Virus record (IMG/VR): IMGVR_UViG_3300030090_002697
Location: 1 to 48,261 of that record
DNA from: a virus
Strand: one strand, 5' to 3'
DNA length: 48,261 nucleotides
Shown: positions 1-48,261 of the stretch, in pieces
How positions within the stretch are numbered: position 1 is the first letter of the stretch
How the letters are laid out: every line of letters begins with the position of its first letter
Notes under the pieces: generated by a model
Database searches by the model: none
Told to the model about the DNA's origin: nothing
The model's input: only the letters and a program-made list of their open reading frames with translations
Translations under genes and position numbers: made by a program

Positions 1-129
1 AATTTCCAGAATTATCTACATTAAATTTACTTGTACCACCAACTTGTTGGTCAATAAGATAAACTTTATCCCAACCACCTACATTAGTTTCAGTTAAATT
101 AGTTTTTATCATTCTATATTCTTGAGTTC
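1..129. repeat. Left copy of the contig-end direct repeat (circular overlap)
   Basis: These 129 bases recur at 48133-48261 with a single difference, g at position 50 against a at 48182. Read on the minus strand, both lie in the same Asp codon (GAC or GAT), so the change is silent. An exact overlap of this kind is what an assembler leaves when it linearises a circular or terminally redundant genome. A short physical terminal repeat is also possible. Confidence 0.9.
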
Positions 130-1207
130 CTAAAGAACCTGCAGACACATTTAAAATTTGTGTAGCACTTATTAATTTATCATCACTAGCAGCAGATGTT
201 AATGTAGGTCCTGTTACAACGTGACCTCTAGTTTGTAATGTAGAACTTCCTAATGCTGAAGGTGTTACAGCTCTACTTGAATCTGTCCCTGTTGTCACTT
301 CATCTGATGTTGCTAATTCTACTACTCCCTTATTAGTTGTAGAAGCATCTTCCCCTGCTATGCTAACTGTAGTTCCACTAACACTAGTATCTATTCCTTC
401 TCCTCCTGCAATAGTAAAATCTGCACTACCAGCAGTATCTGAAGCAACATTGCTATCATCAGCAGTTAAAGTAACACCTGTAATATCTCCTGCATTAGCA
501 GTAGCACCACTTGCAATACCATCTAATTTTGTTTTGTCCCCATTAACAAACGCACCTTCACTTGGTGGTTGTTGAGCAGAATCAGCTTTAGAGCCTTGTG
601 CTGCAGTTGCATAGTCAGAAGAATCAAAAGATTTTACTTGAGATAAATTTGTTACTTCGCTATCCATTAATGCACCTGCAGCAGTAACATTAGTTGCATC
701 TGTAACATCAGCTCCATCTTCTACGTTAATCATAGTTCTTAAACTAGCAGGACTTATTTCTTCAATTTCACCTGCTCCTGCTGAATCTCTTCCAAGAATC
801 CTATCAGTAGCAGTTACATTTTGTATTTTTGCATATGTTACTTGATCATCTTTTATATTTACTTTATCTGCATCTGTAATTTGTATAACATCATTACCAG
901 GATCTATATAATAAAGATTATCATTAACTATTTTTATATCTCTTAAATCATGTATATTTCTAAGATGTTTAGGTTTTTTTCTTGAACCTCTTGAATTAGG
1001 GGAGTTGCTTTGATTCTCAATGATTAAATTAGCATACATCCATTTATTTTTATTTTTAATATATAGTCTAGGGCCAGTTGATAATGTAGCTAAATGCATA
1101 GATCCATTGTCACCATCATTTGGAGAAGGTTTTCTTTCTGAAATAGTAACCTTAGATTGTTTTACATTGTTTAATATTTTATATATTTCATTTGCTTTAT
1201 TTGACAT
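1..1207 (-). CDS. Tail fibre protein, N-terminal part (runs off the left end)
   Basis: The ATG at 1207 opens a minus-strand frame with no stop down to base 1 (402 codons). It rejoins in frame the gene ending at 47291 when the ends are closed, giving 682 residues. Residues about 180-350 carry motifs common in phage tail fibres: DKTKLDGIASGA, GDITGV, GGEGIDTSVSGTTVSIAGE and a GVVELAT...AVTP block. The N-terminus (about 1-130) probably attaches to the tail and the fibrous body projects to the receptor, as is usual for the family. The start overlaps the end of the upstream nozzle-like gene by 11 bases, so the two are probably translated together. The receptor cannot be predicted. Confidence 0.85.
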   Translation of the reverse strand, partial: MSNKANEIYKILNNVKQSKVTISERKPSPNDGDNGSMHLATLSTGPRLYIKNKNKWMYANLIIENQSNSPNSRGSRKKPKHLRNIHDLRDIKIVNDNLYYIDPGNDVIQITDADKVNIKDDQVTYAKIQNVTATDRILGRDSAGAGEIEEISPASLRTMINVEDGADVTDATNVTAAGALMDSEVTNLSQVKSFDSSDYATAAQGSKADSAQQPPSEGAFVNGDKTKLDGIASGATANAGDITGVTLTADDSNVASDTAGSADFTIAGGEGIDTSVSGTTVSIAGEDASTTNKGVVELATSDEVTTGTDSSRAVTPSALGSSTLQTRGHVVTGPTLTSAASDDKLISATQILNVSAGSLGTQEYRMIKTNLTETNVGGWDKVYLIDQQVGGTSKFNVDNSGN

Positions 1208-4200
1208 TTTTAGCTCTATAAATAATATTAATATCATTAACAACAAAACTAGAACCTACTTCTACATCAAAATCAATTCCTTGTCCTACTGATGGATCTT
1301 CAGTATATGTTATTTCAGGCCCTGTCTCCATATCCTGTAAATTAAAAATCATCTCATTTAAATTCTTACCTGATGAAACAATAAGTATTTGAATTGATTT
1401 ACAATTATTTAAATGATTATTTGGATCATTAAAAACAATTTCTGCAGTAGCTTCTGAATTTTTTTGTATAGATGACATAACTGAACGACATCTTGAAAAA
1501 CTTTCACATTTACCAACAGGTATATTTTCATGAATTTGTTGATCTAATCCAATACCACCATTAAATAAACCATAATTTTTACATTTATTTAAATCAGGAA
1601 ATAAAATAAATTTCCCATCACTTGTTGTGCAATATATAGCTACTCTAGCAGCAGGAAGCCCTTCACATGTATAACTAATTAATAATTTATAGATTTTTTT
1701 ATTTCTTGCTGGTTCTTGAAAATCTATGTCTTTTGTTAATATTGTAAAATATTTAGAACCTTTAGGTCGTCTATCCCAAAGTTGTATATTAGATAAAACA
1801 AAATTATTCATTTGATCATTAACCGTAGAAGTGCTTGCTAAAGCGGTATTACTTATTAAATCATAATAAAATCTATTAAATTTTGTAGGAGCATCACCGT
1901 ATTGTTGTGATTGCAGTCTTCCATCTCCATATTGTTTACTTACTTCTAATATCAACGCAGTAATTATACTTTTAATTCTATAATTGCCATCAAAATAATT
2001 ATTAATAGGCAGCCTATTATAATTTTGTATTTCATCTCTTTTATTATAAAACAAAGTTTTCCAAGGCAAAGGTGTATTTTCAGAACTACCATTTTTAATA
2101 AATACTACAGTTGTATTATCTACAATATTATTTATTCTATTTATAGCTGACATAATTTCTTGTGTAACAATAATGCCAGAACTATTTTTTATAACCATAT
2201 CTTCTGTTTCTACACCAGTTCCAACATCAGTTCTTTTTATTAATTTAAATTGATTAGGATAATTTACGCCTGCTGGATCTTCTATTAAATCATCATCTAA
2301 GTCAGCTATTGTATCTGGATCATCAATTATATCTACATCAGGATCTCTTGTCATAGAAGCAGGGTTAGGAGGTGGTTGTGCTCCATTATCAAACAATACA
2401 AAAGGGTCTTTAGAAGCTACTTGCCAATATCCTTGCATTCCTGTAATTAAATATAAATCATTATCAAACCCTGCTGCTCGTGTAGTAAAATAAATTCCAT
2501 CTTGTTCTATATGTATTATATCAAATTTATCTAAATGTGCAGCTCTAGTACCTGCTGTTTGAGTAGTAAATAAAGTTATCATATTTGATTTATTTTCATT
2601 AGTCAAAAATGACAATCTATTAAATTGTAATTCTGCAGCTATTACATCAGCAGAGGTTAAACCTGTATTACGAATATTAATTATTTTTCCTGGTTCAAAA
2701 TAAGCATTATCTAAAAATGAAAATGAATTGCCATTTTGATCAACTGGATTACTATTACTTAAATTTATTAAATGTTTTTCTCCATGAGCAACAGTAGCTT
2801 TTGCAAAACGTAATCCATTTACAGTTGATTGTATTGCTTGATTACTTTCATTAAATACTGAAAAAAGTAATTTACCTTCTTTATCATTTGCAAAATTTGA
2901 AACTTTACCAATTAAAGGAAATGCATCTTTATATCTTACCCAAGCTTCATTATCTAAATGATAACTATATCCTTCTAAATCATTATCTAATAATATTTGT
3001 AAAATAACTGTTCTTTCTATAATATCATATCCAACTATAATATCTGAGTTATTTTCAAATAAATCTAAAAAGAACATGTCTTTTAGTTTACCTTTTGAAA
3101 TATCAATAATTTGTTCACCATTCCATAAAAATGCCCCATACTTGTTAACCCAAAACATTTCTTTATCTGTTCTTACAACATGATAAGGTTTAGTTACTCC
3201 TTTAAACTTAAATCTTTTAAATTCTTGAGCAGCCTGTTGAGAATACGTGTTAAATATAGTTAATGAATTTTCTTTGAATATAAATAAATAATCATCTAAA
3301 GAATCTAAATGCGTTATTTCATCACCATCATCTTCACTGCTTTTAAATAAAAATCTTGTATCAAATATATCATCCCCATTATTACCTGCTATAATTTGAT
3401 CTCCGTATTTTTTGCCACCTGATAACTGTTCAAATGATGCACCTGGTACTTCAGCAACACTTTCATTAAATTTTACAGGATAATATAAATTGCCTACATA
3501 CCTTATACCATTTACTACTGTTGAACATTTATATAAAACATTGCTATTTTCAATACCACTATAATCACCAGTATCAGGAGGAGTTTCAAATTTAAAAGCA
3601 TTGCCTGATTTGGCTATATTAACTAAATCTAAATGATGAGATACATTTAATGTATCATTGTCATCACTTTTAGAAGATATTCTATAATGAGATGTAGTAT
3701 CTGTACTCCCGTATCTAACTGGACACCAAGGAGCATATAATCCTTCTGATTTTTTTATACCACCATTTTCATCAAACCACGCAGTTAACAATGCATACTT
3801 TTGACTATCATTATCTTCATTAGAAGAGTAATATATTTTACACCCTGTTACTCTAGGATTAATGTATAATTCTTTTTTTATTTCTTTGGTTGTTCCAGTA
3901 TATGCACTTGCTTGAGTATTGTTTATAGGAGCATCTTCTCTAGCTTGAAAATCTTTATTTTGTCCAGTCCACTTTACTGATAAATAACAATATAAATTTG
4001 AATCTTTATTTAAAACATTAGAGTTTATAGGTGTTATATCTGTTAGGATTGATTCTTGAGCATAAGTAGTACCTGGTTCTTCATCATAAATTAATGATGC
4101 ATAAAATCTATATTTAAATCCTTTTCTCCATGGTATAACCTCTTCATCAGTTTCTTCTTGAAATTCGTATCCAAATTGTATACCATCAAATTCTTGAGAC

Positions 4201-5411
4201 CAATTATTTATTCCATCTGTTGCAAGACCCCATCCATGTGTTGTATCAGAATCTACTCCACCTAAACTTTGAAAATCAGCTGCTGGTTCTCCTGGTGTAG
4301 TATCAGCATAAATTTCATCTGCACCATCAGATTCAGAAAAATCTAATCCTATAACTTGACAATTGTAATCTTTATGACTTAATTCAAAATTGTTTAATGA
4401 TGGATAGTATCCATAGTTAAAAGGACTATATACCTCACCATTTGTATTTGCCCTATAGACTAAACGAACAACATCATTATCTGAATGAGCTGTTGCAGTA
4501 GCTCCATACACACCTCTAACTACAGTTAATTCATTTGTAGAAATACTTGTAACACTTATAAGTTCACTATTAATAAGTATTATATCTCCTGGTGAAAAAG
4601 TGCTACCACTATCAACATCTAAAGTTGTATCAGTATTATCACTATGATTTCCAGATAAAGGACTACTTAATGTTTGATCTTGCCATCTAGTATCATTTAT
4701 TCTATTAAATAATTCTGATTGTACAGATGTAGGTGGTTTACATTCTGCATGTGTATATAACCAAGCATTTTCTACATTCCATGCAGGTGTATTACTAGAG
4801 TCATAATTAACATTATCTTTACCAATAAACTTTGTACCTTTAACTACACCAAACCATTTATTAGTCATACCAAATTGTTTAAAGTTAGAATCCCATATTC
4901 TAAGTGCATTATTAGCCATTTCAAACTTAGGCCTAACTGGTGCTTTAATATAATTTTCATCTTCATATAAAGGTAAAGCTTCAGTCATTGGTGTCCATTT
5001 TTCACTTTCGCTTTCTCTTAATAATATACCAGCTTTTTTACCACTAGAAGTATTTACAGGATCATATAGCTTAGCTAAAATATCTACAGATCTTTCACTC
5101 CCTAAATTAGAGTTAACATTTCTTGCTATTGTATCTGATCCATGCAAATACATTCCACCTTTTAAACCATCATCATCAATAATATCGTAATCACTTCTAA
5201 ATGAAAATAAACCATATCCTGATTCTTTTATTTCTATGCTATCAACTTCTTCAAAATAATTAACAGCACCACCAGATAAAGATACTCTTCCAATAGAGTT
5301 AATATTAGAATCTTGAACAATTACAGCTTGATTGTCTTCTATATCTCTAGACTCTCTATTTTCATTTATACCACCTTCAAACCTATCTATTTTTAATGAA
5401 GCTTTTGGCAT
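1197..5411 (-). CDS. Large tail nozzle-like structural protein (1,404 aa)
   Basis: The N-terminus (LKIDRFEGGINENRESRDIE, then a stretch on assigning values to a genome-wide N-terminal GG motif) has the pattern of tail-nozzle or tubular-B proteins of short-tailed phages, which begin with F-x-GGLN. The middle (about 680-800) has beta-propeller-like repeats, including DYLFIFKENSLTIFN and MFWVNKYGAFLWNGEQIIDI, also seen in that family. T7 gp12 has about 790 residues, so this is nearly twice as long. The extra Asp/Asn-rich C-terminal 600 residues are unassigned and may be additional tail decoration. It sits directly before the tail fibre, which fits a distal tail part. The start overlaps the previous gene as TAATG. 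The family call is inferred from motifs; a general tail protein is the fallback. Confidence 0.6.
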   Translation of the reverse strand: MPKASLKIDRFEGGINENRESRDIEDNQAVIVQDSNINSIGRVSLSGGAVNYFEEVDSIEIKESGYGLFSFRSDYDIIDDDGLKGGMYLHGSDTIARNVNSNLGSERSVDILAKLYDPVNTSSGKKAGILLRESESEKWTPMTEALPLYEDENYIKAPVRPKFEMANNALRIWDSNFKQFGMTNKWFGVVKGTKFIGKDNVNYDSSNTPAWNVENAWLYTHAECKPPTSVQSELFNRINDTRWQDQTLSSPLSGNHSDNTDTTLDVDSGSTFSPGDIILINSELISVTSISTNELTVVRGVYGATATAHSDNDVVRLVYRANTNGEVYSPFNYGYYPSLNNFELSHKDYNCQVIGLDFSESDGADEIYADTTPGEPAADFQSLGGVDSDTTHGWGLATDGINNWSQEFDGIQFGYEFQEETDEEVIPWRKGFKYRFYASLIYDEEPGTTYAQESILTDITPINSNVLNKDSNLYCYLSVKWTGQNKDFQAREDAPINNTQASAYTGTTKEIKKELYINPRVTGCKIYYSSNEDNDSQKYALLTAWFDENGGIKKSEGLYAPWCPVRYGSTDTTSHYRISSKSDDNDTLNVSHHLDLVNIAKSGNAFKFETPPDTGDYSGIENSNVLYKCSTVVNGIRYVGNLYYPVKFNESVAEVPGASFEQLSGGKKYGDQIIAGNNGDDIFDTRFLFKSSEDDGDEITHLDSLDDYLFIFKENSLTIFNTYSQQAAQEFKRFKFKGVTKPYHVVRTDKEMFWVNKYGAFLWNGEQIIDISKGKLKDMFFLDLFENNSDIIVGYDIIERTVILQILLDNDLEGYSYHLDNEAWVRYKDAFPLIGKVSNFANDKEGKLLFSVFNESNQAIQSTVNGLRFAKATVAHGEKHLINLSNSNPVDQNGNSFSFLDNAYFEPGKIINIRNTGLTSADVIAAELQFNRLSFLTNENKSNMITLFTTQTAGTRAAHLDKFDIIHIEQDGIYFTTRAAGFDNDLYLITGMQGYWQVASKDPFVLFDNGAQPPPNPASMTRDPDVDIIDDPDTIADLDDDLIEDPAGVNYPNQFKLIKRTDVGTGVETEDMVIKNSSGIIVTQEIMSAINRINNIVDNTTVVFIKNGSSENTPLPWKTLFYNKRDEIQNYNRLPINNYFDGNYRIKSIITALILEVSKQYGDGRLQSQQYGDAPTKFNRFYYDLISNTALASTSTVNDQMNNFVLSNIQLWDRRPKGSKYFTILTKDIDFQEPARNKKIYKLLISYTCEGLPAARVAIYCTTSDGKFILFPDLNKCKNYGLFNGGIGLDQQIHENIPVGKCESFSRCRSVMSSIQKNSEATAEIVFNDPNNHLNNCKSIQILIVSSGKNLNEMIFNLQDMETGPEITYTEDPSVGQGIDFDVEVGSSFVVNDINIIYRAKNVK

Positions 5412-5590
5412 TATTTTAATATAGCTTTTTTAATTACTTCTTCTACAGAATCATAAATAGCTGTTAGTATTTTTTCTTCTGTTTTTTCTGATATGATTGG
5501 TATATCAACATTTTCATTTAATTCTTTAACAATCTTTTCTTTCATTTCATCATTAAAGATGTAATCTACTATCATGTGTTTTATATCCAT
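5411..5590 (-). CDS. Hypothetical small protein (59 aa)
   Basis: This short frame lies between the nozzle-like gene and the DUF6321-like gene. ATG at 5590 follows an AAGGAAGA ribosome site, and the stop overlaps the ATG of the next gene as TAATG. The product is charged and mostly helical (KEKIVKELNE, EEVIKKAILK) with no membrane segment. I recognise no family. The tight coupling and Shine-Dalgarno site are the reasons for calling it. Confidence 0.65.
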   Translation of the reverse strand: MDIKHMIVDYIFNDEMKEKIVKELNENVDIPIISEKTEEKILTAIYDSVEEVIKKAILK

Positions 5591-5612
5591 TTTCTTCTTC
5601 CTTATTTTATTA

Positions 5613-5894
5613 TTAACAGTTCCACTTACGTAATGCTTTATTTATCCTGCTATTAGGATCTCTTCTTTTTTTAGCACCTGTAAGTCTTTTTTTCATACCA
5701 GACATTCTAGCACAAAATGATTTACGTCTATTGGCAGCTTTGCTACCTTTCTTTAATTTTGAAGGTTTAGTAGTAACAGCCATCTTTAATTTAGAACCAG
5801 GATTAGCAGCTCTATATGATGCTATACCTTTTCTATTTAATCCACCTGATTTACTTTTACCTGCTTTTCTTTGCCATGCTGGAGATTTAGCCAT
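5613..5894 (-). CDS. DUF6321-like small basic protein (93 aa)
   Basis: The sequence starts SPAWQRKAGKSKSGGLNRKG and ends DPNSRINKALRKWNC, with KRKSFCARMSGMKKR-type basic stretches between. This is the pattern I know as the DUF6321 family of phage proteins. It is very rich in Lys and Arg and keeps cysteines in FCARM and at the C-terminal WNC. The function is unknown. A nucleic-acid-binding or virion-associated role is inferred from charge and from its place in the late unit. It abuts another basic gene: the ATG at 5894 overlaps that gene's end. Confidence 0.75.
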   Translation of the reverse strand: MAKSPAWQRKAGKSKSGGLNRKGIASYRAANPGSKLKMAVTTKPSKLKKGSKAANRRKSFCARMSGMKKRLTGAKKRRDPNSRINKALRKWNC

Positions 5895-6139
5895 TATGCA
5901 TTCCTCACTTTCCTAGCAACATCTTTTGAATATTTTGCTTTTACTCTACCACCTCTACTAGCTGCACGTTTTTTTCTATTCTCTGCAGCTTTTTGACCAG
6001 GAGTTAAACTAGCTCTGACTGATTGGGGTAAATATCTACCTCTTTCAGATTTAGGTTTTTTTTCGTCACCTTTAGAAACATAACCCCATTTTTGTCCTGT
6101 CCATTTTTTTAAAGATTCTTGTGATTTTTTTAAAGCCAT
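5894..6139 (-). CDS. DUF5872-like small basic protein (81 aa)
   Basis: The order KKWTGQKWGYVSKG, RGRYLPQSVRASLTPGQKAA, NRKKRAASRGG matches the DUF5872 pattern (KWT-x-QKW, RYLP, then a basic tail) found in algal-virus and marine phage proteins. It is strongly basic. The role is unknown; nucleic-acid binding is inferred from charge. The start overlaps the stop of the preceding 58-residue gene as TAATG, so the three small basic genes form a coupled group. Confidence 0.75.
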   Translation of the reverse strand: MALKKSQESLKKWTGQKWGYVSKGDEKKPKSERGRYLPQSVRASLTPGQKAAENRKKRAASRGGRVKAKYSKDVARKVRNA

Positions 6140-6315
6140 TAATTTGTATAGCCTCCACCCTTTTTCTTATAAGTTCTAGCAAGTAGTTGTGCTTTACGAG
6201 CACTCCAAACTCCTGGAGGTCCACCTTTAGAACCTGATTTAATTCTTTGAAACATTCTTTTTCTCATTGTAGGTTTAGTGTAATTACCTGCTTTATTTAC
6301 TGTACTTTTAGCCAT
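6139..6315 (-). CDS. Small basic protein of the KAGNYTKPTMRK family (58 aa)
   Basis: ATG at 6315 gives MAKSTVNKAGNYTKPTMRKR, then a middle ending GPPGVWSARKAQLLARTYKK and a Gly-rich C-terminus. I recognise this pattern as a recurrent small protein of marine phages and large viruses with no known function. It is the first of three adjacent Lys/Arg-rich genes. The stop overlaps the next start (TAATG). Its length and motif order are typical, so it looks intact. Confidence 0.75.
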   Translation of the reverse strand: MAKSTVNKAGNYTKPTMRKRMFQRIKSGSKGGPPGVWSARKAQLLARTYKKKGGGYTN

Positions 6316-6531
6316 CTATACCTCTTTTACATTTTTTTTACATTTATTACAAGTTATAAAATCTCTTTCAGGATGAGCCATACTTTCTAATATCTTTATT
6401 CGATCTTCTAAGTTTTTAGTTTTTTCATCTAATTCATTATCTTCAAATACATAAGAAACTACTTTATCTAATTTAAAATGTTTAATTAAATGTCCTGCTA
6501 TAGTGTTTAATAGAAACTTGCTTACTATCAT
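6316..6531 (-). CDS. Hypothetical protein with a CxxC pair (71 aa)
   Basis: This short acidic-to-basic protein has a central helical segment (DEKTKNLEDRIKILES, possible coiled coil) and ends in TCNKCKKNVKEV. The single CxxC pair could bind metal only as a dimer or with other ligands. It sits immediately after the holin-like gene (starts at 6531 where that gene ends) and may belong to the lysis group. No family recognised. Confidence 0.6.
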   Translation of the reverse strand: MIVSKFLLNTIAGHLIKHFKLDKVVSYVFEDNELDEKTKNLEDRIKILESMAHPERDFITCNKCKKNVKEV

Positions 6532-6824
6532 TAATCTTCTTCCATTTTGCGTAAAAACTTATGTTTTAGGCCGTTTCCTGATAAAGTGGCTATTATCTCC
6601 ACTAAAGCTTTATATTGCCTATTTAACCCCTTCTGCTCGATTTGCATTATCTTTTGTTGATCTATCAACTTTATAATAATACCTTCCAACCTCTTGAAGT
6701 CTTGGTCGAGTTCTTGCATAAGAGTATGCTGGATGAACCTGTTCTGTTTCCAAATAAAGAATCCGAACGCCATCGCTACTGCCACTGGCAATCCAAATTC
6801 TTCCAATATCATAAGTATGTCCAT
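6531..6824 (-). CDS. Holin-like membrane protein (97 aa)
   Basis: One predicted membrane span lies near the N-terminus (about residues 10-25, GLPVAVAMAFGFFIWKQ), followed by a long charged helix (about 28-75) likely to form a coiled coil and a basic tail (KHKFLRKMEED). This layout resembles BhlA/UviB-type holin-like proteins of phages. It lies between the metallophosphoesterase and a small CxxC protein, with stop and start overlapping at 6824. A second holin candidate is at 7625-7786, so which one makes the pore is open. The endolysin is far away (19492-20064) but in the same leftward unit. Confidence 0.5.
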   Translation of the reverse strand: MDILMILEEFGLPVAVAMAFGFFIWKQNRFIQHTLMQELDQDFKRLEGIIIKLIDQQKIMQIEQKGLNRQYKALVEIIATLSGNGLKHKFLRKMEED

Positions 6825-7609
6825 TACTTCCTTTTTTTATTACCATCTATCAACTCTCCCCAAAGTGATGTTCTTCCATTTATCATTTGGATAATATGTA
6901 CCGTAAATAAACCGCCCTTATAAAAATCAACAATGGCAAAAGCATGAGCCCAATTAATTCTTCTATTAGCCAACCACTCATTAGACTTTGGTCCCATATC
7001 TTTTAAACAACCTATACTCCAAGCACTTTTTGGTCCATCCATGTGAGTCATTGACATCTGTTGCAAATCGTGCCAATGCCCATACATTACATTGCATCCA
7101 AGTTTCCGAATATGGTTAGCAGCATGATATTGACCACCATATTGATGACCATGATAAAAGTATAGTTTTCCCATTTTAAGATGTCTCCCGAACTGGTAGT
7201 ATTTGTACCCACGGTCAGCAAGCTTAACAGCAGAAGCAAATCTATACTGAGGAATATAGGGGTATTTCTCAACTGCCATATTAAGCCAATTGTCATGATT
7301 ACCCTCAGTAATATACTTTTCTGTACAATTAACTTTATCAAGACTCTCGTCAAGTTGGTCCATTCCACTGTTAACATCTCTTACATCCCTTTCAAAATCT
7401 TTAATTAGATACTCTAATGGTGGTGCTTTTTTTCTTTTAAATCTCCATGCACTAAATGCATGCCATTCTCCTACATCACCTAAATCTACATAAGCATCAG
7501 GTTTAACTATTTCTATTGTCTGTTTTAGACAATTTATTGCTGGTTGATCATGTAACGGAAAATGTTTATCTGGCGTTACTATGACTCTTTTTACGACTCC
7601 CTTATCCAT
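6824..7609 (-). CDS. Calcineurin-like metallophosphoesterase (261 aa)
   Basis: All the blocks of the calcineurin-like phosphoesterase fold are present in order: D14-x-H16 (TPDKHFP), GD45 in DLGDVGE, G-N104-H105-D106 (EGNHDNW), HGH at 153-155 and GHWH at 177-180. These residues bind the two metal ions. The substrate is unknown; phage members include DNA-repair-type nucleases (SbcD/Mre11-like) and general phosphatases. It lies among lysis and structural genes, not with replication, which is unusual. Base use in this gene is less AT-biased than its neighbours, a possible sign of separate acquisition. Confidence 0.85.
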   Translation of the reverse strand: MDKGVVKRVIVTPDKHFPLHDQPAINCLKQTIEIVKPDAYVDLGDVGEWHAFSAWRFKRKKAPPLEYLIKDFERDVRDVNSGMDQLDESLDKVNCTEKYITEGNHDNWLNMAVEKYPYIPQYRFASAVKLADRGYKYYQFGRHLKMGKLYFYHGHQYGGQYHAANHIRKLGCNVMYGHWHDLQQMSMTHMDGPKSAWSIGCLKDMGPKSNEWLANRRINWAHAFAIVDFYKGGLFTVHIIQMINGRTSLWGELIDGNKKRK

Positions 7610-7624
7610 ACTCCCCCTTTATGT

Positions 7625-7786
7625 TTATTTTTTTAACTCTTTTCTTATAAGAGCTATTTTATAGCCAAAATAAATAATAGTAACAATCCCAACTCCTACA
7701 CGAACCATTTCTGGTAACATATCTAAAAATTGAATTGTTATTCCACCACTACCTATTGCTACTGATTTTAATGTATCTATATCCAT
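7625..7786 (-). CDS. Small membrane protein, holin candidate (53 aa)
   Basis: ATG at 7786 follows the LamG-like gene by a few bases. The product has a weakly hydrophobic N-terminal stretch (SVAIGSGGITIQFLDML) and a clear membrane span (about 28-45, VRVGVGIVTIIYFGYKIALI), ending in RKELKK. Small size, one or two spans and a charged C-terminus are holin features. It is too short for confident family assignment. Confidence 0.6.
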   Translation of the reverse strand: MDIDTLKSVAIGSGGITIQFLDMLPEMVRVGVGIVTIIYFGYKIALIRKELKK

Positions 7787-7792
7787 AATATC

Positions 7793-8542
7793 CTAACTTG
7801 TTGGAACGTCTTCTGAAAACGTATTTGATAATGCTAAACTACTACTATGAGATGTAGCTGCAACTCCTGAAGGGTTCATAAAATTATAAACTTTACTACT
7901 AGTATCAAAAGAATGATTTCCAAAGCTATACCAAAAATAAGGACTATACTTTCTCATATCTTGATGGTTACCTCCATTATAAAAAGAAGCTACATCGCTA
8001 GTTTTATCTGATTTCCAAACTGCCCATTCAAATATTTTGCCACTATAAGCTGAATTATTTCCAGCAAAATTAGCATTATAACCTATAAATCTTTGACTAG
8101 CATCAACATCACTAGCCTCAGTAAAACTAGTGTCACTTATTACTTGGCTTCCATTTAAATAAGCTTTTAAAGTATTTGTTGCATTATTTAAAGATACAAA
8201 TATATGATTCCAAGCTCCTGTAGTACAAGCAGAACTAGCTGTTTTTGCAACATTATTAATTTTAACAATTAAATTTTCACTACCATTTAAATATATCTGT
8301 ATTCCATCAGTAGCTGAATCAGTATGAGAATATATAGGGCTATTTGTACTTTCATTTGTTGGTTTAATCCACGTATGCATAGACCATGTATCTTTATGCC
8401 AAGGATCATCCTTTTCTGAACCTGATGAAATTTGCCAATATATTAAGTCATTTTCAGTATCATCTCCAAAATCTGCTGATTTTGTTGGGCTGTATACATC
8501 TACTGCTCCACCTTTTAAATTTGTTGCGCCTAACCCTAACAT
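7793..8542 (-). CDS. LamG/concanavalin-like structural protein (249 aa)
   Basis: Central residues about 50-190 follow the LamG or pentraxin-like jelly-roll pattern: WSMHTWIKP, a strand GIQIYLNGSENLIVKIN, then WNHIFVSLNNATNTLKAYLN and GKIFEWAVWKSDKTS. In phages such domains occur in proteins that bind host-surface glycans or decorate the virion. The start MLGLGATNLKGG is typical of marine phage structural proteins. It lies just downstream of another presumed surface protein (8544-8885), one base apart. The ligand is unknown. Confidence 0.7.
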   Translation of the reverse strand: MLGLGATNLKGGAVDVYSPTKSADFGDDTENDLIYWQISSGSEKDDPWHKDTWSMHTWIKPTNESTNSPIYSHTDSATDGIQIYLNGSENLIVKINNVAKTASSACTTGAWNHIFVSLNNATNTLKAYLNGSQVISDTSFTEASDVDASQRFIGYNANFAGNNSAYSGKIFEWAVWKSDKTSDVASFYNGGNHQDMRKYSPYFWYSFGNHSFDTSSKVYNFMNPSGVAATSHSSSLALSNTFSEDVPTS

Positions 8543-8543
8543 T

Positions 8544-8885
8544 TTAAGTTCCTAAATAAGCTATAACTATACCACTATCTATATCTATAGTAGTCCATCT
8601 ACCAAATATTGTTACACCTCCTGGGAAAGTATTACTATTGTCAATTGCATTCCCTGCTGAACCAGTAGTACCTATATATTTACCTGGTTCTGATGAAATT
8701 AAATCATTAAATGCAGCAGCAGCTACAATTGTTATTGCTACAAAAACTGTATTTGGATCTCCATAACTAGTAGCTAAAAAATCAGTATCAGCAGTATCTA
8801 TAAATATAGATCCTCCTTGACCTAATCCTACATTATTTGATTCTTGAACTGTAAAACCGTTTAAACCACCTTTTCTATTTGCCAT
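8544..8885 (-). CDS. Hypothetical virion protein (113 aa)
   Basis: The start ATG at 8885 follows a strong CAGGAGG site. The sequence is Gly/Ala/Thr-rich and beta-prone (NGFTVQESNNVGLGQGG, VFVAITIVAAAAFNDL, GVTIFGRWTTIDID). The AITIVAAAAFNDL and GRW elements recall small surface proteins often found near LamG proteins in marine phages. A decoration or tail-surface role is inferred from context only. No signal peptide is visible. Confidence 0.55.
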   Translation of the reverse strand: MANRKGGLNGFTVQESNNVGLGQGGSIFIDTADTDFLATSYGDPNTVFVAITIVAAAAFNDLISSEPGKYIGTTGSAGNAIDNSNTFPGGVTIFGRWTTIDIDSGIVIAYLGT

Positions 8886-8929
8886 GTTTACCTCCTGCCC
8901 TAAGCACTGGCTGTGCGTGAATGGGCTTG

Positions 8930-9637
8930 TTATCTTATTGCGTGTGAACCAGGTACTACAAGTCTCATTGTAGATACTCTGGAATTATTAAATTTTTCTA
9001 CTTTTTTTCTAAACTCTCTCATAAAATATTCTTTAACTTCTATATTTAAAGCTTCTTCTGCTAGTTTAGCTTTTACATAATCTACTAATGCTTTACATAA
9101 ATATTCTGGTAAATCAATTACATCATCTTCATCATTTAATACATCAACACTATAATACAAAAAAACTTCTTTTTCAAAATCAACAAATGTATGTGAAAGG
9201 TTAGGTATTTTAGTCCATGTTCTTATAGTATCATTAGTTGAGTTTACAGTAACAAACTCTTTTATTTTGTGTAACCCATTAAATCTTCCAGCATTTTTTA
9301 AAACAAAATAGTCTCCTACATTTAATATATTATCAAAATTAACGTAAGAAGAAACTGTATCTGATATGTCTAAAAAATTTCCACTAGAACTAGCTGCTGT
9401 TCTATAAGCTGTAATAGCATTAGTTTTTAAAGTTGTGTTTATTGTATATAATGGAGAATGAACATATTGAATTTCAAGAGCATCAGCAACACTTGATAAT
9501 GGTGATTTAAATTGAGCTCTATCACTACCAGGTCCAAAATCTTTTGAGTTTAAATCATTATCAAAAGTAGTATCTCTTTCAACAACTGCTACTTTTGTCC
9601 CTTTTATGTAATATGCGTATTGTTTTAATTCAGCCAT
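8930..9637 (-). CDS. Hypothetical structural protein, possibly neck/tail (235 aa)
   Basis: It follows the presumed connector genes in the leftward order (9910-10743, 9639-9920, then this one). It has beta-rich N-terminal sequence (YYIKGTKVAVVER) and a C-terminal helical domain (about 170-220, YLCKALVDYVKAKLAEEALN and EYFMREFRKKVEKFNNSR). Helical C-terminal segments with the pattern YxxxALxxYxKAKLxE are common in head-completion and neck proteins. Assignment is by position and shape; no family recognised. Confidence 0.5.
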   Translation of the reverse strand: MAELKQYAYYIKGTKVAVVERDTTFDNDLNSKDFGPGSDRAQFKSPLSSVADALEIQYVHSPLYTINTTLKTNAITAYRTAASSSGNFLDISDTVSSYVNFDNILNVGDYFVLKNAGRFNGLHKIKEFVTVNSTNDTIRTWTKIPNLSHTFVDFEKEVFLYYSVDVLNDEDDVIDLPEYLCKALVDYVKAKLAEEALNIEVKEYFMREFRKKVEKFNNSRVSTMRLVVPGSHAIR

Positions 9638-9638
9638 A

Positions 9639-9920
9639 CTATACTCCGTCAGCGTCTACTATTTTAGGTTCATGCATAAGTCTAGGAATTTTCCTATACT
9701 CATCTTTATTGTTTAAATGATTCTTTAATCTTATATCTAATACTTTAATTAAATCTTGTGGTAATTCATAAAATCTTTGATTTTCTGTAATATCAAATCT
9801 TTCTGTTGTTACATGAGTTTCGGCAATAGTATTTATTTCTTCTAAACCATCTTTTATAAAAGCAATCACTTTACCAGTTTGACTACTATTAACTCTTTCC
9901 ATTAATTCTCTAACCTTCAT
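9639..9920 (-). CDS. Hypothetical head-tail joining protein (93 aa)
   Basis: A short helical N-terminus (MKVRELMERVNSSQTGKVIA) is followed by TTERFDITENQRFYELPQDLIKVLDIR, a pattern also seen in connector or adaptor proteins, where a strand pair reads Y-x-LP-x-DxxKVLDI. It overlaps the end of the preceding connector gene by 11 bases, which couples translation. Likely part of the neck; no named family. Confidence 0.5.
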   Translation of the reverse strand: MKVRELMERVNSSQTGKVIAFIKDGLEEINTIAETHVTTERFDITENQRFYELPQDLIKVLDIRLKNHLNNKDEYRKIPRLMHEPKIVDADGV

Positions 9921-10743
9921 TTCTTTGACCTCTCTGTTGTGGTGCTAAAAATTGAAAAAACTGATCATATTGATTTTGATAGCTTTGTTTTGCTTCTTTT
10001 AAAGTTAAAACTAATTCTTGATCTTCTTCTACATTTGCTTTGTTTAATAAAACAGCATTTATAACGTGACTAATAACATAAGTAAAAAGAAGATGTTGAT
10101 ATTTTTCTGGAAACTTATATAACATAACTCCATTTGTTGTTACATATTTAAATACACCAGAATGATCTAAAGGATTAACTATATCTTCAGAAACACTTGT
10201 TCTTAAATCATTTGTTATATTATATACTATTTGTTTTACAGTAACTGTAGTAAGAGAGTTTATTCCTGGTACAGGAACAACTTTTAATATTTTAGTATCT
10301 TCTCCAAAAGCTCCATCTTCTTGATGAAAATCATTTATAGTTAAATTTGAATTTGTTGTAATTATATAACCAGGATTATGTTCACTTCTAAATTTTAAAC
10401 TTGTTTCATCTTGTGCAATGTAATAGTCATCTAAAGGAATTTTATCTGCACTTTTATTTATAAAACCACTAGGGCTATTTATATTAGTTTCTCTTCTTGA
10501 TACTGAAACAACATCACCTATAATTTTTAATTCAGAAATATAATCTTTAGGTAAACTATTTGCAAAATCAGAATCGTAATCATATGACTCTACAACAGTA
10601 AACATAAAATGTTCAGCTTTAGCAGGATCTAATGCTATAATTCTTTGTGTAATTTCTGATATACCATCACAAAATAACTCATTAATAAAAGAGTCTGGTA
10701 AATTATGTGAAACTATTGTTTGTATTTTACTTCTTAAATTCAT
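9910..10743 (-). CDS. Head-tail connector / adaptor-like protein (277 aa)
   Basis: The N-terminal helix (MNLRSKIQTIVSHNLPDSFI) leads into a beta domain with LPKDYISELKIIGDVVSV. The C-terminus (about 225-270) is a long amphipathic helix with LTLKEAKQSYQNQYDQFFQF. This shape matches tail-tubular-A or adaptor proteins, which sit below the portal in short-tailed phages, and the gene follows the capsid cluster as expected. A GC-rich stem-loop precedes it. Similarity is by layout, not a signature motif. Confidence 0.5.
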   Translation of the reverse strand: MNLRSKIQTIVSHNLPDSFINELFCDGISEITQRIIALDPAKAEHFMFTVVESYDYDSDFANSLPKDYISELKIIGDVVSVSRRETNINSPSGFINKSADKIPLDDYYIAQDETSLKFRSEHNPGYIITTNSNLTINDFHQEDGAFGEDTKILKVVPVPGINSLTTVTVKQIVYNITNDLRTSVSEDIVNPLDHSGVFKYVTTNGVMLYKFPEKYQHLLFTYVISHVINAVLLNKANVEEDQELVLTLKEAKQSYQNQYDQFFQFLAPQQRGQRNEG

Positions 10744-10756
10744 TTATTCCTTTACT

Positions 10757-10799
10757 TGCCCCACCCCCCAGGGGGAGAGAAGAATCCCAGCGGGGGGCA
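10757..10799 (-). terminator. GC-rich stem-loop between capsid and connector genes
   Basis: In an otherwise AT-rich genome this intergenic stretch contains runs of five to six C or G on both sides (TGCCCC...CCCCCC...GGGGG...GGGGGGCA), able to form a very stable hairpin. It lies after the small gene 10826-11137 and before the connector gene. There is no T-run on the minus-strand 3' side, so it may be an RNA-stability or processing hairpin that sets different levels for capsid and connector messages, not a classical terminator. Confidence 0.5.
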
Positions 10800-10825
10800 G
10801 AACAATTATTATTAGATGTTAACTA

Positions 10826-11137
10826 TTATTTTTTAATAACTAATACATTAGCTGTAGTTGAAGCTAAATCAACTGCACCACCTGTATTATTAGCCAAAAT
10901 AAGAGTTACAGTATCAGCAGCAGTTACAGCTCCAGTAAGAACTAAATCTGCTACATCTACATCTAAACTAGATAAAACAAAGTCACCTAAAGCTGCACCT
11001 GAAACAGTAACTTCTAATGCTTCTTCGTTACCATCATCAATAGAACCTGCGTCCCATGTTTTAGATGCTGATAAAATATCATCTAGTCTTCCTAAGCTGT
11101 CACCAGCTTTATTTTGTCCATAATTTGGAATTGCCAT
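10826..11137 (-). CDS. Probable capsid decoration protein (103 aa)
   Basis: It is placed 11 bases after the major capsid gene. After an N-terminal stretch (AIPNYGQNKAGDSLGRLDDI) the sequence is Ala/Val/Thr/Asp-rich and beta-stranded (ALEVTVSGAALGDFVLSSLD, DTVTLILANNTGGAVDLAS), the style of small capsid-surface or head-fibre proteins. The strong ribosome site (GGAGG class) fits high expression. A decoration role is inferred from position and composition. Confidence 0.55.
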   Translation of the reverse strand: MAIPNYGQNKAGDSLGRLDDILSASKTWDAGSIDDGNEEALEVTVSGAALGDFVLSSLDVDVADLVLTGAVTAADTVTLILANNTGGAVDLASTTANVLVIKK

Positions 11138-11148
11138 AATTAACCTCC

Positions 11149-12768
11149 TTATACTGTCCAGACAGCGTGAGCTTCAGGCATAGACCATTCCATTCCCGCT
11201 TCTGTCAAGATTAAGTCAACTCTACGGTCAACACCTGAATTTTCGAGAGTTTGTACACCCACGTAAATTGAAGTATCTCTGTTGACACCGTTACCAACTA
11301 AAGGTCTATATGCACAATGCTTCATATCAATACCTAGCATTTGTATGTTTGTTCCATCTAAGTGGATATTTCTAGCTACATTCATATCTCCATATGGAGT
11401 AGAGAAAGTAGTAATATCAACACCAAATATTCTCTTTTTGCCCATCATAGCAATATCAGAATATCCAACTCTAGAAATACTTTTGCTTGAATTACTTGCT
11501 GTAGTATCAGCAGTTCCACCAGTAAATGGTTGAACAGAACCCATACTATTTGCAAAGTATCCACCTAATTTATGCATCCAATTATAAACAGCTGTGTTTA
11601 CAAAAAATACAGTTGCACTTGCATTGTTATATCTAGGATCAAGGTAATTTGACATATCATCTAAGAAATCATCAGAACTCTTAGTACTTGTATTTAATGT
11701 AAATTTATTACCATAATTTAATACATAGTCAATAGCACCTTGTGTTGTATTGTAAGATTCACTTTGAGAACCAAAAAGTAATGATGTTTCAATATCATAC
11801 TTATGTTCAATTAGCTTTTCTTTCCACATTCTAGCCCACTCATTAGAATCATACTTTAGAGATGTTGCTCTAGCAGTATTTGTCATTGCACAAGATGTTT
11901 TAAATATCTGTGTAATTCCATATTGAGTAGAGAATGGTTGATCTTGCCAAGTTTGAGGGTATCCACTACCTTCATCATGAGCAGTACCTATAACGTAAGA
12001 ACGATTAGCTTCTAACTCACCAGCAATAGATCTATCAGCAACTTGCTCATCATTATCAGTTGATGTGCCTACACCACCAGCAGATGGAGTATTGTTAAAG
12101 AATGATGAATATTCTACAGCAGCACTATCATATTTAACTATAGTACCTTCTAATGATATACATTCTTTTGCACTACCACCACCAGCAGTTTTTGAAAGTC
12201 CTGAAACTACAGTTTCTACTTTCATAATATGATAGCCGTTAGTTCCTGTAGCACTGTGAGTTGCTTTACCAGGTATTTTTACTAATTGACCAGGTAAGAA
12301 AAACGTTGGTCTAGTACCTGAATCACCTACATCTATTTTAGAAGATCCTACTTGTCCAAATACATTTTGAATATTACCTGATGATTTATAGTCTGTTGCC
12401 ATAAATACTTTTACTTTTTGACCTACAGCACTTAATGCTCCAGAAGCATCTGATTGTTTTATTTCAGAATCATCAAAAACTTCTGATCCATTATCTACAT
12501 GCCCTATTACATAAGCATATCTTTTATGCCAAGATCCACGTCTTTCAGTATATTTAAAAGTTGGATCATCGGTCGGTTTTTTTGCACATTGCGATACAAA
12601 TCGGAAAAAAGGGTCTTGAGCGATTGCTAATTCAGAAACTCTGTCACCAAAATTAAACTTTCGTCTCAGATCACCAGTATCTGCGTTAGCAGTACTAGTA
12701 CCAGGTCCATTTGACAGGACATCTACTTCACCAAGTTCCGACAACTGTACGAAATCGTTTAAAGCCAT
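11149..12768 (-). CDS. Major capsid protein (539 aa)
   Basis: This large protein is downstream of portal and scaffold, the conserved position of the major capsid gene. Its start (ATG at 12768) has a strong AAGGAGG site. The N-terminal segment DFVQLSELGEVDVLSNG and the RRKFNFGDRVSELAIAQDPF block, together with the C-terminal DRRVDLILTEAGMEWSMPEA, read like major capsid proteins of large-capsid-gene podoviruses. HK97-type fold is inferred, since that is the rule in tailed phages. Residues 80-280 hold a Gly/Ser-rich insertion that may form a surface domain. The ends of the gene use less AT-biased codons than its middle. Confidence 0.8.
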   Translation of the reverse strand: MALNDFVQLSELGEVDVLSNGPGTSTANADTGDLRRKFNFGDRVSELAIAQDPFFRFVSQCAKKPTDDPTFKYTERRGSWHKRYAYVIGHVDNGSEVFDDSEIKQSDASGALSAVGQKVKVFMATDYKSSGNIQNVFGQVGSSKIDVGDSGTRPTFFLPGQLVKIPGKATHSATGTNGYHIMKVETVVSGLSKTAGGGSAKECISLEGTIVKYDSAAVEYSSFFNNTPSAGGVGTSTDNDEQVADRSIAGELEANRSYVIGTAHDEGSGYPQTWQDQPFSTQYGITQIFKTSCAMTNTARATSLKYDSNEWARMWKEKLIEHKYDIETSLLFGSQSESYNTTQGAIDYVLNYGNKFTLNTSTKSSDDFLDDMSNYLDPRYNNASATVFFVNTAVYNWMHKLGGYFANSMGSVQPFTGGTADTTASNSSKSISRVGYSDIAMMGKKRIFGVDITTFSTPYGDMNVARNIHLDGTNIQMLGIDMKHCAYRPLVGNGVNRDTSIYVGVQTLENSGVDRRVDLILTEAGMEWSMPEAHAVWTV

Positions 12769-12810
12769 TTTAGGCCTCCTTTTCTATTTTATTCGTAGCT
12801 TGACTAACTA

Positions 12811-13653
12811 TTAGCCAAACAAGTTATCTAGTTCCTCATCTACTCCTTTAACAGCATCAAAGATGTCGTTACTAGCATTACTAGTTGTTGGAGCAGAATT
12901 TAACCCGCTAGCACTTGCTGGAATGTTCCGAGCATTTTTCATTTGCTCTACCATATCTTTTTTAACATTTTGAGCTACCTTGTTATTAGCGCTGTCTCTG
13001 TTAATGATATAATGAATATCTTCCAATGATAGTTTTCTTTTAGAGGCTCTTAATAATAAATCTTCATACTGATCATCTGTCATTTCTGGATGATTAGCTC
13101 TAAACTTTTTTTCTTCTGCAAGTCTTTCTTGCTTAAGTTGAGCTTGTTGAGCTTTTTTAGTTTGTACTTGATTTATTTGAGTCATTCTATTTTGAACTAA
13201 TTTATCAACATGAGCATTTAAAACTTTAGATGAATCTGAATTAGGATCGCCAAGTTCATTAGCGTCAAACTCAAAATCTTCTCCAAGTCCTAACTTGTTT
13301 TGTATTGATTGATTAGAACCACCATCTTCTAAATATCCTCTAACATGGTCCACAAGTCCGCCATCCTTTTTCATAGCTTCTATGATGGCAGCGTAAGGTT
13401 TAAGGTTCTGCATTTCGCTATGCATTCTTTGAGCTTCGCGACTAGAATCTTGATACCTTTTTTTCCAATCTATTCTTTGAGAGCCAGTCTTGGCTTTGTT
13501 ATCAGCTTTTTGTACGACCTGGGTTGTCTCGGTAATTGGGTTTACTTGAGATTCTTCTTTAACCATAGAGTTTACATCATTCTCCAATGATTCAAAAAAG
13601 TCACCTGAAGAGTCAGCATAAAAATCTGCTGAGTTACTTTCATCTACTTTCAT
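12811..13653 (-). CDS. Capsid scaffolding protein (280 aa)
   Basis: An acidic N-terminus (about 1-55) is followed by a long Lys/Glu/Gln-rich helical region (about 55-215, SREAQRMHSEMQNLKPYAAI, NQVQTKKAQQAQLKQERLAE) predicted to form a coiled coil, and a short acidic end (DELDNLFG). Such charge pattern and helicity, and its position between portal and major capsid genes, are the usual marks of a scaffolding protein that guides procapsid assembly and is later lost. No protease is visible nearby. Confidence 0.75.
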   Translation of the reverse strand: MKVDESNSADFYADSSGDFFESLENDVNSMVKEESQVNPITETTQVVQKADNKAKTGSQRIDWKKRYQDSSREAQRMHSEMQNLKPYAAIIEAMKKDGGLVDHVRGYLEDGGSNQSIQNKLGLGEDFEFDANELGDPNSDSSKVLNAHVDKLVQNRMTQINQVQTKKAQQAQLKQERLAEEKKFRANHPEMTDDQYEDLLLRASKRKLSLEDIHYIINRDSANNKVAQNVKKDMVEQMKNARNIPASASGLNSAPTTSNASNDIFDAVKGVDEELDNLFG

Positions 13654-13698
13654 TACTTCTCCTTTTATTTAAAATTTTTGCTTCTAATATAATATATA

Positions 13699-16026
13699 TT
13701 ACTCATCACCTGCAAGAACATCTTCTTGATTTTGTGATGCAGTCTGTACATTTTGTATTATATTATTAACATTTTGTCTCATTCTTTCTTTTTCATTCTG
13801 TAATTGCATTGATAATTGTTGCTGTTTTGTTAAAGAATTATTCTTTGCTTTACCAGCAGCAACTGTAACAGAAGCTTTTTCTTGTTCTTTCTTTTTAGTA
13901 ATTTCCATTTCAGCTTGCATTACTTTACCTTTGATACCTGCTTGAACAAGTTGTCTTTCAAGAGTTTCTATAGTACCTTCTTTATCTTTTAATACTCCAC
14001 TTAATTTAGAAAGTTGACCTTGTAATTTAGAGTATAAAGATTTTCTTTTAGCTATCTTATCTTTGTTTCTAATATCTGTTTCTGCTAAAAGAGCTATATC
14101 ATCAATTACACCTAAGTTTAATAATTGTTTTAATTCTTCTAAATATGCCCATCTATTAACTGGTAATGTTGAGCCAGATAAAATTCTAATATCAAATTTA
14201 GCAGTAGCATAATCATTAAATTTACCTATAACATCTCCATAGTCATTATACATAGGTACATTAATTCTAACTTCTTTTTCTTGTTTGATATTATTTGGTT
14301 GAACAATTCTAAATACTTTTTCTGCTGTGTATACTGCTTGAGAAAATTGCATCATAACATGTCCAAGTTGTTTTAGTCCTGGTTCAATTGAATTAGTTAA
14401 CCATTGTTTTATTCTTCTCGTTCCATACTCATCCATAGCAAGCATGCCTCTATATGTTTCTGCTTGTCTTGAAGTATCTCCCATCATAGAACTATATATA
14501 CCAGCTAAATACTCCATATCTCCTTTACCTTGTTGCACTATATTAAAAAATGCATTAGATAATGGAGCTGGTTGTATCGGTGTAGGAGCTGTAGCACCTG
14601 GTCTTACTGGTAATAATGCACCAGGAGCACTTGAGTATTTTTCCCAATAATCAGTATCAACAGATCCTTCTTCATATAAATATCTTAAACTACTACCAAG
14701 AGATGCATTATGCACCATTATTTGATGAGCTTTATTTAATTCTCTTTGTTTACCAACTAGTGGAGAAACAGCACTTATAGGGTATGGAGTACCTGTCCAT
14801 TTATAATGAAATGGTATAATAGGATATTCTGTAATATTAGAAGGTAAATAAATTTCAAATAACGTTTTGTCTCCTACAACTAAAGTATGTTTAATTCTAG
14901 GTTGATAAAATTCTACAGCATCTACTATATATTTAGCAAAATCTTCATTCTTTTTCATAACCTCAAATTCTTTTTTGCTAATTATTTTATTTTCTATAAT
15001 AGATGCTTTACCTATTATTTGGCTCATCAATTCTTTTTCTGCACTAGCTAATTGATTGCTCATCATTTCTTTTGATTTTTTTGTTTCAAGTTCAAATCTT
15101 TCAGGTAACATTTTACCTTCTTGAACAGCCATTTGCATTTTTTGTTGTTGTTCTAAAAACTCAACATTTAACTGTTCTTGCAATTTAGTAAGTTTTATTT
15201 TTACTTGCTCTCTTGCAATTTTGATTTGTTCTTCATTAGGTGGTACTCTAAAGAATAAATTTATATATAATATATTTTCTTTTTCATACAATTCATAAAC
15301 TTCAATTAAATCATCATGTTCAGAACTATCAGGATTTAAAGACTCAGAATGATTAATATCTTTATAAGAAAAATCTTTTAACTGAGTTCCATATGATTTT
15401 TCAGATAGATCATATTGATTTTGATTGTCTGGACTTGCATTTTTAATTTGAGTTTTATTATCAGGATATAATTCATATAAATGATTTTTAGGTAAAATCT
15501 TTCTACACATTATAAATGATGCATCTTTAAATAACATATCTCTAGACTTAGGGTCTACAAATATATCGAATGGTTCAGGTTGTTTTATAACTACCTCACC
15601 CATACCATGATCTTGATTCACATCTACAGCAACTTGTAAATAACCTATTGATTTTGTTATAGAATCATTTACTGCATTTGCATATAATGTATTTGCGTCT
15701 GAATTATACCATAAATAATCAGCCATATCAGAAAAGATTGCTGCAACATCAGTATCAGAACCATCAGCAGCAACAGCTTGCCATCTTGGAGTATTAGCAG
15801 TAGCATAAAAATTTAACATTTCTACTACAGGAGTTATTCTATTTATTGTAAATGTAGGCATGCCTTGTTGCTCTAATAATTCTCTTTCAGTTTCTGTTAA
15901 CTGATTGTCATTAGAAAAATCATAACCTTTTTGATTTACATATTCCCACTGTACTCTATTATTACTATTAACTTTATTAAATAACTGTTTTACTCTTTCA
16001 GCTTTTTTATCTTTTCTTTTGGCCAT
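13699..16026 (-). CDS. Portal protein (775 aa)
   Basis: It contains motifs typical of P22-type portals: MPTFTINRITPVVEMLNFY near residues 55-75, DITKSIGYLQV-like and EPFDIFVDPKSRDML about 150-165, IPFHYKWTGTPYPISAVSPL about 400, and a C-terminal barrel of Gln/Lys-rich helix (about 650-770, EMEITKKKEQEKASVTVAAG). The portal forms the dodecameric DNA channel at one capsid vertex and docks the terminase. At 775 residues it is in the P22 range (725). The long coiled C-terminus may form a barrel inside the head. It sits between the small 16039-16500 gene and the scaffold, as expected. Confidence 0.85.
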   Translation of the reverse strand: MAKRKDKKAERVKQLFNKVNSNNRVQWEYVNQKGYDFSNDNQLTETERELLEQQGMPTFTINRITPVVEMLNFYATANTPRWQAVAADGSDTDVAAIFSDMADYLWYNSDANTLYANAVNDSITKSIGYLQVAVDVNQDHGMGEVVIKQPEPFDIFVDPKSRDMLFKDASFIMCRKILPKNHLYELYPDNKTQIKNASPDNQNQYDLSEKSYGTQLKDFSYKDINHSESLNPDSSEHDDLIEVYELYEKENILYINLFFRVPPNEEQIKIAREQVKIKLTKLQEQLNVEFLEQQQKMQMAVQEGKMLPERFELETKKSKEMMSNQLASAEKELMSQIIGKASIIENKIISKKEFEVMKKNEDFAKYIVDAVEFYQPRIKHTLVVGDKTLFEIYLPSNITEYPIIPFHYKWTGTPYPISAVSPLVGKQRELNKAHQIMVHNASLGSSLRYLYEEGSVDTDYWEKYSSAPGALLPVRPGATAPTPIQPAPLSNAFFNIVQQGKGDMEYLAGIYSSMMGDTSRQAETYRGMLAMDEYGTRRIKQWLTNSIEPGLKQLGHVMMQFSQAVYTAEKVFRIVQPNNIKQEKEVRINVPMYNDYGDVIGKFNDYATAKFDIRILSGSTLPVNRWAYLEELKQLLNLGVIDDIALLAETDIRNKDKIAKRKSLYSKLQGQLSKLSGVLKDKEGTIETLERQLVQAGIKGKVMQAEMEITKKKEQEKASVTVAAGKAKNNSLTKQQQLSMQLQNEKERMRQNVNNIIQNVQTASQNQEDVLAGDE

Positions 16027-16038
16027 ATTTATATCCTA

Positions 16039-16500
16039 TTAAGTTGTAACTACAATATATTCAACGTCACATGCAGCAGTATCAGCTCTTAATAATATTT
16101 GTTCTGCGGTAATTAATGTACCTGCAAAATCTACATCTGAATCATCATTTGCAAAAAAATCATCTGTTGTAAAAAAGAAACTAGAACCAGGTTCTACTTT
16201 TACAGCAGCTTCATGTCCAGCTCCTGAATCATATATAATTACTGATATAAAATTAGTGTCATCTAAATTAGTAATTCTAAAATATTTTAAATTCGCACCT
16301 ACAACACCACCTTTAGCATCTGCTGCTCCAAATGCAGCTATTTCAGTGTTTGCATCATGAACAACATTCATTATTCTTTGATCAACTTGACCACAAGATG
16401 CTTTTGTAAATGTATTAGAACCACCATAAGAGACACCATTTAGTGTTATTGACTCACTTACTTTTACTGTAAGTGTAGCTGGCGTTATTTTAGTTGCCAT
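16039..16500 (-). CDS. Hypothetical virion protein, decoration-like (153 aa)
   Basis: The sequence is beta-rich (ATLTVKVSESITLNGVSYGG, YFRITNLDDTNFISVIIYDS, AAVKVEPGSSFFFTTDDFF) with few charged helices. The pattern E-P-G-S-x-F near the C-terminal third is common in small phage surface or head-fibre proteins. It lies between a small basic gene and the portal gene. The role is inferred from position. No signal peptide or membrane span. Confidence 0.5.
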   Translation of the reverse strand: MATKITPATLTVKVSESITLNGVSYGGSNTFTKASCGQVDQRIMNVVHDANTEIAAFGAADAKGGVVGANLKYFRITNLDDTNFISVIIYDSGAGHEAAVKVEPGSSFFFTTDDFFANDDSDVDFAGTLITAEQILLRADTAACDVEYIVVTT

Positions 16501-16517
16501 TGTTATCTCCTTTTATG

Positions 16518-16877
16518 TTATTTACCTTCTTCATAAGTATTATTAAAGTATTTTCTACCAGAAAGTTTTGCACTTCTTTTAGCTTTTGATTTAGCTAATC
16601 TACTTTTTCTAAATTGTAATTCTTTAGCAGTAGCTTTACCTTCTTTAGTTTTAGGTCTTTTTTTGCTATCATAAAGCGTGCCTTCTTTTACAGCCTTTTT
16701 TTTAGCTTTACCTTTTAAAAATTTTCTTAACTTTTGACCTTCTTTGTCCATTTGCATAACAGATGATTTTTCATCAGCTATCATGTTTCTTTTTAATTTT
16801 CCTCTTGCTTTTTTAAGCATACTTTTTTTTCTAGGTCTCCCAACTTTAGAACCATATGTACCTTTGCCTTGTGGCAT
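16518..16877 (-). CDS. Small basic protein with GTYGSKVGRP head and NNTYEEGK tail (119 aa)
   Basis: The N-terminus MPQGKGTYGSKVGRPRKKS and C-terminus NNTYEEGK are shared, almost residue for residue, with the gene at 46826-47173, and the tail recurs in 46347-46826. The middle is Lys/Arg-rich with no predicted structure, and pI must be very high. A nucleic-acid-binding or packaged virion role is inferred. The codons of the tail (GAAGAAGGTAAATAA) also form a Shine-Dalgarno-like stretch. It lies between the terminase and portal genes. Confidence 0.65.
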   Translation of the reverse strand: MPQGKGTYGSKVGRPRKKSMLKKARGKLKRNMIADEKSSVMQMDKEGQKLRKFLKGKAKKKAVKEGTLYDSKKRPKTKEGKATAKELQFRKSRLAKSKAKRSAKLSGRKYFNNTYEEGK

Positions 16878-16878
16878 T

Positions 16879-17046
16879 TTATTCTCCTTCTTTGTATTTG
16901 TTATTTGCTATTTTATATACTTTACCTATTTTTTCAATTTTAGGCCCAGTTTTTTTTCTATAAAAATTGTCCATAGTTTTTTGACTAAATTTTTTACCTG
17001 TTTTATAATCTCGATAAGTAACTACTTTACCTTTTTTCTTTTTCAT
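16879..17046 (-). CDS. Small basic protein with NNKYKEGE tail (55 aa)
   Basis: ATG at 17046 opens a Lys-rich frame (MKKKKGKVVTYRDYKTGKKF) ending NNKYKEGE, a variant of the NNTYEEGK tail of its neighbours. The last codons include GAAGGAG, which serves as the ribosome site of the next gene (ATG at 16877). It belongs to the same group of short basic proteins. No known family. Confidence 0.6.
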   Translation of the reverse strand: MKKKKGKVVTYRDYKTGKKFSQKTMDNFYRKKTGPKIEKIGKVYKIANNKYKEGE

Positions 17047-17065
17047 ATTTCAGTTCCTTTTCATA

Positions 17066-18625
17066 TTATGCAGTAACCCAACTTCTTGCTTTTGGTTTAT
17101 GTTTATATATTTTTCCTTTTTCTGATTTAACAGATTGTAATGGATAGGCATACTTGCATGCATAAGCGAGAGCATCAATAGTGTCATCATGGCCCATTCT
17201 TGGACCAAATGTGTAAATTTCTCTTTGTAAATCGTACATATCTTTTTTAACAAACACACCTCCTACAGCAAATCTTTGTGCTAATATTGTTTGGATTCTA
17301 TCTCTTTTACTCATTCTGTTGCCAGGCTTTTCAGCACAGTACTTAACAGTAAAATCATTTCTTCTTCTCATTTCAGCGTTCAATGATTGGAATACAGGTT
17401 TACTCATAGTAGTATCTTCTACTGTAAATAAACTTGGTTTATATTTTTTGTTCATATCGAACATATAATCAACTATTCCTTTTTTGTTATCCCCAGGTAT
17501 TCCAACAACTGGGAGACTACGCATTCTAATATACTCCAAAACGTAAACATTATTATCAGGACAGACAGCGCAAATAATAATAACACTGAAATCACTGTCC
17601 CTACGGGTACTATCAGTAGCAGGGTCAACCCCAGCAAAAATGTTGACTGGCTTAATATCTCCATTATCCAAGACGATATATGAAACCCCTGCTTCTTCAT
17701 CGTATTTATAGTTCCCTTCCCAATGTTTTACATGATCTCTAGTAAATATAGAGTCTGCTTCACTTTGAACTTCCATCATATACTCTTGATAAAACTTTTG
17801 TGGTTGTCCAGAATCTGAATAAAACTTTTTCTTTCTATCCATTTCTTTTTGACCAAACCAAGAATCCCATAATGGAGTTCCATCATCTTGTAAAGCCTTA
17901 TAAGTAATTACTCTCCAGCTAAATTCTTTTGCTTTTCCTTCACCTTCTGCTTTATTATATCCAACAAGGATGTTATTAATAAAAGAATCGTAATGAACAG
18001 GTGTGCCATTAATACGCAACCTGCCGCTACCAGGCTCAAGAGCAGGGAATACAACAGCTGTAACCAGATTCGAGATTTTAGCTCTAGATTCAGGCGTAAC
18101 GGTATTATTTTCATCTTCGAAATCGTCAAGCACGATGAGGTCATATCTTTTGTGTAACTTAGCGCCTCCTCTAATACCTGAAAGGTTTGATTTACTAATG
18201 AGTTTACAACCGTTTTTAAGCTCGATGTCATCTTCTGTCCATTTTTTACCTTTAAGGTTACCGAAATAATACGAAACTTTGTCATTAAATTCCAAATGGT
18301 ATTTTATATAGTCTAAATTTGGTACTGAAATTTTACTTGATGCAGCTACCCAACCATAAAATAAAGGTTCGTTAGAAAATAAAAAATCTTGTAGTATATT
18401 ACACTTAGTTAAAACAGTTTTACCATGACCTCTAGGTAAAATTACAGCCATTTGTCTTATAGATCTATCAGATATGCTATCTGCTACCTCATAATGAAAA
18501 AATGGTGTTTCACTTCTCATAAAATCTTCTGGCAAAAATAATTTACCAAAGGCTATCATATCTTTTTTAGCTAACATTAAAGCTTCTTCTGCTTGACTTA
18601 CGTTTTGTGTGTTTATATTAGCCAT
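17066..18625 (-). CDS. terL: Terminase large subunit (519 aa)
   Basis: The ATPase domain has Walker A PRGHGKT (64-70) and Walker B LIVLDDFE (163-170). The C-terminal RNase H-like nuclease domain has its metal-binding acids in FAGVDPA (D334), VED (404) and GHDDTIDALAYA (480-481). It translocates DNA into the procapsid through the portal and cuts the concatemer. Length is normal for the family. The upstream small-subunit gene and intervening 47-residue membrane protein fit the terminase locus. Two stretches (about 17500-17660 and 18000-18260) use less AT-biased codons than the rest of the gene. Confidence 0.93.
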   Translation of the reverse strand: MANINTQNVSQAEEALMLAKKDMIAFGKLFLPEDFMRSETPFFHYEVADSISDRSIRQMAVILPRGHGKTVLTKCNILQDFLFSNEPLFYGWVAASSKISVPNLDYIKYHLEFNDKVSYYFGNLKGKKWTEDDIELKNGCKLISKSNLSGIRGGAKLHKRYDLIVLDDFEDENNTVTPESRAKISNLVTAVVFPALEPGSGRLRINGTPVHYDSFINNILVGYNKAEGEGKAKEFSWRVITYKALQDDGTPLWDSWFGQKEMDRKKKFYSDSGQPQKFYQEYMMEVQSEADSIFTRDHVKHWEGNYKYDEEAGVSYIVLDNGDIKPVNIFAGVDPATDSTRRDSDFSVIIICAVCPDNNVYVLEYIRMRSLPVVGIPGDNKKGIVDYMFDMNKKYKPSLFTVEDTTMSKPVFQSLNAEMRRRNDFTVKYCAEKPGNRMSKRDRIQTILAQRFAVGGVFVKKDMYDLQREIYTFGPRMGHDDTIDALAYACKYAYPLQSVKSEKGKIYKHKPKARSWVTA

Positions 18626-18627
18626 AT

Positions 18628-18771
18628 TTAAATTTTATTCCACAACTTTTTAAAAATAATTGCTACAATAACAATAAAAGCTACACTAATAACATCAACT
18701 ATATGGTTACCACTATCAGATTCTACAGAACCTATAGGTGTTTCTATTTTAAATTGTTTTGTTTTATTCAT
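18628..18771 (-). CDS. Small single-span membrane protein (47 aa)
   Basis: ATG at 18771 lies inside the end of the small terminase gene (8-base overlap) and the stop is three bases before the large terminase gene. The product has a soluble start (MNKTKQFKIETPIGSVESDS) and a clear membrane span (about 24-41, DVISVAFIVIVAIIF) with a basic end (KKLWNKI). A membrane protein inside a terminase locus is unusual. Holin or packaging-membrane roles are possible; neither is shown. Confidence 0.55.
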   Translation of the reverse strand: MNKTKQFKIETPIGSVESDSGNHIVDVISVAFIVIVAIIFKKLWNKI

Positions 18772-19495
18772 TTTCTATAGCTTTTGGTCTTTCTGCTTTT
18801 AATAATTCTTTTTCTTGAAAACCTTGGAACAATGCACCAGTAACTTGAGTAACTGTTGTTTTGTTTTTGTCTTCTAAATCCATAATATCAGATAATTTAA
18901 ACAATGCTTTTAATCTAGTTTCATCTTTTTCTGATGACATTGCAATATTATTTATGTTTTCTAATATAGATTTTTCATCTACACCTATTTCTTCTAATAT
19001 AGGTTTCAATTCTTCTTTCATAGCAGTTGTTATCCTTTTTGTTTTTATAAGTTGTGCTGATTTTTGTTTAGCATAACCAGGATTACTAGTAGGAAATGCT
19101 TTCATATATGCTTGTTGAGGGGATAAACCAGAAGTAATATACACAACAAAAAGATGCTCATGCTTACTCAGTACGGTCCGATCTAGAAGAACGTCTGCAG
19201 AGTTTTTATTCCCTCCAAAAGAATAAATATTAACTCTGCGCGAAGTGTCCATTTTCGCCCTGGAGGTTACTGGAAAAGTTCCAGTGCACGTGCCAACATA
19301 TTCCCTAACCTTGTTCCGCCCTTTCGGCACAACCATCTTTCCTTTGCGCAATATTTGTATATAACACCCATCATCAGCTTTTACCCAATCACCCACATTA
19401 GCTGATCTCCAATTAATATATTTAAAATTTTTAGGTAATTCATCTATATCATCATAGACTGTATGTTCAATACCATTTACTTTATAAAATCTCAT
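18764..19495 (-). CDS. terS: Terminase small subunit (243 aa)
   Basis: Residues about 115-205 have the small-terminase pattern: a helix-turn-helix-like segment ending in SPQQAYMKAFPTSN, then KQKSAQLIKTKRITTAM and a helical oligomer region ending with ETRLKALFKLSDIMDLE. The N-terminal 110 residues (GDWVKADDGCYIQILRKGKM, FGGNKNSADVLLDRTVLSK) are additional beta-rich sequence. The protein would recognise the packaging site and pass DNA to the large subunit. Its start forms an ATGA overlap with the endolysin stop. The stretch about 19140-19350 is richer in G and C than its surroundings, which may mark the packaging site often located in this gene. Confidence 0.75.
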   Translation of the reverse strand: MRFYKVNGIEHTVYDDIDELPKNFKYINWRSANVGDWVKADDGCYIQILRKGKMVVPKGRNKVREYVGTCTGTFPVTSRAKMDTSRRVNIYSFGGNKNSADVLLDRTVLSKHEHLFVVYITSGLSPQQAYMKAFPTSNPGYAKQKSAQLIKTKRITTAMKEELKPILEEIGVDEKSILENINNIAMSSEKDETRLKALFKLSDIMDLEDKNKTTVTQVTGALFQGFQEKELLKAERPKAIENE

Positions 19496-20064
19496 TCTGG
19501 TCTATACTCAGCCCTATTATACCAGCCATCTAAAAATTGTTGTTGTGTGCTATCTTTAGAAACAATAGTGTCATAATATTTTTTTTGCATCATAATAATT
19601 TTATTCATTACTTTATCTTGACCTACTGCATTTTTAATTTTATTGTATAAATTTTTTGTTTGATTACCCATAAGATTATCTTCTTTTAACATAGGGCCTG
19701 TATTAGGTAGGTTAAATTCTTTTGATAAAGAGTTCAATGCTTGTTGCATAATAAGAGTAGATTTACCAGTATTAATTTGTACATCAGCCATTTTAAATGC
19801 TACAGGATTTTGACCATAGTTTGATTCTGCATTTTTAAGAAAATCATTATCATAGATCTTCATAGCATACATAGGTGATAAATTTTTAATATCTAAATTA
19901 GGATATTGTCTTTTGCTAATACCAAAATTAGTTTCTCCACCTCTGTCATTTACATTGTTAACATAACCACCTTCATGTTTAATAACATCATTTAAGAAGT
20001 TTTGTCTTTTTATTTCATAAGACTGCCCTTGATTCATGACAGTATCTACACTCATGTTTTCCAT
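19492..20064 (-). CDS. Endolysin, GH108-type muramidase (190 aa)
   Basis: The signature HEGGYVNNVNDRGGETNFGI (residues 30-49 from ATG 20064) identifies glycosyl hydrolase family 108, with E31 as the expected catalytic acid. A C-terminal half with ADVQINTGKSTLIMQQALNS matches the peptidoglycan-binding-3 region that accompanies this family. It cuts cell-wall glycan for host lysis. A longer frame opens at TTG 20097, but ATG 20064 has a GGAG site eight bases upstream and is chosen. No signal peptide is visible, so a holin would be needed. It heads the terminase genes and overlaps the next by ATGA. Confidence 0.85.
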   Translation of the reverse strand: MENMSVDTVMNQGQSYEIKRQNFLNDVIKHEGGYVNNVNDRGGETNFGISKRQYPNLDIKNLSPMYAMKIYDNDFLKNAESNYGQNPVAFKMADVQINTGKSTLIMQQALNSLSKEFNLPNTGPMLKEDNLMGNQTKNLYNKIKNAVGQDKVMNKIIMMQKKYYDTIVSKDSTQQQFLDGWYNRAEYRPE

Positions 20065-20103
20065 TTTGTTACTCCAGCTTACTTGGCCGAAGGCCAAATT
20101 AAT

Positions 20104-20289
20104 CTAACAATCTGCTATTTCATAGCTTGTAATTTTACTAATAGATTCGTCATCCATAACATCAATAGCACCAATATTGCCAAAAAAATGTATTGCTCTT
20201 TGCTCTTGAATAATTTCTTCATCTATATATTCTATCTCATCACCGTCAGGATCAAACATTATAATTAACTTATACTGCTTTACTTTCAT
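20104..20289 (-). CDS. Hypothetical acidic protein (61 aa)
   Basis: A ribosome site AAAGGATG precedes ATG 20289. The product is acidic (FDPDGDEIEYIDEEIIQ, AIDVMDDESISKI) with no membrane span. The first ten residues are basic. It lies between the first leftward gene and the endolysin. No family recognised. Confidence 0.55.
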   Translation of the reverse strand: MKVKQYKLIIMFDPDGDEIEYIDEEIIQEQRAIHFFGNIGAIDVMDDESISKITSYEIADC

Positions 20290-20336
20290 AACATCCTTTC
20301 AGTTTTTATAAGTTTAGTTAATATTACCTATACGAA

Positions 20337-20543
20337 TCAACTGTTTTCTTTATTTTCTTTTAATTTATTTTTTAGAAACTTCTCAAACTCTTTAGTGTCA
20401 TTTTTATATTCTATATAAAATGTAACTACTTTCATTACATTATTTATTATATTTACTTTTTCTTGATCTGATGCTATTAAGTTTTTTAGAGCATTCTCTA
20501 TTTGTTTATTTGTTAACTTAGGTTTATTTTTACCTCTAGCCAT
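20337..20543 (-). CDS. Hypothetical helical protein, first gene of the leftward unit (68 aa)
   Basis: The first leftward gene after the divergent control region. ATG 20543 follows a run AGGGGGGG at a good ribosome-site spacing. Sequence is basic and helical (KPKLTNKQIENALKNLIASD, KKFLKNKLKENKENS-type end). The position at the divergent promoter would suit a regulator, but no DNA-binding motif is obvious. Confidence 0.55.
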   Translation of the reverse strand: MARGKNKPKLTNKQIENALKNLIASDQEKVNIINNVMKVVTFYIEYKNDTKEFEKFLKNKLKENKENS

Positions 20544-20570
20544 AAAAGCCCCCCCTTTTTTATTTTACAT

Positions 20571-20600
20571 AATATACGAAAAGGTTACTTTTCAAGGCAA
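20571..20600 (-). promoter_or_regulatory. Candidate promoter for the leftward unit with a 16-bp dyad in its spacer
   Basis: On the minus strand TTGCCT (20600-20595) and TATATT (20576-20571) are separated by 18 bases, close to a bacterial sigma-70 type site. The spacer contains a perfect inverted repeat GAAAAG-GTTA-CTTTTC (20578-20593), where a repressor could block it. Start of gene 20337-20543 is 28 bases downstream. Sequence match only. Confidence 0.4.
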
Positions 20601-20606
20601 CTTTTA

Positions 20607-20622
20607 AAAATTGTGCAATTTT
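20607..20622. promoter_or_regulatory. 16-bp inverted repeat (candidate operator)
   Basis: AAAATTG-TG-CAATTTT is a perfect palindrome with 7-bp arms and a 2-base centre, in the middle of the divergent control region. It could bind a dimeric regulator or extrude as a hairpin. No protein is linked to it. Confidence 0.4.
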
Positions 20623-20650
20623 AGTGTGTGGTGTTTTATTATAACCATAC

Positions 20651-20668
20651 CCCCTATCAGGGGTTTTT
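20651..20668 (+). promoter_or_regulatory. Hairpin CCCCT-ATC-AGGGG with T-tract upstream of the early unit
   Basis: A 5-bp stem with a 3-base loop is followed by TTTTT. As RNA on the plus strand this would be a short terminator, but no plus-strand gene precedes it. Alternatively, 5-7 bp stem with 3-base loop is the known geometry of N4 virion RNA polymerase promoter hairpins. It lies 88 bases before the first early gene. Confidence 0.4.
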
Positions 20669-20671
20669 CAC

Positions 20672-20687
20672 TAACGTGATTACGTTA
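20672..20687. promoter_or_regulatory. 16-bp inverted repeat TAACGT-GATT-ACGTTA (candidate operator)
   Basis: Arms of 6 bp with a 4-base spacer, the same 6-4-6 layout as the dyad at 20578-20593 but a different sequence. It lies 64 bases upstream of the first rightward gene, in an AT-rich stretch suitable for a promoter. Candidate operator only. Confidence 0.4.
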
Positions 20688-20750
20688 TTTTTGATTTTAG
20701 TTAATATATTTTTTGATTATTATTTATTTAAATAGAAAAGGAGTATAGAA

Positions 20751-21047
20751 ATGATCGAAGCAGATAAGAGTCTTATGGACTCAGGCAATGAAGTAGTTTA
20801 TGGTATTAAAGACTTAAGTAGTCTTGTACTTTCAGAAGAGTATACTAAGTGTATTGAGATAATATGCAGAGAAGCTACTCTTGTTAAGTTTACTGTTGAA
20901 TCTAGAGCTGCAAGGAAAAGAGCTATGGATAAACTTAAAGGCTATCTTTCTAATGTGCAACAACATGCAAGAGCAGAGAAAGAAGATAGAGCATTGAGAC
21001 AAGATTTTAAGAAAGCTTGGTCTTTATGTTACGATGCAAGCAGATAA
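20751..21047 (+). CDS. First early protein, unknown function (98 aa)
   Basis: ATG 20751 follows AAAAGGAGT. The product is highly charged and helical (AARKRAMDKLKGYLSNVQQH, RAEKEDRALRQDFKKAWSLC). It has two cysteines in the middle (YTKCIEIICREATL). As the first gene of the rightward unit and followed by its own terminator-like hairpin, it may be strongly expressed immediately after infection, perhaps a host-takeover factor. No family recognised. Confidence 0.65.
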   Translation: MIEADKSLMDSGNEVVYGIKDLSSLVLSEEYTKCIEIICREATLVKFTVESRAARKRAMDKLKGYLSNVQQHARAEKEDRALRQDFKKAWSLCYDASR

Positions 21048-21054
21048 TGTAATT

Positions 21055-21078
21055 GGGTGTATTAGTTTACACCCTTTT
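21055..21078 (+). terminator. Rho-independent terminator-like hairpin
   Basis: GGGTGTA (21055-21061) and TACACCC (21068-21074) form a 7-bp stem around TTAGTT, followed by TTTTACCTTTT. It lies 8 bases past the stop of the first early gene, so it could end or attenuate that transcript. Confidence 0.65.
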
Positions 21079-21177
21079 ACCTTTTAGTTTGTTATGTTTT
21101 ACAATGAATTGATGTATGCGTGATGATCTATATGCGTGTACATGTGTGTAAGTATATATATAAACTTATACCAAACA

Positions 21178-21446
21178 TTAGCGAGGTATATTGACATGTA
21201 TCTGATGTAGTAATAAGCCATTATATGGGATAGGCTATGATTAAAAGTAGTAAGATTTATATCTCGCTAAATAACAATAAACCCAACACACTGGAGCGAT
21301 TTGAAAGTGAACCTTGACAGGTTGCATACAATGCTAGCAAGTATGTTTTGAACACTAGTAAATACCAATCTTGGCTCTGTTAATGTATGTTACCAATAGA
21401 ATCTATATGATCACTAAGCTAGAACAATTAGCAGAGTCGGTGTGTT
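21178..21446 (+). ncRNA. Structured non-coding region in the 423-base gap 21048-21470
   Basis: This gap between the first two early genes has no convincing open frame. It holds two long stems. The first pairs 21178-21190 with 21258-21270 (13 bp, one G-T wobble, TTAGCGAG against CTCGCTAA). The second pairs 21285-21291 with 21440-21446 (AACACAC/GTGTGTT) and nests a 12-bp stem at 21373-21384/21427-21438 (two wobbles). Interior bases could form further short stems. It looks like one or two folded RNAs followed at 21471 by a gene with its own ribosome site. The class is unknown; no known riboswitch or tRNA pattern is recognisable. Confidence 0.45.
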
Positions 21447-21470
21447 TAACTAAAAAAAGGAAACCTACCA

Positions 21471-21632
21471 ATGAAAATTAATAAAGTACTACCACCATCT
21501 ATTATAGAAAATGATAGCCTAAATAACATATTAAAGGCTTTTATGATAGCTAATAAAGAGATAATAGAGAGTAAACAACATAAAACTATAATCAGAGCAT
21601 CTGATATAAAATATATAAGAGAGATACTATGA
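21471..21632 (+). CDS. Hypothetical small protein (53 aa)
   Basis: ATG 21471 lies after AAAAAAAGGAAA and the stop overlaps the next start as ATGA (21629-21632). Sequence is Ile/Lys/Asn-rich and helical (IIENDSLNNILKAFMIANKE). Coupling to a downstream gene supports it. No family. Confidence 0.55.
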   Translation: MKINKVLPPSIIENDSLNNILKAFMIANKEIIESKQHKTIIRASDIKYIREIL

Positions 21633-21862
21633 TACTTGAGATAATATTTAATTTAATATTTATAGTTGGATTTGCATTATGTGTTAAACCAATCATAGAT
21701 AACATTGTAATGTTTTTCTCTGATACTTGGTTCTTATATCAAGATTGGGACAAGAGAAGAATAGAAAAGAAAATGGGCATTGATACATGGGATGAAGATA
21801 TTATGAGAGCTGATTATGATAAGTATGATGATCCATTTTACATAGAAGAAAAGGAGGGCTAA
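21629..21862 (+). CDS. Membrane-anchored small early protein (77 aa)
   Basis: The first 25 residues (MILEIIFNLIFIVGFALCVK) form a membrane anchor or uncleaved signal. The rest is acidic and aromatic (FLYQDWDKRRIEKKMGIDTW, DKYDDPFYIEEKEG), presumably cytoplasmic. Small early membrane proteins of phages often affect superinfection or host envelope functions; that is context only. Both ends overlap neighbours by a few bases. Confidence 0.6.
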   Translation: MILEIIFNLIFIVGFALCVKPIIDNIVMFFSDTWFLYQDWDKRRIEKKMGIDTWDEDIMRADYDKYDDPFYIEEKEG

Positions 21863-22035
21863 TGGCCACATCAATAGCAGAAGTAAAAGAAATTATTACC
21901 GCTTTACGTAATGCTCAAAGAAGTCATCAAGCAAGAATAGAGCATCATAAGACTAAACTAGAGTTACTTGATAAAGATATATCAATGTTTCAAGGAAGGA
22001 TATATAAAGGTATAGGTAGGAGAGATGATCTGTAG
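21862..22035 (+). CDS. Hypothetical small helical protein (57 aa)
   Basis: ATG 21862 overlaps the previous stop (TAATG) and follows AAGGAGGG. Highly helical and charged (AEVKEIITALRNAQRSHQAR, HHKTKLELLDKDISMFQGRI), possibly a coiled coil. Ends inside the first arm of a short hairpin (22029-22052). Function unknown. Confidence 0.6.
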   Translation: MATSIAEVKEIITALRNAQRSHQARIEHHKTKLELLDKDISMFQGRIYKGIGRRDDL

Positions 22036-22121
22036 CTTACTAGGTCTACAGACATATGCGGTATCGTAGAGCACCCATCATCGATAGTATTACACTGAGG
22101 GCTTATGCCTGTTGGTGGGTG
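22029..22121 (+). promoter_or_regulatory. Two-hairpin intergenic element
   Basis: A first hairpin pairs TCTGTAG (22029-22035) with CTACAGA (22046-22052). A second, longer stem pairs CACCCATCA (22072-22080) with TGGTGGGTG (22113-22121), one wobble, closing 32 bases that contain a smaller GGGC/GCCT stem. It fills the gap between genes ending at 22035 and starting at 22148, ahead of an AAAAGGAG ribosome site. No T-tract follows, so it is not a standard terminator. Probable structured leader or processing site. Confidence 0.45.
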
Positions 22122-22147
22122 TTTAAAATTAAATAAAAGGAGAATGT

Positions 22148-22246
22148 ATGGAGTTTTACATCATGATGGTATTTTCAATATTGGTAATATCATTTATAAT
22201 AACTTGGTTTATATGGGAACATAAATTCTGGGATGGTGAACTATGA
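22148..22246 (+). CDS. Tiny single-span membrane protein (32 aa)
   Basis: ATG 22148 is preceded by AAAGGAGAA. The product is almost entirely one membrane helix (MMVFSILVISFIITWFIW) with a charged end (EHKFWDGEL). The stop overlaps the next gene's start as ATGA, which supports translation. Function unknown. Confidence 0.5.
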   Translation: MEFYIMMVFSILVISFIITWFIWEHKFWDGEL

Positions 22247-22431
22247 GTTGGTATGCACAATCAGATGAGGCAAAACAACATTTAAAAGAATGTAAGAAAG
22301 ATAGTGATACATGTGAAAAATGTTTTGAGATAAGTGAAATGGCTTATGCAATGCAACAACATGGTAAAGGTAAACCACACCCATTGTTAAAGAAAACCTT
22401 AGAAATATTCTCAGGTGAGTTAATAAAATAG
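22243..22431 (+). CDS. Small Cys-containing protein (62 aa)
   Basis: The sequence has four residues that could bind a metal in KQHLKECKK and DTCEKCFEIS (Cys17, Cys24, Cys27 and nearby His). One CxxC pair is clear. The rest is helical with GKGKPHPLLKKTLEIFSGE. Too small for a family call. Confidence 0.55.
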   Translation: MSWYAQSDEAKQHLKECKKDSDTCEKCFEISEMAYAMQQHGKGKPHPLLKKTLEIFSGELIK

Positions 22432-22439
22432 GAGGAGAC

Positions 22440-22601
22440 ATGTCTTTAATGTTTTTACCAGTGAGGTCACAAAATGAAATTATACGAGATCTTACTAAAA
22501 TAAAGATAGAACAAGAAGTATTAAAAGAGAAAGAAAACCAGCTAATAGATGAACTATTAGACATAAACAAGGAGGATAGTAATGGCAGAAAAAAAGACTA
22601 A
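22440..22601 (+). CDS. Hypothetical small coiled-coil protein (53 aa)
   Basis: ATG 22440 follows GGAGGAG. Charged helix (RDLTKIKIEQEVLKEKENQL) probably forms a coiled coil. The end overlaps the next gene by 20 bases. No family recognised. Confidence 0.5.
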   Translation: MSLMFLPVRSQNEIIRDLTKIKIEQEVLKEKENQLIDELLDINKEDSNGRKKD

Positions 22602-22797
22602 AAAAGAAAAAGTAGATACACAGTATTTGTTGGACCAAATTATGAAAATAAATGAGAGTCTTACAACAGCACTCAAAGGTGTTACAAAACTAAATGAAGA
22701 GATGGATATAGTTAATGATAATGTAAACTTTGCATGTGAACAAATAGAAGAGTTAAGACCAGTTATAGATAACATTAGAAGCAGAATGGGTGTCTAA
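22582..22797 (+). CDS. Hypothetical coiled-coil protein (71 aa)
   Basis: ATG 22582 follows AAGGAGGATAGT. A Lys-rich start (MAEKKTKKEKVDT) leads into a heptad-like helix (LLDQIMKINESLTTALKGVT, LNEEMDIVNDNV). The stop overlaps the next gene start at 22797. It lies two genes ahead of the ubiquitin-like cassette and could be unrelated to it. Confidence 0.55.
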   Translation: MAEKKTKKEKVDTQYLLDQIMKINESLTTALKGVTKLNEEMDIVNDNVNFACEQIEELRPVIDNIRSRMGV

Positions 22798-22991
22798 TGG
22801 ATATAGGTAATATTGAAGCAAATACTATCATACTTAAAAAAACTGTTAAATATCTTAATGGTGAAGTAAAAGAAACTGTTGAAAAACAAATAAAAAAAAA
22901 CTACGAACTAATTGATGATTTCTTTGATCAATTAGCAGAAGAATACAAATCAATCCAATCATACGAACAAGGAGGCCCACATGGCAACTAA
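22797..22991 (+). CDS. Hypothetical helical protein overlapping the Ubl gene (64 aa)
   Basis: Helical and charged (ILKKTVKYLNGEVKETVEKQ, ELIDDFFDQLAEEYKSIQSY). The last codons contain the AAGGAGG ribosome site of the following ubiquitin-like gene and overlap it by 11 bases, so the two are translationally coupled. It may be an accessory or substrate of the conjugation cassette, but nothing in the sequence proves this. Confidence 0.55.
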   Translation: MDIGNIEANTIILKKTVKYLNGEVKETVEKQIKKNYELIDDFFDQLAEEYKSIQSYEQGGPHGN

Positions 22992-23199
22992 AACAATAAA
23001 ATTCCTACAAGGTGGCGGCTTTGTAGAGAGACAAACTAACGCTGATACTGTTGAACAATTAAGAGCAGAATTTCCTGACGATATTACTGGTAATGCATCT
23101 GTAGCTGTTAATGGTGTGTCTGTAACAAATACACATGCCATTGAAGAAGGTGATATTGTTGCAGCTGTTAATAATAATAAGTCTGGCGGTGATCAGTAA
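22981..23199 (+). CDS. Ubiquitin-like (ThiS/MoaD-type) beta-grasp protein (72 aa)
   Basis: Size and order of elements fit a beta-grasp protein: strand TKTIKFLQ, turn, strand GFVERQTN, helix TVEQLRAEF, strand ASVAVNGVSVT, then EEGDIVAAVNN and Gly69-Gly70 followed by Asp-Gln. The stretch VAVNGVSV...EEGDIV resembles ThiS and MoaD, where a bare terminal Gly-Gly is adenylated. Here two residues lie beyond Gly-Gly, so trimming would be needed, as in eukaryotic ubiquitin precursors. E2-like, JAMM and E1-like genes follow. I infer a conjugated modifier; a sulfur carrier is the main alternative. It has a strong AAGGAGG site. Confidence 0.75.
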   Translation: MATKTIKFLQGGGFVERQTNADTVEQLRAEFPDDITGNASVAVNGVSVTNTHAIEEGDIVAAVNNNKSGGDQ

Positions 23200-23215
23200 T
23201 TATTAACTTGTAACT

Positions 23216-23297
23216 TATAGGGCTGTAGTGACAGGCGAGTGATAACACAGATGAATAGATATCCAAGTAACACTAACGAGGGTCAATCAGCCCTATA
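23216..23297 (+). promoter_or_regulatory. Stem-closed element between Ubl and E2-like genes
   Basis: TATAGGGCTG (23216-23225) and CAGCCCTATA (23288-23297) are perfect 10-base complements closing 62 bases. A small CTGT/ACAG stem is possible inside. It fills the 121-base gap between the Ubl stop and the E2-like start and ends 23 bases before ATG 23321, ahead of GGAGGG. It might set the ratio of abundant modifier to scarce enzymes by RNA processing or attenuation. Confidence 0.5.
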
Positions 23298-23320
23298 TAA
23301 CATTAACCTTTGGAGGGTAT

Positions 23321-24547
23321 ATGAATTTTAGAGATTATGACTGTATTGTTGATGGCACAATGGAACAATGCATAGAAGAAATTAATGTAGGAGATCTTGA
23401 AGATCACATATATTATGGTCCTCAAGCAGAAATAATGGAAAAACTAACTAGATTTAATACTAGGTATGGTGCAGATTTAGAAGTAACTAAAACATTCAAA
23501 TGGAAACGTGGTTCTTATGATAAAGTAGCTGAACTTATGATGAGAGGTCTTGGTTTTAGAAGAAGACCTAGTGGTATGTACAACTATTTACAAAGAGAAG
23601 AATGGTTTCGAACTCAAACATGGAATAGTATAAAAAATAATTTACGTGATTTAGATGAAACATTGTATAGGTTAAGATGTAATGGTGAAGTATGGCTAGA
23701 TGACCCTGGTGTACTTGTTGAAAGAAAGAACTTGTATTATAATTATCTAATAGAAAAAACTGAAGAAGCTGATAATTTGATAGAGAATATAGATATTATG
23801 AAAGATTTATATCATCAACTATTTGTTCATCCAACATCGCGTTCTAGTAAAAGATATATGTTAGTAACCACACTTCGTATAGCGCCTGATATAATGAAAG
23901 TTTACACAACAAGAGGTAGAGCAAGTGCTGAGCCTGCTAAACATATAGAAAACATAGCTTGTGATACAGATTTGTATATTAATTTCGTATCATATCCTTT
24001 GTTGACTATGACTAGGCACGCTAATTATGACTGCCCATCATTTGATGTAAGTATTCATGGTGAAATTGAACAGCCAGAAGAAAAAGGTTTTTTATCTTTT
24101 CCATATATCTCTGGTAGTAGAAATTATCAAGGTGGATACTTTGGTAACAGTGTTTGCTATGGTGATCAAGCAACTTCAATGTATAATGCAACAAGAAGGT
24201 ATGATCTATCATCTATTGTATTACAATCAATACCTTGGGCTACATCATATACTAATGAAACACAGCCACATAGTAATATTAAACTAATGTATCATGGTGA
24301 ACCTGCTAAACTATCTGAAGAATACAGAAAAATATTTGGCACAAATGACTCAAACTATTGTAATTACGACCCAGATGGCGTAGATGACTATTGTGATAGA
24401 AATGAATGTACTCTTAGACATGATTGTGAAGCGTACAAACTTGCTCATCCTGAACCAGTAACGCCAGAACAGGCTGAACAAATGACATTACAATGGGCAA
24501 CTAGAATGGGTGGTGTTAGAGAATTAATAAACAACGAGGAGGAATAA
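23321..24547 (+). CDS. E2-like ubiquitin-conjugating protein, divergent (408 aa)
   Basis: The C-terminal half contains FPYISGSRNYQGGYFGNSV followed by Cys279-Tyr-Gly-Asp and then a hydrophobic helix (LSSIVLQSIPW). This is the order of prokaryotic E2-like proteins, in which HPH-like residues precede a catalytic Cys in a CxG motif. Cys279 is therefore the candidate for carrying the modifier as a thioester. The N-terminal 200 residues are helical with no known family, larger than a normal E2 core of about 150. The last 70 residues have a cysteine group (NYCNY, DYCDRNECTLRHDCEAY) that may bind zinc. It lies between Ubl and JAMM genes. Fold assignment is by motif and context. Confidence 0.6.
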   Translation: MNFRDYDCIVDGTMEQCIEEINVGDLEDHIYYGPQAEIMEKLTRFNTRYGADLEVTKTFKWKRGSYDKVAELMMRGLGFRRRPSGMYNYLQREEWFRTQTWNSIKNNLRDLDETLYRLRCNGEVWLDDPGVLVERKNLYYNYLIEKTEEADNLIENIDIMKDLYHQLFVHPTSRSSKRYMLVTTLRIAPDIMKVYTTRGRASAEPAKHIENIACDTDLYINFVSYPLLTMTRHANYDCPSFDVSIHGEIEQPEEKGFLSFPYISGSRNYQGGYFGNSVCYGDQATSMYNATRRYDLSSIVLQSIPWATSYTNETQPHSNIKLMYHGEPAKLSEEYRKIFGTNDSNYCNYDPDGVDDYCDRNECTLRHDCEAYKLAHPEPVTPEQAEQMTLQWATRMGGVRELINNEEE

Positions 24548-25516
24548 ATGGAAGTATTAATACATAAAGAATCTTGGGATAAAATTATAAATTATGCTAA
24601 AGCTGCTTATGTTACAGAAAAAGCTGAGATAGGTGGTATGGCAGTAGTAACACAGGATAAAGATGGTGATTGGACTATAGAAAATCCAGTTATATTGCCA
24701 CAAGAGATTGCAGGGACAACATGTGATCTAGATAAAGAACATCTAGCTAAATATTACACGGAGATGGCTATGAAGTATAGTGATCAGGTGTTTAGATTCT
24801 GTTGGTGGCATAGTCATCACACAATGGATGCATTCTGGAGTGGTACAGATTTATCTAGTATTGATGAGTATGGTGAAGGTGATTCAGATGTATCATTTGC
24901 ACTTGTAGTTAATCTAAAAGAAGAATACAAATGCAGAATATCTGTATGGAAACCAGTAGAAATACATGAAGATGTTGATGTTGTTATATTAGATGACAAG
25001 CCTGAAGTAGAAATACCTCTTGAAATAGTTACAGAAGTTAAAGCTAAATGTAGGACAAGATCACTTAGCTCTTATCAAACTGGATTTACTAGACTTCCAT
25101 CTAATGGTAAACAATTGAGTTTAAGTACTTGGTATGATAGTAGAGGTATGAGCCCTCATTATCAGCTATTAGAAGATGATTGTATAGTTAAACAGCCAAC
25201 AGAGTCACAAGCTGCTACATTTGAAGCTAAATGGGAGTATGCTATGGGTAAGATAACTGAGTATGTTAGACAAGTTAATATAGGTCAGTGGACTATGCAT
25301 AAGTTTAAATCGGCAATTACACATACTAATAAACACTTAGAACCATATGGTTTAGAAATAGACAAACTAAACAAAAAAGAATTACAAGAGTTTGTTAGTA
25401 TGGATGGTGAACCTTATGAACTAATAAATGTTATTGACAACAAGTATCAAGAAATAGCTGAATCTTTAATAGATGCTGCATGTTATAACAAAACATATGG
25501 AGGTACATGGGTATGA
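24548..25516 (+). CDS. JAMM/JAB metalloprotease, deubiquitinase-like (322 aa)
   Basis: A complete zinc-protease signature is present: Glu27 (AEIGGM), His88-Ser-His90, then Ser98 and Asp101 (HSHHTMDAFWSGTD), the E...HxHx7SxxD pattern. Such enzymes cut after Gly-Gly of ubiquitin-like proteins or free conjugates. The Ubl gene here ends GGDQ, so trimming of Asp-Gln is the natural job. Residues 150-322 form an extra domain with no recognised family (FTRLPSNGKQLSLSTWYDSR, MGKITEYVRQVNIGQWTMHK), perhaps binding partner proteins. It starts one base after the E2-like stop and overlaps the E1-like start. Confidence 0.85.
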   Translation: MEVLIHKESWDKIINYAKAAYVTEKAEIGGMAVVTQDKDGDWTIENPVILPQEIAGTTCDLDKEHLAKYYTEMAMKYSDQVFRFCWWHSHHTMDAFWSGTDLSSIDEYGEGDSDVSFALVVNLKEEYKCRISVWKPVEIHEDVDVVILDDKPEVEIPLEIVTEVKAKCRTRSLSSYQTGFTRLPSNGKQLSLSTWYDSRGMSPHYQLLEDDCIVKQPTESQAATFEAKWEYAMGKITEYVRQVNIGQWTMHKFKSAITHTNKHLEPYGLEIDKLNKKELQEFVSMDGEPYELINVIDNKYQEIAESLIDAACYNKTYGGTWV

Positions 25517-26166
25517 TAAACACAAGAAGTCAAGATATTGCAAATATATCAGGTATTAACTTTCACATTGTAGGTTGCGGGGCTATTGGGAGCTCCGTAG
25601 CCATGCAATTAGCAAGACTTGGAGCTAATCAATTTTATTTATATGATTTTGATAAAGTTGGTATAGAAAATGTAGGCGTAAGTCAATATGTGAATGAAGA
25701 TGTTGGTAAAAGTAAAGTTCAAGCATTACGTTCTCATCTTTGGAGCATAGATGATAGCATAATAAGTGATATTACTATTGATAAATTTAAATATTATGAA
25801 GGTAATAAAGATGATATACTTGTATTAGGTTTAGACAGTATGTCTGCACGTATGGAAGTAGTTAAATTATTAGCAAAATGCCCTAATAAACCATCATTTG
25901 TGATAGATGGTAGGATGGGTGCAGAACAATATCAACAATACATATATGATAATATTACTGTAAGTAAATACACTAAAGATTGGTATTCTGATGAAGATTC
26001 TGATCCTGAACCATGCACTCGTAAAGCTACATCTTACTGTAGTAATATGAGTGGTAGTTTTATTTCTAATTCTATTAAGAACATAGTTATGAAACAACCA
26101 TACTTCAAAGAAATTATTTTTAATTTTTCAACAATGATACTTGATAAAAAGAAATTAATTTCGTAA
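25513..26166 (+). CDS. E1/ThiF-like adenylating enzyme (217 aa)
   Basis: A Rossmann-type ATP site reads IVGCGAIGSS (residues 19-28), followed by YLYDFDKVGIENV with Asp45 and Asp47, Asn53, Gln58 and DVGKSK (Lys66, Lys68), all conserved in E1/ThiF/MoeB enzymes. The Arg usually next to Gln is Ser here. Cys168 in PCTRKATSYC is the candidate thioester cysteine and Cys176 lies nearby. It should adenylate the Ubl C-terminus. ATG 25513 is chosen over 25507: it is 9 bases after GGAGG and overlaps the JAMM stop as ATGA. At 217 residues it is short for the family. Confidence 0.85.
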   Translation: MINTRSQDIANISGINFHIVGCGAIGSSVAMQLARLGANQFYLYDFDKVGIENVGVSQYVNEDVGKSKVQALRSHLWSIDDSIISDITIDKFKYYEGNKDDILVLGLDSMSARMEVVKLLAKCPNKPSFVIDGRMGAEQYQQYIYDNITVSKYTKDWYSDEDSDPEPCTRKATSYCSNMSGSFISNSIKNIVMKQPYFKEIIFNFSTMILDKKKLIS

Positions 26167-26172
26167 ATTTAA

Positions 26173-26260
26173 AACCCTTCTTAAGGGTTCAATCGATAAC
26201 ATAGAGTGAGGCAGACACTTCGCATTTAAGCATAGTATCTTCATACGTCTGCCTTTACTC
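26173..26260 (+). promoter_or_regulatory. Two-part structured element after the Ubl cassette
   Basis: AACCCTT-CTT-AAGGGTT (26173-26189) is a 7-bp stem with 3-base loop and no T-tract after it. Then AGGCAGAC (26209-26216) pairs with GTCTGCCT (26247-26254), extended by GAGT/ACTC, closing 30 bases. It separates the E1-like gene from the annealing-protein gene (ATG 26280, AAAGGAG). It is a boundary element and possible start or stop signal. Confidence 0.45.
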
Positions 26261-26279
26261 GTTTCAAAAAGGAGAGAAG

Positions 26280-26783
26280 ATGAGTCAATTAGACATATCA
26301 AAACAAACTGGCATTGCTAAAACTATCTTAGAAGATAAAGCAAAATCAGAACAAAAAGAACTAGAAATATGGCAAAAAGAATCAAAAGTTAATTCTTGGA
26401 AGTCAGATCATTTAGACAAATTAGCTGGTGCTCTTGCTAAAGCTCAATCAGAAATGGAAGGAGCCAAAAAAGAAAGCACTAATCCGTTTTTCAAATCAAG
26501 TTATGCTGATTTGCATGCAGTTATTAAAGCATCTTTCCCACATTTATCTAAATATGGGTTATCAATTACACAAGGTAATGAAATGATAGAAGGTGCTGTA
26601 TGTGTTACTACTACATTACTACATGAATCAGGTCAATGGATTAGATCAAAAGTAAAACTACCTCTTGCAAAAGTTGACGCACAAGGTGTTGGTTCAGCAA
26701 TTACATATGGCAGAAGATACGGTTTATCTTCAATGGTAGGTATCGCTCAGTATGATGACGATGCAAATTCAATTCGTAAATAA
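26280..26783 (+). CDS. ERF-family single-strand annealing protein (167 aa)
   Basis: Residues 50-165 follow the ERF pattern: ALAKAQSEMEGAKKESTNPF, FKSSYADLHAVIKASFPHL, YGLSITQG, GAVCVTTTLLHESGQWIRS and a closing YGRRYGLSSMVGIAQYDDDA. ERF proteins bind single-stranded DNA and pair complementary strands in phage recombination, replication and circularisation. The first 45 residues are a charged helical extension. An SSB-like gene follows 12 bases later, a common partner. Length is near normal. Confidence 0.9.
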   Translation: MSQLDISKQTGIAKTILEDKAKSEQKELEIWQKESKVNSWKSDHLDKLAGALAKAQSEMEGAKKESTNPFFKSSYADLHAVIKASFPHLSKYGLSITQGNEMIEGAVCVTTTLLHESGQWIRSKVKLPLAKVDAQGVGSAITYGRRYGLSSMVGIAQYDDDANSIRK

Positions 26784-26795
26784 TAAGGAGAAGAA

Positions 26796-27317
26796 ATGCG
26801 AACAATAACAGTAAAAAAGACTACTGGTGGTAAATTTTCACCAGGTTGGAAAGAAGCAGAGATAACAAAAGCTGCATATGGAGACTATAATGGTACCAAA
26901 TACATCGATTGTTTCTTTAAAGACTATCCAGACTCACTTAACTTAAGAATATACGAGAAACGTGGTCAAAATGGCGAAGAGTTTGCTATTGGTAGACTAT
27001 TCAGATTTGCTAATGCTGGTATATCAGAAGTCTTAAATGGTGCTGATGGTGAAAGTGTTGTTAAAATAGATGATAGTCCTTCTACATTGATGGGTAAAAA
27101 AGTTAATATTTTTATGTACAAAGATGGAGAATATAGTAGAGTATTATCTAGTGTAGCTCCTACAGTATTTGAAAATCAACTTGAATCATTCAAAGATAAT
27201 GATGTAGAATATTGGAAGTCTCAAGCAGAAAATTATTACCAAAAATACGTAGCTCATAAAATAGCTAATGGTAATACCTCCGAAGAAACAACTAGTAAGG
27301 TAGAAGTACCCTTCTAG
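26796..27317 (+). CDS. Single-stranded DNA-binding protein-like (173 aa)
   Basis: It directly follows the annealing protein. The body is beta-rich (MRTITVKKTTGGKFSPGWKE, TKYIDCFFKDYPDSLNLRIY, FAIGRLFRFANAGI), consistent with an OB fold. After a linker the C-terminus ends in an acidic stretch and Val-Pro-Phe, the pattern (x-PF tail) by which SSB proteins recruit partners. It probably coats single-stranded DNA in replication. The SSB call is by context and tail; sequence identity to known families is not evident. Confidence 0.6.
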   Translation: MRTITVKKTTGGKFSPGWKEAEITKAAYGDYNGTKYIDCFFKDYPDSLNLRIYEKRGQNGEEFAIGRLFRFANAGISEVLNGADGESVVKIDDSPSTLMGKKVNIFMYKDGEYSRVLSSVAPTVFENQLESFKDNDVEYWKSQAENYYQKYVAHKIANGNTSEETTSKVEVPF

Positions 27318-27335
27318 TTAATTGTTAGTTAAGCA

Positions 27336-27386
27336 ATATAGAGAGTCAATAACTGGTCCTGTAGGAATATGTGAGGCTCTCTATAT
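27336..27386 (+). promoter_or_regulatory. Stem-closed intergenic element
   Basis: ATATAGAGAGTC (27336-27347) pairs with GGCTCTCTATAT (27375-27386): 12 bp with one wobble, closing 27 bases. Inside, TCCTGTAGGA is a short palindrome. It sits in the 86-base gap before ATG 27404. Same architecture as the elements at 21178, 22072, 23216 and 26209. Confidence 0.5.
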
Positions 27387-27403
27387 AAATATAAGGAGAA
27401 AAT

Positions 27404-27586
27404 ATGGCAGGTTTAGCAAAAATAGGTGGTAAAGTAAGATCATCAGAAGGTGGTAAGAAAAAACAACCTAAATCAAAAAGAAAAGAATCTTTTTATGATA
27501 GAGCTTATAGGTTAAGAAGAGAACTTCCTTGGCCATATAATACGTTAGTCGATTTGAAAAACAAGAAGAAGGATAAAATATTATGA
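27404..27586 (+). CDS. Small basic early protein (60 aa)
   Basis: ATG 27404 follows ATAAGGAG. The first half is Lys/Gly-rich and probably disordered (GGKVRSSEGGKKKQPKSKRK), the second has an aromatic and basic helix (FYDRAYRLRRELPWPYNTLV). The stop overlaps the primase-helicase start as ATGA. A replication accessory role is suggested only by coupling. Confidence 0.6.
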   Translation: MAGLAKIGGKVRSSEGGKKKQPKSKRKESFYDRAYRLRRELPWPYNTLVDLKNKKKDKIL

Positions 27587-29367
27587 TAAAAGAATTTGCG
27601 TTCGGATTATCGAACAGATGCCACTTTCAAGAAGCTTCTAAAGCAAGCGAATGGATGGGGCTTGATAGAGATACATTTGTATCATTATACGATTACGATA
27701 AAGATGTTATAGATTATGTGCAAAAAAAAGGTAAACTAGCAGGATATACTGGTTCAATATATATGCCTGATGAATTTATATTAGATGTAGATGGTACAAA
27801 TACTTTAAATGCAAGAGATAAACTGTTAGGACTGTACATTATACTTAATGATATGAATCTTACTTATAACACATATTTTAGTGGCACTGGATTCCATGTG
27901 GGCATACATTCGTCTGCTTTTAGATGGAAACCATGTGAAGATTTGCATATGAAAGTTAAAAAAGAATTAACTAGTAAAGGTATATTTGAATATGCAGATC
28001 CATCAGTTACAGACAAAACAAGAATTATAAGGTTGTTAAATACTAAAAATAGTAAATCTAATTTATACAAGGTTCAAATTGATCCTATAATAAATGTATT
28101 AGATAAAGATAACAATGAGTTTTTACAGGAGTTAGAATCTTATGCAAAACAACCACAAAAAATACTCAATGATGACATTGAATGCAACGTAGTATTTGAT
28201 GTATTAGGAGCGAGTCAACAAACCTTGCACACAGGTAATAATGTTGAACAGTTGACTGAGGAGCCTGTCCTCTCAAAAGGTAGACAACCAGATCCAATGA
28301 ACTATCCATGTATACAAAGAATGTTATATGGTAGTGTTATTGGTAGCAGACATATGGTAGCACTTAGATTATCAGCATGGATGAGATGGTTGTACCCTGA
28401 AGATACAGTTAGATTGCTAATGAATGATTGGAGACAAAGAGTTGACAATCCAGAAAAACCATTTACACAAAAAGAACTAGATGCTATCATAGATAATTGT
28501 TATGATGGTCATGATGGTCAAGGTTACAGATATGGGTGTAATGATGTTATTATGGATAAACATTGTCAAAATACTTGTAGATTATTCAAATCTAAAAAAT
28601 CACAAAATACTATGGATGCAGAGATGATGGAAAAAGAAATGATAGATTTCTATAAACGTGATCTTAATCCTATTAATTTCAAAGAAGCTTACAATTGCGA
28701 CTTCCCTATATATCCAGGTGAAGTTGTTATCTTACAGGCTCCTCCTGCTTCTATGAAAACTATGTTTCTACAAAATATGATGGTTGCTTTTAAAAGACCT
28801 ACATACTTTATAGAAATGGAAATGTCACCAAGACAGATATGGTCTAGGTTTGCTATGATAGAAACTGGTATGTCAGAAGAAGAACTTGCTGAACATTACA
28901 GAAAATACAACAATGGTATAAGTCAAAAGTTTAATTGGTTGACTGTAGACTTCGGTTCTTTATATACACATGAATTAGAAAAAAGAATCGCTACCTTACC
29001 TGTTAAACCAGAGATAGTTGTTGTTGACCATATGGGCTTATTTAGAAGCAAAAAACATGATCACAATATGAAAGTAGAAGAAGCAAGTCAAGCATTGATG
29101 GAGCTTGCAGTAAAACATAATGTTATTGTATTTACTGTTAGTGAGATTAGTAAGCAAGCTATGGTAGAAGGCATGAATATAGCTTCATCTAGAGGTTCGT
29201 TTAGAGTTGCTTACAATGCAAATAAAATACTTTCACTTAAACCATTTAAAGATGCAGAAGGTAATATACAAATGCTGCAGTTGGTAAGTGATAAAAACAG
29301 AGAACGTGAACATCTTAATATTAAATTAGGATTTGACAATCTAAGGATGGTACCATATGAGAGCTAG
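27583..29367 (+). CDS. Primase-helicase, AEP-type primase plus DnaB/RecA-like ATPase (594 aa)
   Basis: The N-terminal part has archaeo-eukaryotic primase motifs: catalytic Asp68-x-Asp70 (ILDVDG) and SGTGFHVGI (100-108). Cysteines near residues 320-345 (YGCNDVIM, KHCQNTCRLF) may form a zinc site linking the domains. The C-terminal ATPase has a divergent P-loop APPASMKT (Lys392) and Walker B VVVDH (Asp482). It should make primers and unwind DNA at the fork. The P-loop lacks both usual glycines, so catalysis may differ. It is the largest early gene, in the replication block with ERF and SSB-like genes; no DNA polymerase is present. Confidence 0.8.
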   Translation: MIKEFAFGLSNRCHFQEASKASEWMGLDRDTFVSLYDYDKDVIDYVQKKGKLAGYTGSIYMPDEFILDVDGTNTLNARDKLLGLYIILNDMNLTYNTYFSGTGFHVGIHSSAFRWKPCEDLHMKVKKELTSKGIFEYADPSVTDKTRIIRLLNTKNSKSNLYKVQIDPIINVLDKDNNEFLQELESYAKQPQKILNDDIECNVVFDVLGASQQTLHTGNNVEQLTEEPVLSKGRQPDPMNYPCIQRMLYGSVIGSRHMVALRLSAWMRWLYPEDTVRLLMNDWRQRVDNPEKPFTQKELDAIIDNCYDGHDGQGYRYGCNDVIMDKHCQNTCRLFKSKKSQNTMDAEMMEKEMIDFYKRDLNPINFKEAYNCDFPIYPGEVVILQAPPASMKTMFLQNMMVAFKRPTYFIEMEMSPRQIWSRFAMIETGMSEEELAEHYRKYNNGISQKFNWLTVDFGSLYTHELEKRIATLPVKPEIVVVDHMGLFRSKKHDHNMKVEEASQALMELAVKHNVIVFTVSEISKQAMVEGMNIASSRGSFRVAYNANKILSLKPFKDAEGNIQMLQLVSDKNREREHLNIKLGFDNLRMVPYES

Positions 29368-29521
29368 TGAGTATATGCATTTTTTAAACAGGACAGATAT
29401 TGGTTTAGGTAGAAATCCTGGTGAACGTGACTATACTCACTTCACACCTAGAATGATACACAAAAGACAAAGATATGAATATCAATTGAACTTAAGAAAA
29501 ATAAATAAGGAGAAGAAATAA
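29357..29521 (+). CDS. Small basic hypothetical protein (54 aa)
   Basis: ATG 29357 overlaps the primase-helicase end by 11 bases. The stop overlaps the next gene start as TAATG. Composition is basic and aromatic (FLNRTDIGLGRNPGERDY, HKRQRYEYQLNLRKINKEKK). The last codons include AAGGAGAAG, the ribosome site of the following gene. No family. Confidence 0.55.
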   Translation: MRASEYMHFLNRTDIGLGRNPGERDYTHFTPRMIHKRQRYEYQLNLRKINKEKK

Positions 29522-29808
29522 TGTATTACAATACCAATAAAGAGTCAGGAGCTGTATTAAAAAACAGTTTTGATAGTACTAAAAAACAAGAAGATTTAGT
29601 TTTAGCTGTATTTCAAACATATCCAAAAGAAAACCTTAGCCCTGATGATGTTCAAGGATTTCTTGTAGATAATATACAAGCAGCATTTCCTATAACAAGT
29701 ATAAGAAGATCTATAACTAATCTTACAAGTAATAACAAATTAGAGAAAACTAATAAAATGAAACAAGGTGTATGGGGTAAACAAACTCATACTTGGAAAC
29801 TAAAATAG
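29521..29808 (+). CDS. Winged-helix DNA-binding protein (95 aa)
   Basis: Residues 20-95 have the helix-turn-helix and wing order: KKQEDLVLAVFQTYP, DDVQGFLV, FPITSIRRSITNLTSNNKLE as a recognition helix, then a wing KTNKMKQGVWGKQTHTWKL. Such small winged-helix proteins are frequent in phage replication blocks and may act as regulators or origin binders. It is the only clear DNA-binding regulator candidate in the window, so it could act on the dyads at 20578-20687. That link is a guess. Confidence 0.7.
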   Translation: MYYNTNKESGAVLKNSFDSTKKQEDLVLAVFQTYPKENLSPDDVQGFLVDNIQAAFPITSIRRSITNLTSNNKLEKTNKMKQGVWGKQTHTWKLK

Positions 29809-29816
29809 GAGAAGAT

Positions 29817-30032
29817 ATGTTAGATGAATTAATTAAAATAAGAAAATATATTGATGAAGTTATTGAAACATATAAAGATCTACATCCAGATGAAGAAGAA
29901 AACCAGAAACAACAGGCTTTAAAAAAGTTAAGGGAGGGGATTTATGAAAGCACGTTCCGCAAAAAACAAAGGCAGAAAACTGCAGAATCTAGTGAGGGAC
30001 CGCCTTCGCTCTGTGTATACGGAGATTCTTGA
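29817..30032 (+). CDS. Hypothetical helical protein (71 aa)
   Basis: An upstream ATG at 29793 exists, but ATG 29817 follows TAGGAGAAG at proper spacing and avoids overlapping the previous gene. The first 45 residues are a charged helix (LDELIKIRKYIDEVIETYKD, EEENQKQQALKKLREG). The last third overlaps the nuclease gene by 89 bases in another frame and looks random, so only the front may be functional. Confidence 0.5.
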   Translation: MLDELIKIRKYIDEVIETYKDLHPDEEENQKQQALKKLREGIYESTFRKKQRQKTAESSEGPPSLCVYGDS

Positions 30033-30303
30033 GACGAATGATATTGAGTCCCAAGTTATGGGTATGAGTGGAGAAGATATTGTATTATCACCAGCAGCTA
30101 AGAAAGTAATACCTTATAGCTTTGAGTGTAAAAATCAAGAAAGACTTAACTTATGGAGTTCTTTAGAACAAGCAGAAGGAAATTCACAGGATAGGAATCC
30201 CTGTTTAATATTTAAACGTAATAGATCAAAAATTTATGTAACTATAGAATTTGATCATTTTATAGATATACTAGAAAGGGAAGTTAATGCTATACGGAAA
30301 TGA
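29944..30303 (+). CDS. PD-(D/E)XK nuclease, resolvase-like (119 aa)
   Basis: The catalytic pattern is Gly-Glu44-Asp45 (GEDIVLSP), then Glu61-Cys-Lys63 (YSFECKNQE) and a following Gln in SSLEQAE, the layout of phage PD-(D/E)XK nucleases related to Holliday junction resolvases. The basic N-terminus (KARSAKNKGRKLQNLVRDRL) suits DNA contact. It would resolve branched replication or recombination intermediates before packaging. It follows the replication genes and starts inside the previous gene after GGGAGGGG. Confidence 0.8.
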   Translation: MKARSAKNKGRKLQNLVRDRLRSVYTEILETNDIESQVMGMSGEDIVLSPAAKKVIPYSFECKNQERLNLWSSLEQAEGNSQDRNPCLIFKRNRSKIYVTIEFDHFIDILEREVNAIRK

Positions 30304-30463
30304 GTTAGTAGGTTTATATGTAGACAAAACAGAAGGTTACTATTACAGTCTAAGATTGTTTATGTTTTGTTTAACATTGTCTGGAAACAATATATCTGGG
30401 CATGGTATTGGATTACAAGTATTTAATATTAATTTTAATATGTATATAAAGTTAGAATGGTAG
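30287..30463 (+). CDS. Small hypothetical protein, last early gene (58 aa)
   Basis: ATG 30287 follows AGAAAGGGAAG inside the end of the nuclease gene (17-base overlap). The product is hydrophobic and aromatic (TEGYYYSLRLFMFCLTLSGN, GIGLQVFNINFNMYIKLEW) with no strong membrane span. The good ribosome site and overlap support it; no family. Confidence 0.45.
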   Translation: MLYGNELVGLYVDKTEGYYYSLRLFMFCLTLSGNNISGHGIGLQVFNINFNMYIKLEW

Positions 30464-30470
30464 TCCAACG

Positions 30471-30504
30471 GGGTGGAGATTTTTTCCTTTTCTGTTCTCC
30501 ACCC
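30471..30504. terminator. Hairpin at the meeting point of the two transcription units
   Basis: GGGTGGAGA (30471-30479) and TCTCCACCC (30496-30504) form a perfect 9-bp stem around a T-rich 16-base loop. It lies 8 bases past the last plus-strand stop and touches the stop codon of the minus-strand gene 30504-33419. A two-way terminator is the natural reading, although neither side has a classical T-tract directly after the stem. Confidence 0.6.
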
Positions 30505-33419
30505 TATTTCCTATCTAAGTCTCTCATTAATTGATCTAATTTATAACTACCTGTATCGTATCTTTTATTTTTCTTTTTATTTTTTAAAAAGTAATCCCCA
30601 TAACCTTTTACTTTTCTTCGTTTAAAAAATGGTATACCAGGTAAATTTAATCCAAGTAATTCTTTATCATCACCTATCCAATTTTTAGTATTTTTAATCC
30701 AAGGTGCAGGATAAGCTGCAAAAGTATGTCTAACTAAATCCATGCCTCTATTACCACGAACAGATGGTATTGCTTTATTAGCCATAAATCCAGCAAAAGT
30801 TCCTAATCTATTCCAAAAAGCTCTATCTCTTGCTGCTCCATCTTCACTTTCAAGCAATCTATCGTATCCAAAAAACATTCTAGATAGTTCACTATCAGGA
30901 ATATCCATCATATTTGATGCTTGTAAACCAAATATAATATCATCTACAATAGGACCAGTATAATCTCCGATAATACCATAATATCCTTTAGCATTATCTT
31001 TTAACGATCCATCAGGATTAAGTTCATCATCGTCTGGTCCAGCAATATTTCTATAAAGATTTTTTACTTTTTCAATAGTATCGTTTTCAAATATTCTAAA
31101 TAAATCAGCATTTAATAAAACAGATATACCTGCTATAAATCCAGTCAATGCTGCATTATTTACAGCATATTTTATTTCAGGTGAATCCCATTGTTTTGCT
31201 GCAACTGAATGACCTATTCCTTCTACCATTTTATATTGCATATCAGCAAAAAACATAGGATAATGTAATAAAGCAGTAGCCATAGATGTGCCACTAGTCA
31301 AACCTACTTCTATTTTGTTTTTAATTTTACCATCTATAGTTACTTTACCAGGAGATCCAGTTAAAAGTCTTGATTTAGAATGTAATGCATATTCACCAGC
31401 CATTTGATTTACAGCAAATAAAGCTGTATTAGCAGCATCTTTAACCATTTTATTAGACATAGGCTTTTTCATATTTATAGAATTACCATTATGTTTACTC
31501 CAATATTCTGGATGTGACCTATATATTTCCATAGCTTGTACAAAAGCTTGTTTAAACATAAAGTTTCTAGTTATATTTTCACCTTTTTGATGAAAGTATA
31601 ATAATCTATTAGGAATATTTTGAAAAAATTTAGATACAGGATTACTTAACATAAACTCGTTAACAGAAACATATCCATTTTTAGATCTTTTATTTATAAC
31701 TTCAATCTGTCCTGATTCTAAGTTGTATTTAAAATCTAAAAGCTCTGTTCCTTCTTTAGTTAAAACACCTTCAGCAGCAAGTTCTTGACCAATATTTAAA
31801 TCATCTCCAAATTTAAATCCTTGTATTCTTGACACAGCATCAGTTAATGCTTGGTAAGTAATTGCTCCATCAGTATCATGTTTTAAAGTACCATTTTTAT
31901 AAATATTATTATGTTTTTTGATATTAAATAATCCTATTTTAGATAAAAAGAAACCTGCAGAAGCTACGTTTCTAACAGCACCAGTTAATCCAAACCCCAT
32001 AGCTTTAAGAGTTTGAAATATATTTATTGATCTAACAGTTTTATTAAGCCATTCAGGTCTATTCTGCAATCCTTTAGTAGATATAACAAACTGGTCATCA
32101 ACAAAATCTGTAAGACCTTTTAAATATTCTATATTAATTTTAGGATCTTTTAAAGCTTTAGTAACTCTCATATATTCTTTTGCTATTGAATTTAATTTAT
32201 TAAACTGTATAGCTTGAGCTCCATATTGTTCTAATATATAAAATGGATTTTGAGATGTTCTTCTTTCTAAAAGTTCATTTTTTGATTTTACATTAGCTGG
32301 CATATCAGATTTTAACATATTTTGTAAATTTTCTGATAAATCTTCTGTTTTTCTTTTTATACCTTCAAAGGATGATTCATTCATAGTTTCATTAAATTTA
32401 GCTTTTAATTTCATAACATCATCTAATAATATTTGTGGAAAATAACCACCTTCTTTTATACCAATTTTAATTCTATTTATAGCATCTTCTACGTTTTTAT
32501 CAAGAGATCTAAGTATTCTATCTCTAGCCATGACAGATGCTTTAGTATCATTGTATTCACTATTAGTATTTTTAAGCCACAACCCTTCTCTTAAGAATCT
32601 TAGTGCCTGTATATTCACTTCACCCATTTTATTTAAATATTGTCTACCTTTATCAACTGCATCTACAATATGTCTATTATAAGCTGTACCATATCTATTT
32701 TGATCTTCTTCTATTTTTCTTCCATATTTTTGGCCTCTAATACCTTCTTTTATAGCTTTTTTGTATTCAGCTGGAGTTAAACTTATAAGTGTATTAAAAT
32801 CTCTTATAAAACCTCCTTTATCGCTTCTTACTATTTTTTCAATTTTTTGTTGAGTCTTAAAGATAAATGATGGATCTTCAGAATATTTTACTTCATTTTC
32901 ATATTTTTGTATTTTTTTAAGAACAGGTAATTTATTAAAAAACCCAGAGTTCATACCTAATTCTATATAACCTTTTCTAATACTTTTTAAAATTTCTTTC
33001 ATAAATATAGCTTGTTCTGCTATTTTGTTTCTTTCATAACTTTTAGCCTGATCTAAGTTATTTTGAAATCTTTTAGTAGCAGGAGTTTTTCTCATTGCAG
33101 CGTTAGGTATTCTAAAAATTGAACCTAATTTAGTTAAAGGTTTATTTAATTGTCTATCATGTTGCTTAACTGTATTTTGAAATCTTTTTACTTGACTATC
33201 TTTTAAAATAAAAGCATCATCTAATCTTAATGATTCATCTTGCATTTTTAATATTTCTTGCATTTCTCTTACAGCTGAATTATTATCATTAATATCCTCT
33301 ACTTTACCATACATACTAGTAAGCATCTCAGAGCTATTATAAGCTTTAATCATTTTTTCAATACGAACTTTATTGTCTAACACTTCTTGTGTAACTGTTA
33401 TATTATTGCAAGCTGTCAT
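30504..33419 (-). CDS. Large internal virion/ejection protein (971 aa)
   Basis: The protein is helical and charged over residues 1-400 (ESLRLDDAFILKDSQVKRFQ, KNELLERRTSQNPFYILEQY). It has hydrophobic amphipathic stretches in the second half, such as LKAMGFGLTGAVRNVASAGF, TSMATALLHYPMFFADMQYK and ALTGFIAGISVLLNADLF. The latter could cross or insert into membranes. It lies directly downstream of the giant polymerase-like gene (TAATG overlap), at the end of the leftward unit. In podoviruses such large helical proteins sit inside the head and enter the cell before DNA. The role is inferred from layout and composition; no family name is offered. Confidence 0.5.
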   Translation of the reverse strand: MTACNNITVTQEVLDNKVRIEKMIKAYNSSEMLTSMYGKVEDINDNNSAVREMQEILKMQDESLRLDDAFILKDSQVKRFQNTVKQHDRQLNKPLTKLGSIFRIPNAAMRKTPATKRFQNNLDQAKSYERNKIAEQAIFMKEILKSIRKGYIELGMNSGFFNKLPVLKKIQKYENEVKYSEDPSFIFKTQQKIEKIVRSDKGGFIRDFNTLISLTPAEYKKAIKEGIRGQKYGRKIEEDQNRYGTAYNRHIVDAVDKGRQYLNKMGEVNIQALRFLREGLWLKNTNSEYNDTKASVMARDRILRSLDKNVEDAINRIKIGIKEGGYFPQILLDDVMKLKAKFNETMNESSFEGIKRKTEDLSENLQNMLKSDMPANVKSKNELLERRTSQNPFYILEQYGAQAIQFNKLNSIAKEYMRVTKALKDPKINIEYLKGLTDFVDDQFVISTKGLQNRPEWLNKTVRSINIFQTLKAMGFGLTGAVRNVASAGFFLSKIGLFNIKKHNNIYKNGTLKHDTDGAITYQALTDAVSRIQGFKFGDDLNIGQELAAEGVLTKEGTELLDFKYNLESGQIEVINKRSKNGYVSVNEFMLSNPVSKFFQNIPNRLLYFHQKGENITRNFMFKQAFVQAMEIYRSHPEYWSKHNGNSINMKKPMSNKMVKDAANTALFAVNQMAGEYALHSKSRLLTGSPGKVTIDGKIKNKIEVGLTSGTSMATALLHYPMFFADMQYKMVEGIGHSVAAKQWDSPEIKYAVNNAALTGFIAGISVLLNADLFRIFENDTIEKVKNLYRNIAGPDDDELNPDGSLKDNAKGYYGIIGDYTGPIVDDIIFGLQASNMMDIPDSELSRMFFGYDRLLESEDGAARDRAFWNRLGTFAGFMANKAIPSVRGNRGMDLVRHTFAAYPAPWIKNTKNWIGDDKELLGLNLPGIPFFKRRKVKGYGDYFLKNKKKNKRYDTGSYKLDQLMRDLDRK

Positions 33420-36400
33420 TATTTACACCCACTATTATTTTCTTTTCTTTTACTTCTAAAATATCTAATCTTTTTACCTTTTGTTGTAGCTTTAGAATAT
33501 ACACCATCAGAATAATTTCTACTATTATAAACATTAGCAAATGCTGGATCAAAATATCCATAATCTGCAAACAATGATTTTGAAAAATCTAAATCTGAAT
33601 CTCTAAATAAATCATCCACATTATCAGATGAAGCTTTAAAGTAAACATCTGTTAAATGATGTAGATAAGCGTCTTCATGAGATAATCCATTCATAATATC
33701 AGCTTGTCTTCTTTGTTCGCCTATTATATATTCTAATTTTTCTGGCATATTATTAGGCTTTAATACATTATTATCACTTAAAAATTTATACACAGCAGAT
33801 TGAAGTCTAGGGCTAGAATAAACATAAGGTAAATCAGTCATAGGACCTTTTACAAAAGACCCACTTAATGGTCTAGGATTTAATAGCAATAATGCTAAAT
33901 CAATTGTAGGATCATTTTCACCTAATCTTAAATTACCATCTTTATCAAATGAATTATATTTTTTAAACAGTTCTGTAATAACTATTTGATCATTAAGACC
34001 AGAGTAAGCATAAGCATCCGATTTTTCTTGTATATTTTCTTTGCTATGTTTTCTAGCAAATTGATAATTATCATTAATTTTATCCATGACATTTGCAACA
34101 TCATCATAAAGCCTATCTATCTGTCTATCTGTTTTTACAATATTATCTATATTTTTAACATTATCTATTGCTAACCATAAAGCTTGATTTTGAACAACTT
34201 CATTAGGACCTAAAAACTTTTCTATTAATGGTTTAGTAAGCTCAATATATGTTCTATTAGATCTCATTTTGTAAGAATCACTAGCTTTAGGATTAAAGTT
34301 ACCATGATAAGTTAATTGTGAAAAATCTTGATTCATAATATCAGCTACATCTATTCTGCCTGAAAAACTATAAACATTAACTGGTTGTCTTACTTTCTTT
34401 ACAAAATTATTAATATTATTTTTATATACTCTTACTGTACCTTTTTTATCATTTAACAAGTTTTTCATTGCAAGTTTATCTAATATTTGCAATGCACTTT
34501 CTACATCTCTTAATCTAGATGATAATATATCATAATCATATTCATTTACTTTGTATTGAGAACCATCCATTTTACCTATTTCAACAGATAGACTTGATGC
34601 TTCTTTTGTAAGTAAATGATAAACAGCAGATCTCATATTTACATTTTGAAAACTAAACTTATTATTAGTTTCTTTTGCATCTAAAACAGCAAAATCTAAA
34701 ACATCAGGTGCCTCTTGATCAGAAAACAAAGTTTTAACAGGATCTGAATTAGGATAGAATGTTTTGTATATAGCTATACTATTCATAAAGTTAGTTTTTC
34801 TTGCTCTTACAGTTGCTAAATCAATCTTAAATTGTTTAGAATTTAATTGACCATAAAAATCTACATCTTTTAATAATTCTTTTTCTCTAATTTTTTGTAA
34901 AGCATACCCTTCATCTGCTAATGTTAATGCTTTTATTGGGTTATCATAACCTGATTTAGTTATATTACCTGCATTTTTAAGAGTAATAAGTTTGTTTATA
35001 ACTCTAGGAGGTCTTCCAGAAAAGTAATCCTGTATTTTTGATGCATCTAATATCGGTTCTGCAGTTCTGCCTTCAGTATAAAATGTTTTAATAATTTCTT
35101 GCATCATATCTGGTTTATTAGAAAATCTTTTAATAAGTTCATCAGCAACATATTGATTTGGATTTCTTAACATATCAAGTAAATTATCATATATTTCACC
35201 TAAATAATAGTCTGTTGGAGTAAATTGACCACCTTCATTAAATGGATCGTTAAAAACAGACTTAGCTTTATTTAGTGTACCTAGCATTATATTAGCTATT
35301 TCTTGATTTAATAATCCAGAATTAATAGTATTAGGGTCGTCAGTCTTAAATTTTTTATATGCACCTTCTATAGAGCCTGGTATTTCAATTCCTAATTTAG
35401 ATAATTTTTCTTTTATTTGTGGATTAACATCACCAAATATAGTAGCTCTTCTTAACACATTTGTAAGATCAGTTTGAAAATGTTTGTCAACTGCATTTTG
35501 ATTTATATCTGCTTGAGCTCTTGCAGATAAAGATTCAAAACTTTCTAACCCTTTTTTAATCATATCAATATCTGATACATTTACAAACTTAGCTTTAGAA
35601 TTATCTTTAAAATTAAATTCAATACCTATATTACTAGCCCAATTCAAAGTATTTTTTAATGAAATTGTTTCACCAATAGCATATTCGTTTCTATTGATTT
35701 GATTTTTTAATGTACTAAATCCTATGTCTTGTGGTATTTTACCAAATTTTCCATCTTGATTCATACCAAATATATTATTATTAAAAGCATATCTTGGAAG
35801 CTGTCTATAATCTTCTATAGTACCTAATTTTTTAATAGATTCATTTATAAATCTAGATGGCATACCTAAATAATGAAACCCATGATCTCCATCAAAATCT
35901 CTTTGATGCATAACTCTTAAATCATAATTGTTAATAATAGTATGATTACCCATATCTTCAGTCAAAAATGAACGTATTCTATTAAAACCAACATCAAGGC
36001 TTTTCTTTGGTATAGCGATTGATACAACACCTAAATTAATTTTATATTTATTTTTTAAATTATCTAATGATTTGCTCACAACATTTTCAATAACAGGGAA
36101 TCCTTGGTTATCTTTAACTATTCTGTTATGACTGTTTTGTGTTATAAGATTATGTATGCCTTCAAAAGTAGCAACAGTTTTATTTATACGCGTACTTGTC
36201 AATGTTTCTTCAACGTATTTTCTTAATTCTTGTAAATCTTTCATTAAAGCTTTATCAGATCTTATACTATTAATTTTTAAATTGTTACCATCAAATGTAG
36301 TTCTGTATGTTTTATCATTAACTACATCAAACATAGCATCAGTAACATCTATATCATTTTTAACAAATCTTATTCTTACATCTCTTCCTTCGTGTTGTAT

Positions 36401-39400
36401 AATAAAATCTAAATCTTCTATACTTGAAACATTTCTTTTTCCTAAATGTTTTGGTAAAGATACATCACCGAAATTAGTTGCTATTCTAGAATTAACAACA
36501 GATTCAGTTTCAGTTATATCTTTTGAAAAGTTTTCAAGTTCAGCAAATATAGTTGGATTGTGATCGTTAAATAAATCAGGAATTAAATATGTATCAGCAC
36601 CTTTTGATGTCATATTTCTTCTAACACTATCAAATATCTTGCCTCTAAATAAAGTTTTTAATTGATTCTTAATAGCAGTATTGTTAGTAGACATACCAGC
36701 ATTTAAAAGTTCTTGAGCAAATCCATAACTACCATCACTAAAATCATAACCTGTATCATCTTCCATCTCTCTCATCATTGTTAATATTAACTGAGGGTCA
36801 TCTAATTTATCAAAATCTATTTTTCTAGCTACTAATTCATCAATAGTTTTATCTAAGCCTTTATATTTTCTTATATCTTTAACAATATCAGCAGCAAGAA
36901 AATCATTTAAAGAATTAGAAACCATAACTTTGTCACCCTGTTTAGCCATATGTCCTAATCCTATAGAAGAAAAAGGTATTTCTATTATTCCGTCTCTATT
37001 TCCTGAGCTTCTTGTAAGTAAATTATCTACAAAACTTAAACCAGGATTTAATTTAAATGCAGACAATGGTTTTTCGTTTGCATCTAATCCATAAAATGCT
37101 TTAGCTGCACTTTCACCAACAATCATATCAACATCGTCTAAGTTTGGTATTTTTGATATAGCATCATTATAATGAAAATAACCTTTTATAACTAATCCTT
37201 GTGCACTTTCAGTCATAAATCCATCTGCAAATGCAGTATTAGCTTTAATACCATTACCATTTTCGTTACCAAATGTAGATCCTAAAACTTTTCTTAAATC
37301 ATTATTTACAATAGTAACAGCCCCATCTATTACAGAACTATGTAAGCTTTCAATTTTTTTACCATCCATAATTTTTGCTTTAAATTTATCTGCATATGGA
37401 CTATCTGATTGATCTAATTTAGCTACAACAGCATCTCTATTAGACATTAAATCTGTTTTAGTAAATACACCAGAATTAAAATCTTTTTCCCAAGCTTGAT
37501 CTGATACAACTAAAACTTTCAGTTTTTTATTTTTAAAGGTATTAAACAGATTTTTTGTTTCTTGACTAACACCATTATATCTTGTAATTAAATCTAAATA
37601 ATTATCATTTATATAATCATAGTTTTTATTTATAGTTTGATTAGTAACTTTAAGAAGCTTTTGAGCCATTTCATCAAATAAAGCATCTCTGTTGTTTGAT
37701 TTATAGACATCATCAGTAAAGAAATTATCAAACTTATTAGCTAAACTAATATCTAAATTCATTTGCAACATTTTAATAGCAACGTCAGCAGAAGAATTAC
37801 CTATATCTTGAGTAGCGTAATCAAAATTCATTTGTAATCTTTTGTCTTTTAATTCTAATTGTATTAATTTATTTTCTCTCCATCGAGCATAAAAATCATT
37901 TACTCTATCTATATTTTCTTTTGTTAAAGGAACTGCAATGGGAGCGCCATTAGTCATATCAAGTACAGTAAATAATCTTTCTGATTGTTGATTTTTTATA
38001 GCATCAGTGATAACATCTTCAATATCTAATGTTTCTGAAGTAAATATCTTTTCTGCTAGTGTAGGATCAACATGAACTCTTTCAGCTAACATATTTTCTA
38101 AATCTCTTTTGGTAAAATTAGCAGCATTAATTGTTGTTTTTCTACTATTGTTCTCTGCCATCTGATTTATTTGAATTACATCTAATCCTATCATTTTCAT
38201 TAAAGGTGAATTAATGCCAGCTAATGTTCTTCTTCCAGGCACATTATCTTCAACAACTATACTATTATCTTTAACTGTAAATGTTGTTATAGGTTCATCA
38301 AGAGAACTTACGTATCTAACTAAATTTGGTAACTGTAATGCAAAGTCTTCAAGGTCTTTACGTAAATTTACCGCGTCATTGCCGTTTTTAGACAATAATT
38401 TGTTTTGAACATATGCTTCTAAGGCTAAAACCTTTTGTTGCCTAATATCATCTATTATAGCAGTTTTTTCATTTTCAGGCAAATCATCTCTTTTAAATTC
38501 ATTTTGTTTTTCAACACTATATTTTGAATTTATATATGTTTGTATATCTCCATCAGGTATTTCAACTAATGTGTTTACAATAAGCTCAACAGCTTCTTGA
38601 TCAATTTTATTAGGATTATTAATATCAGTTAAGTTAAACTTTTTAATAAGCTTCATTGGACTATTATTATCATTATGAGAAGCATTTTTATTAACTAATT
38701 CTTTTACATTTCTAATACTTTCTGTTAAATCATTATTATACTTTGTTATGTTAACCTTACTCATAGATTGTATATTTATATTGTCTATTATTCTGTTTAA
38801 ATCATATGAGCTTCTAGTTTTTTTGTAATCATTAATAAGTTCAGTCAAAGAAAATTTATTGTATTCAGTAACACCCATTACTCTTGCTAGTTCTTTTTGC
38901 AGTGTATCAGCCTTACGTAAGAACATACCTCTTGTAGAAAAATCATTACCTAAACTCATAATTGAGGAAATTAATTTTCTAGTTCTCAAATCTTGATAAG
39001 TATCAAACTTTACAATATTTTCAATAATGTCACCAATATCTTGAATAACAGGACTAGCATCAACTGACATAAATTGATTCTTTTTATAAGCATCTCTAAC
39101 TATATCTAATGATATTTGTAATTCAGAAATTTGTTTTTCTAATCCATTTAATCCATTATGACCAGCAACTTTAGTTCTTAATCTATTTAAAAATACTTCA
39201 ACAGAATTATTAAATTCATTTAATATATCAGAGTTTTTTGTAATACCTTGATCTGCTAATCTTCCAGCACTTTCCATAAAAGTATTTACTATATCTATTA
39301 TACCACCGCCAATATCTCTAACATCTTTATATTTCTGATCATTAACAATAGTTTCTCTAATATTAGAAAGGCTATCCATAATTTTATTAAAGTTACCTAT

Positions 39401-42400
39401 ATTGGTCATTTCATACAAAAAGTCAATATTTTTAATATCTGATAAAGCTATATTATCTGCTGGTATTTCTCCACTTGGTTTTATTGCTGGATGTTTAGAT
39501 ATTTTATTAAATACTTTTGTATACTTTTGTATAGACTTATCTACTTCTCCACCAGGCCCTTGTGAATAACCCTTTTCTATTAAATGTAATCTAAGAGCAT
39601 CTGGTGTAATTAAACTTTTATCTTTTAAATCAAAAACACCTGCATCTTTAGCAGCAGTTACAATAGCTAAATCTTCTTCAGTAAACTTTTCAGATTGTAA
39701 TGTTCTTTTTAATACGTAATCAGCTAAGTTTGTATTAAAGTCTAATCCTTCAAATAAATTTTTTGGTATTATATAATTTAACTTTGAATATTCTTTTATT
39801 AAAAGATCAGCTTCACTTTCTGTTATTTTATTTTTATACTCTGGTGACGCTTTTTTCTCAAGGTTTCCAGCACTCATAAAATCAAATAAAGTATTTATCT
39901 TTGTTTGCAATTCTGCTAAATCATTTTCTTTTCTTAAAAGTTTATCACCTTCTAAATTGCTAAACTTAACTTCATCACTTGGTATAACTTCAGGAGCATT
40001 CTTAATCATAGTACCAGTATCATCACCTTGACCTGATTGTTTTGTATATCTAGAATTAATAGTAAACATTTTATGAGCTAATTCAACAAAGTTTTGTTCT
40101 AGAGCAGTTAATCCCTCTTCTCCACCTTTTGAATTTGCTAATTTATAAGCCATATCCATATTTTCATACATTTTGCCTGCAACAGTAGCTTGTAAATAAG
40201 GATTGTTTACTGTACCAAAAAAGTTATCTATTCTAAGAGCAGAGTTATTGCCATGTATATTCTTTACTATTTGACTTATTGTTGTTTCAGCAATATCATC
40301 AATTGTTTTAGCTACATCTACTTTAGATTCATCACCTTTTATAACAATCTTTTTATTATTGCCTGAACCTATTTCTTGGAAAATTATTGATTTATCTCCA
40401 ATTTTAGAAGTAGCATAACCTAAATCACTAAACATTTCTAAAAGTTTGTAAAATTTATTTATACTATGATTATAATTACCATCTACTGTAAAATCAATAT
40501 TGCCAGGTAAGTTTACAATGTCATAATGTATTTTACCATCTTTTGCAACATTAATATTCAAGTTTGGAATTTTGTCTTGAATAATTTGAATCATTCTAAA
40601 ATAATAATTTTTATTAGATTCTCCTAGCTCTCTCATTGTATTATTTAATAAATCACCTATAGGTATTTCAGTTAACTTAGTATCACCTATTCTTAAATTA
40701 GATAATTCATTATATATTTGCTCAATACGAGCAACAGGTAAATCTCTTGCATTAATATCTTGTACTTTATACGGGTTTGCAACTTCTGCTCTATGCATTT
40801 GATTTGCTAAATTAACAGCTTCACTTACTTTTTGAACAACAGTATGATCTAAGCTTTCAAATGTTCTATTATCATCTTTTACAGTAGAATTTAAAATAAT
40901 ATCATTTGGTTTTATAATATCATATATAGCATTTCCTATTGGAGTTTGCCTTGTTGTTAAATTCATTAAATCACCTATTCTTCTATTTGATGAATACACA
41001 TCAATAAAAGATTCTAAATTCTTAGAGTCTAAATTTAAATAACTAAATGCTTCTTGATAGTTTTGAAAATCTTTTGCCCATTGCGAAGGTTCTGTATCTC
41101 TATCCCACAAACCTCTACTTTTAGTCATAAATGCACCAATCATCATATGTTGTGCTAACTCTGGATAAGTCAAGTCTTCAAATTTATTATTAACCCATAA
41201 ATCTATATTCATAACCATAGATCCTGCTAACATTCTTGGACCAGAACCAATTAAATCTTTAATATACTCTTTACCAAACTGACCAAATTTATTAACTGTA
41301 AATAACTTATATTGCTCTAAAAGATCAATAACATCATCAATTGGCATAGAATCTGCTTGTTGCAATATTTCATTAGGAGAGTATGTTTTACCTGCATTTT
41401 TACCTGTTCTAATTTTCCAATTTTGACCTTGAAATCTTGAAACATTTATTATATTATTATCAGCACCTCTTGTCATTAAATGCAGTAATCCTCTAACATT
41501 TTTTTCACCATTAGGTTTACCAGCCATTTTAGCATAATTAAATCTATCTAAACCTTTTCTTAATGCTGCTTTATTTTTCATTATTTCAAAACCTTGCGAC
41601 AATTGAGTAGCACCTTTGCTACCTAATCCAGGTATATTACCAAAAAATCTAACACCAGGGAATAGAGCTGCTTGAACAGCATTTATACCAAATTGTTCTG
41701 CAATAGCATTTCCACTTATTTTATCGCCATAAAGAGCATTACCTACACTTGTTGTAATTAATTGATGACCAGCAAATACAGCTACATCTTGAGCAGCCAT
41801 ACCCATATATTTAGCTGGCAATCCTTTTAAAAATGGTGCACTTCTTGCTAAGCCTTGTTCTACCCAATCTTCAAAATTGTTTACATGTCTTCCTGGTTTT
41901 CTTAATTCTTTAGCTAAATTATTTGCTATATTTCTAGATATATTAGGATCAATAGTTCTACCAGCATTTTTAAATGAAGCTCTAAGACCTGCATCCATAT
42001 TGTTAATCATCATTCTCTCTACAGTTTCCATCTGTTTATCACTAAAACCATATCTATTTAATGTTTGAGCTACAGTTGGATTTTTAAATAATTCTTTTTG
42101 TATAGTTTTTTCTAAAAATGCTTTGTCTGTTTTACCAATATGTTTTGCTACATTATCTGCTTTAATTCCTTTAATTATATTTTGACTACTTTTAGCAGCA
42201 AATCTACCTGTAGCTTTATTTATACCTTTACCTAAAAGAGCAAAAGGTCCTTTAGGGCTTATATAAGATAATGCAGACCCAAATCCTCTACCCATACGTT
42301 GAGCAAGATTCATTTTATTATAATCACGTTTCCCAAGTCTAACAGCACCAAAAGTATATCCTTCTGCTGCACCACCAAAAGCAGAACCTAAAAAGTCTCC

Positions 42401-42550
42401 AACATTACCAGTTTTATAATAATCTACACTTCTTTCATTATAACCAGATATATCGTCATCAATTAATGATGAAAAACCAATTTGTGAATGTGAATCATAA
42501 CCATGAAGTATTTTGGCGTCTTGTATATAATCTTGAAAAGTATTACTCAT
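33419..42550 (-). CDS. Giant protein with RNA polymerase double-psi barrel motif; candidate virion RNA polymerase (3,043 aa)
   Basis: Residues 2218-2222 are Asp-Phe-Asp-Gly-Asp in MHQRDFDGDHGFHY, the Mg-binding DxDGD of the beta'-type double-psi barrel. The preceding stretch (VVSIAIPKKSLDVGFNRIRS, then a turn, strand and HQR) matches the barrel order seen before that motif in beta'. About 280 residues earlier DFSDGSYGFAQELLNAG (1936-1952) and two lysines (1965, 1971) suggest the first barrel. The N-terminus (SAFGGAAEGYTFGAVRLGKR, FGSALSYISPKGPFALLGKG) and the rest are helical and of unknown family. crAss-like phages have giant virion polymerases with this motif. It adjoins presumed ejection proteins, fitting co-injection. 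Confidence 0.6.
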   Translation of the reverse strand: MSNTFQDYIQDAKILHGYDSHSQIGFSSLIDDDISGYNERSVDYYKTGNVGDFLGSAFGGAAEGYTFGAVRLGKRDYNKMNLAQRMGRGFGSALSYISPKGPFALLGKGINKATGRFAAKSSQNIIKGIKADNVAKHIGKTDKAFLEKTIQKELFKNPTVAQTLNRYGFSDKQMETVERMMINNMDAGLRASFKNAGRTIDPNISRNIANNLAKELRKPGRHVNNFEDWVEQGLARSAPFLKGLPAKYMGMAAQDVAVFAGHQLITTSVGNALYGDKISGNAIAEQFGINAVQAALFPGVRFFGNIPGLGSKGATQLSQGFEIMKNKAALRKGLDRFNYAKMAGKPNGEKNVRGLLHLMTRGADNNIINVSRFQGQNWKIRTGKNAGKTYSPNEILQQADSMPIDDVIDLLEQYKLFTVNKFGQFGKEYIKDLIGSGPRMLAGSMVMNIDLWVNNKFEDLTYPELAQHMMIGAFMTKSRGLWDRDTEPSQWAKDFQNYQEAFSYLNLDSKNLESFIDVYSSNRRIGDLMNLTTRQTPIGNAIYDIIKPNDIILNSTVKDDNRTFESLDHTVVQKVSEAVNLANQMHRAEVANPYKVQDINARDLPVARIEQIYNELSNLRIGDTKLTEIPIGDLLNNTMRELGESNKNYYFRMIQIIQDKIPNLNINVAKDGKIHYDIVNLPGNIDFTVDGNYNHSINKFYKLLEMFSDLGYATSKIGDKSIIFQEIGSGNNKKIVIKGDESKVDVAKTIDDIAETTISQIVKNIHGNNSALRIDNFFGTVNNPYLQATVAGKMYENMDMAYKLANSKGGEEGLTALEQNFVELAHKMFTINSRYTKQSGQGDDTGTMIKNAPEVIPSDEVKFSNLEGDKLLRKENDLAELQTKINTLFDFMSAGNLEKKASPEYKNKITESEADLLIKEYSKLNYIIPKNLFEGLDFNTNLADYVLKRTLQSEKFTEEDLAIVTAAKDAGVFDLKDKSLITPDALRLHLIEKGYSQGPGGEVDKSIQKYTKVFNKISKHPAIKPSGEIPADNIALSDIKNIDFLYEMTNIGNFNKIMDSLSNIRETIVNDQKYKDVRDIGGGIIDIVNTFMESAGRLADQGITKNSDILNEFNNSVEVFLNRLRTKVAGHNGLNGLEKQISELQISLDIVRDAYKKNQFMSVDASPVIQDIGDIIENIVKFDTYQDLRTRKLISSIMSLGNDFSTRGMFLRKADTLQKELARVMGVTEYNKFSLTELINDYKKTRSSYDLNRIIDNINIQSMSKVNITKYNNDLTESIRNVKELVNKNASHNDNNSPMKLIKKFNLTDINNPNKIDQEAVELIVNTLVEIPDGDIQTYINSKYSVEKQNEFKRDDLPENEKTAIIDDIRQQKVLALEAYVQNKLLSKNGNDAVNLRKDLEDFALQLPNLVRYVSSLDEPITTFTVKDNSIVVEDNVPGRRTLAGINSPLMKMIGLDVIQINQMAENNSRKTTINAANFTKRDLENMLAERVHVDPTLAEKIFTSETLDIEDVITDAIKNQQSERLFTVLDMTNGAPIAVPLTKENIDRVNDFYARWRENKLIQLELKDKRLQMNFDYATQDIGNSSADVAIKMLQMNLDISLANKFDNFFTDDVYKSNNRDALFDEMAQKLLKVTNQTINKNYDYINDNYLDLITRYNGVSQETKNLFNTFKNKKLKVLVVSDQAWEKDFNSGVFTKTDLMSNRDAVVAKLDQSDSPYADKFKAKIMDGKKIESLHSSVIDGAVTIVNNDLRKVLGSTFGNENGNGIKANTAFADGFMTESAQGLVIKGYFHYNDAISKIPNLDDVDMIVGESAAKAFYGLDANEKPLSAFKLNPGLSFVDNLLTRSSGNRDGIIEIPFSSIGLGHMAKQGDKVMVSNSLNDFLAADIVKDIRKYKGLDKTIDELVARKIDFDKLDDPQLILTMMREMEDDTGYDFSDGSYGFAQELLNAGMSTNNTAIKNQLKTLFRGKIFDSVRRNMTSKGADTYLIPDLFNDHNPTIFAELENFSKDITETESVVNSRIATNFGDVSLPKHLGKRNVSSIEDLDFIIQHEGRDVRIRFVKNDIDVTDAMFDVVNDKTYRTTFDGNNLKINSIRSDKALMKDLQELRKYVEETLTSTRINKTVATFEGIHNLITQNSHNRIVKDNQGFPVIENVVSKSLDNLKNKYKINLGVVSIAIPKKSLDVGFNRIRSFLTEDMGNHTIINNYDLRVMHQRDFDGDHGFHYLGMPSRFINESIKKLGTIEDYRQLPRYAFNNNIFGMNQDGKFGKIPQDIGFSTLKNQINRNEYAIGETISLKNTLNWASNIGIEFNFKDNSKAKFVNVSDIDMIKKGLESFESLSARAQADINQNAVDKHFQTDLTNVLRRATIFGDVNPQIKEKLSKLGIEIPGSIEGAYKKFKTDDPNTINSGLLNQEIANIMLGTLNKAKSVFNDPFNEGGQFTPTDYYLGEIYDNLLDMLRNPNQYVADELIKRFSNKPDMMQEIIKTFYTEGRTAEPILDASKIQDYFSGRPPRVINKLITLKNAGNITKSGYDNPIKALTLADEGYALQKIREKELLKDVDFYGQLNSKQFKIDLATVRARKTNFMNSIAIYKTFYPNSDPVKTLFSDQEAPDVLDFAVLDAKETNNKFSFQNVNMRSAVYHLLTKEASSLSVEIGKMDGSQYKVNEYDYDILSSRLRDVESALQILDKLAMKNLLNDKKGTVRVYKNNINNFVKKVRQPVNVYSFSGRIDVADIMNQDFSQLTYHGNFNPKASDSYKMRSNRTYIELTKPLIEKFLGPNEVVQNQALWLAIDNVKNIDNIVKTDRQIDRLYDDVANVMDKINDNYQFARKHSKENIQEKSDAYAYSGLNDQIVITELFKKYNSFDKDGNLRLGENDPTIDLALLLLNPRPLSGSFVKGPMTDLPYVYSSPRLQSAVYKFLSDNNVLKPNNMPEKLEYIIGEQRRQADIMNGLSHEDAYLHHLTDVYFKASSDNVDDLFRDSDLDFSKSLFADYGYFDPAFANVYNSRNYSDGVYSKATTKGKKIRYFRSKRKENNSGCK

Positions 42551-43553
42551 TTCTCTCTTTCGCTAATTTAACTTGAACATCTAAAATCTTTTTTGCATTA
42601 GATATATTATCTAAAGTTTCTTTTGCCTCACTCATCATATTAATATATTCAGGTAAATTCTTTTGAACACTAACTACATTTTCTGGGGATAAATTAGGTA
42701 AATTATTATTAATAGAATTAGTTAAATCTTTCAACTGTTTATCACTAGGTATATAATTATCATAATTTTGTATTTCTTCTGTTTTCATATTTAAATCTAT
42801 TAAATCTTCAATTTGTGGTTCATATATATCATCAGGACTTAAAGAAACTCCTTTTTTACCAGAAAGTCGCCTGCTTATCATAGAAGATCCTATTTTAGAT
42901 AATACGTATTCAGGAGCTTTTGACGTAGTAAAATAAGTTTTAGGAACACCTGCAACTGCCCTACCAAGCTGAGATTGCACTGAGTAATCTCCCATTAAAT
43001 CATCTGCTAAAGTACCAACATATTTATCTGCCCCTAAAAAATTTTCTCCTATTTTTAAATCATCAAACATATCATCTAGCTTAGCATCAGCTGTTAACAA
43101 TAAACCATCATTACTAACTAACTTTTCTTTCTTAACATCAATATACTGTAAGAGATCAGCAGATCTTTCTATGGGGTCATCAATATTTGGCATTCTATCT
43201 GTAGCATTATAAAAATCTAAAATATCTTCATAGTCAAAAGGTTCTATATTATATTTTTTAGCCCCTATATCTATTTCAGCATCAATCATAGCTATAATAT
43301 CTTCCCTATTATTGCTTTTTTGAAATGATGGTAATATACCTCTTTGAGGTGCTATACCATATTCTCTTTCTAACATAAGAGAAAATGCAGTAGAATATAC
43401 TTCCATTTCTTGTTGTGATACAAATTCTTCATCTGATTTTCTCATCTCTCCAATCAATTGAGCTAAGTGACTAAATCCTTTGTAAAATTTTTGTGCATCT
43501 TCTTTAGTATTAGGATTGTCATTTAATTCATAAAACATTTGTAATGTTTGCAT
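42543..43553 (-). CDS. Hypothetical virion protein upstream of the giant gene (336 aa)
   Basis: Mostly helical and acidic (YELNDNPNTKEDAQKFYKGF, EIDIGAKKYNIEPFDYEDIL, DLIDLNMKTEEIQNYDNYIP) with a basic patch near RRLSGKKGVSLSP. No motif known to me. It overlaps the start of the giant gene by 8 bases and lies among presumed internal proteins, so a head-interior or polymerase-packaging partner is plausible. Confidence 0.5.
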   Translation of the reverse strand: MQTLQMFYELNDNPNTKEDAQKFYKGFSHLAQLIGEMRKSDEEFVSQQEMEVYSTAFSLMLEREYGIAPQRGILPSFQKSNNREDIIAMIDAEIDIGAKKYNIEPFDYEDILDFYNATDRMPNIDDPIERSADLLQYIDVKKEKLVSNDGLLLTADAKLDDMFDDLKIGENFLGADKYVGTLADDLMGDYSVQSQLGRAVAGVPKTYFTTSKAPEYVLSKIGSSMISRRLSGKKGVSLSPDDIYEPQIEDLIDLNMKTEEIQNYDNYIPSDKQLKDLTNSINNNLPNLSPENVVSVQKNLPEYINMMSEAKETLDNISNAKKILDVQVKLAKERNE

Positions 43554-43569
43554 AATTAATCAACCTTAC

Positions 43570-44715
43570 TTAATCAAAAACACTACCAAGACTTAAATTT
43601 GAATTAGTAGGCTCATTGTTATTTAAATTATTAGAAACAGCTTTTGCATTTGACAATTGATTTAATTGATCTTGTAATCTTGTTTTTTGTTCTTGTAACA
43701 TTTGAATTTGAGAAAAGTTTTGAACAAAAGGTCTTGAACCTTCTTCAAATACTTCTTTTAAAGCTTTTCGTACTGTTTTATCTTGAACAGCATCCAAAGC
43801 ACTAATGTAATCTCTATAAGATTTTGATGTGCCAACAACCTCAATAAATAAATCTTTAAATTCTCCTTCATCAATATCATTATTTTCTTCAAGATTATAG
43901 AATTTATAAACCTTATCAAGAGACTCAGCACCAAAATTATTTAATTTTAAACCACCAACAATTTTATCACTTGTAAAAGCTAATTCAAAGTTTTCATCAT
44001 AGTATGTTTCTATTTCTTCATCTGTTAATTTTATTGCTTCATTTATATTAGAAAACGATTGATTTGATCTAATGCTTTGAGCAATTGTAGATTTATTTAA
44101 AGCATCTAATTTTGATTCAGTTTTTAATCTTGCAGCAGCTGCACTAAATAACTCATCAGCATTTGCAAAACCTTCTTCTTCTAATTGAGTTTTAAATGAA
44201 GAAACATCTTCATCATCAACATCAAAAGCAGCATCAATATCTTGTGGTAATGCAACACCAGTTTCTGGGAAATCTTGTAATAATTCTGATTCTAATAAAT
44301 CTTCAGCTTGTTGTAAATTTAATATATTTTTTCTAAGAGCAGAACTTTGATTTTCTACTTGACCTATTGAGGTTTGTAGAAACTTTATCTCTGAATTTAA
44401 TTGATCTAAATTGTAACTTGTTATATCTTTAAATATATCTAACCCACCTGGAGTTTTAAATTTATCATTTAAAGTATCAAATGCTGCTCTAGATTGTTCA
44501 CTTTTATCAACAGCTTCATTTAAATCTTCAAGTTTTGAATTATATCTACTACGTAATTGATCAACTTGACTTAAAGCTAATTCATACTTTCTACCTTCTT
44601 CTGCTTCTTTTTTCTGAACTTCTCTTAATCGATTATTAATACGTTCTTTTTGAGACTGTAAAGCCATATTAGAAAGAAGATTATTTAAAGATTCTAATGC
44701 TTCTTTATACGCCAT
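43570..44715 (-). CDS. Coiled-coil virion protein (381 aa)
   Basis: Long heptad-rich helices occupy residues 10-150 (MALQSQKERINNRLREVQKK, LEDLNEAVDKSEQSRAAFDT) and 320-365 (QMLQEQKTRLQDQLNQLSNA). The middle is acidic and globular (DIDAAFDVDDEDVSSFKTQL). No membrane span. It is likely a structural rod in the ejection apparatus or a scaffold for internal proteins; no family is recognised. Confidence 0.5.
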   Translation of the reverse strand: MAYKEALESLNNLLSNMALQSQKERINNRLREVQKKEAEEGRKYELALSQVDQLRSRYNSKLEDLNEAVDKSEQSRAAFDTLNDKFKTPGGLDIFKDITSYNLDQLNSEIKFLQTSIGQVENQSSALRKNILNLQQAEDLLESELLQDFPETGVALPQDIDAAFDVDDEDVSSFKTQLEEEGFANADELFSAAAARLKTESKLDALNKSTIAQSIRSNQSFSNINEAIKLTDEEIETYYDENFELAFTSDKIVGGLKLNNFGAESLDKVYKFYNLEENNDIDEGEFKDLFIEVVGTSKSYRDYISALDAVQDKTVRKALKEVFEEGSRPFVQNFSQIQMLQEQKTRLQDQLNQLSNAKAVSNNLNNNEPTNSNLSLGSVFD

Positions 44716-44717
44716 TA

Positions 44718-45608
44718 TTATTCTCCTAAACCTAATTCTTCTGTAAGAGCAGCTTCAAATCCTCCTAAACCTGCTTGAGCAGTTTCATAAAAATCAAATA
44801 CAGCTCCTCTATCTTGTTCTCTAAAACCTGCCATAGTAGATCCTAATTCGCCAAATCTTCTAGCTCTTTCTTCTTGTAGGCCACCAACTGTTTCAGAATA
44901 ACTTTTTTGCAATTGCCCTAATGTATCTTCTAGTTGCCCACCAAAAGAACCTAAACGTCTTTGAGCTCTTTGACCACCTGCTAAATTAGTTTGATATTGT
45001 TGTGTTGTTTGGCCAATAGCAGTATCTGCTGCTTCAATATCAGCAACTTTACCTGCAATAATACTTCCTCTATCTTGTAAACCTTCTACTTGCGTTAAAC
45101 CTCCACCAACACTAAGAGGTAATCCTCTTCTACCTTCTATTAAATCTAAAGTTGTTTGTGCTGCACGTTCACTACTTAATACTCCATCAGGATCATAGTT
45201 ACCAAAAAATGCACTATATATATTATCTCTATTAGCCTCCATACCAAATTCATCTGCAAATTGATCTTTTATATCCTGTTCACTTCCTTGATATCCTAAA
45301 TCTTCAAAAAAATCAATAAGCTCATCATTACTCAATTTTCCAAATTTTTTACGAGTAATACCTTCTTCACCTGCTAAAATATTACCTTCTGCAAGCAAAT
45401 CATCCATGTATTCACTTCTAAATATTTCTGAACCTACTAACTCGTCTAATGTTGGAAAATCTTCTCCAAATTGATATAACCCTAATGTATCGCCACCACC
45501 TAATTGTGAAATAGTATCTGCTATATAATCAGACTGTAAATCACCTATATCAGCTAATGTAGCACCATATTGATAATCTTCTCCTTCAAAAAAACTAGCA
45601 TAATCCAT
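44718..45608 (-). CDS. Acidic virion protein with helical C-terminus (296 aa)
   Basis: The first 160 residues are acidic and rich in Gly and Leu (FGEDFPTLDELVGSEIFRSE, DELIDFFEDLGYQGSEQDIK). The rest is Gln/Gly/Arg-rich helix (TTQQYQTNLAGGQRAQRRLG, GGLQEERARRFGELGSTMAG). The sequence may interact with the coiled-coil neighbour, two bases away. It is in the internal-protein group. No family recognised. Confidence 0.5.
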   Translation of the reverse strand: MDYASFFEGEDYQYGATLADIGDLQSDYIADTISQLGGGDTLGLYQFGEDFPTLDELVGSEIFRSEYMDDLLAEGNILAGEEGITRKKFGKLSNDELIDFFEDLGYQGSEQDIKDQFADEFGMEANRDNIYSAFFGNYDPDGVLSSERAAQTTLDLIEGRRGLPLSVGGGLTQVEGLQDRGSIIAGKVADIEAADTAIGQTTQQYQTNLAGGQRAQRRLGSFGGQLEDTLGQLQKSYSETVGGLQEERARRFGELGSTMAGFREQDRGAVFDFYETAQAGLGGFEAALTEELGLGE

Positions 45609-45621
45609 AAATATTACCTTT

Positions 45622-46347
45622 CTATATTCCGTATGTTGCTGACAGATCTATTGCTGGTATTGACATAGGTGAAGTTCCTATTCCTAATCTTTGTAAACTC
45701 ATAATAGAAGAAGGGTCTTTAGGAGCTACATTAGAAAAGTTAGGGATAATTTGCTGGGCCAGATAAGAATCTGGATAAGCAGATGGATTTAATCTTTGCC
45801 CAAGATTACTCATCATAGATCCAGGTTGAGCCATTTTACCTAAATTACCTATGCTTTGCATTCCTCCTGCTAAACTACCTATCTGCATTCCTCTTTGTAA
45901 TCCACCCATTAAAGCTGCGCTTCTTGCATCTTTTTCAGTATCACCATAAGCTTCTTTTATATCTTTACCAAATCCAATTGACCCAGCACCTGTCATTCTT
46001 CCTGCTTGTCTACTAAGGTTTTCAATATTTTCTATTTCATCTTTTGAAGCAACCATTTCACCAATAGCACTACCTGCCCCAGAAGAAATACCTGCTAACA
46101 ATGGAGATGCAGCTACAGCTTTAAGTGCTGCCATACCACCTAAACCTCCAGTAAGCATAGTTGCTCCTACTGCACCTAATAAACCCAATCCAGTTCCAAG
46201 TAAATTACCTTTTGCAGCTTTTTCTTGTCTTTTCTTTTCTGCTTCTTGTAACTCTCTTGCTTTATCTCTCTGCATTTTTCTAGTTCTCATTGTACGAATA
46301 TAACTTTGTATATCTTGGGCTTTGCCTCCTACTAATCTTGTTGCCAT
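45622..46347 (-). CDS. Gly/Ala-rich hydrophobic virion protein (241 aa)
   Basis: A basic N-terminus (SYIRTMRTRKMQRDKARELQ) is followed by about 60 hydrophobic small-residue positions (LLGTGLGLLGAVGATMLTGG, AALKAVAASPLLAGISSGAG), like pore-forming or ejection proteins that cross the envelope in podovirus infection. The C-terminal part is Gly/Met-rich and flexible. It shares its start with the stop of the preceding small basic gene (TAATG). The ejection role is inferred. Confidence 0.55.
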   Translation of the reverse strand: MATRLVGGKAQDIQSYIRTMRTRKMQRDKARELQEAEKKRQEKAAKGNLLGTGLGLLGAVGATMLTGGLGGMAALKAVAASPLLAGISSGAGSAIGEMVASKDEIENIENLSRQAGRMTGAGSIGFGKDIKEAYGDTEKDARSAALMGGLQRGMQIGSLAGGMQSIGNLGKMAQPGSMMSNLGQRLNPSAYPDSYLAQQIIPNFSNVAPKDPSSIMSLQRLGIGTSPMSIPAIDLSATYGI

Positions 46348-46826
46348 TACTTACCTTCCTCGTATGTATTATTTTTATATCTTCTAATATTTTTTTTAGG
46401 TTTTGCTGCAGCTCTTCTATCGTCTCTCATTTTTTTATATTCAGCCCCAAACCTTTCACCGCCATAATGTTCCATATCATCCATATCTTCTATAGATCGT
46501 TTATATCTCTTTATATCTTGTTTGTCAATTAATCTTTTTTGAGCAGCTACAGCATCTCTAACATCAAAATCACCAGCAGATAAATCTTCACGCATATTTT
46601 CTTGACTTAAAAAATATCTAGCCATTGCTTCTGCTTTTTTAGTTCTGTCTTTTCTTTGAGATTCTTTCATAGCTTTCATTTGATCTTGTTTTAAAAGATG
46701 AAGTGCTCCTGGACTTAAAAGTTCTTCTAATACAGAACCATCTTTAAAATCACCATATTGATCTGTTGGAGTATTCTTTTTAACAGAATCAATTTCAAAT
46801 CTTAAATCTGCTTTTTTTCTAACCAT
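46347..46826 (-). CDS. Basic protein with NNTYEEGK tail (159 aa)
   Basis: Highly charged helical protein (DQMKAMKESQRKDRTKKAEA, KRYKRSIEDMDDMEHYGGER) ending in KNNTYEEGK, the tail shared with three other genes. The tail codons GAGGAAGGTAAG act as ribosome site of the next gene (TAATG). Its middle is unlike the other tail bearers. It may be packaged in the virion. Confidence 0.55.
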   Translation of the reverse strand: MVRKKADLRFEIDSVKKNTPTDQYGDFKDGSVLEELLSPGALHLLKQDQMKAMKESQRKDRTKKAEAMARYFLSQENMREDLSAGDFDVRDAVAAQKRLIDKQDIKRYKRSIEDMDDMEHYGGERFGAEYKKMRDDRRAAAKPKKNIRRYKNNTYEEGK

Positions 46827-47173
46827 TACTTACCTTCTACATAAGTGTTATTACTGTATACTCTTTTTTGTGTACGAGGCGCAACTGTTTTGGTTTTTTT
46901 CATACCTTTTTTTATTTTCTTTGCTCCACTTTGTAATAATGTTTGCATATCAGAAACTGTACGCGATGCTTTTTTAAAACCTTTTTTACCAGCTTCTTTA
47001 GCTGCTTTAGCACTTTGTTTTACACCTTTAACAGTAGGGCTAATAATTTTATCAGCAGTTGTTCCTTTTAAATTTGTTTTAGCTTTAGGTAAGCTACCTT
47101 TTTTTACAGTAGTTCTTTTTTTCTTTTTAGGTCTACCAACCTTAGATCCGTATGTTCCTTCACCGTATGGCAT
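46826..47173 (-). CDS. Small basic protein, paralogue of 16518-16877 (115 aa)
   Basis: The start MPYGEGTYGSKVGRPKKKK and end NNTYVEGK match the gene 16518-16877 at both ends. The middle is a different Lys/Arg-rich sequence (SAKAAKEAGKKGFKKASRTV). The protein is very basic. The pair is probably a duplication inside the late unit. Nucleic-acid binding is inferred. ATG 47173 follows AAAAGGAGTATAAC. Confidence 0.65.
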   Translation of the reverse strand: MPYGEGTYGSKVGRPKKKKRTTVKKGSLPKAKTNLKGTTADKIISPTVKGVKQSAKAAKEAGKKGFKKASRTVSDMQTLLQSGAKKIKKGMKKTKTVAPRTQKRVYSNNTYVEGK

Positions 47174-47207
47174 GTTATACTCCTTTTTTGTCTTTTTAAT
47201 AATCTTT

Positions 47208-47237
47208 AATATAATATTAATTGCTGTATATAAACAA
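47208..47237 (-). promoter_or_regulatory. Candidate promoter in the 47174-47290 gap
   Basis: The gap after the tail fibre has TTGTTT (47237-47232) and TATATT (47213-47208) on the minus strand, 18 bases apart, and a ribosome site just after. It could start a separate message for the internal-protein genes (47173 to 30504). A match of this quality is expected by chance in AT-rich DNA. Confidence 0.3.
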
Positions 47238-47290
47238 TACTATATATTAAATAGTTTACTTTAAATTATACATAAAAATCAATAGTTAAT

Positions 47291-48261
47291 TTATGAGCCA
47301 TCATATAATACTGTTGTATGACAATTAAATGATGAACCATCTGTACCGCTTGTTCTTCTCATTGTAATAAACATAAAATCACTTGCTGTTAAACTTGTTG
47401 CATTAAAAGATGTTGTTTCTTTAAACATAAATCTTGTTGCAGTATCAAAATCAAAATCTATTTTTGCTAAATTATCTATAGCTACATTTGTTGTTGTAGC
47501 AAGTTGTGTATCAAGTGATAAACTTGATATACTTGCAATCCATACACCTATTTCTATATCACTATCTGCACTTGCACCTGATGATTCAACGTGTGTAATT
47601 ACTTTTGTAATAGTGCCTGAATATGGTATTCTTCTTGCAAATCTTACTATTCTCCATATATCTGAAGCTTCTGTATCATTATAATCAGTAATACCTGTAT
47701 TTATGCTGCTACTAACAGCAAAATCATCTATGTGTGTATTTGCATAAAACGTATTAGTTGAAGATAAATTAGCACTATTATAATGCCAATCCATATAATG
47801 TTTTGTTGCTCCACCACTACCACCTGCTAATGAACTACCATTTGTTATTTGTACATCATTACCTGCATCATTAGTAAAGTATAAATTATTAGGTGTATCG
47901 TTTTTAACCCATATTTGACCTTTACCTGCTGTATCTGTATTGGCTGATGCTTGTTCTGTAATTTTAATAGGTATTTCAGATCTTATTTCAGTATCTCTTA
48001 TCTGTATAGTGTCAGTATCGTCTCTAGCAATATTAATAAAATTTCCATCTGAATATATATAATCATTATTTGCTGCTGAACCTAAATATAAATTTTGATC
48101 ATTTGCTAAATTAATATTACCAGCAACAGTAAAATTTCCAGAATTATCTACATTAAATTTACTTGTACCACCAACTTGTTGATCAATAAGATAAACTTTA
48201 TCCCAACCACCTACATTAGTTTCAGTTAAATTAGTTTTTATCATTCTATATTCTTGAGTTC
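47291..48261 (-). CDS. Tail fibre protein, C-terminal part (continues from the left end)
   Basis: This frame is open at the right edge and ends at 47291. Its first in-frame ATG here (48244) is internal: in the left copy the same Met (base 112) is codon 366 of the full 682-residue fibre. The region reads KFNVDNSGNFTVAGNINL and similar Asn/Asp/Gly/Ser-rich beta-structure motifs typical of trimeric fibre shafts. It is followed by about 150 residues of beta-rich sequence (VDIEIGVWIAS-like strands), probably the receptor-binding tip. A gap of 117 bases with a possible promoter follows, before the small basic gene at 47173. Confidence 0.8.
   Translation of the reverse strand, partial: TQEYRMIKTNLTETNVGGWDKVYLIDQQVGGTSKFNVDNSGNFTVAGNINLANDQNLYLGSAANNDYIYSDGNFINIARDDTDTIQIRDTEIRSEIPIKITEQASANTDTAGKGQIWVKNDTPNNLYFTNDAGNDVQITNGSSLAGGSGGATKHYMDWHYNSANLSSTNTFYANTHIDDFAVSSSINTGITDYNDTEASDIWRIVRFARRIPYSGTITKVITHVESSGASADSDIEIGVWIASISSLSLDTQLATTTNVAIDNLAKIDFDFDTATRFMFKETTSFNATSLTASDFMFITMRRTSGTDGSSFNCHTTVLYDGS
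48133..48261. repeat. Right copy of the contig-end direct repeat (circular overlap)
   Basis: Matches 1-129 over its whole length with one silent mismatch. Joining the copies gives a circle of 48,132 bp and restores an intact tail-fibre reading frame across the junction, which argues that the join is real. The mismatch suggests two haplotypes in the sequenced population or a sequencing error. Confidence 0.9.

Follow-up and report, generated by a model that had tools for sequence, protein, structure and literature searches.

A four-gene cassette found next to recombination and replication genes of an uncultured phage probably encodes a phage-owned cycle in which a ubiquitin-like modifier (Ubl) is conjugated to proteins and removed from them again. 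The balance of evidence leans towards a cycle that two or more unrelated groups of phages keep vertically as a core part of their replication, where it would act on host or phage proteins. These groups are an uncultured podovirus-like lineage of about 55 kb and the gut Crassvirales, and a use by the phages themselves is somewhat favoured over a use by bacteria against phages.

The cassette and its distribution

The window, meaning the whole stretch of 48,261 nucleotides that was analysed, was taken from the IMG/VR record IMGVR_UViG_3300030090_002697. The first-pass annotation had reported a Ubl, an E2-like protein (here called X), a JAMM protease and an E1-like enzyme at 22981-26166 on the plus strand, and all four open reading frames were found there with the motifs it had described (Table 1). 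The E1 and JAMM genes overlap by 10 bases, and the cassette is joined to ERF and a replicative helicase. Promoter and terminator scans gave a signal that barely exceeded chance.

Table 1. Genes and sequence motifs of the cassette, in window coordinates
Feature	Position	Strand	Description
Ubl ORF	22981-23199	+	72 aa, ubiquitin-like beta-grasp modifier, C-terminus ...NNNKSGG-DQ
KSGG motif of Ubl	23179-23190	+	Residues 67-70; K67, G69 and G70 invariant
X ORF	23321-24547	+	408 aa, E2-like candidate with FPYI...CYGD
FPYI of X	24098-24109	+	Residues 260-263; family H/F/Y-P-Y/F-I; P 57/58, I 52/58
Cys279 of X	24155-24157	+	Proposed Ubl-thioester cysteine (C-x-G-D); Cys in 58/58
Four-Cys module of X	24359-24427	+	C347, C358, C363, C369; 52-56 of 58
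JAMM/JAB metalloprotease ORF	24548-25516	+	322 aa; E27, H88, H90, S98, D101
JAMM catalytic Glu27	24626-24628	+	78/78
JAMM motif H-S-H-x(7)-S-x-x-D	24809-24850	+	Residues 88-101
E1-like ORF	25507-26166	+	219 aa, ThiF-fold adenylyltransferase with GCGAIGSS
GCGAIGSS loop of E1	25573-25596	+	Nucleotide-binding loop; G23 and G25 80/80
E1 Lys70	25714-25716	+	ATP-site residue, invariant, 80/80
E1 Cys170	26014-26016	+	Candidate thioester cysteine, 79/80

The E1 is carried by more than 400 IMG/VR contigs. Wherever all four genes were found, with X taken in the E2 role, they lie in identical order on a single strand (60/60 loci, with 51 distinct X sequences). Since this order and strand recur and the catalytic residues are invariant across divergent relatives, the cassette is not a chance array. 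Among 17 long contigs picked by terminase alone, E1 and X were present in 15 and Ubl in 16, and the cassette is therefore core to the podovirus-like lineage of uncultured viruses of bacteria. Close phage counterparts exist, and the earlier remark that none came to mind was wrong. The suggestion that a phage puts the system to its own use gains weight, given that the cassette belongs to the core of a lineage and is not cargo in a single phage.

Ubl, JAMM protease and E1

A beta-grasp fold of the 72-residue protein had been set beforehand as a test and was borne out by structure prediction. The AlphaFold2 (AF2) model (pLDDT 83) has a beta-beta-alpha-beta-beta order, and its best Foldseek matches are archaeal ubiquitin (E=4e-4), ubiquitin, MoaD and SUMO. 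In Pfam, ThiS was the best family match (E=0.0025, under the cut-off). KxGG is present in 50/50 members of the Ubl family, with KTGG in some relatives; the mature C-terminus would be G70, with the two-residue tail DQ removed. In eight of the 50 Ubls, GG is already the C-terminus and there is nothing to trim, but a JAMM with intact motif is retained in those loci, and JAMM is therefore more than a trimming enzyme.

The assignments of the protease and of the ThiF/E1 enzyme were both upheld. The JAMM protein matched Pfam Prok-JAB slightly under the cut-off (E=8.5e-5) and Rpn11-like and CSN5 profiles, and all five residues of its signature (EHHSD) are kept in 78/78 sequences. The E1 scored well above the cut-off for Pfam ThiF (E=1.3e-15; 57.7 bits, cut-off 28.1), its best profile matches were UBA5, MccB and UBA6, and at its ATP site DxD, the lysine and the conserved Asp are invariant (80/80). 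The candidate thioester cysteine C170 is conserved also in the E1s of crAss-like phages and Planctomycetota.

The E2-like candidate

X is the most variable of the four proteins, with 352-738 aa among the loci listed and about 20% identity between branches. A helical or coiled N-terminal part is followed by a beta-meander, an active-site-like cysteine and a C-terminal four-Cys module, possibly a Zn or Fe-S site; residues 125-335 were taken as the core of the protein. The AF2 model (pLDDT 86) has a helix/beta-meander/Cys/helix topology. In the family HP[YF]I is followed by C-x-G, and FPYI occupies a position corresponding to that of HPN in E2 enzymes, with the Asn of HPN absent.

Searches gave no direct link of X to known E2 enzymes. 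X had no match in Pfam, NCBIfam or PADLOC, no E2 match among PDB sequences and no profile match to an E2; Foldseek of the model against the PDB returned no E2 among its matches (best E 0.7). X, its planctomycetal counterpart and gp78 of crAss001 were also compared with two eukaryotic E2s (approximate query sequences) and with CBASS Cap2 N-termini. No profile match was obtained, and this outcome was not counted either way because it is expected for such thin profiles.

Support for X as an E2 is indirect and comes from its motif, its topology, the place of its gene in the operon and its profile match to a putative E2 of Planctomycetota. Lack of an E2 fold in X had been named beforehand as a refuting outcome, and the fold search against the PDB yielded no E2. 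Ubl, E1 and JAMM might cooperate while X is not an E2 but a scaffold, a substrate or another Cys enzyme that receives the Ubl, in which case E1 could load the Ubl directly onto X or other proteins in an E2-free manner. The missing E2 match by sequence or fold against the PDB and the marked variability of X in length and sequence would fit such a role. It is nevertheless unlikely, as C279 is invariant behind HP[YF]I, the topology is compatible with an E2, the gene lies at the E2 position of the operon, and the planctomycetal protein linked by profile carries HPHV...LCEGDG. X is accordingly treated as an E2-like candidate.

Proposed cycle

In the conjugation cycle considered most probable, JAMM would first trim the Ubl precursor KSGG-DQ back to its Gly-Gly end, which E1 would then adenylate with ATP, with the thioester probably forming on Cys170. 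The Ubl would next be transferred to Cys279 of the E2-like X, whose four-Cys module may aid target choice, and from there to a host or phage protein, from which JAMM would take it off again.

The same parts could in principle serve sulfur transfer, with E1 driving formation of a Ubl thiocarboxylate, as for ThiS and MoaD, to modify an RNA, DNA or metabolite of phage or host, and with JAMM processing the carrier. ThiS is the best family match of the Ubl, the E1 is ThiF-type, JAB proteins are included in some sulfur-transfer operons (PMC1779556), and host sulfur donors could still provide the chemistry. However, rhodanese or cysteine desulfurase was found in 0/14 phage records while controls were positive in 13/14 and 14/14, and no ThiG- or MoaE-like partner was present among the ORFs scanned. 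The scores for TIGR02356 and TIGR01682 were far under the cut-off, and a conserved Cys protein always lies between Ubl and JAMM, which makes a sulfur carrier rather improbable.

Related cassettes in other phages and in Planctomycetota

A four-part cassette in matching order was found in crAss001 (gp79-gp76) and its relatives and in Flavobacterium phage FpV4. In crAss001, DAC15 and FpV4 its genes are annotated as 'thiamine biosynthesis' protein or hypothetical. Besides the identical gene order, a primase lies nearby, the E1 is about 30% identical with motifs common to both, the JAMM is homologous, and the N-terminus of gp79 is Ubl-like with KSGA or KSGG. A Cys protein occupies the position of X, and weak fold links connect X to crAss-like phage proteins including the gp78 family (TM about 0.2-0.27). 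These cassettes differ in belonging to a separate phage lineage, in a Ubl fused to a C-terminal extension and in a Cys protein that lacks a sequence-profile link to X; X gave no profile match to the gp78 family of crAss001 with either 8 or 50 sequences. In the open-access literature, no account of a Ubl-E1-E2-JAMM cassette in crAss or other phages was found.

A cellular version exists in Planctomycetota, where an operon encodes Ubl, a multi-Cys E2-like protein, JAMM and E1 in the same four-part order as in the phages. As in the phage proteins, the Ubl starts with GGGF/GxGF and ends with K-x-x-G, HPHV...LCEGDG of the E2-like protein aligns with the phage HPYIS...VCxGD, and the E1 is about 27% identical. 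In contrast to the phage cassette, the operon is cellular and can recur within a genome, to a maximum of five or six copies, its E2-like protein has a long Cys-rich, zinc-finger-like tail instead of one four-Cys module, and its Ubl ends in G-A or similar instead of GG.

In hhalign comparisons, the planctomycetal E2-like protein was linked to X at 70-77% (P about 2-4e-5) with 16-18 sequences and at only 17.5% with 2 sequences, and the planctomycetal Ubl to the phage Ubl profile at 93%. Of about 45 control comparisons, all but one scored below 7%. The phage Ubl profile reached 69% against its own reversal, which makes P-values for short profiles approximate; against the reversed phage Ubl, the planctomycetal Ubl scored 0.13%. 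The planctomycetal bridge protein had no E2 model match and is itself a putative E2.

Discussion of the known bacterial Ubl-conjugation operons has centred on defence against phages or has treated them as orphan cassettes; in the present case, the same four-part kit belongs to a phage core gene set. If it conjugates, ubiquitin-style tagging would be part of the phages' own infection programme. Unrecognised relatives lie in crAss001, DAC15 and FpV4, phages that all have named laboratory hosts, among them Bacteroides intestinalis for crAss001 and Flavobacterium psychrophilum for FpV4, which makes the proposal testable in existing phage-host pairs. The cassettes also offer diverse minimal four-gene systems for studying the origins of E1-E2-Ubl-deubiquitinase (DUB) cascades.

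Comparison with known systems

The four roles of the bacterial Bil operon and their order have been summarised previously (PMC11354881). If X is taken as the E2, BilABCD shares the roles Ubl, E2, JAMM and E1 in identical order. BilA, however, is homologous to ISG15, and BilD consists of two adenylation domains and a Cys domain (PMC11354881), whereas the phage Ubl and E1 have one domain each, of 72 aa and 219 aa, and the cassette belongs to the phage core. The comparison with Bil therefore held for gene order and failed for membership, and Bil was rejected for lack of an ISG15-like BilA and of the two-domain features of BilD. A phage-borne defence or superinfection exclusion that tags structural proteins of rival phages in a Bil-like manner, as the shared roles and order might suggest, is very unlikely, since the cassette is core and not sporadic in its lineage, is joined to ERF and replicative helicase and not placed in a cargo region, has a Ubl and an E1 unlike BilA and BilD, and in PADLOC gave no match for Ubl or X and only generic JAB and E1-E2 matches for JAMM and E1.

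PRTRC cassettes, which are carried by mobile elements, likewise combine ThiF and JAB proteins with a Ubl and an E2-like part. Among the NCBIfam models, PRTRC_ThiF matched the E1 weakly (26.7 bits, cut-off 144.75) and PRTRC_A reached 11.4 bits (cut-off 101.8); there was no PRTRC B or C match, no PRTRC match for Ubl or X, and no Prok-E2_D match. PRTRC was rejected, every model being far under its cut-off and the B and C partners not found.

The E1 and JAB families are also shared with Cap2 and Cap3 of type II CBASS, and most of the plasmid E1 matches for which the surrounding genes were inspected proved to be Cap2. The window E1, however, is encoded by its own gene (219 aa) and lacks a fused E2, and no CD-NTase lies beside the cassette, with no nucleotidyltransferase match among the neighbouring ORFs scanned. 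An E1 tree set Cap2 apart (support 89/76), although its deep splits were not relied on because of long branches. CBASS type II was rejected on the missing CD-NTase and E1-E2 fusion.

Phage Ubl and JAB proteins are known from one neighbourhood, the tail assembly genes TAPI-TAPK of lambda and T1 (PMC1779556). That pair comes without E1 or E2 and belongs to a tail module, whereas the cassette described here belongs to a replication module.

Organisation of the cassette

In the 48,261-base virus record, the cassette consists of four head-to-tail genes, all on the plus strand, and checking of the open reading frames confirmed that the coordinates, motifs and residue numbers of the first-pass annotation were right. 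The JAMM protease gene abuts the gene of X, the E2-like candidate, and overlaps the E1 gene by ten bases; Ubl, the ubiquitin-like protein, is separated from X by 121 bases. Small open reading frames lie on the upstream side. On the 3' side, an ERF single-strand annealing protein is followed by a 173-aa protein that was not assigned to a family and is labelled "SSB-like" from its gene position only; next come a DnaB-type helicase with a primase-like part and a PD-(D/E)XK nuclease. Elsewhere in the window, a very large open reading frame without a match in PHROG carries a DFDGD motif, which may correspond to that in the giant virion RNA polymerases encoded by crAss-like phages.

Features of the window
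Feature	Position	Strand	Length
Ubl	22981-23199	+	72 aa
X	23321-24547	+	408 aa
JAMM	24548-25516	+	322 aa
E1	25507-26166	+	219 aa
Open reading frame with DFDGD motif	33419-42550	-	3043 aa

E1, JAMM and Ubl

E1 clears the Pfam ThiF cut-off, and a profile of the window protein and its phage relatives found UBA5 as the best match in the PDB. The Gly-loop, DxD, N55, K70, D110, D134 and R136 are invariant in 80 sequences, crAss-like phages included, and C170 is present in 79 of them. JAMM proteases are characterised by a zinc site, and E27, H88, H90, S98 and D101 were all present in 78/78 sequences; the JAMM profile matched an Rpn11-like protein and CSN5.

Searched as a single sequence, the window Ubl matched families weakly (ThiS, E=0.0025, below cut-off), and 26 of 42 relatives matched ThiS at E values up to 0.5 (best 9.5e-5). 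The AlphaFold2 model from the 42-sequence alignment (pLDDT 83) shows the strand-strand-helix-strand-strand order of a beta-grasp with a flexible tail, and Foldseek against the PDB ranked Caldiarchaeum ubiquitin first, followed by ubiquitin, MoaD and SUMO. K-[T/S/V]-G-G was found near the C-terminus in all 50 relatives, of which 42 extend 1 to 60 residues beyond Gly-Gly and eight terminate exactly there. Since the loci of all eight retain an intact HxH-x7-SxxD JAMM motif, JAMM must have some role besides trimming.

X, the E2-like candidate

X is the weak link of the cassette reading. No family was found for it in Pfam, NCBIfam, PADLOC or PHROG. E2s have an HPN-Cys arrangement; in X, C279 is invariant (58/58), lies about 18 residues beyond an [FHY]-P-[YF]-I motif and is followed by G, and conservation extends to one W, one P and four C-terminal cysteines. 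The AlphaFold2 model (pLDDT 86) runs from long helices through a beta-meander (160-250) and the FPYI/C279 segment to further helices, a predicted order that would be compatible with an E2. Foldseek against the PDB gave no E2 among the matches. Among viral models, its top matches were six close relatives. Several proteins of crAss-like phages and podoviruses followed as weak matches (probability 0.80-0.98, TM about 0.2-0.27), among them a 435-aa cr128_1 protein, the same size as the gene adjoining the cr128_1 JAMM, and a 420-aa protein, the same size as the counterpart in Flavobacterium phage FpV4; judged by length and organism, both are probably the proteins at the X position of these cassettes. 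In one compared locus (L036), a stop codon divides X into two open reading frames (4586-5644 and 5653-6078).

Distribution in phages

Seventeen long contigs (38-104 kb) were picked by terminase, so that the cassette did not drive the choice. E1 and X were present in 15 and Ubl in 16 of these metagenomic records, which may be partial. In contig G262, Ubl lies at the very edge, and the remainder of the cassette may therefore lie off the contig; only a 43.6-kb record (G266) had no cassette part. In this lineage, additional genes are at times inserted between Ubl and X or between X and JAMM, and in locus L024 a gene with a radical-SAM-like CxxxCxxC motif (7274-8221) lies between the latter two. 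Judged by portal or terminase, even the closest cultured phages are distant, with about 21-31% identity, and the lineage is thus uncultured as far as the cultured-phage collection shows. Two records, G249 (104 kb) and G250 (85 kb), have two portal genes apiece with about 60-85% identity to the window portal and are possibly two genomes or chimeric assemblies.

Isolated crAss-like phages (crAss001, DAC15, Kolpuevirus and relatives) and FpV4 carry the order Ubl-like protein, Cys protein, JAMM and ThiF downstream of a primase, which in FpV4 is separated from the Ubl-like gene by a uracil-DNA glycosylase gene. Their Ubl-like proteins have KSGA or KSGG, and the annotations of the cassette genes read "thiamine biosynthesis protein", "metalloprotease domain" or hypothetical. 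The cr106_1 protein that takes the place of Ubl has no Ubl-like N-terminus. The cr126_1 Ubl-like protein, assigned by sequence (locus L018, 2269-3195), matched the ribosomal L7/L12 C-terminal domain (E=5e-12).

Cellular counterparts

Searched for E1, 84,980 genomes of bacteria and archaea yielded four loci only. By gene content, two of them (L115 and L116) look like crAss-like phage contigs binned into Spirochaetia MAGs. The other two belong to Planctomycetota; there, Ubl is followed by an HPHV...LCEGDG protein whose tail is Cys-rich, then by JAMM and E1. The gene of this putative E2 occurs in 7 of 246 Planctomycetota genomes searched, and 17 of 18 collected sequences have a Ubl-like open reading frame upstream and a JAMM-like motif downstream; single genomes contain five and six copies (G001 and G240). 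Profile comparison with X gave 70-77% (P about 2-4e-5) across the HPxI...C...Y segment, and planctomycetal Ubls, picked by an "RVNR" string, gave 93% (P 4e-7) with phage Ubls. About 45 control comparisons, reversed profiles included, stayed below 7%, except when the Ubl profile was compared with itself reversed (69%).

Possible function and relation to known systems

From its anatomy, the cassette fits best with a cycle of ubiquitin-like tagging, a reading that builds on the established chemistry of E1, E2 and Ubl. The cassette products would activate and transfer the tag, attach it to a protein and later take it off again. A sulfur-carrier pathway, for which host enzymes could provide the sulfur, is less likely because no rhodanese or cysteine desulfurase was found in the 14 phage records searched, in which the controls were positive. 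Exclusion of the Bil type, compared by the Bil features in PMC11354881, is likewise less probable, given that the cassette is core and linked to replication genes.

For a core phage cassette common to the uncultured lineage and Crassvirales, no description was found in the open-access literature. PMC1779556 describes older operon types and a lambda TAPI/TAPK precedent. Ubl-conjugation operons are already known from bacteria, and the phage cassette is a variant of that kind.

Follow-up and report, generated by a model that had tools for sequence, protein, structure and literature searches.

An E2-like protein, probably a conjugating enzyme, in a phage-encoded ubiquitin-like operon

The question raised by this locus is what a phage would do with four adjacent genes whose predicted products are a ubiquitin-like modifier (Ubl), an E2-like protein, a JAB peptidase and an E1, and whether the protein at the E2 position is indeed a conjugating enzyme. 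The window, i.e., the whole stretch of DNA analysed (48,261 bases of a virus record), encodes a P22-like portal, an SU10-type capsid protein, terminase, lysin, Erf and a DnaB-like primase-helicase, and this set of virion and replication genes identifies a tailed phage. A minus-strand gene situated among those for the virion (33419-42550) encodes a protein of 3043 aa. Our reading, to which we assign a probability of about 0.8, is that the protein is the E2 of a ubiquitin-like conjugation operon of the phage, with the order Ubl-E2-JAB-E1 and the cycle proposed below. The features of the operon are:

22981-23199, + strand: Ubl modifier, 72 aa, ThiS/MoaD-like, ending NNNKSGG-DQ with a tail to be trimmed (ThiS Pfam match, E 0.0025, below the curated cut-off)
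23216-23297, + strand: RNA hairpin in the Ubl-E2 spacer (fold z -2.15)
23321-24547, + strand: predicted E2-like conjugating enzyme, 408 aa, ATG start
24548-25516, + strand: JAB/JAMM peptidase, 322 aa (Prok-JAB E 8.5e-5, just under the cut-off)
25507-26166, + strand: E1, ThiF/UBA5-like adenylating enzyme, 219 aa (ThiF E 1.3e-15; Cys170 at 26014-26016)

The open reading frame at 23321-24547 is genuine and coding. Its Shine-Dalgarno sequence is good to strong (TTGGAGGGTATATG) and common to relatives, and the dN/dS of 0.19-0.38 against five homologues places the protein under purifying selection. The 408-aa frame, with Cys279 within SVCYGD and with the C-terminal cysteines C347, C358, C363 and C369, is as described in a first-pass annotation of the DNA. 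JAB begins at the base right after its stop codon, and E1 overlaps JAB by 10 bases. On the other side, the Ubl-E2 spacer has 121 nt (23200-23320), and its hairpin possibly sets different levels of Ubl and E2. In the spacers compared (L002 3601-3672, L003 6869-6969, L005 1948-2060, L006 7907-8000 and L010 7821-7985), the hairpin has a long closing stem, whose sequence differs from one relative to the next, and an insert that varies. The spacer of L005 resembles a tRNA cloverleaf, having an arm with the loop UUCAACC; a tRNA search of the Ubl-E2 spacer and an Rfam search of the window spacer returned nothing. A small conserved frame with the pattern H-x3-C-x(6-7)-C-x2-C, a possible zinc knuckle, occurs at 22243-22431 of the window and at 7700-7966 of L007.

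The partners carry the motifs of their proposed activities. Ubl C-termini in the family commonly read (N/D)K(T/S)GG plus a short tail, and the Ubl is 86-92% identical between relatives whose E2 is 56-70% identical. In JAB, the stretch WWHSHHxMxxFWSxTD and an upstream residue, E27, are conserved; the JAMM motif is intact. The best PDB profile match of E1 is UBA5 (E 2e-9), a minimal eukaryotic E1 with its catalytic Cys in the crossover loop (PMC12355090). Cys170, in the late part of the protein, is kept in all 90 rows that cover the site, crAss phages included, and judging by this conservation it is likely the catalytic Cys of E1.

How widely is the operon distributed? Homologues were collected by iterated HMM searches, seeded first with close homologues and later with the adjacent E1 and JAB, which gave 134 E2-like frames (76 distinct), all viral and down to ~17% identity. 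The order Ubl-E2-JAB-E1 on one strand was found in 109 of 109 loci with all four genes. The operon occurs in hundreds of viral contigs, and 276 relatives of JAB are reported in viral contigs; a scan of 84,980 prokaryote genomes with the JAB alignment had no match, the E1 alignment gave only one partial ThiF match among prokaryotes, and tblastn in a phage genome collection did not find a homologue. Loci with E1 and JAB and no E2 match are of the crAss/Fpv type, in which the E2-like protein has diverged beyond the reach of the family profile, or start close to JAB. In most loci the operon block adjoins Erf, a conserved protein of ~178 aa and the primase-helicase; of 96 distinct loci, 78 have a primase-helicase cluster downstream and 44 an Erf-like cluster. 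Two departures from the usual layout were seen. One locus near a contig end (L086 1375-3374) has Ubl-JAB-E1 with no E2 between, the E2 being lost or displaced. In others a spore-photoproduct-lyase-like radical SAM gene stands between E2 and JAB (L010 9274-10221, L044 6044-6919); its cluster was found in nine loci.

The E2-like protein itself can be divided as follows:

23321-23698, + strand: N-terminal domain (aa 1-126), mostly helical, with a GPQ motif (aa 33-35) and conserved N46, T56, F59, W61 and G64
23699-24349, + strand: predicted E2/RWD-fold catalytic core (about aa 127-343; AF2 model m5506b4b3a6bf, matches to Ubc12 and UBE2L3)
24098-24109, + strand: FPYI (aa 260-263), at the position of the E2 HPN motif
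24155-24157, + strand: codon of the predicted catalytic Cys279 (motif VCYGD)
24359-24436, + strand: C-terminal Cys4 cluster, C347-x10-C358-x4-C363-x5-C369-x2-Y

Cys279 is invariant in the family alignment, being present in 71 of the 71 homologues that cover the position, down to ~17% identity. Equally constant are G281 (71/71) and P261 (70/70), with W306 close behind (69/71), whereas residue 260 varies (F in 31, H in 27, Y in 12). E2 enzymes have an HP-x-I ... C-L stretch, and the family motif, [FHY]-P-[YF]-I-x(n)-C-x-G followed by W, reads like it; the HPN Asn of canonical E2s is absent in the family.

The fold prediction points the same way. An early AF2 model built on a 10-sequence alignment was unusable (pLDDT 39.8), and the model built on 54 sequences has a pLDDT of 85.8 and a pTM of 0.76. 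Among 994 PDB chains compared with it, only four reached Z>=5, all of them E2s: yeast Ubc12 (Z 6.8, 130 residues aligned, rmsd 3.3) and chains of UBE2L3 (Z 5.8, 5.6 and 5.4). Each alignment spans 124-130 residues of the stretch aa 127-343 and takes in its helix-meander-Cys-helix region, and the next-best PDB row on the core domain had a Z of 4.5. Values below 8, such as this 6.8, may reflect a common arrangement, and the strength of the match is moderate. Foldseek with the same model gave nothing significant against the PDB, E2s surfacing only in the VIA second comparison. The window protein matches no family in the curated libraries, Pfam included, E2 families are absent among the 25 families listed for 54 members, PDB profile searches, whether run with the full family or only with its core, recovered no E2, and a Prok-E2_B search across the window record returned nothing. 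It is the fold match and the operon context together that make the E2 role likely; given the moderate Z and the missing Asn, we term the protein an E2-like enzyme, not a canonical UBC. The earlier proposal of an E2-like protein with catalytic Cys279 is thus borne out at the level of a predicted activity: it withstood both of the checks named with it, on conservation of Cys279 among homologues and on kinship of the predicted fold to E2. That annotation had placed the E2-like part only around Cys279; the resemblance extends over a whole domain.

The N-terminal domain was modeled with pLDDT mostly of 70-95. Its GP pair is present in 66 of 66 aligned sequences, the Q of the motif in 64 and N46 in 65, and it probably serves for docking of a partner or substrate. 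The long extension noted before does exist, but it has ~126 residues, not 200, and possesses a GPQ motif of its own.

A second branch of the system appears in crAss-like phages and their like. The order Ubl, ~400-aa protein, JAB and ThiF occurs in crAss001 (gp79-gp76), DAC15 (gp048-gp051), cr128_1, bajarodcaudo virus 1, Dulem virus 41 and Flavobacterium phage Fpv1 (gp58-gp53, with an endonuclease gene within the JAB region); cr106_1 has only the ~400-aa protein, JAB and ThiF, and its small upstream frame does not look like a Ubl. The annotations of the operon in crAss001, DAC15 and Fpv1 read hypothetical protein, metalloprotease and thiamine biosynthesis protein, and ubiquitin and ThiF are unmentioned in the crAss phage papers examined. 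These operons share with the window family the gene order and a replication neighbourhood (primase, UDG and nucleases in the crAss phages), and iterated profiles show their E1 and JAB to be homologous. Their E2-position proteins, however, cannot be aligned by sequence with the window family, have H-S-H...C-x-G among 19 positions invariant in seven sequences, and follow Ubls in which a K-S-G or S-S-G site precedes a long tail. Profile comparison (hhalign) of the two E2-like families was not significant, so the link rests on synteny, motif and structure: Foldseek with the window model found a 435-aa protein of cr128_1 (probability 0.89, E 0.015), and 435 aa is the length of the E2-position protein in the same-order operon of that phage. 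We consider the link good by structure and synteny and unproven by sequence.

We propose the following cycle. The JAB peptidase would remove the last two residues of the Ubl (DQ), exposing GG; E1 would adenylate this end and keep the Ubl bound as a thioester, with Cys170 the probable site; transfer to Cys279 of the E2-like protein would follow, and the E2-like protein would attach the Ubl to a lysine (or another nucleophile) of the target, from which JAB could remove it again. A separate E3 would be unneeded, since BilABCD works without a described one (PMC11354881), and the choice of target would probably lie in the GPQ domain and/or the optional Cys4 metal module. BilABCD also shows in what way a cassette of this kind can work inside bacteria. 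Since the operon belongs to a replication/recombination block both in the family of the window and in crAss-like phages, proteins of replication or of host takeover would be the most likely targets in the course of infection.

The main rival concerns purpose only, namely that the same conjugating enzyme is a Bil-like weapon carried against superinfecting phages and not a replication aid. The gene order is that of BilABCD (PMC11354881), but the operon sits in the phage's own replication block instead of an accessory position, and it was not found in the bacterial genomes searched, where defence systems live; we therefore find this purpose unlikely. Somewhat less probable still is a scaffold or sulfur-transfer role, in which an E2/RWD-like fold would work together with a ThiS-like Ubl in thiolation or metabolite chemistry and no protein would be conjugated. 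The profiles do put the Ubl closest to ThiS and E1 closest to ThiF, the HPN Asn is missing, and sulfur-linked clusters of Ubl, JAB and E1 have been described (Iyer et al. 2006; PMC1779556). Those clusters, however, carry sulfur-assimilation genes, none of which was recognised near the window operon, and sulfur transfer would leave the invariant E2-type Cys and the dedicated E2-like gene in every full operon to be accounted for.

Another pertinent question is whether the C-terminal cysteines make the protein its own E3, as the first-pass annotation suggested in order to explain the absent E3 gene. The cluster as such is real and mostly conserved: the strict four-Cys pattern is found in 54 of 71 homologues and a variant spacing in ten more, the part after the earlier Cys being C-x4-C-x5-C in 47 members and C-x2-C-x5-C in 5. 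Such spacing would suit zinc or a 4Fe-4S site, and a putative metal site is plausible from the sequence. Seven of the 71 (L006, L089, L142, L146, L149, L152 and L155) have no recognisable cluster, among them L006, a close homologue of the window protein; there (8001-9260) an in-frame net loss of 37 aa spans the cluster, possibly as an assembly fault. The loss lies between similar TATAGA/TATAAGA stretches. That the cluster is dispensable in some relatives makes an obligatory built-in E3 unlikely, and four conserved Cys in place of the eight cross-brace ligands of a RING-type E3 mean that it is not a RING. Nor can the missing gene count as evidence for an E2-E3 chain, a use of it that we reject, as no E3 gene figures in the descriptions of the bacterial BilABCD and CBASS Cap2 (PMC11354881, PMC10097602). 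A hybrid whose Cys4 module binds zinc and selects the target is thus improbable, despite the strict pattern in most members, the position of the module directly C-terminal of the core and the lack of any other E3 candidate identified in the operon; the pattern argues for an accessory putative metal module, not an essential E3.

We see an even chance that two far-diverged branches of bacterial viruses, the window family and the crAss-like/Fpv phages, own a complete system of Ubl conjugation and deconjugation whose E2 forms a new family, and that they use it during infection to modify proteins of replication or of the host; the role in replication or host takeover would follow from the location of the operon. 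Known prokaryotic E1-E2-Ubl-JAB operons are bacterial, and anti-phage where tested. Here, if this is true, ubiquitin-style control would be wielded by the phage and not against it, in hundreds of contigs as well as in the cultured gut phages crAss001 and DAC15, by an E2 family whose N-terminal domain is conserved and whose putative metal module is optional. What does the phage tag, and why? Both are testable questions. Ubiquitin-like conjugation operons are a known kind; the phage ownership and the E2 family are new, with novelty unproven to the extent that our search for a description of a phage-borne Ubl-E2-JAB-E1 system, which found none, covered the open-access literature.

Type 6d operons, which we take to be PRTRC-like, offer one comparison; the window matches no PRTRC model at cut-off (PRTRC_A 11.4 of 101.8 bits, PRTRC_ThiF 26.7 of 144.75 bits). 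They combine the same four activities (Ub-like, JAB, E1 and E2) and their E2-like protein also lacks the classical HPN arrangement, but they are bacterial and have an added helical protein (Iyer et al. 2006; PMC1779556). The lambdoid TAPI/TAPK pair is likewise a phage Ubl with JAB (PMC1779556), though with no E1 or E2 and a role in tail assembly. Closest in layout is BilABCD, a bacterial ISG15-like anti-phage system whose Ubl, E2 (BilB), JAB and E1 follow the A-D order of their names, and S. cerevisiae Ubc12, the best structural match of the window protein, is reported as a closest structural homologue of BilB (PMC11354881). The window operon differs in being phage-encoded and not found in the prokaryote genomes searched. 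Its E2-like protein has T, M and R where the Bil E2 has the +6 Glu, +8 His and +13 His of its CEHH motif (PMC11354881), and its Ubl is single-domain and ThiS-like, whereas that of BilABCD is two-domain and ISG15-like. Its E1 is small and single-domain, and its E2 has the extra GPQ and Cys4 modules.
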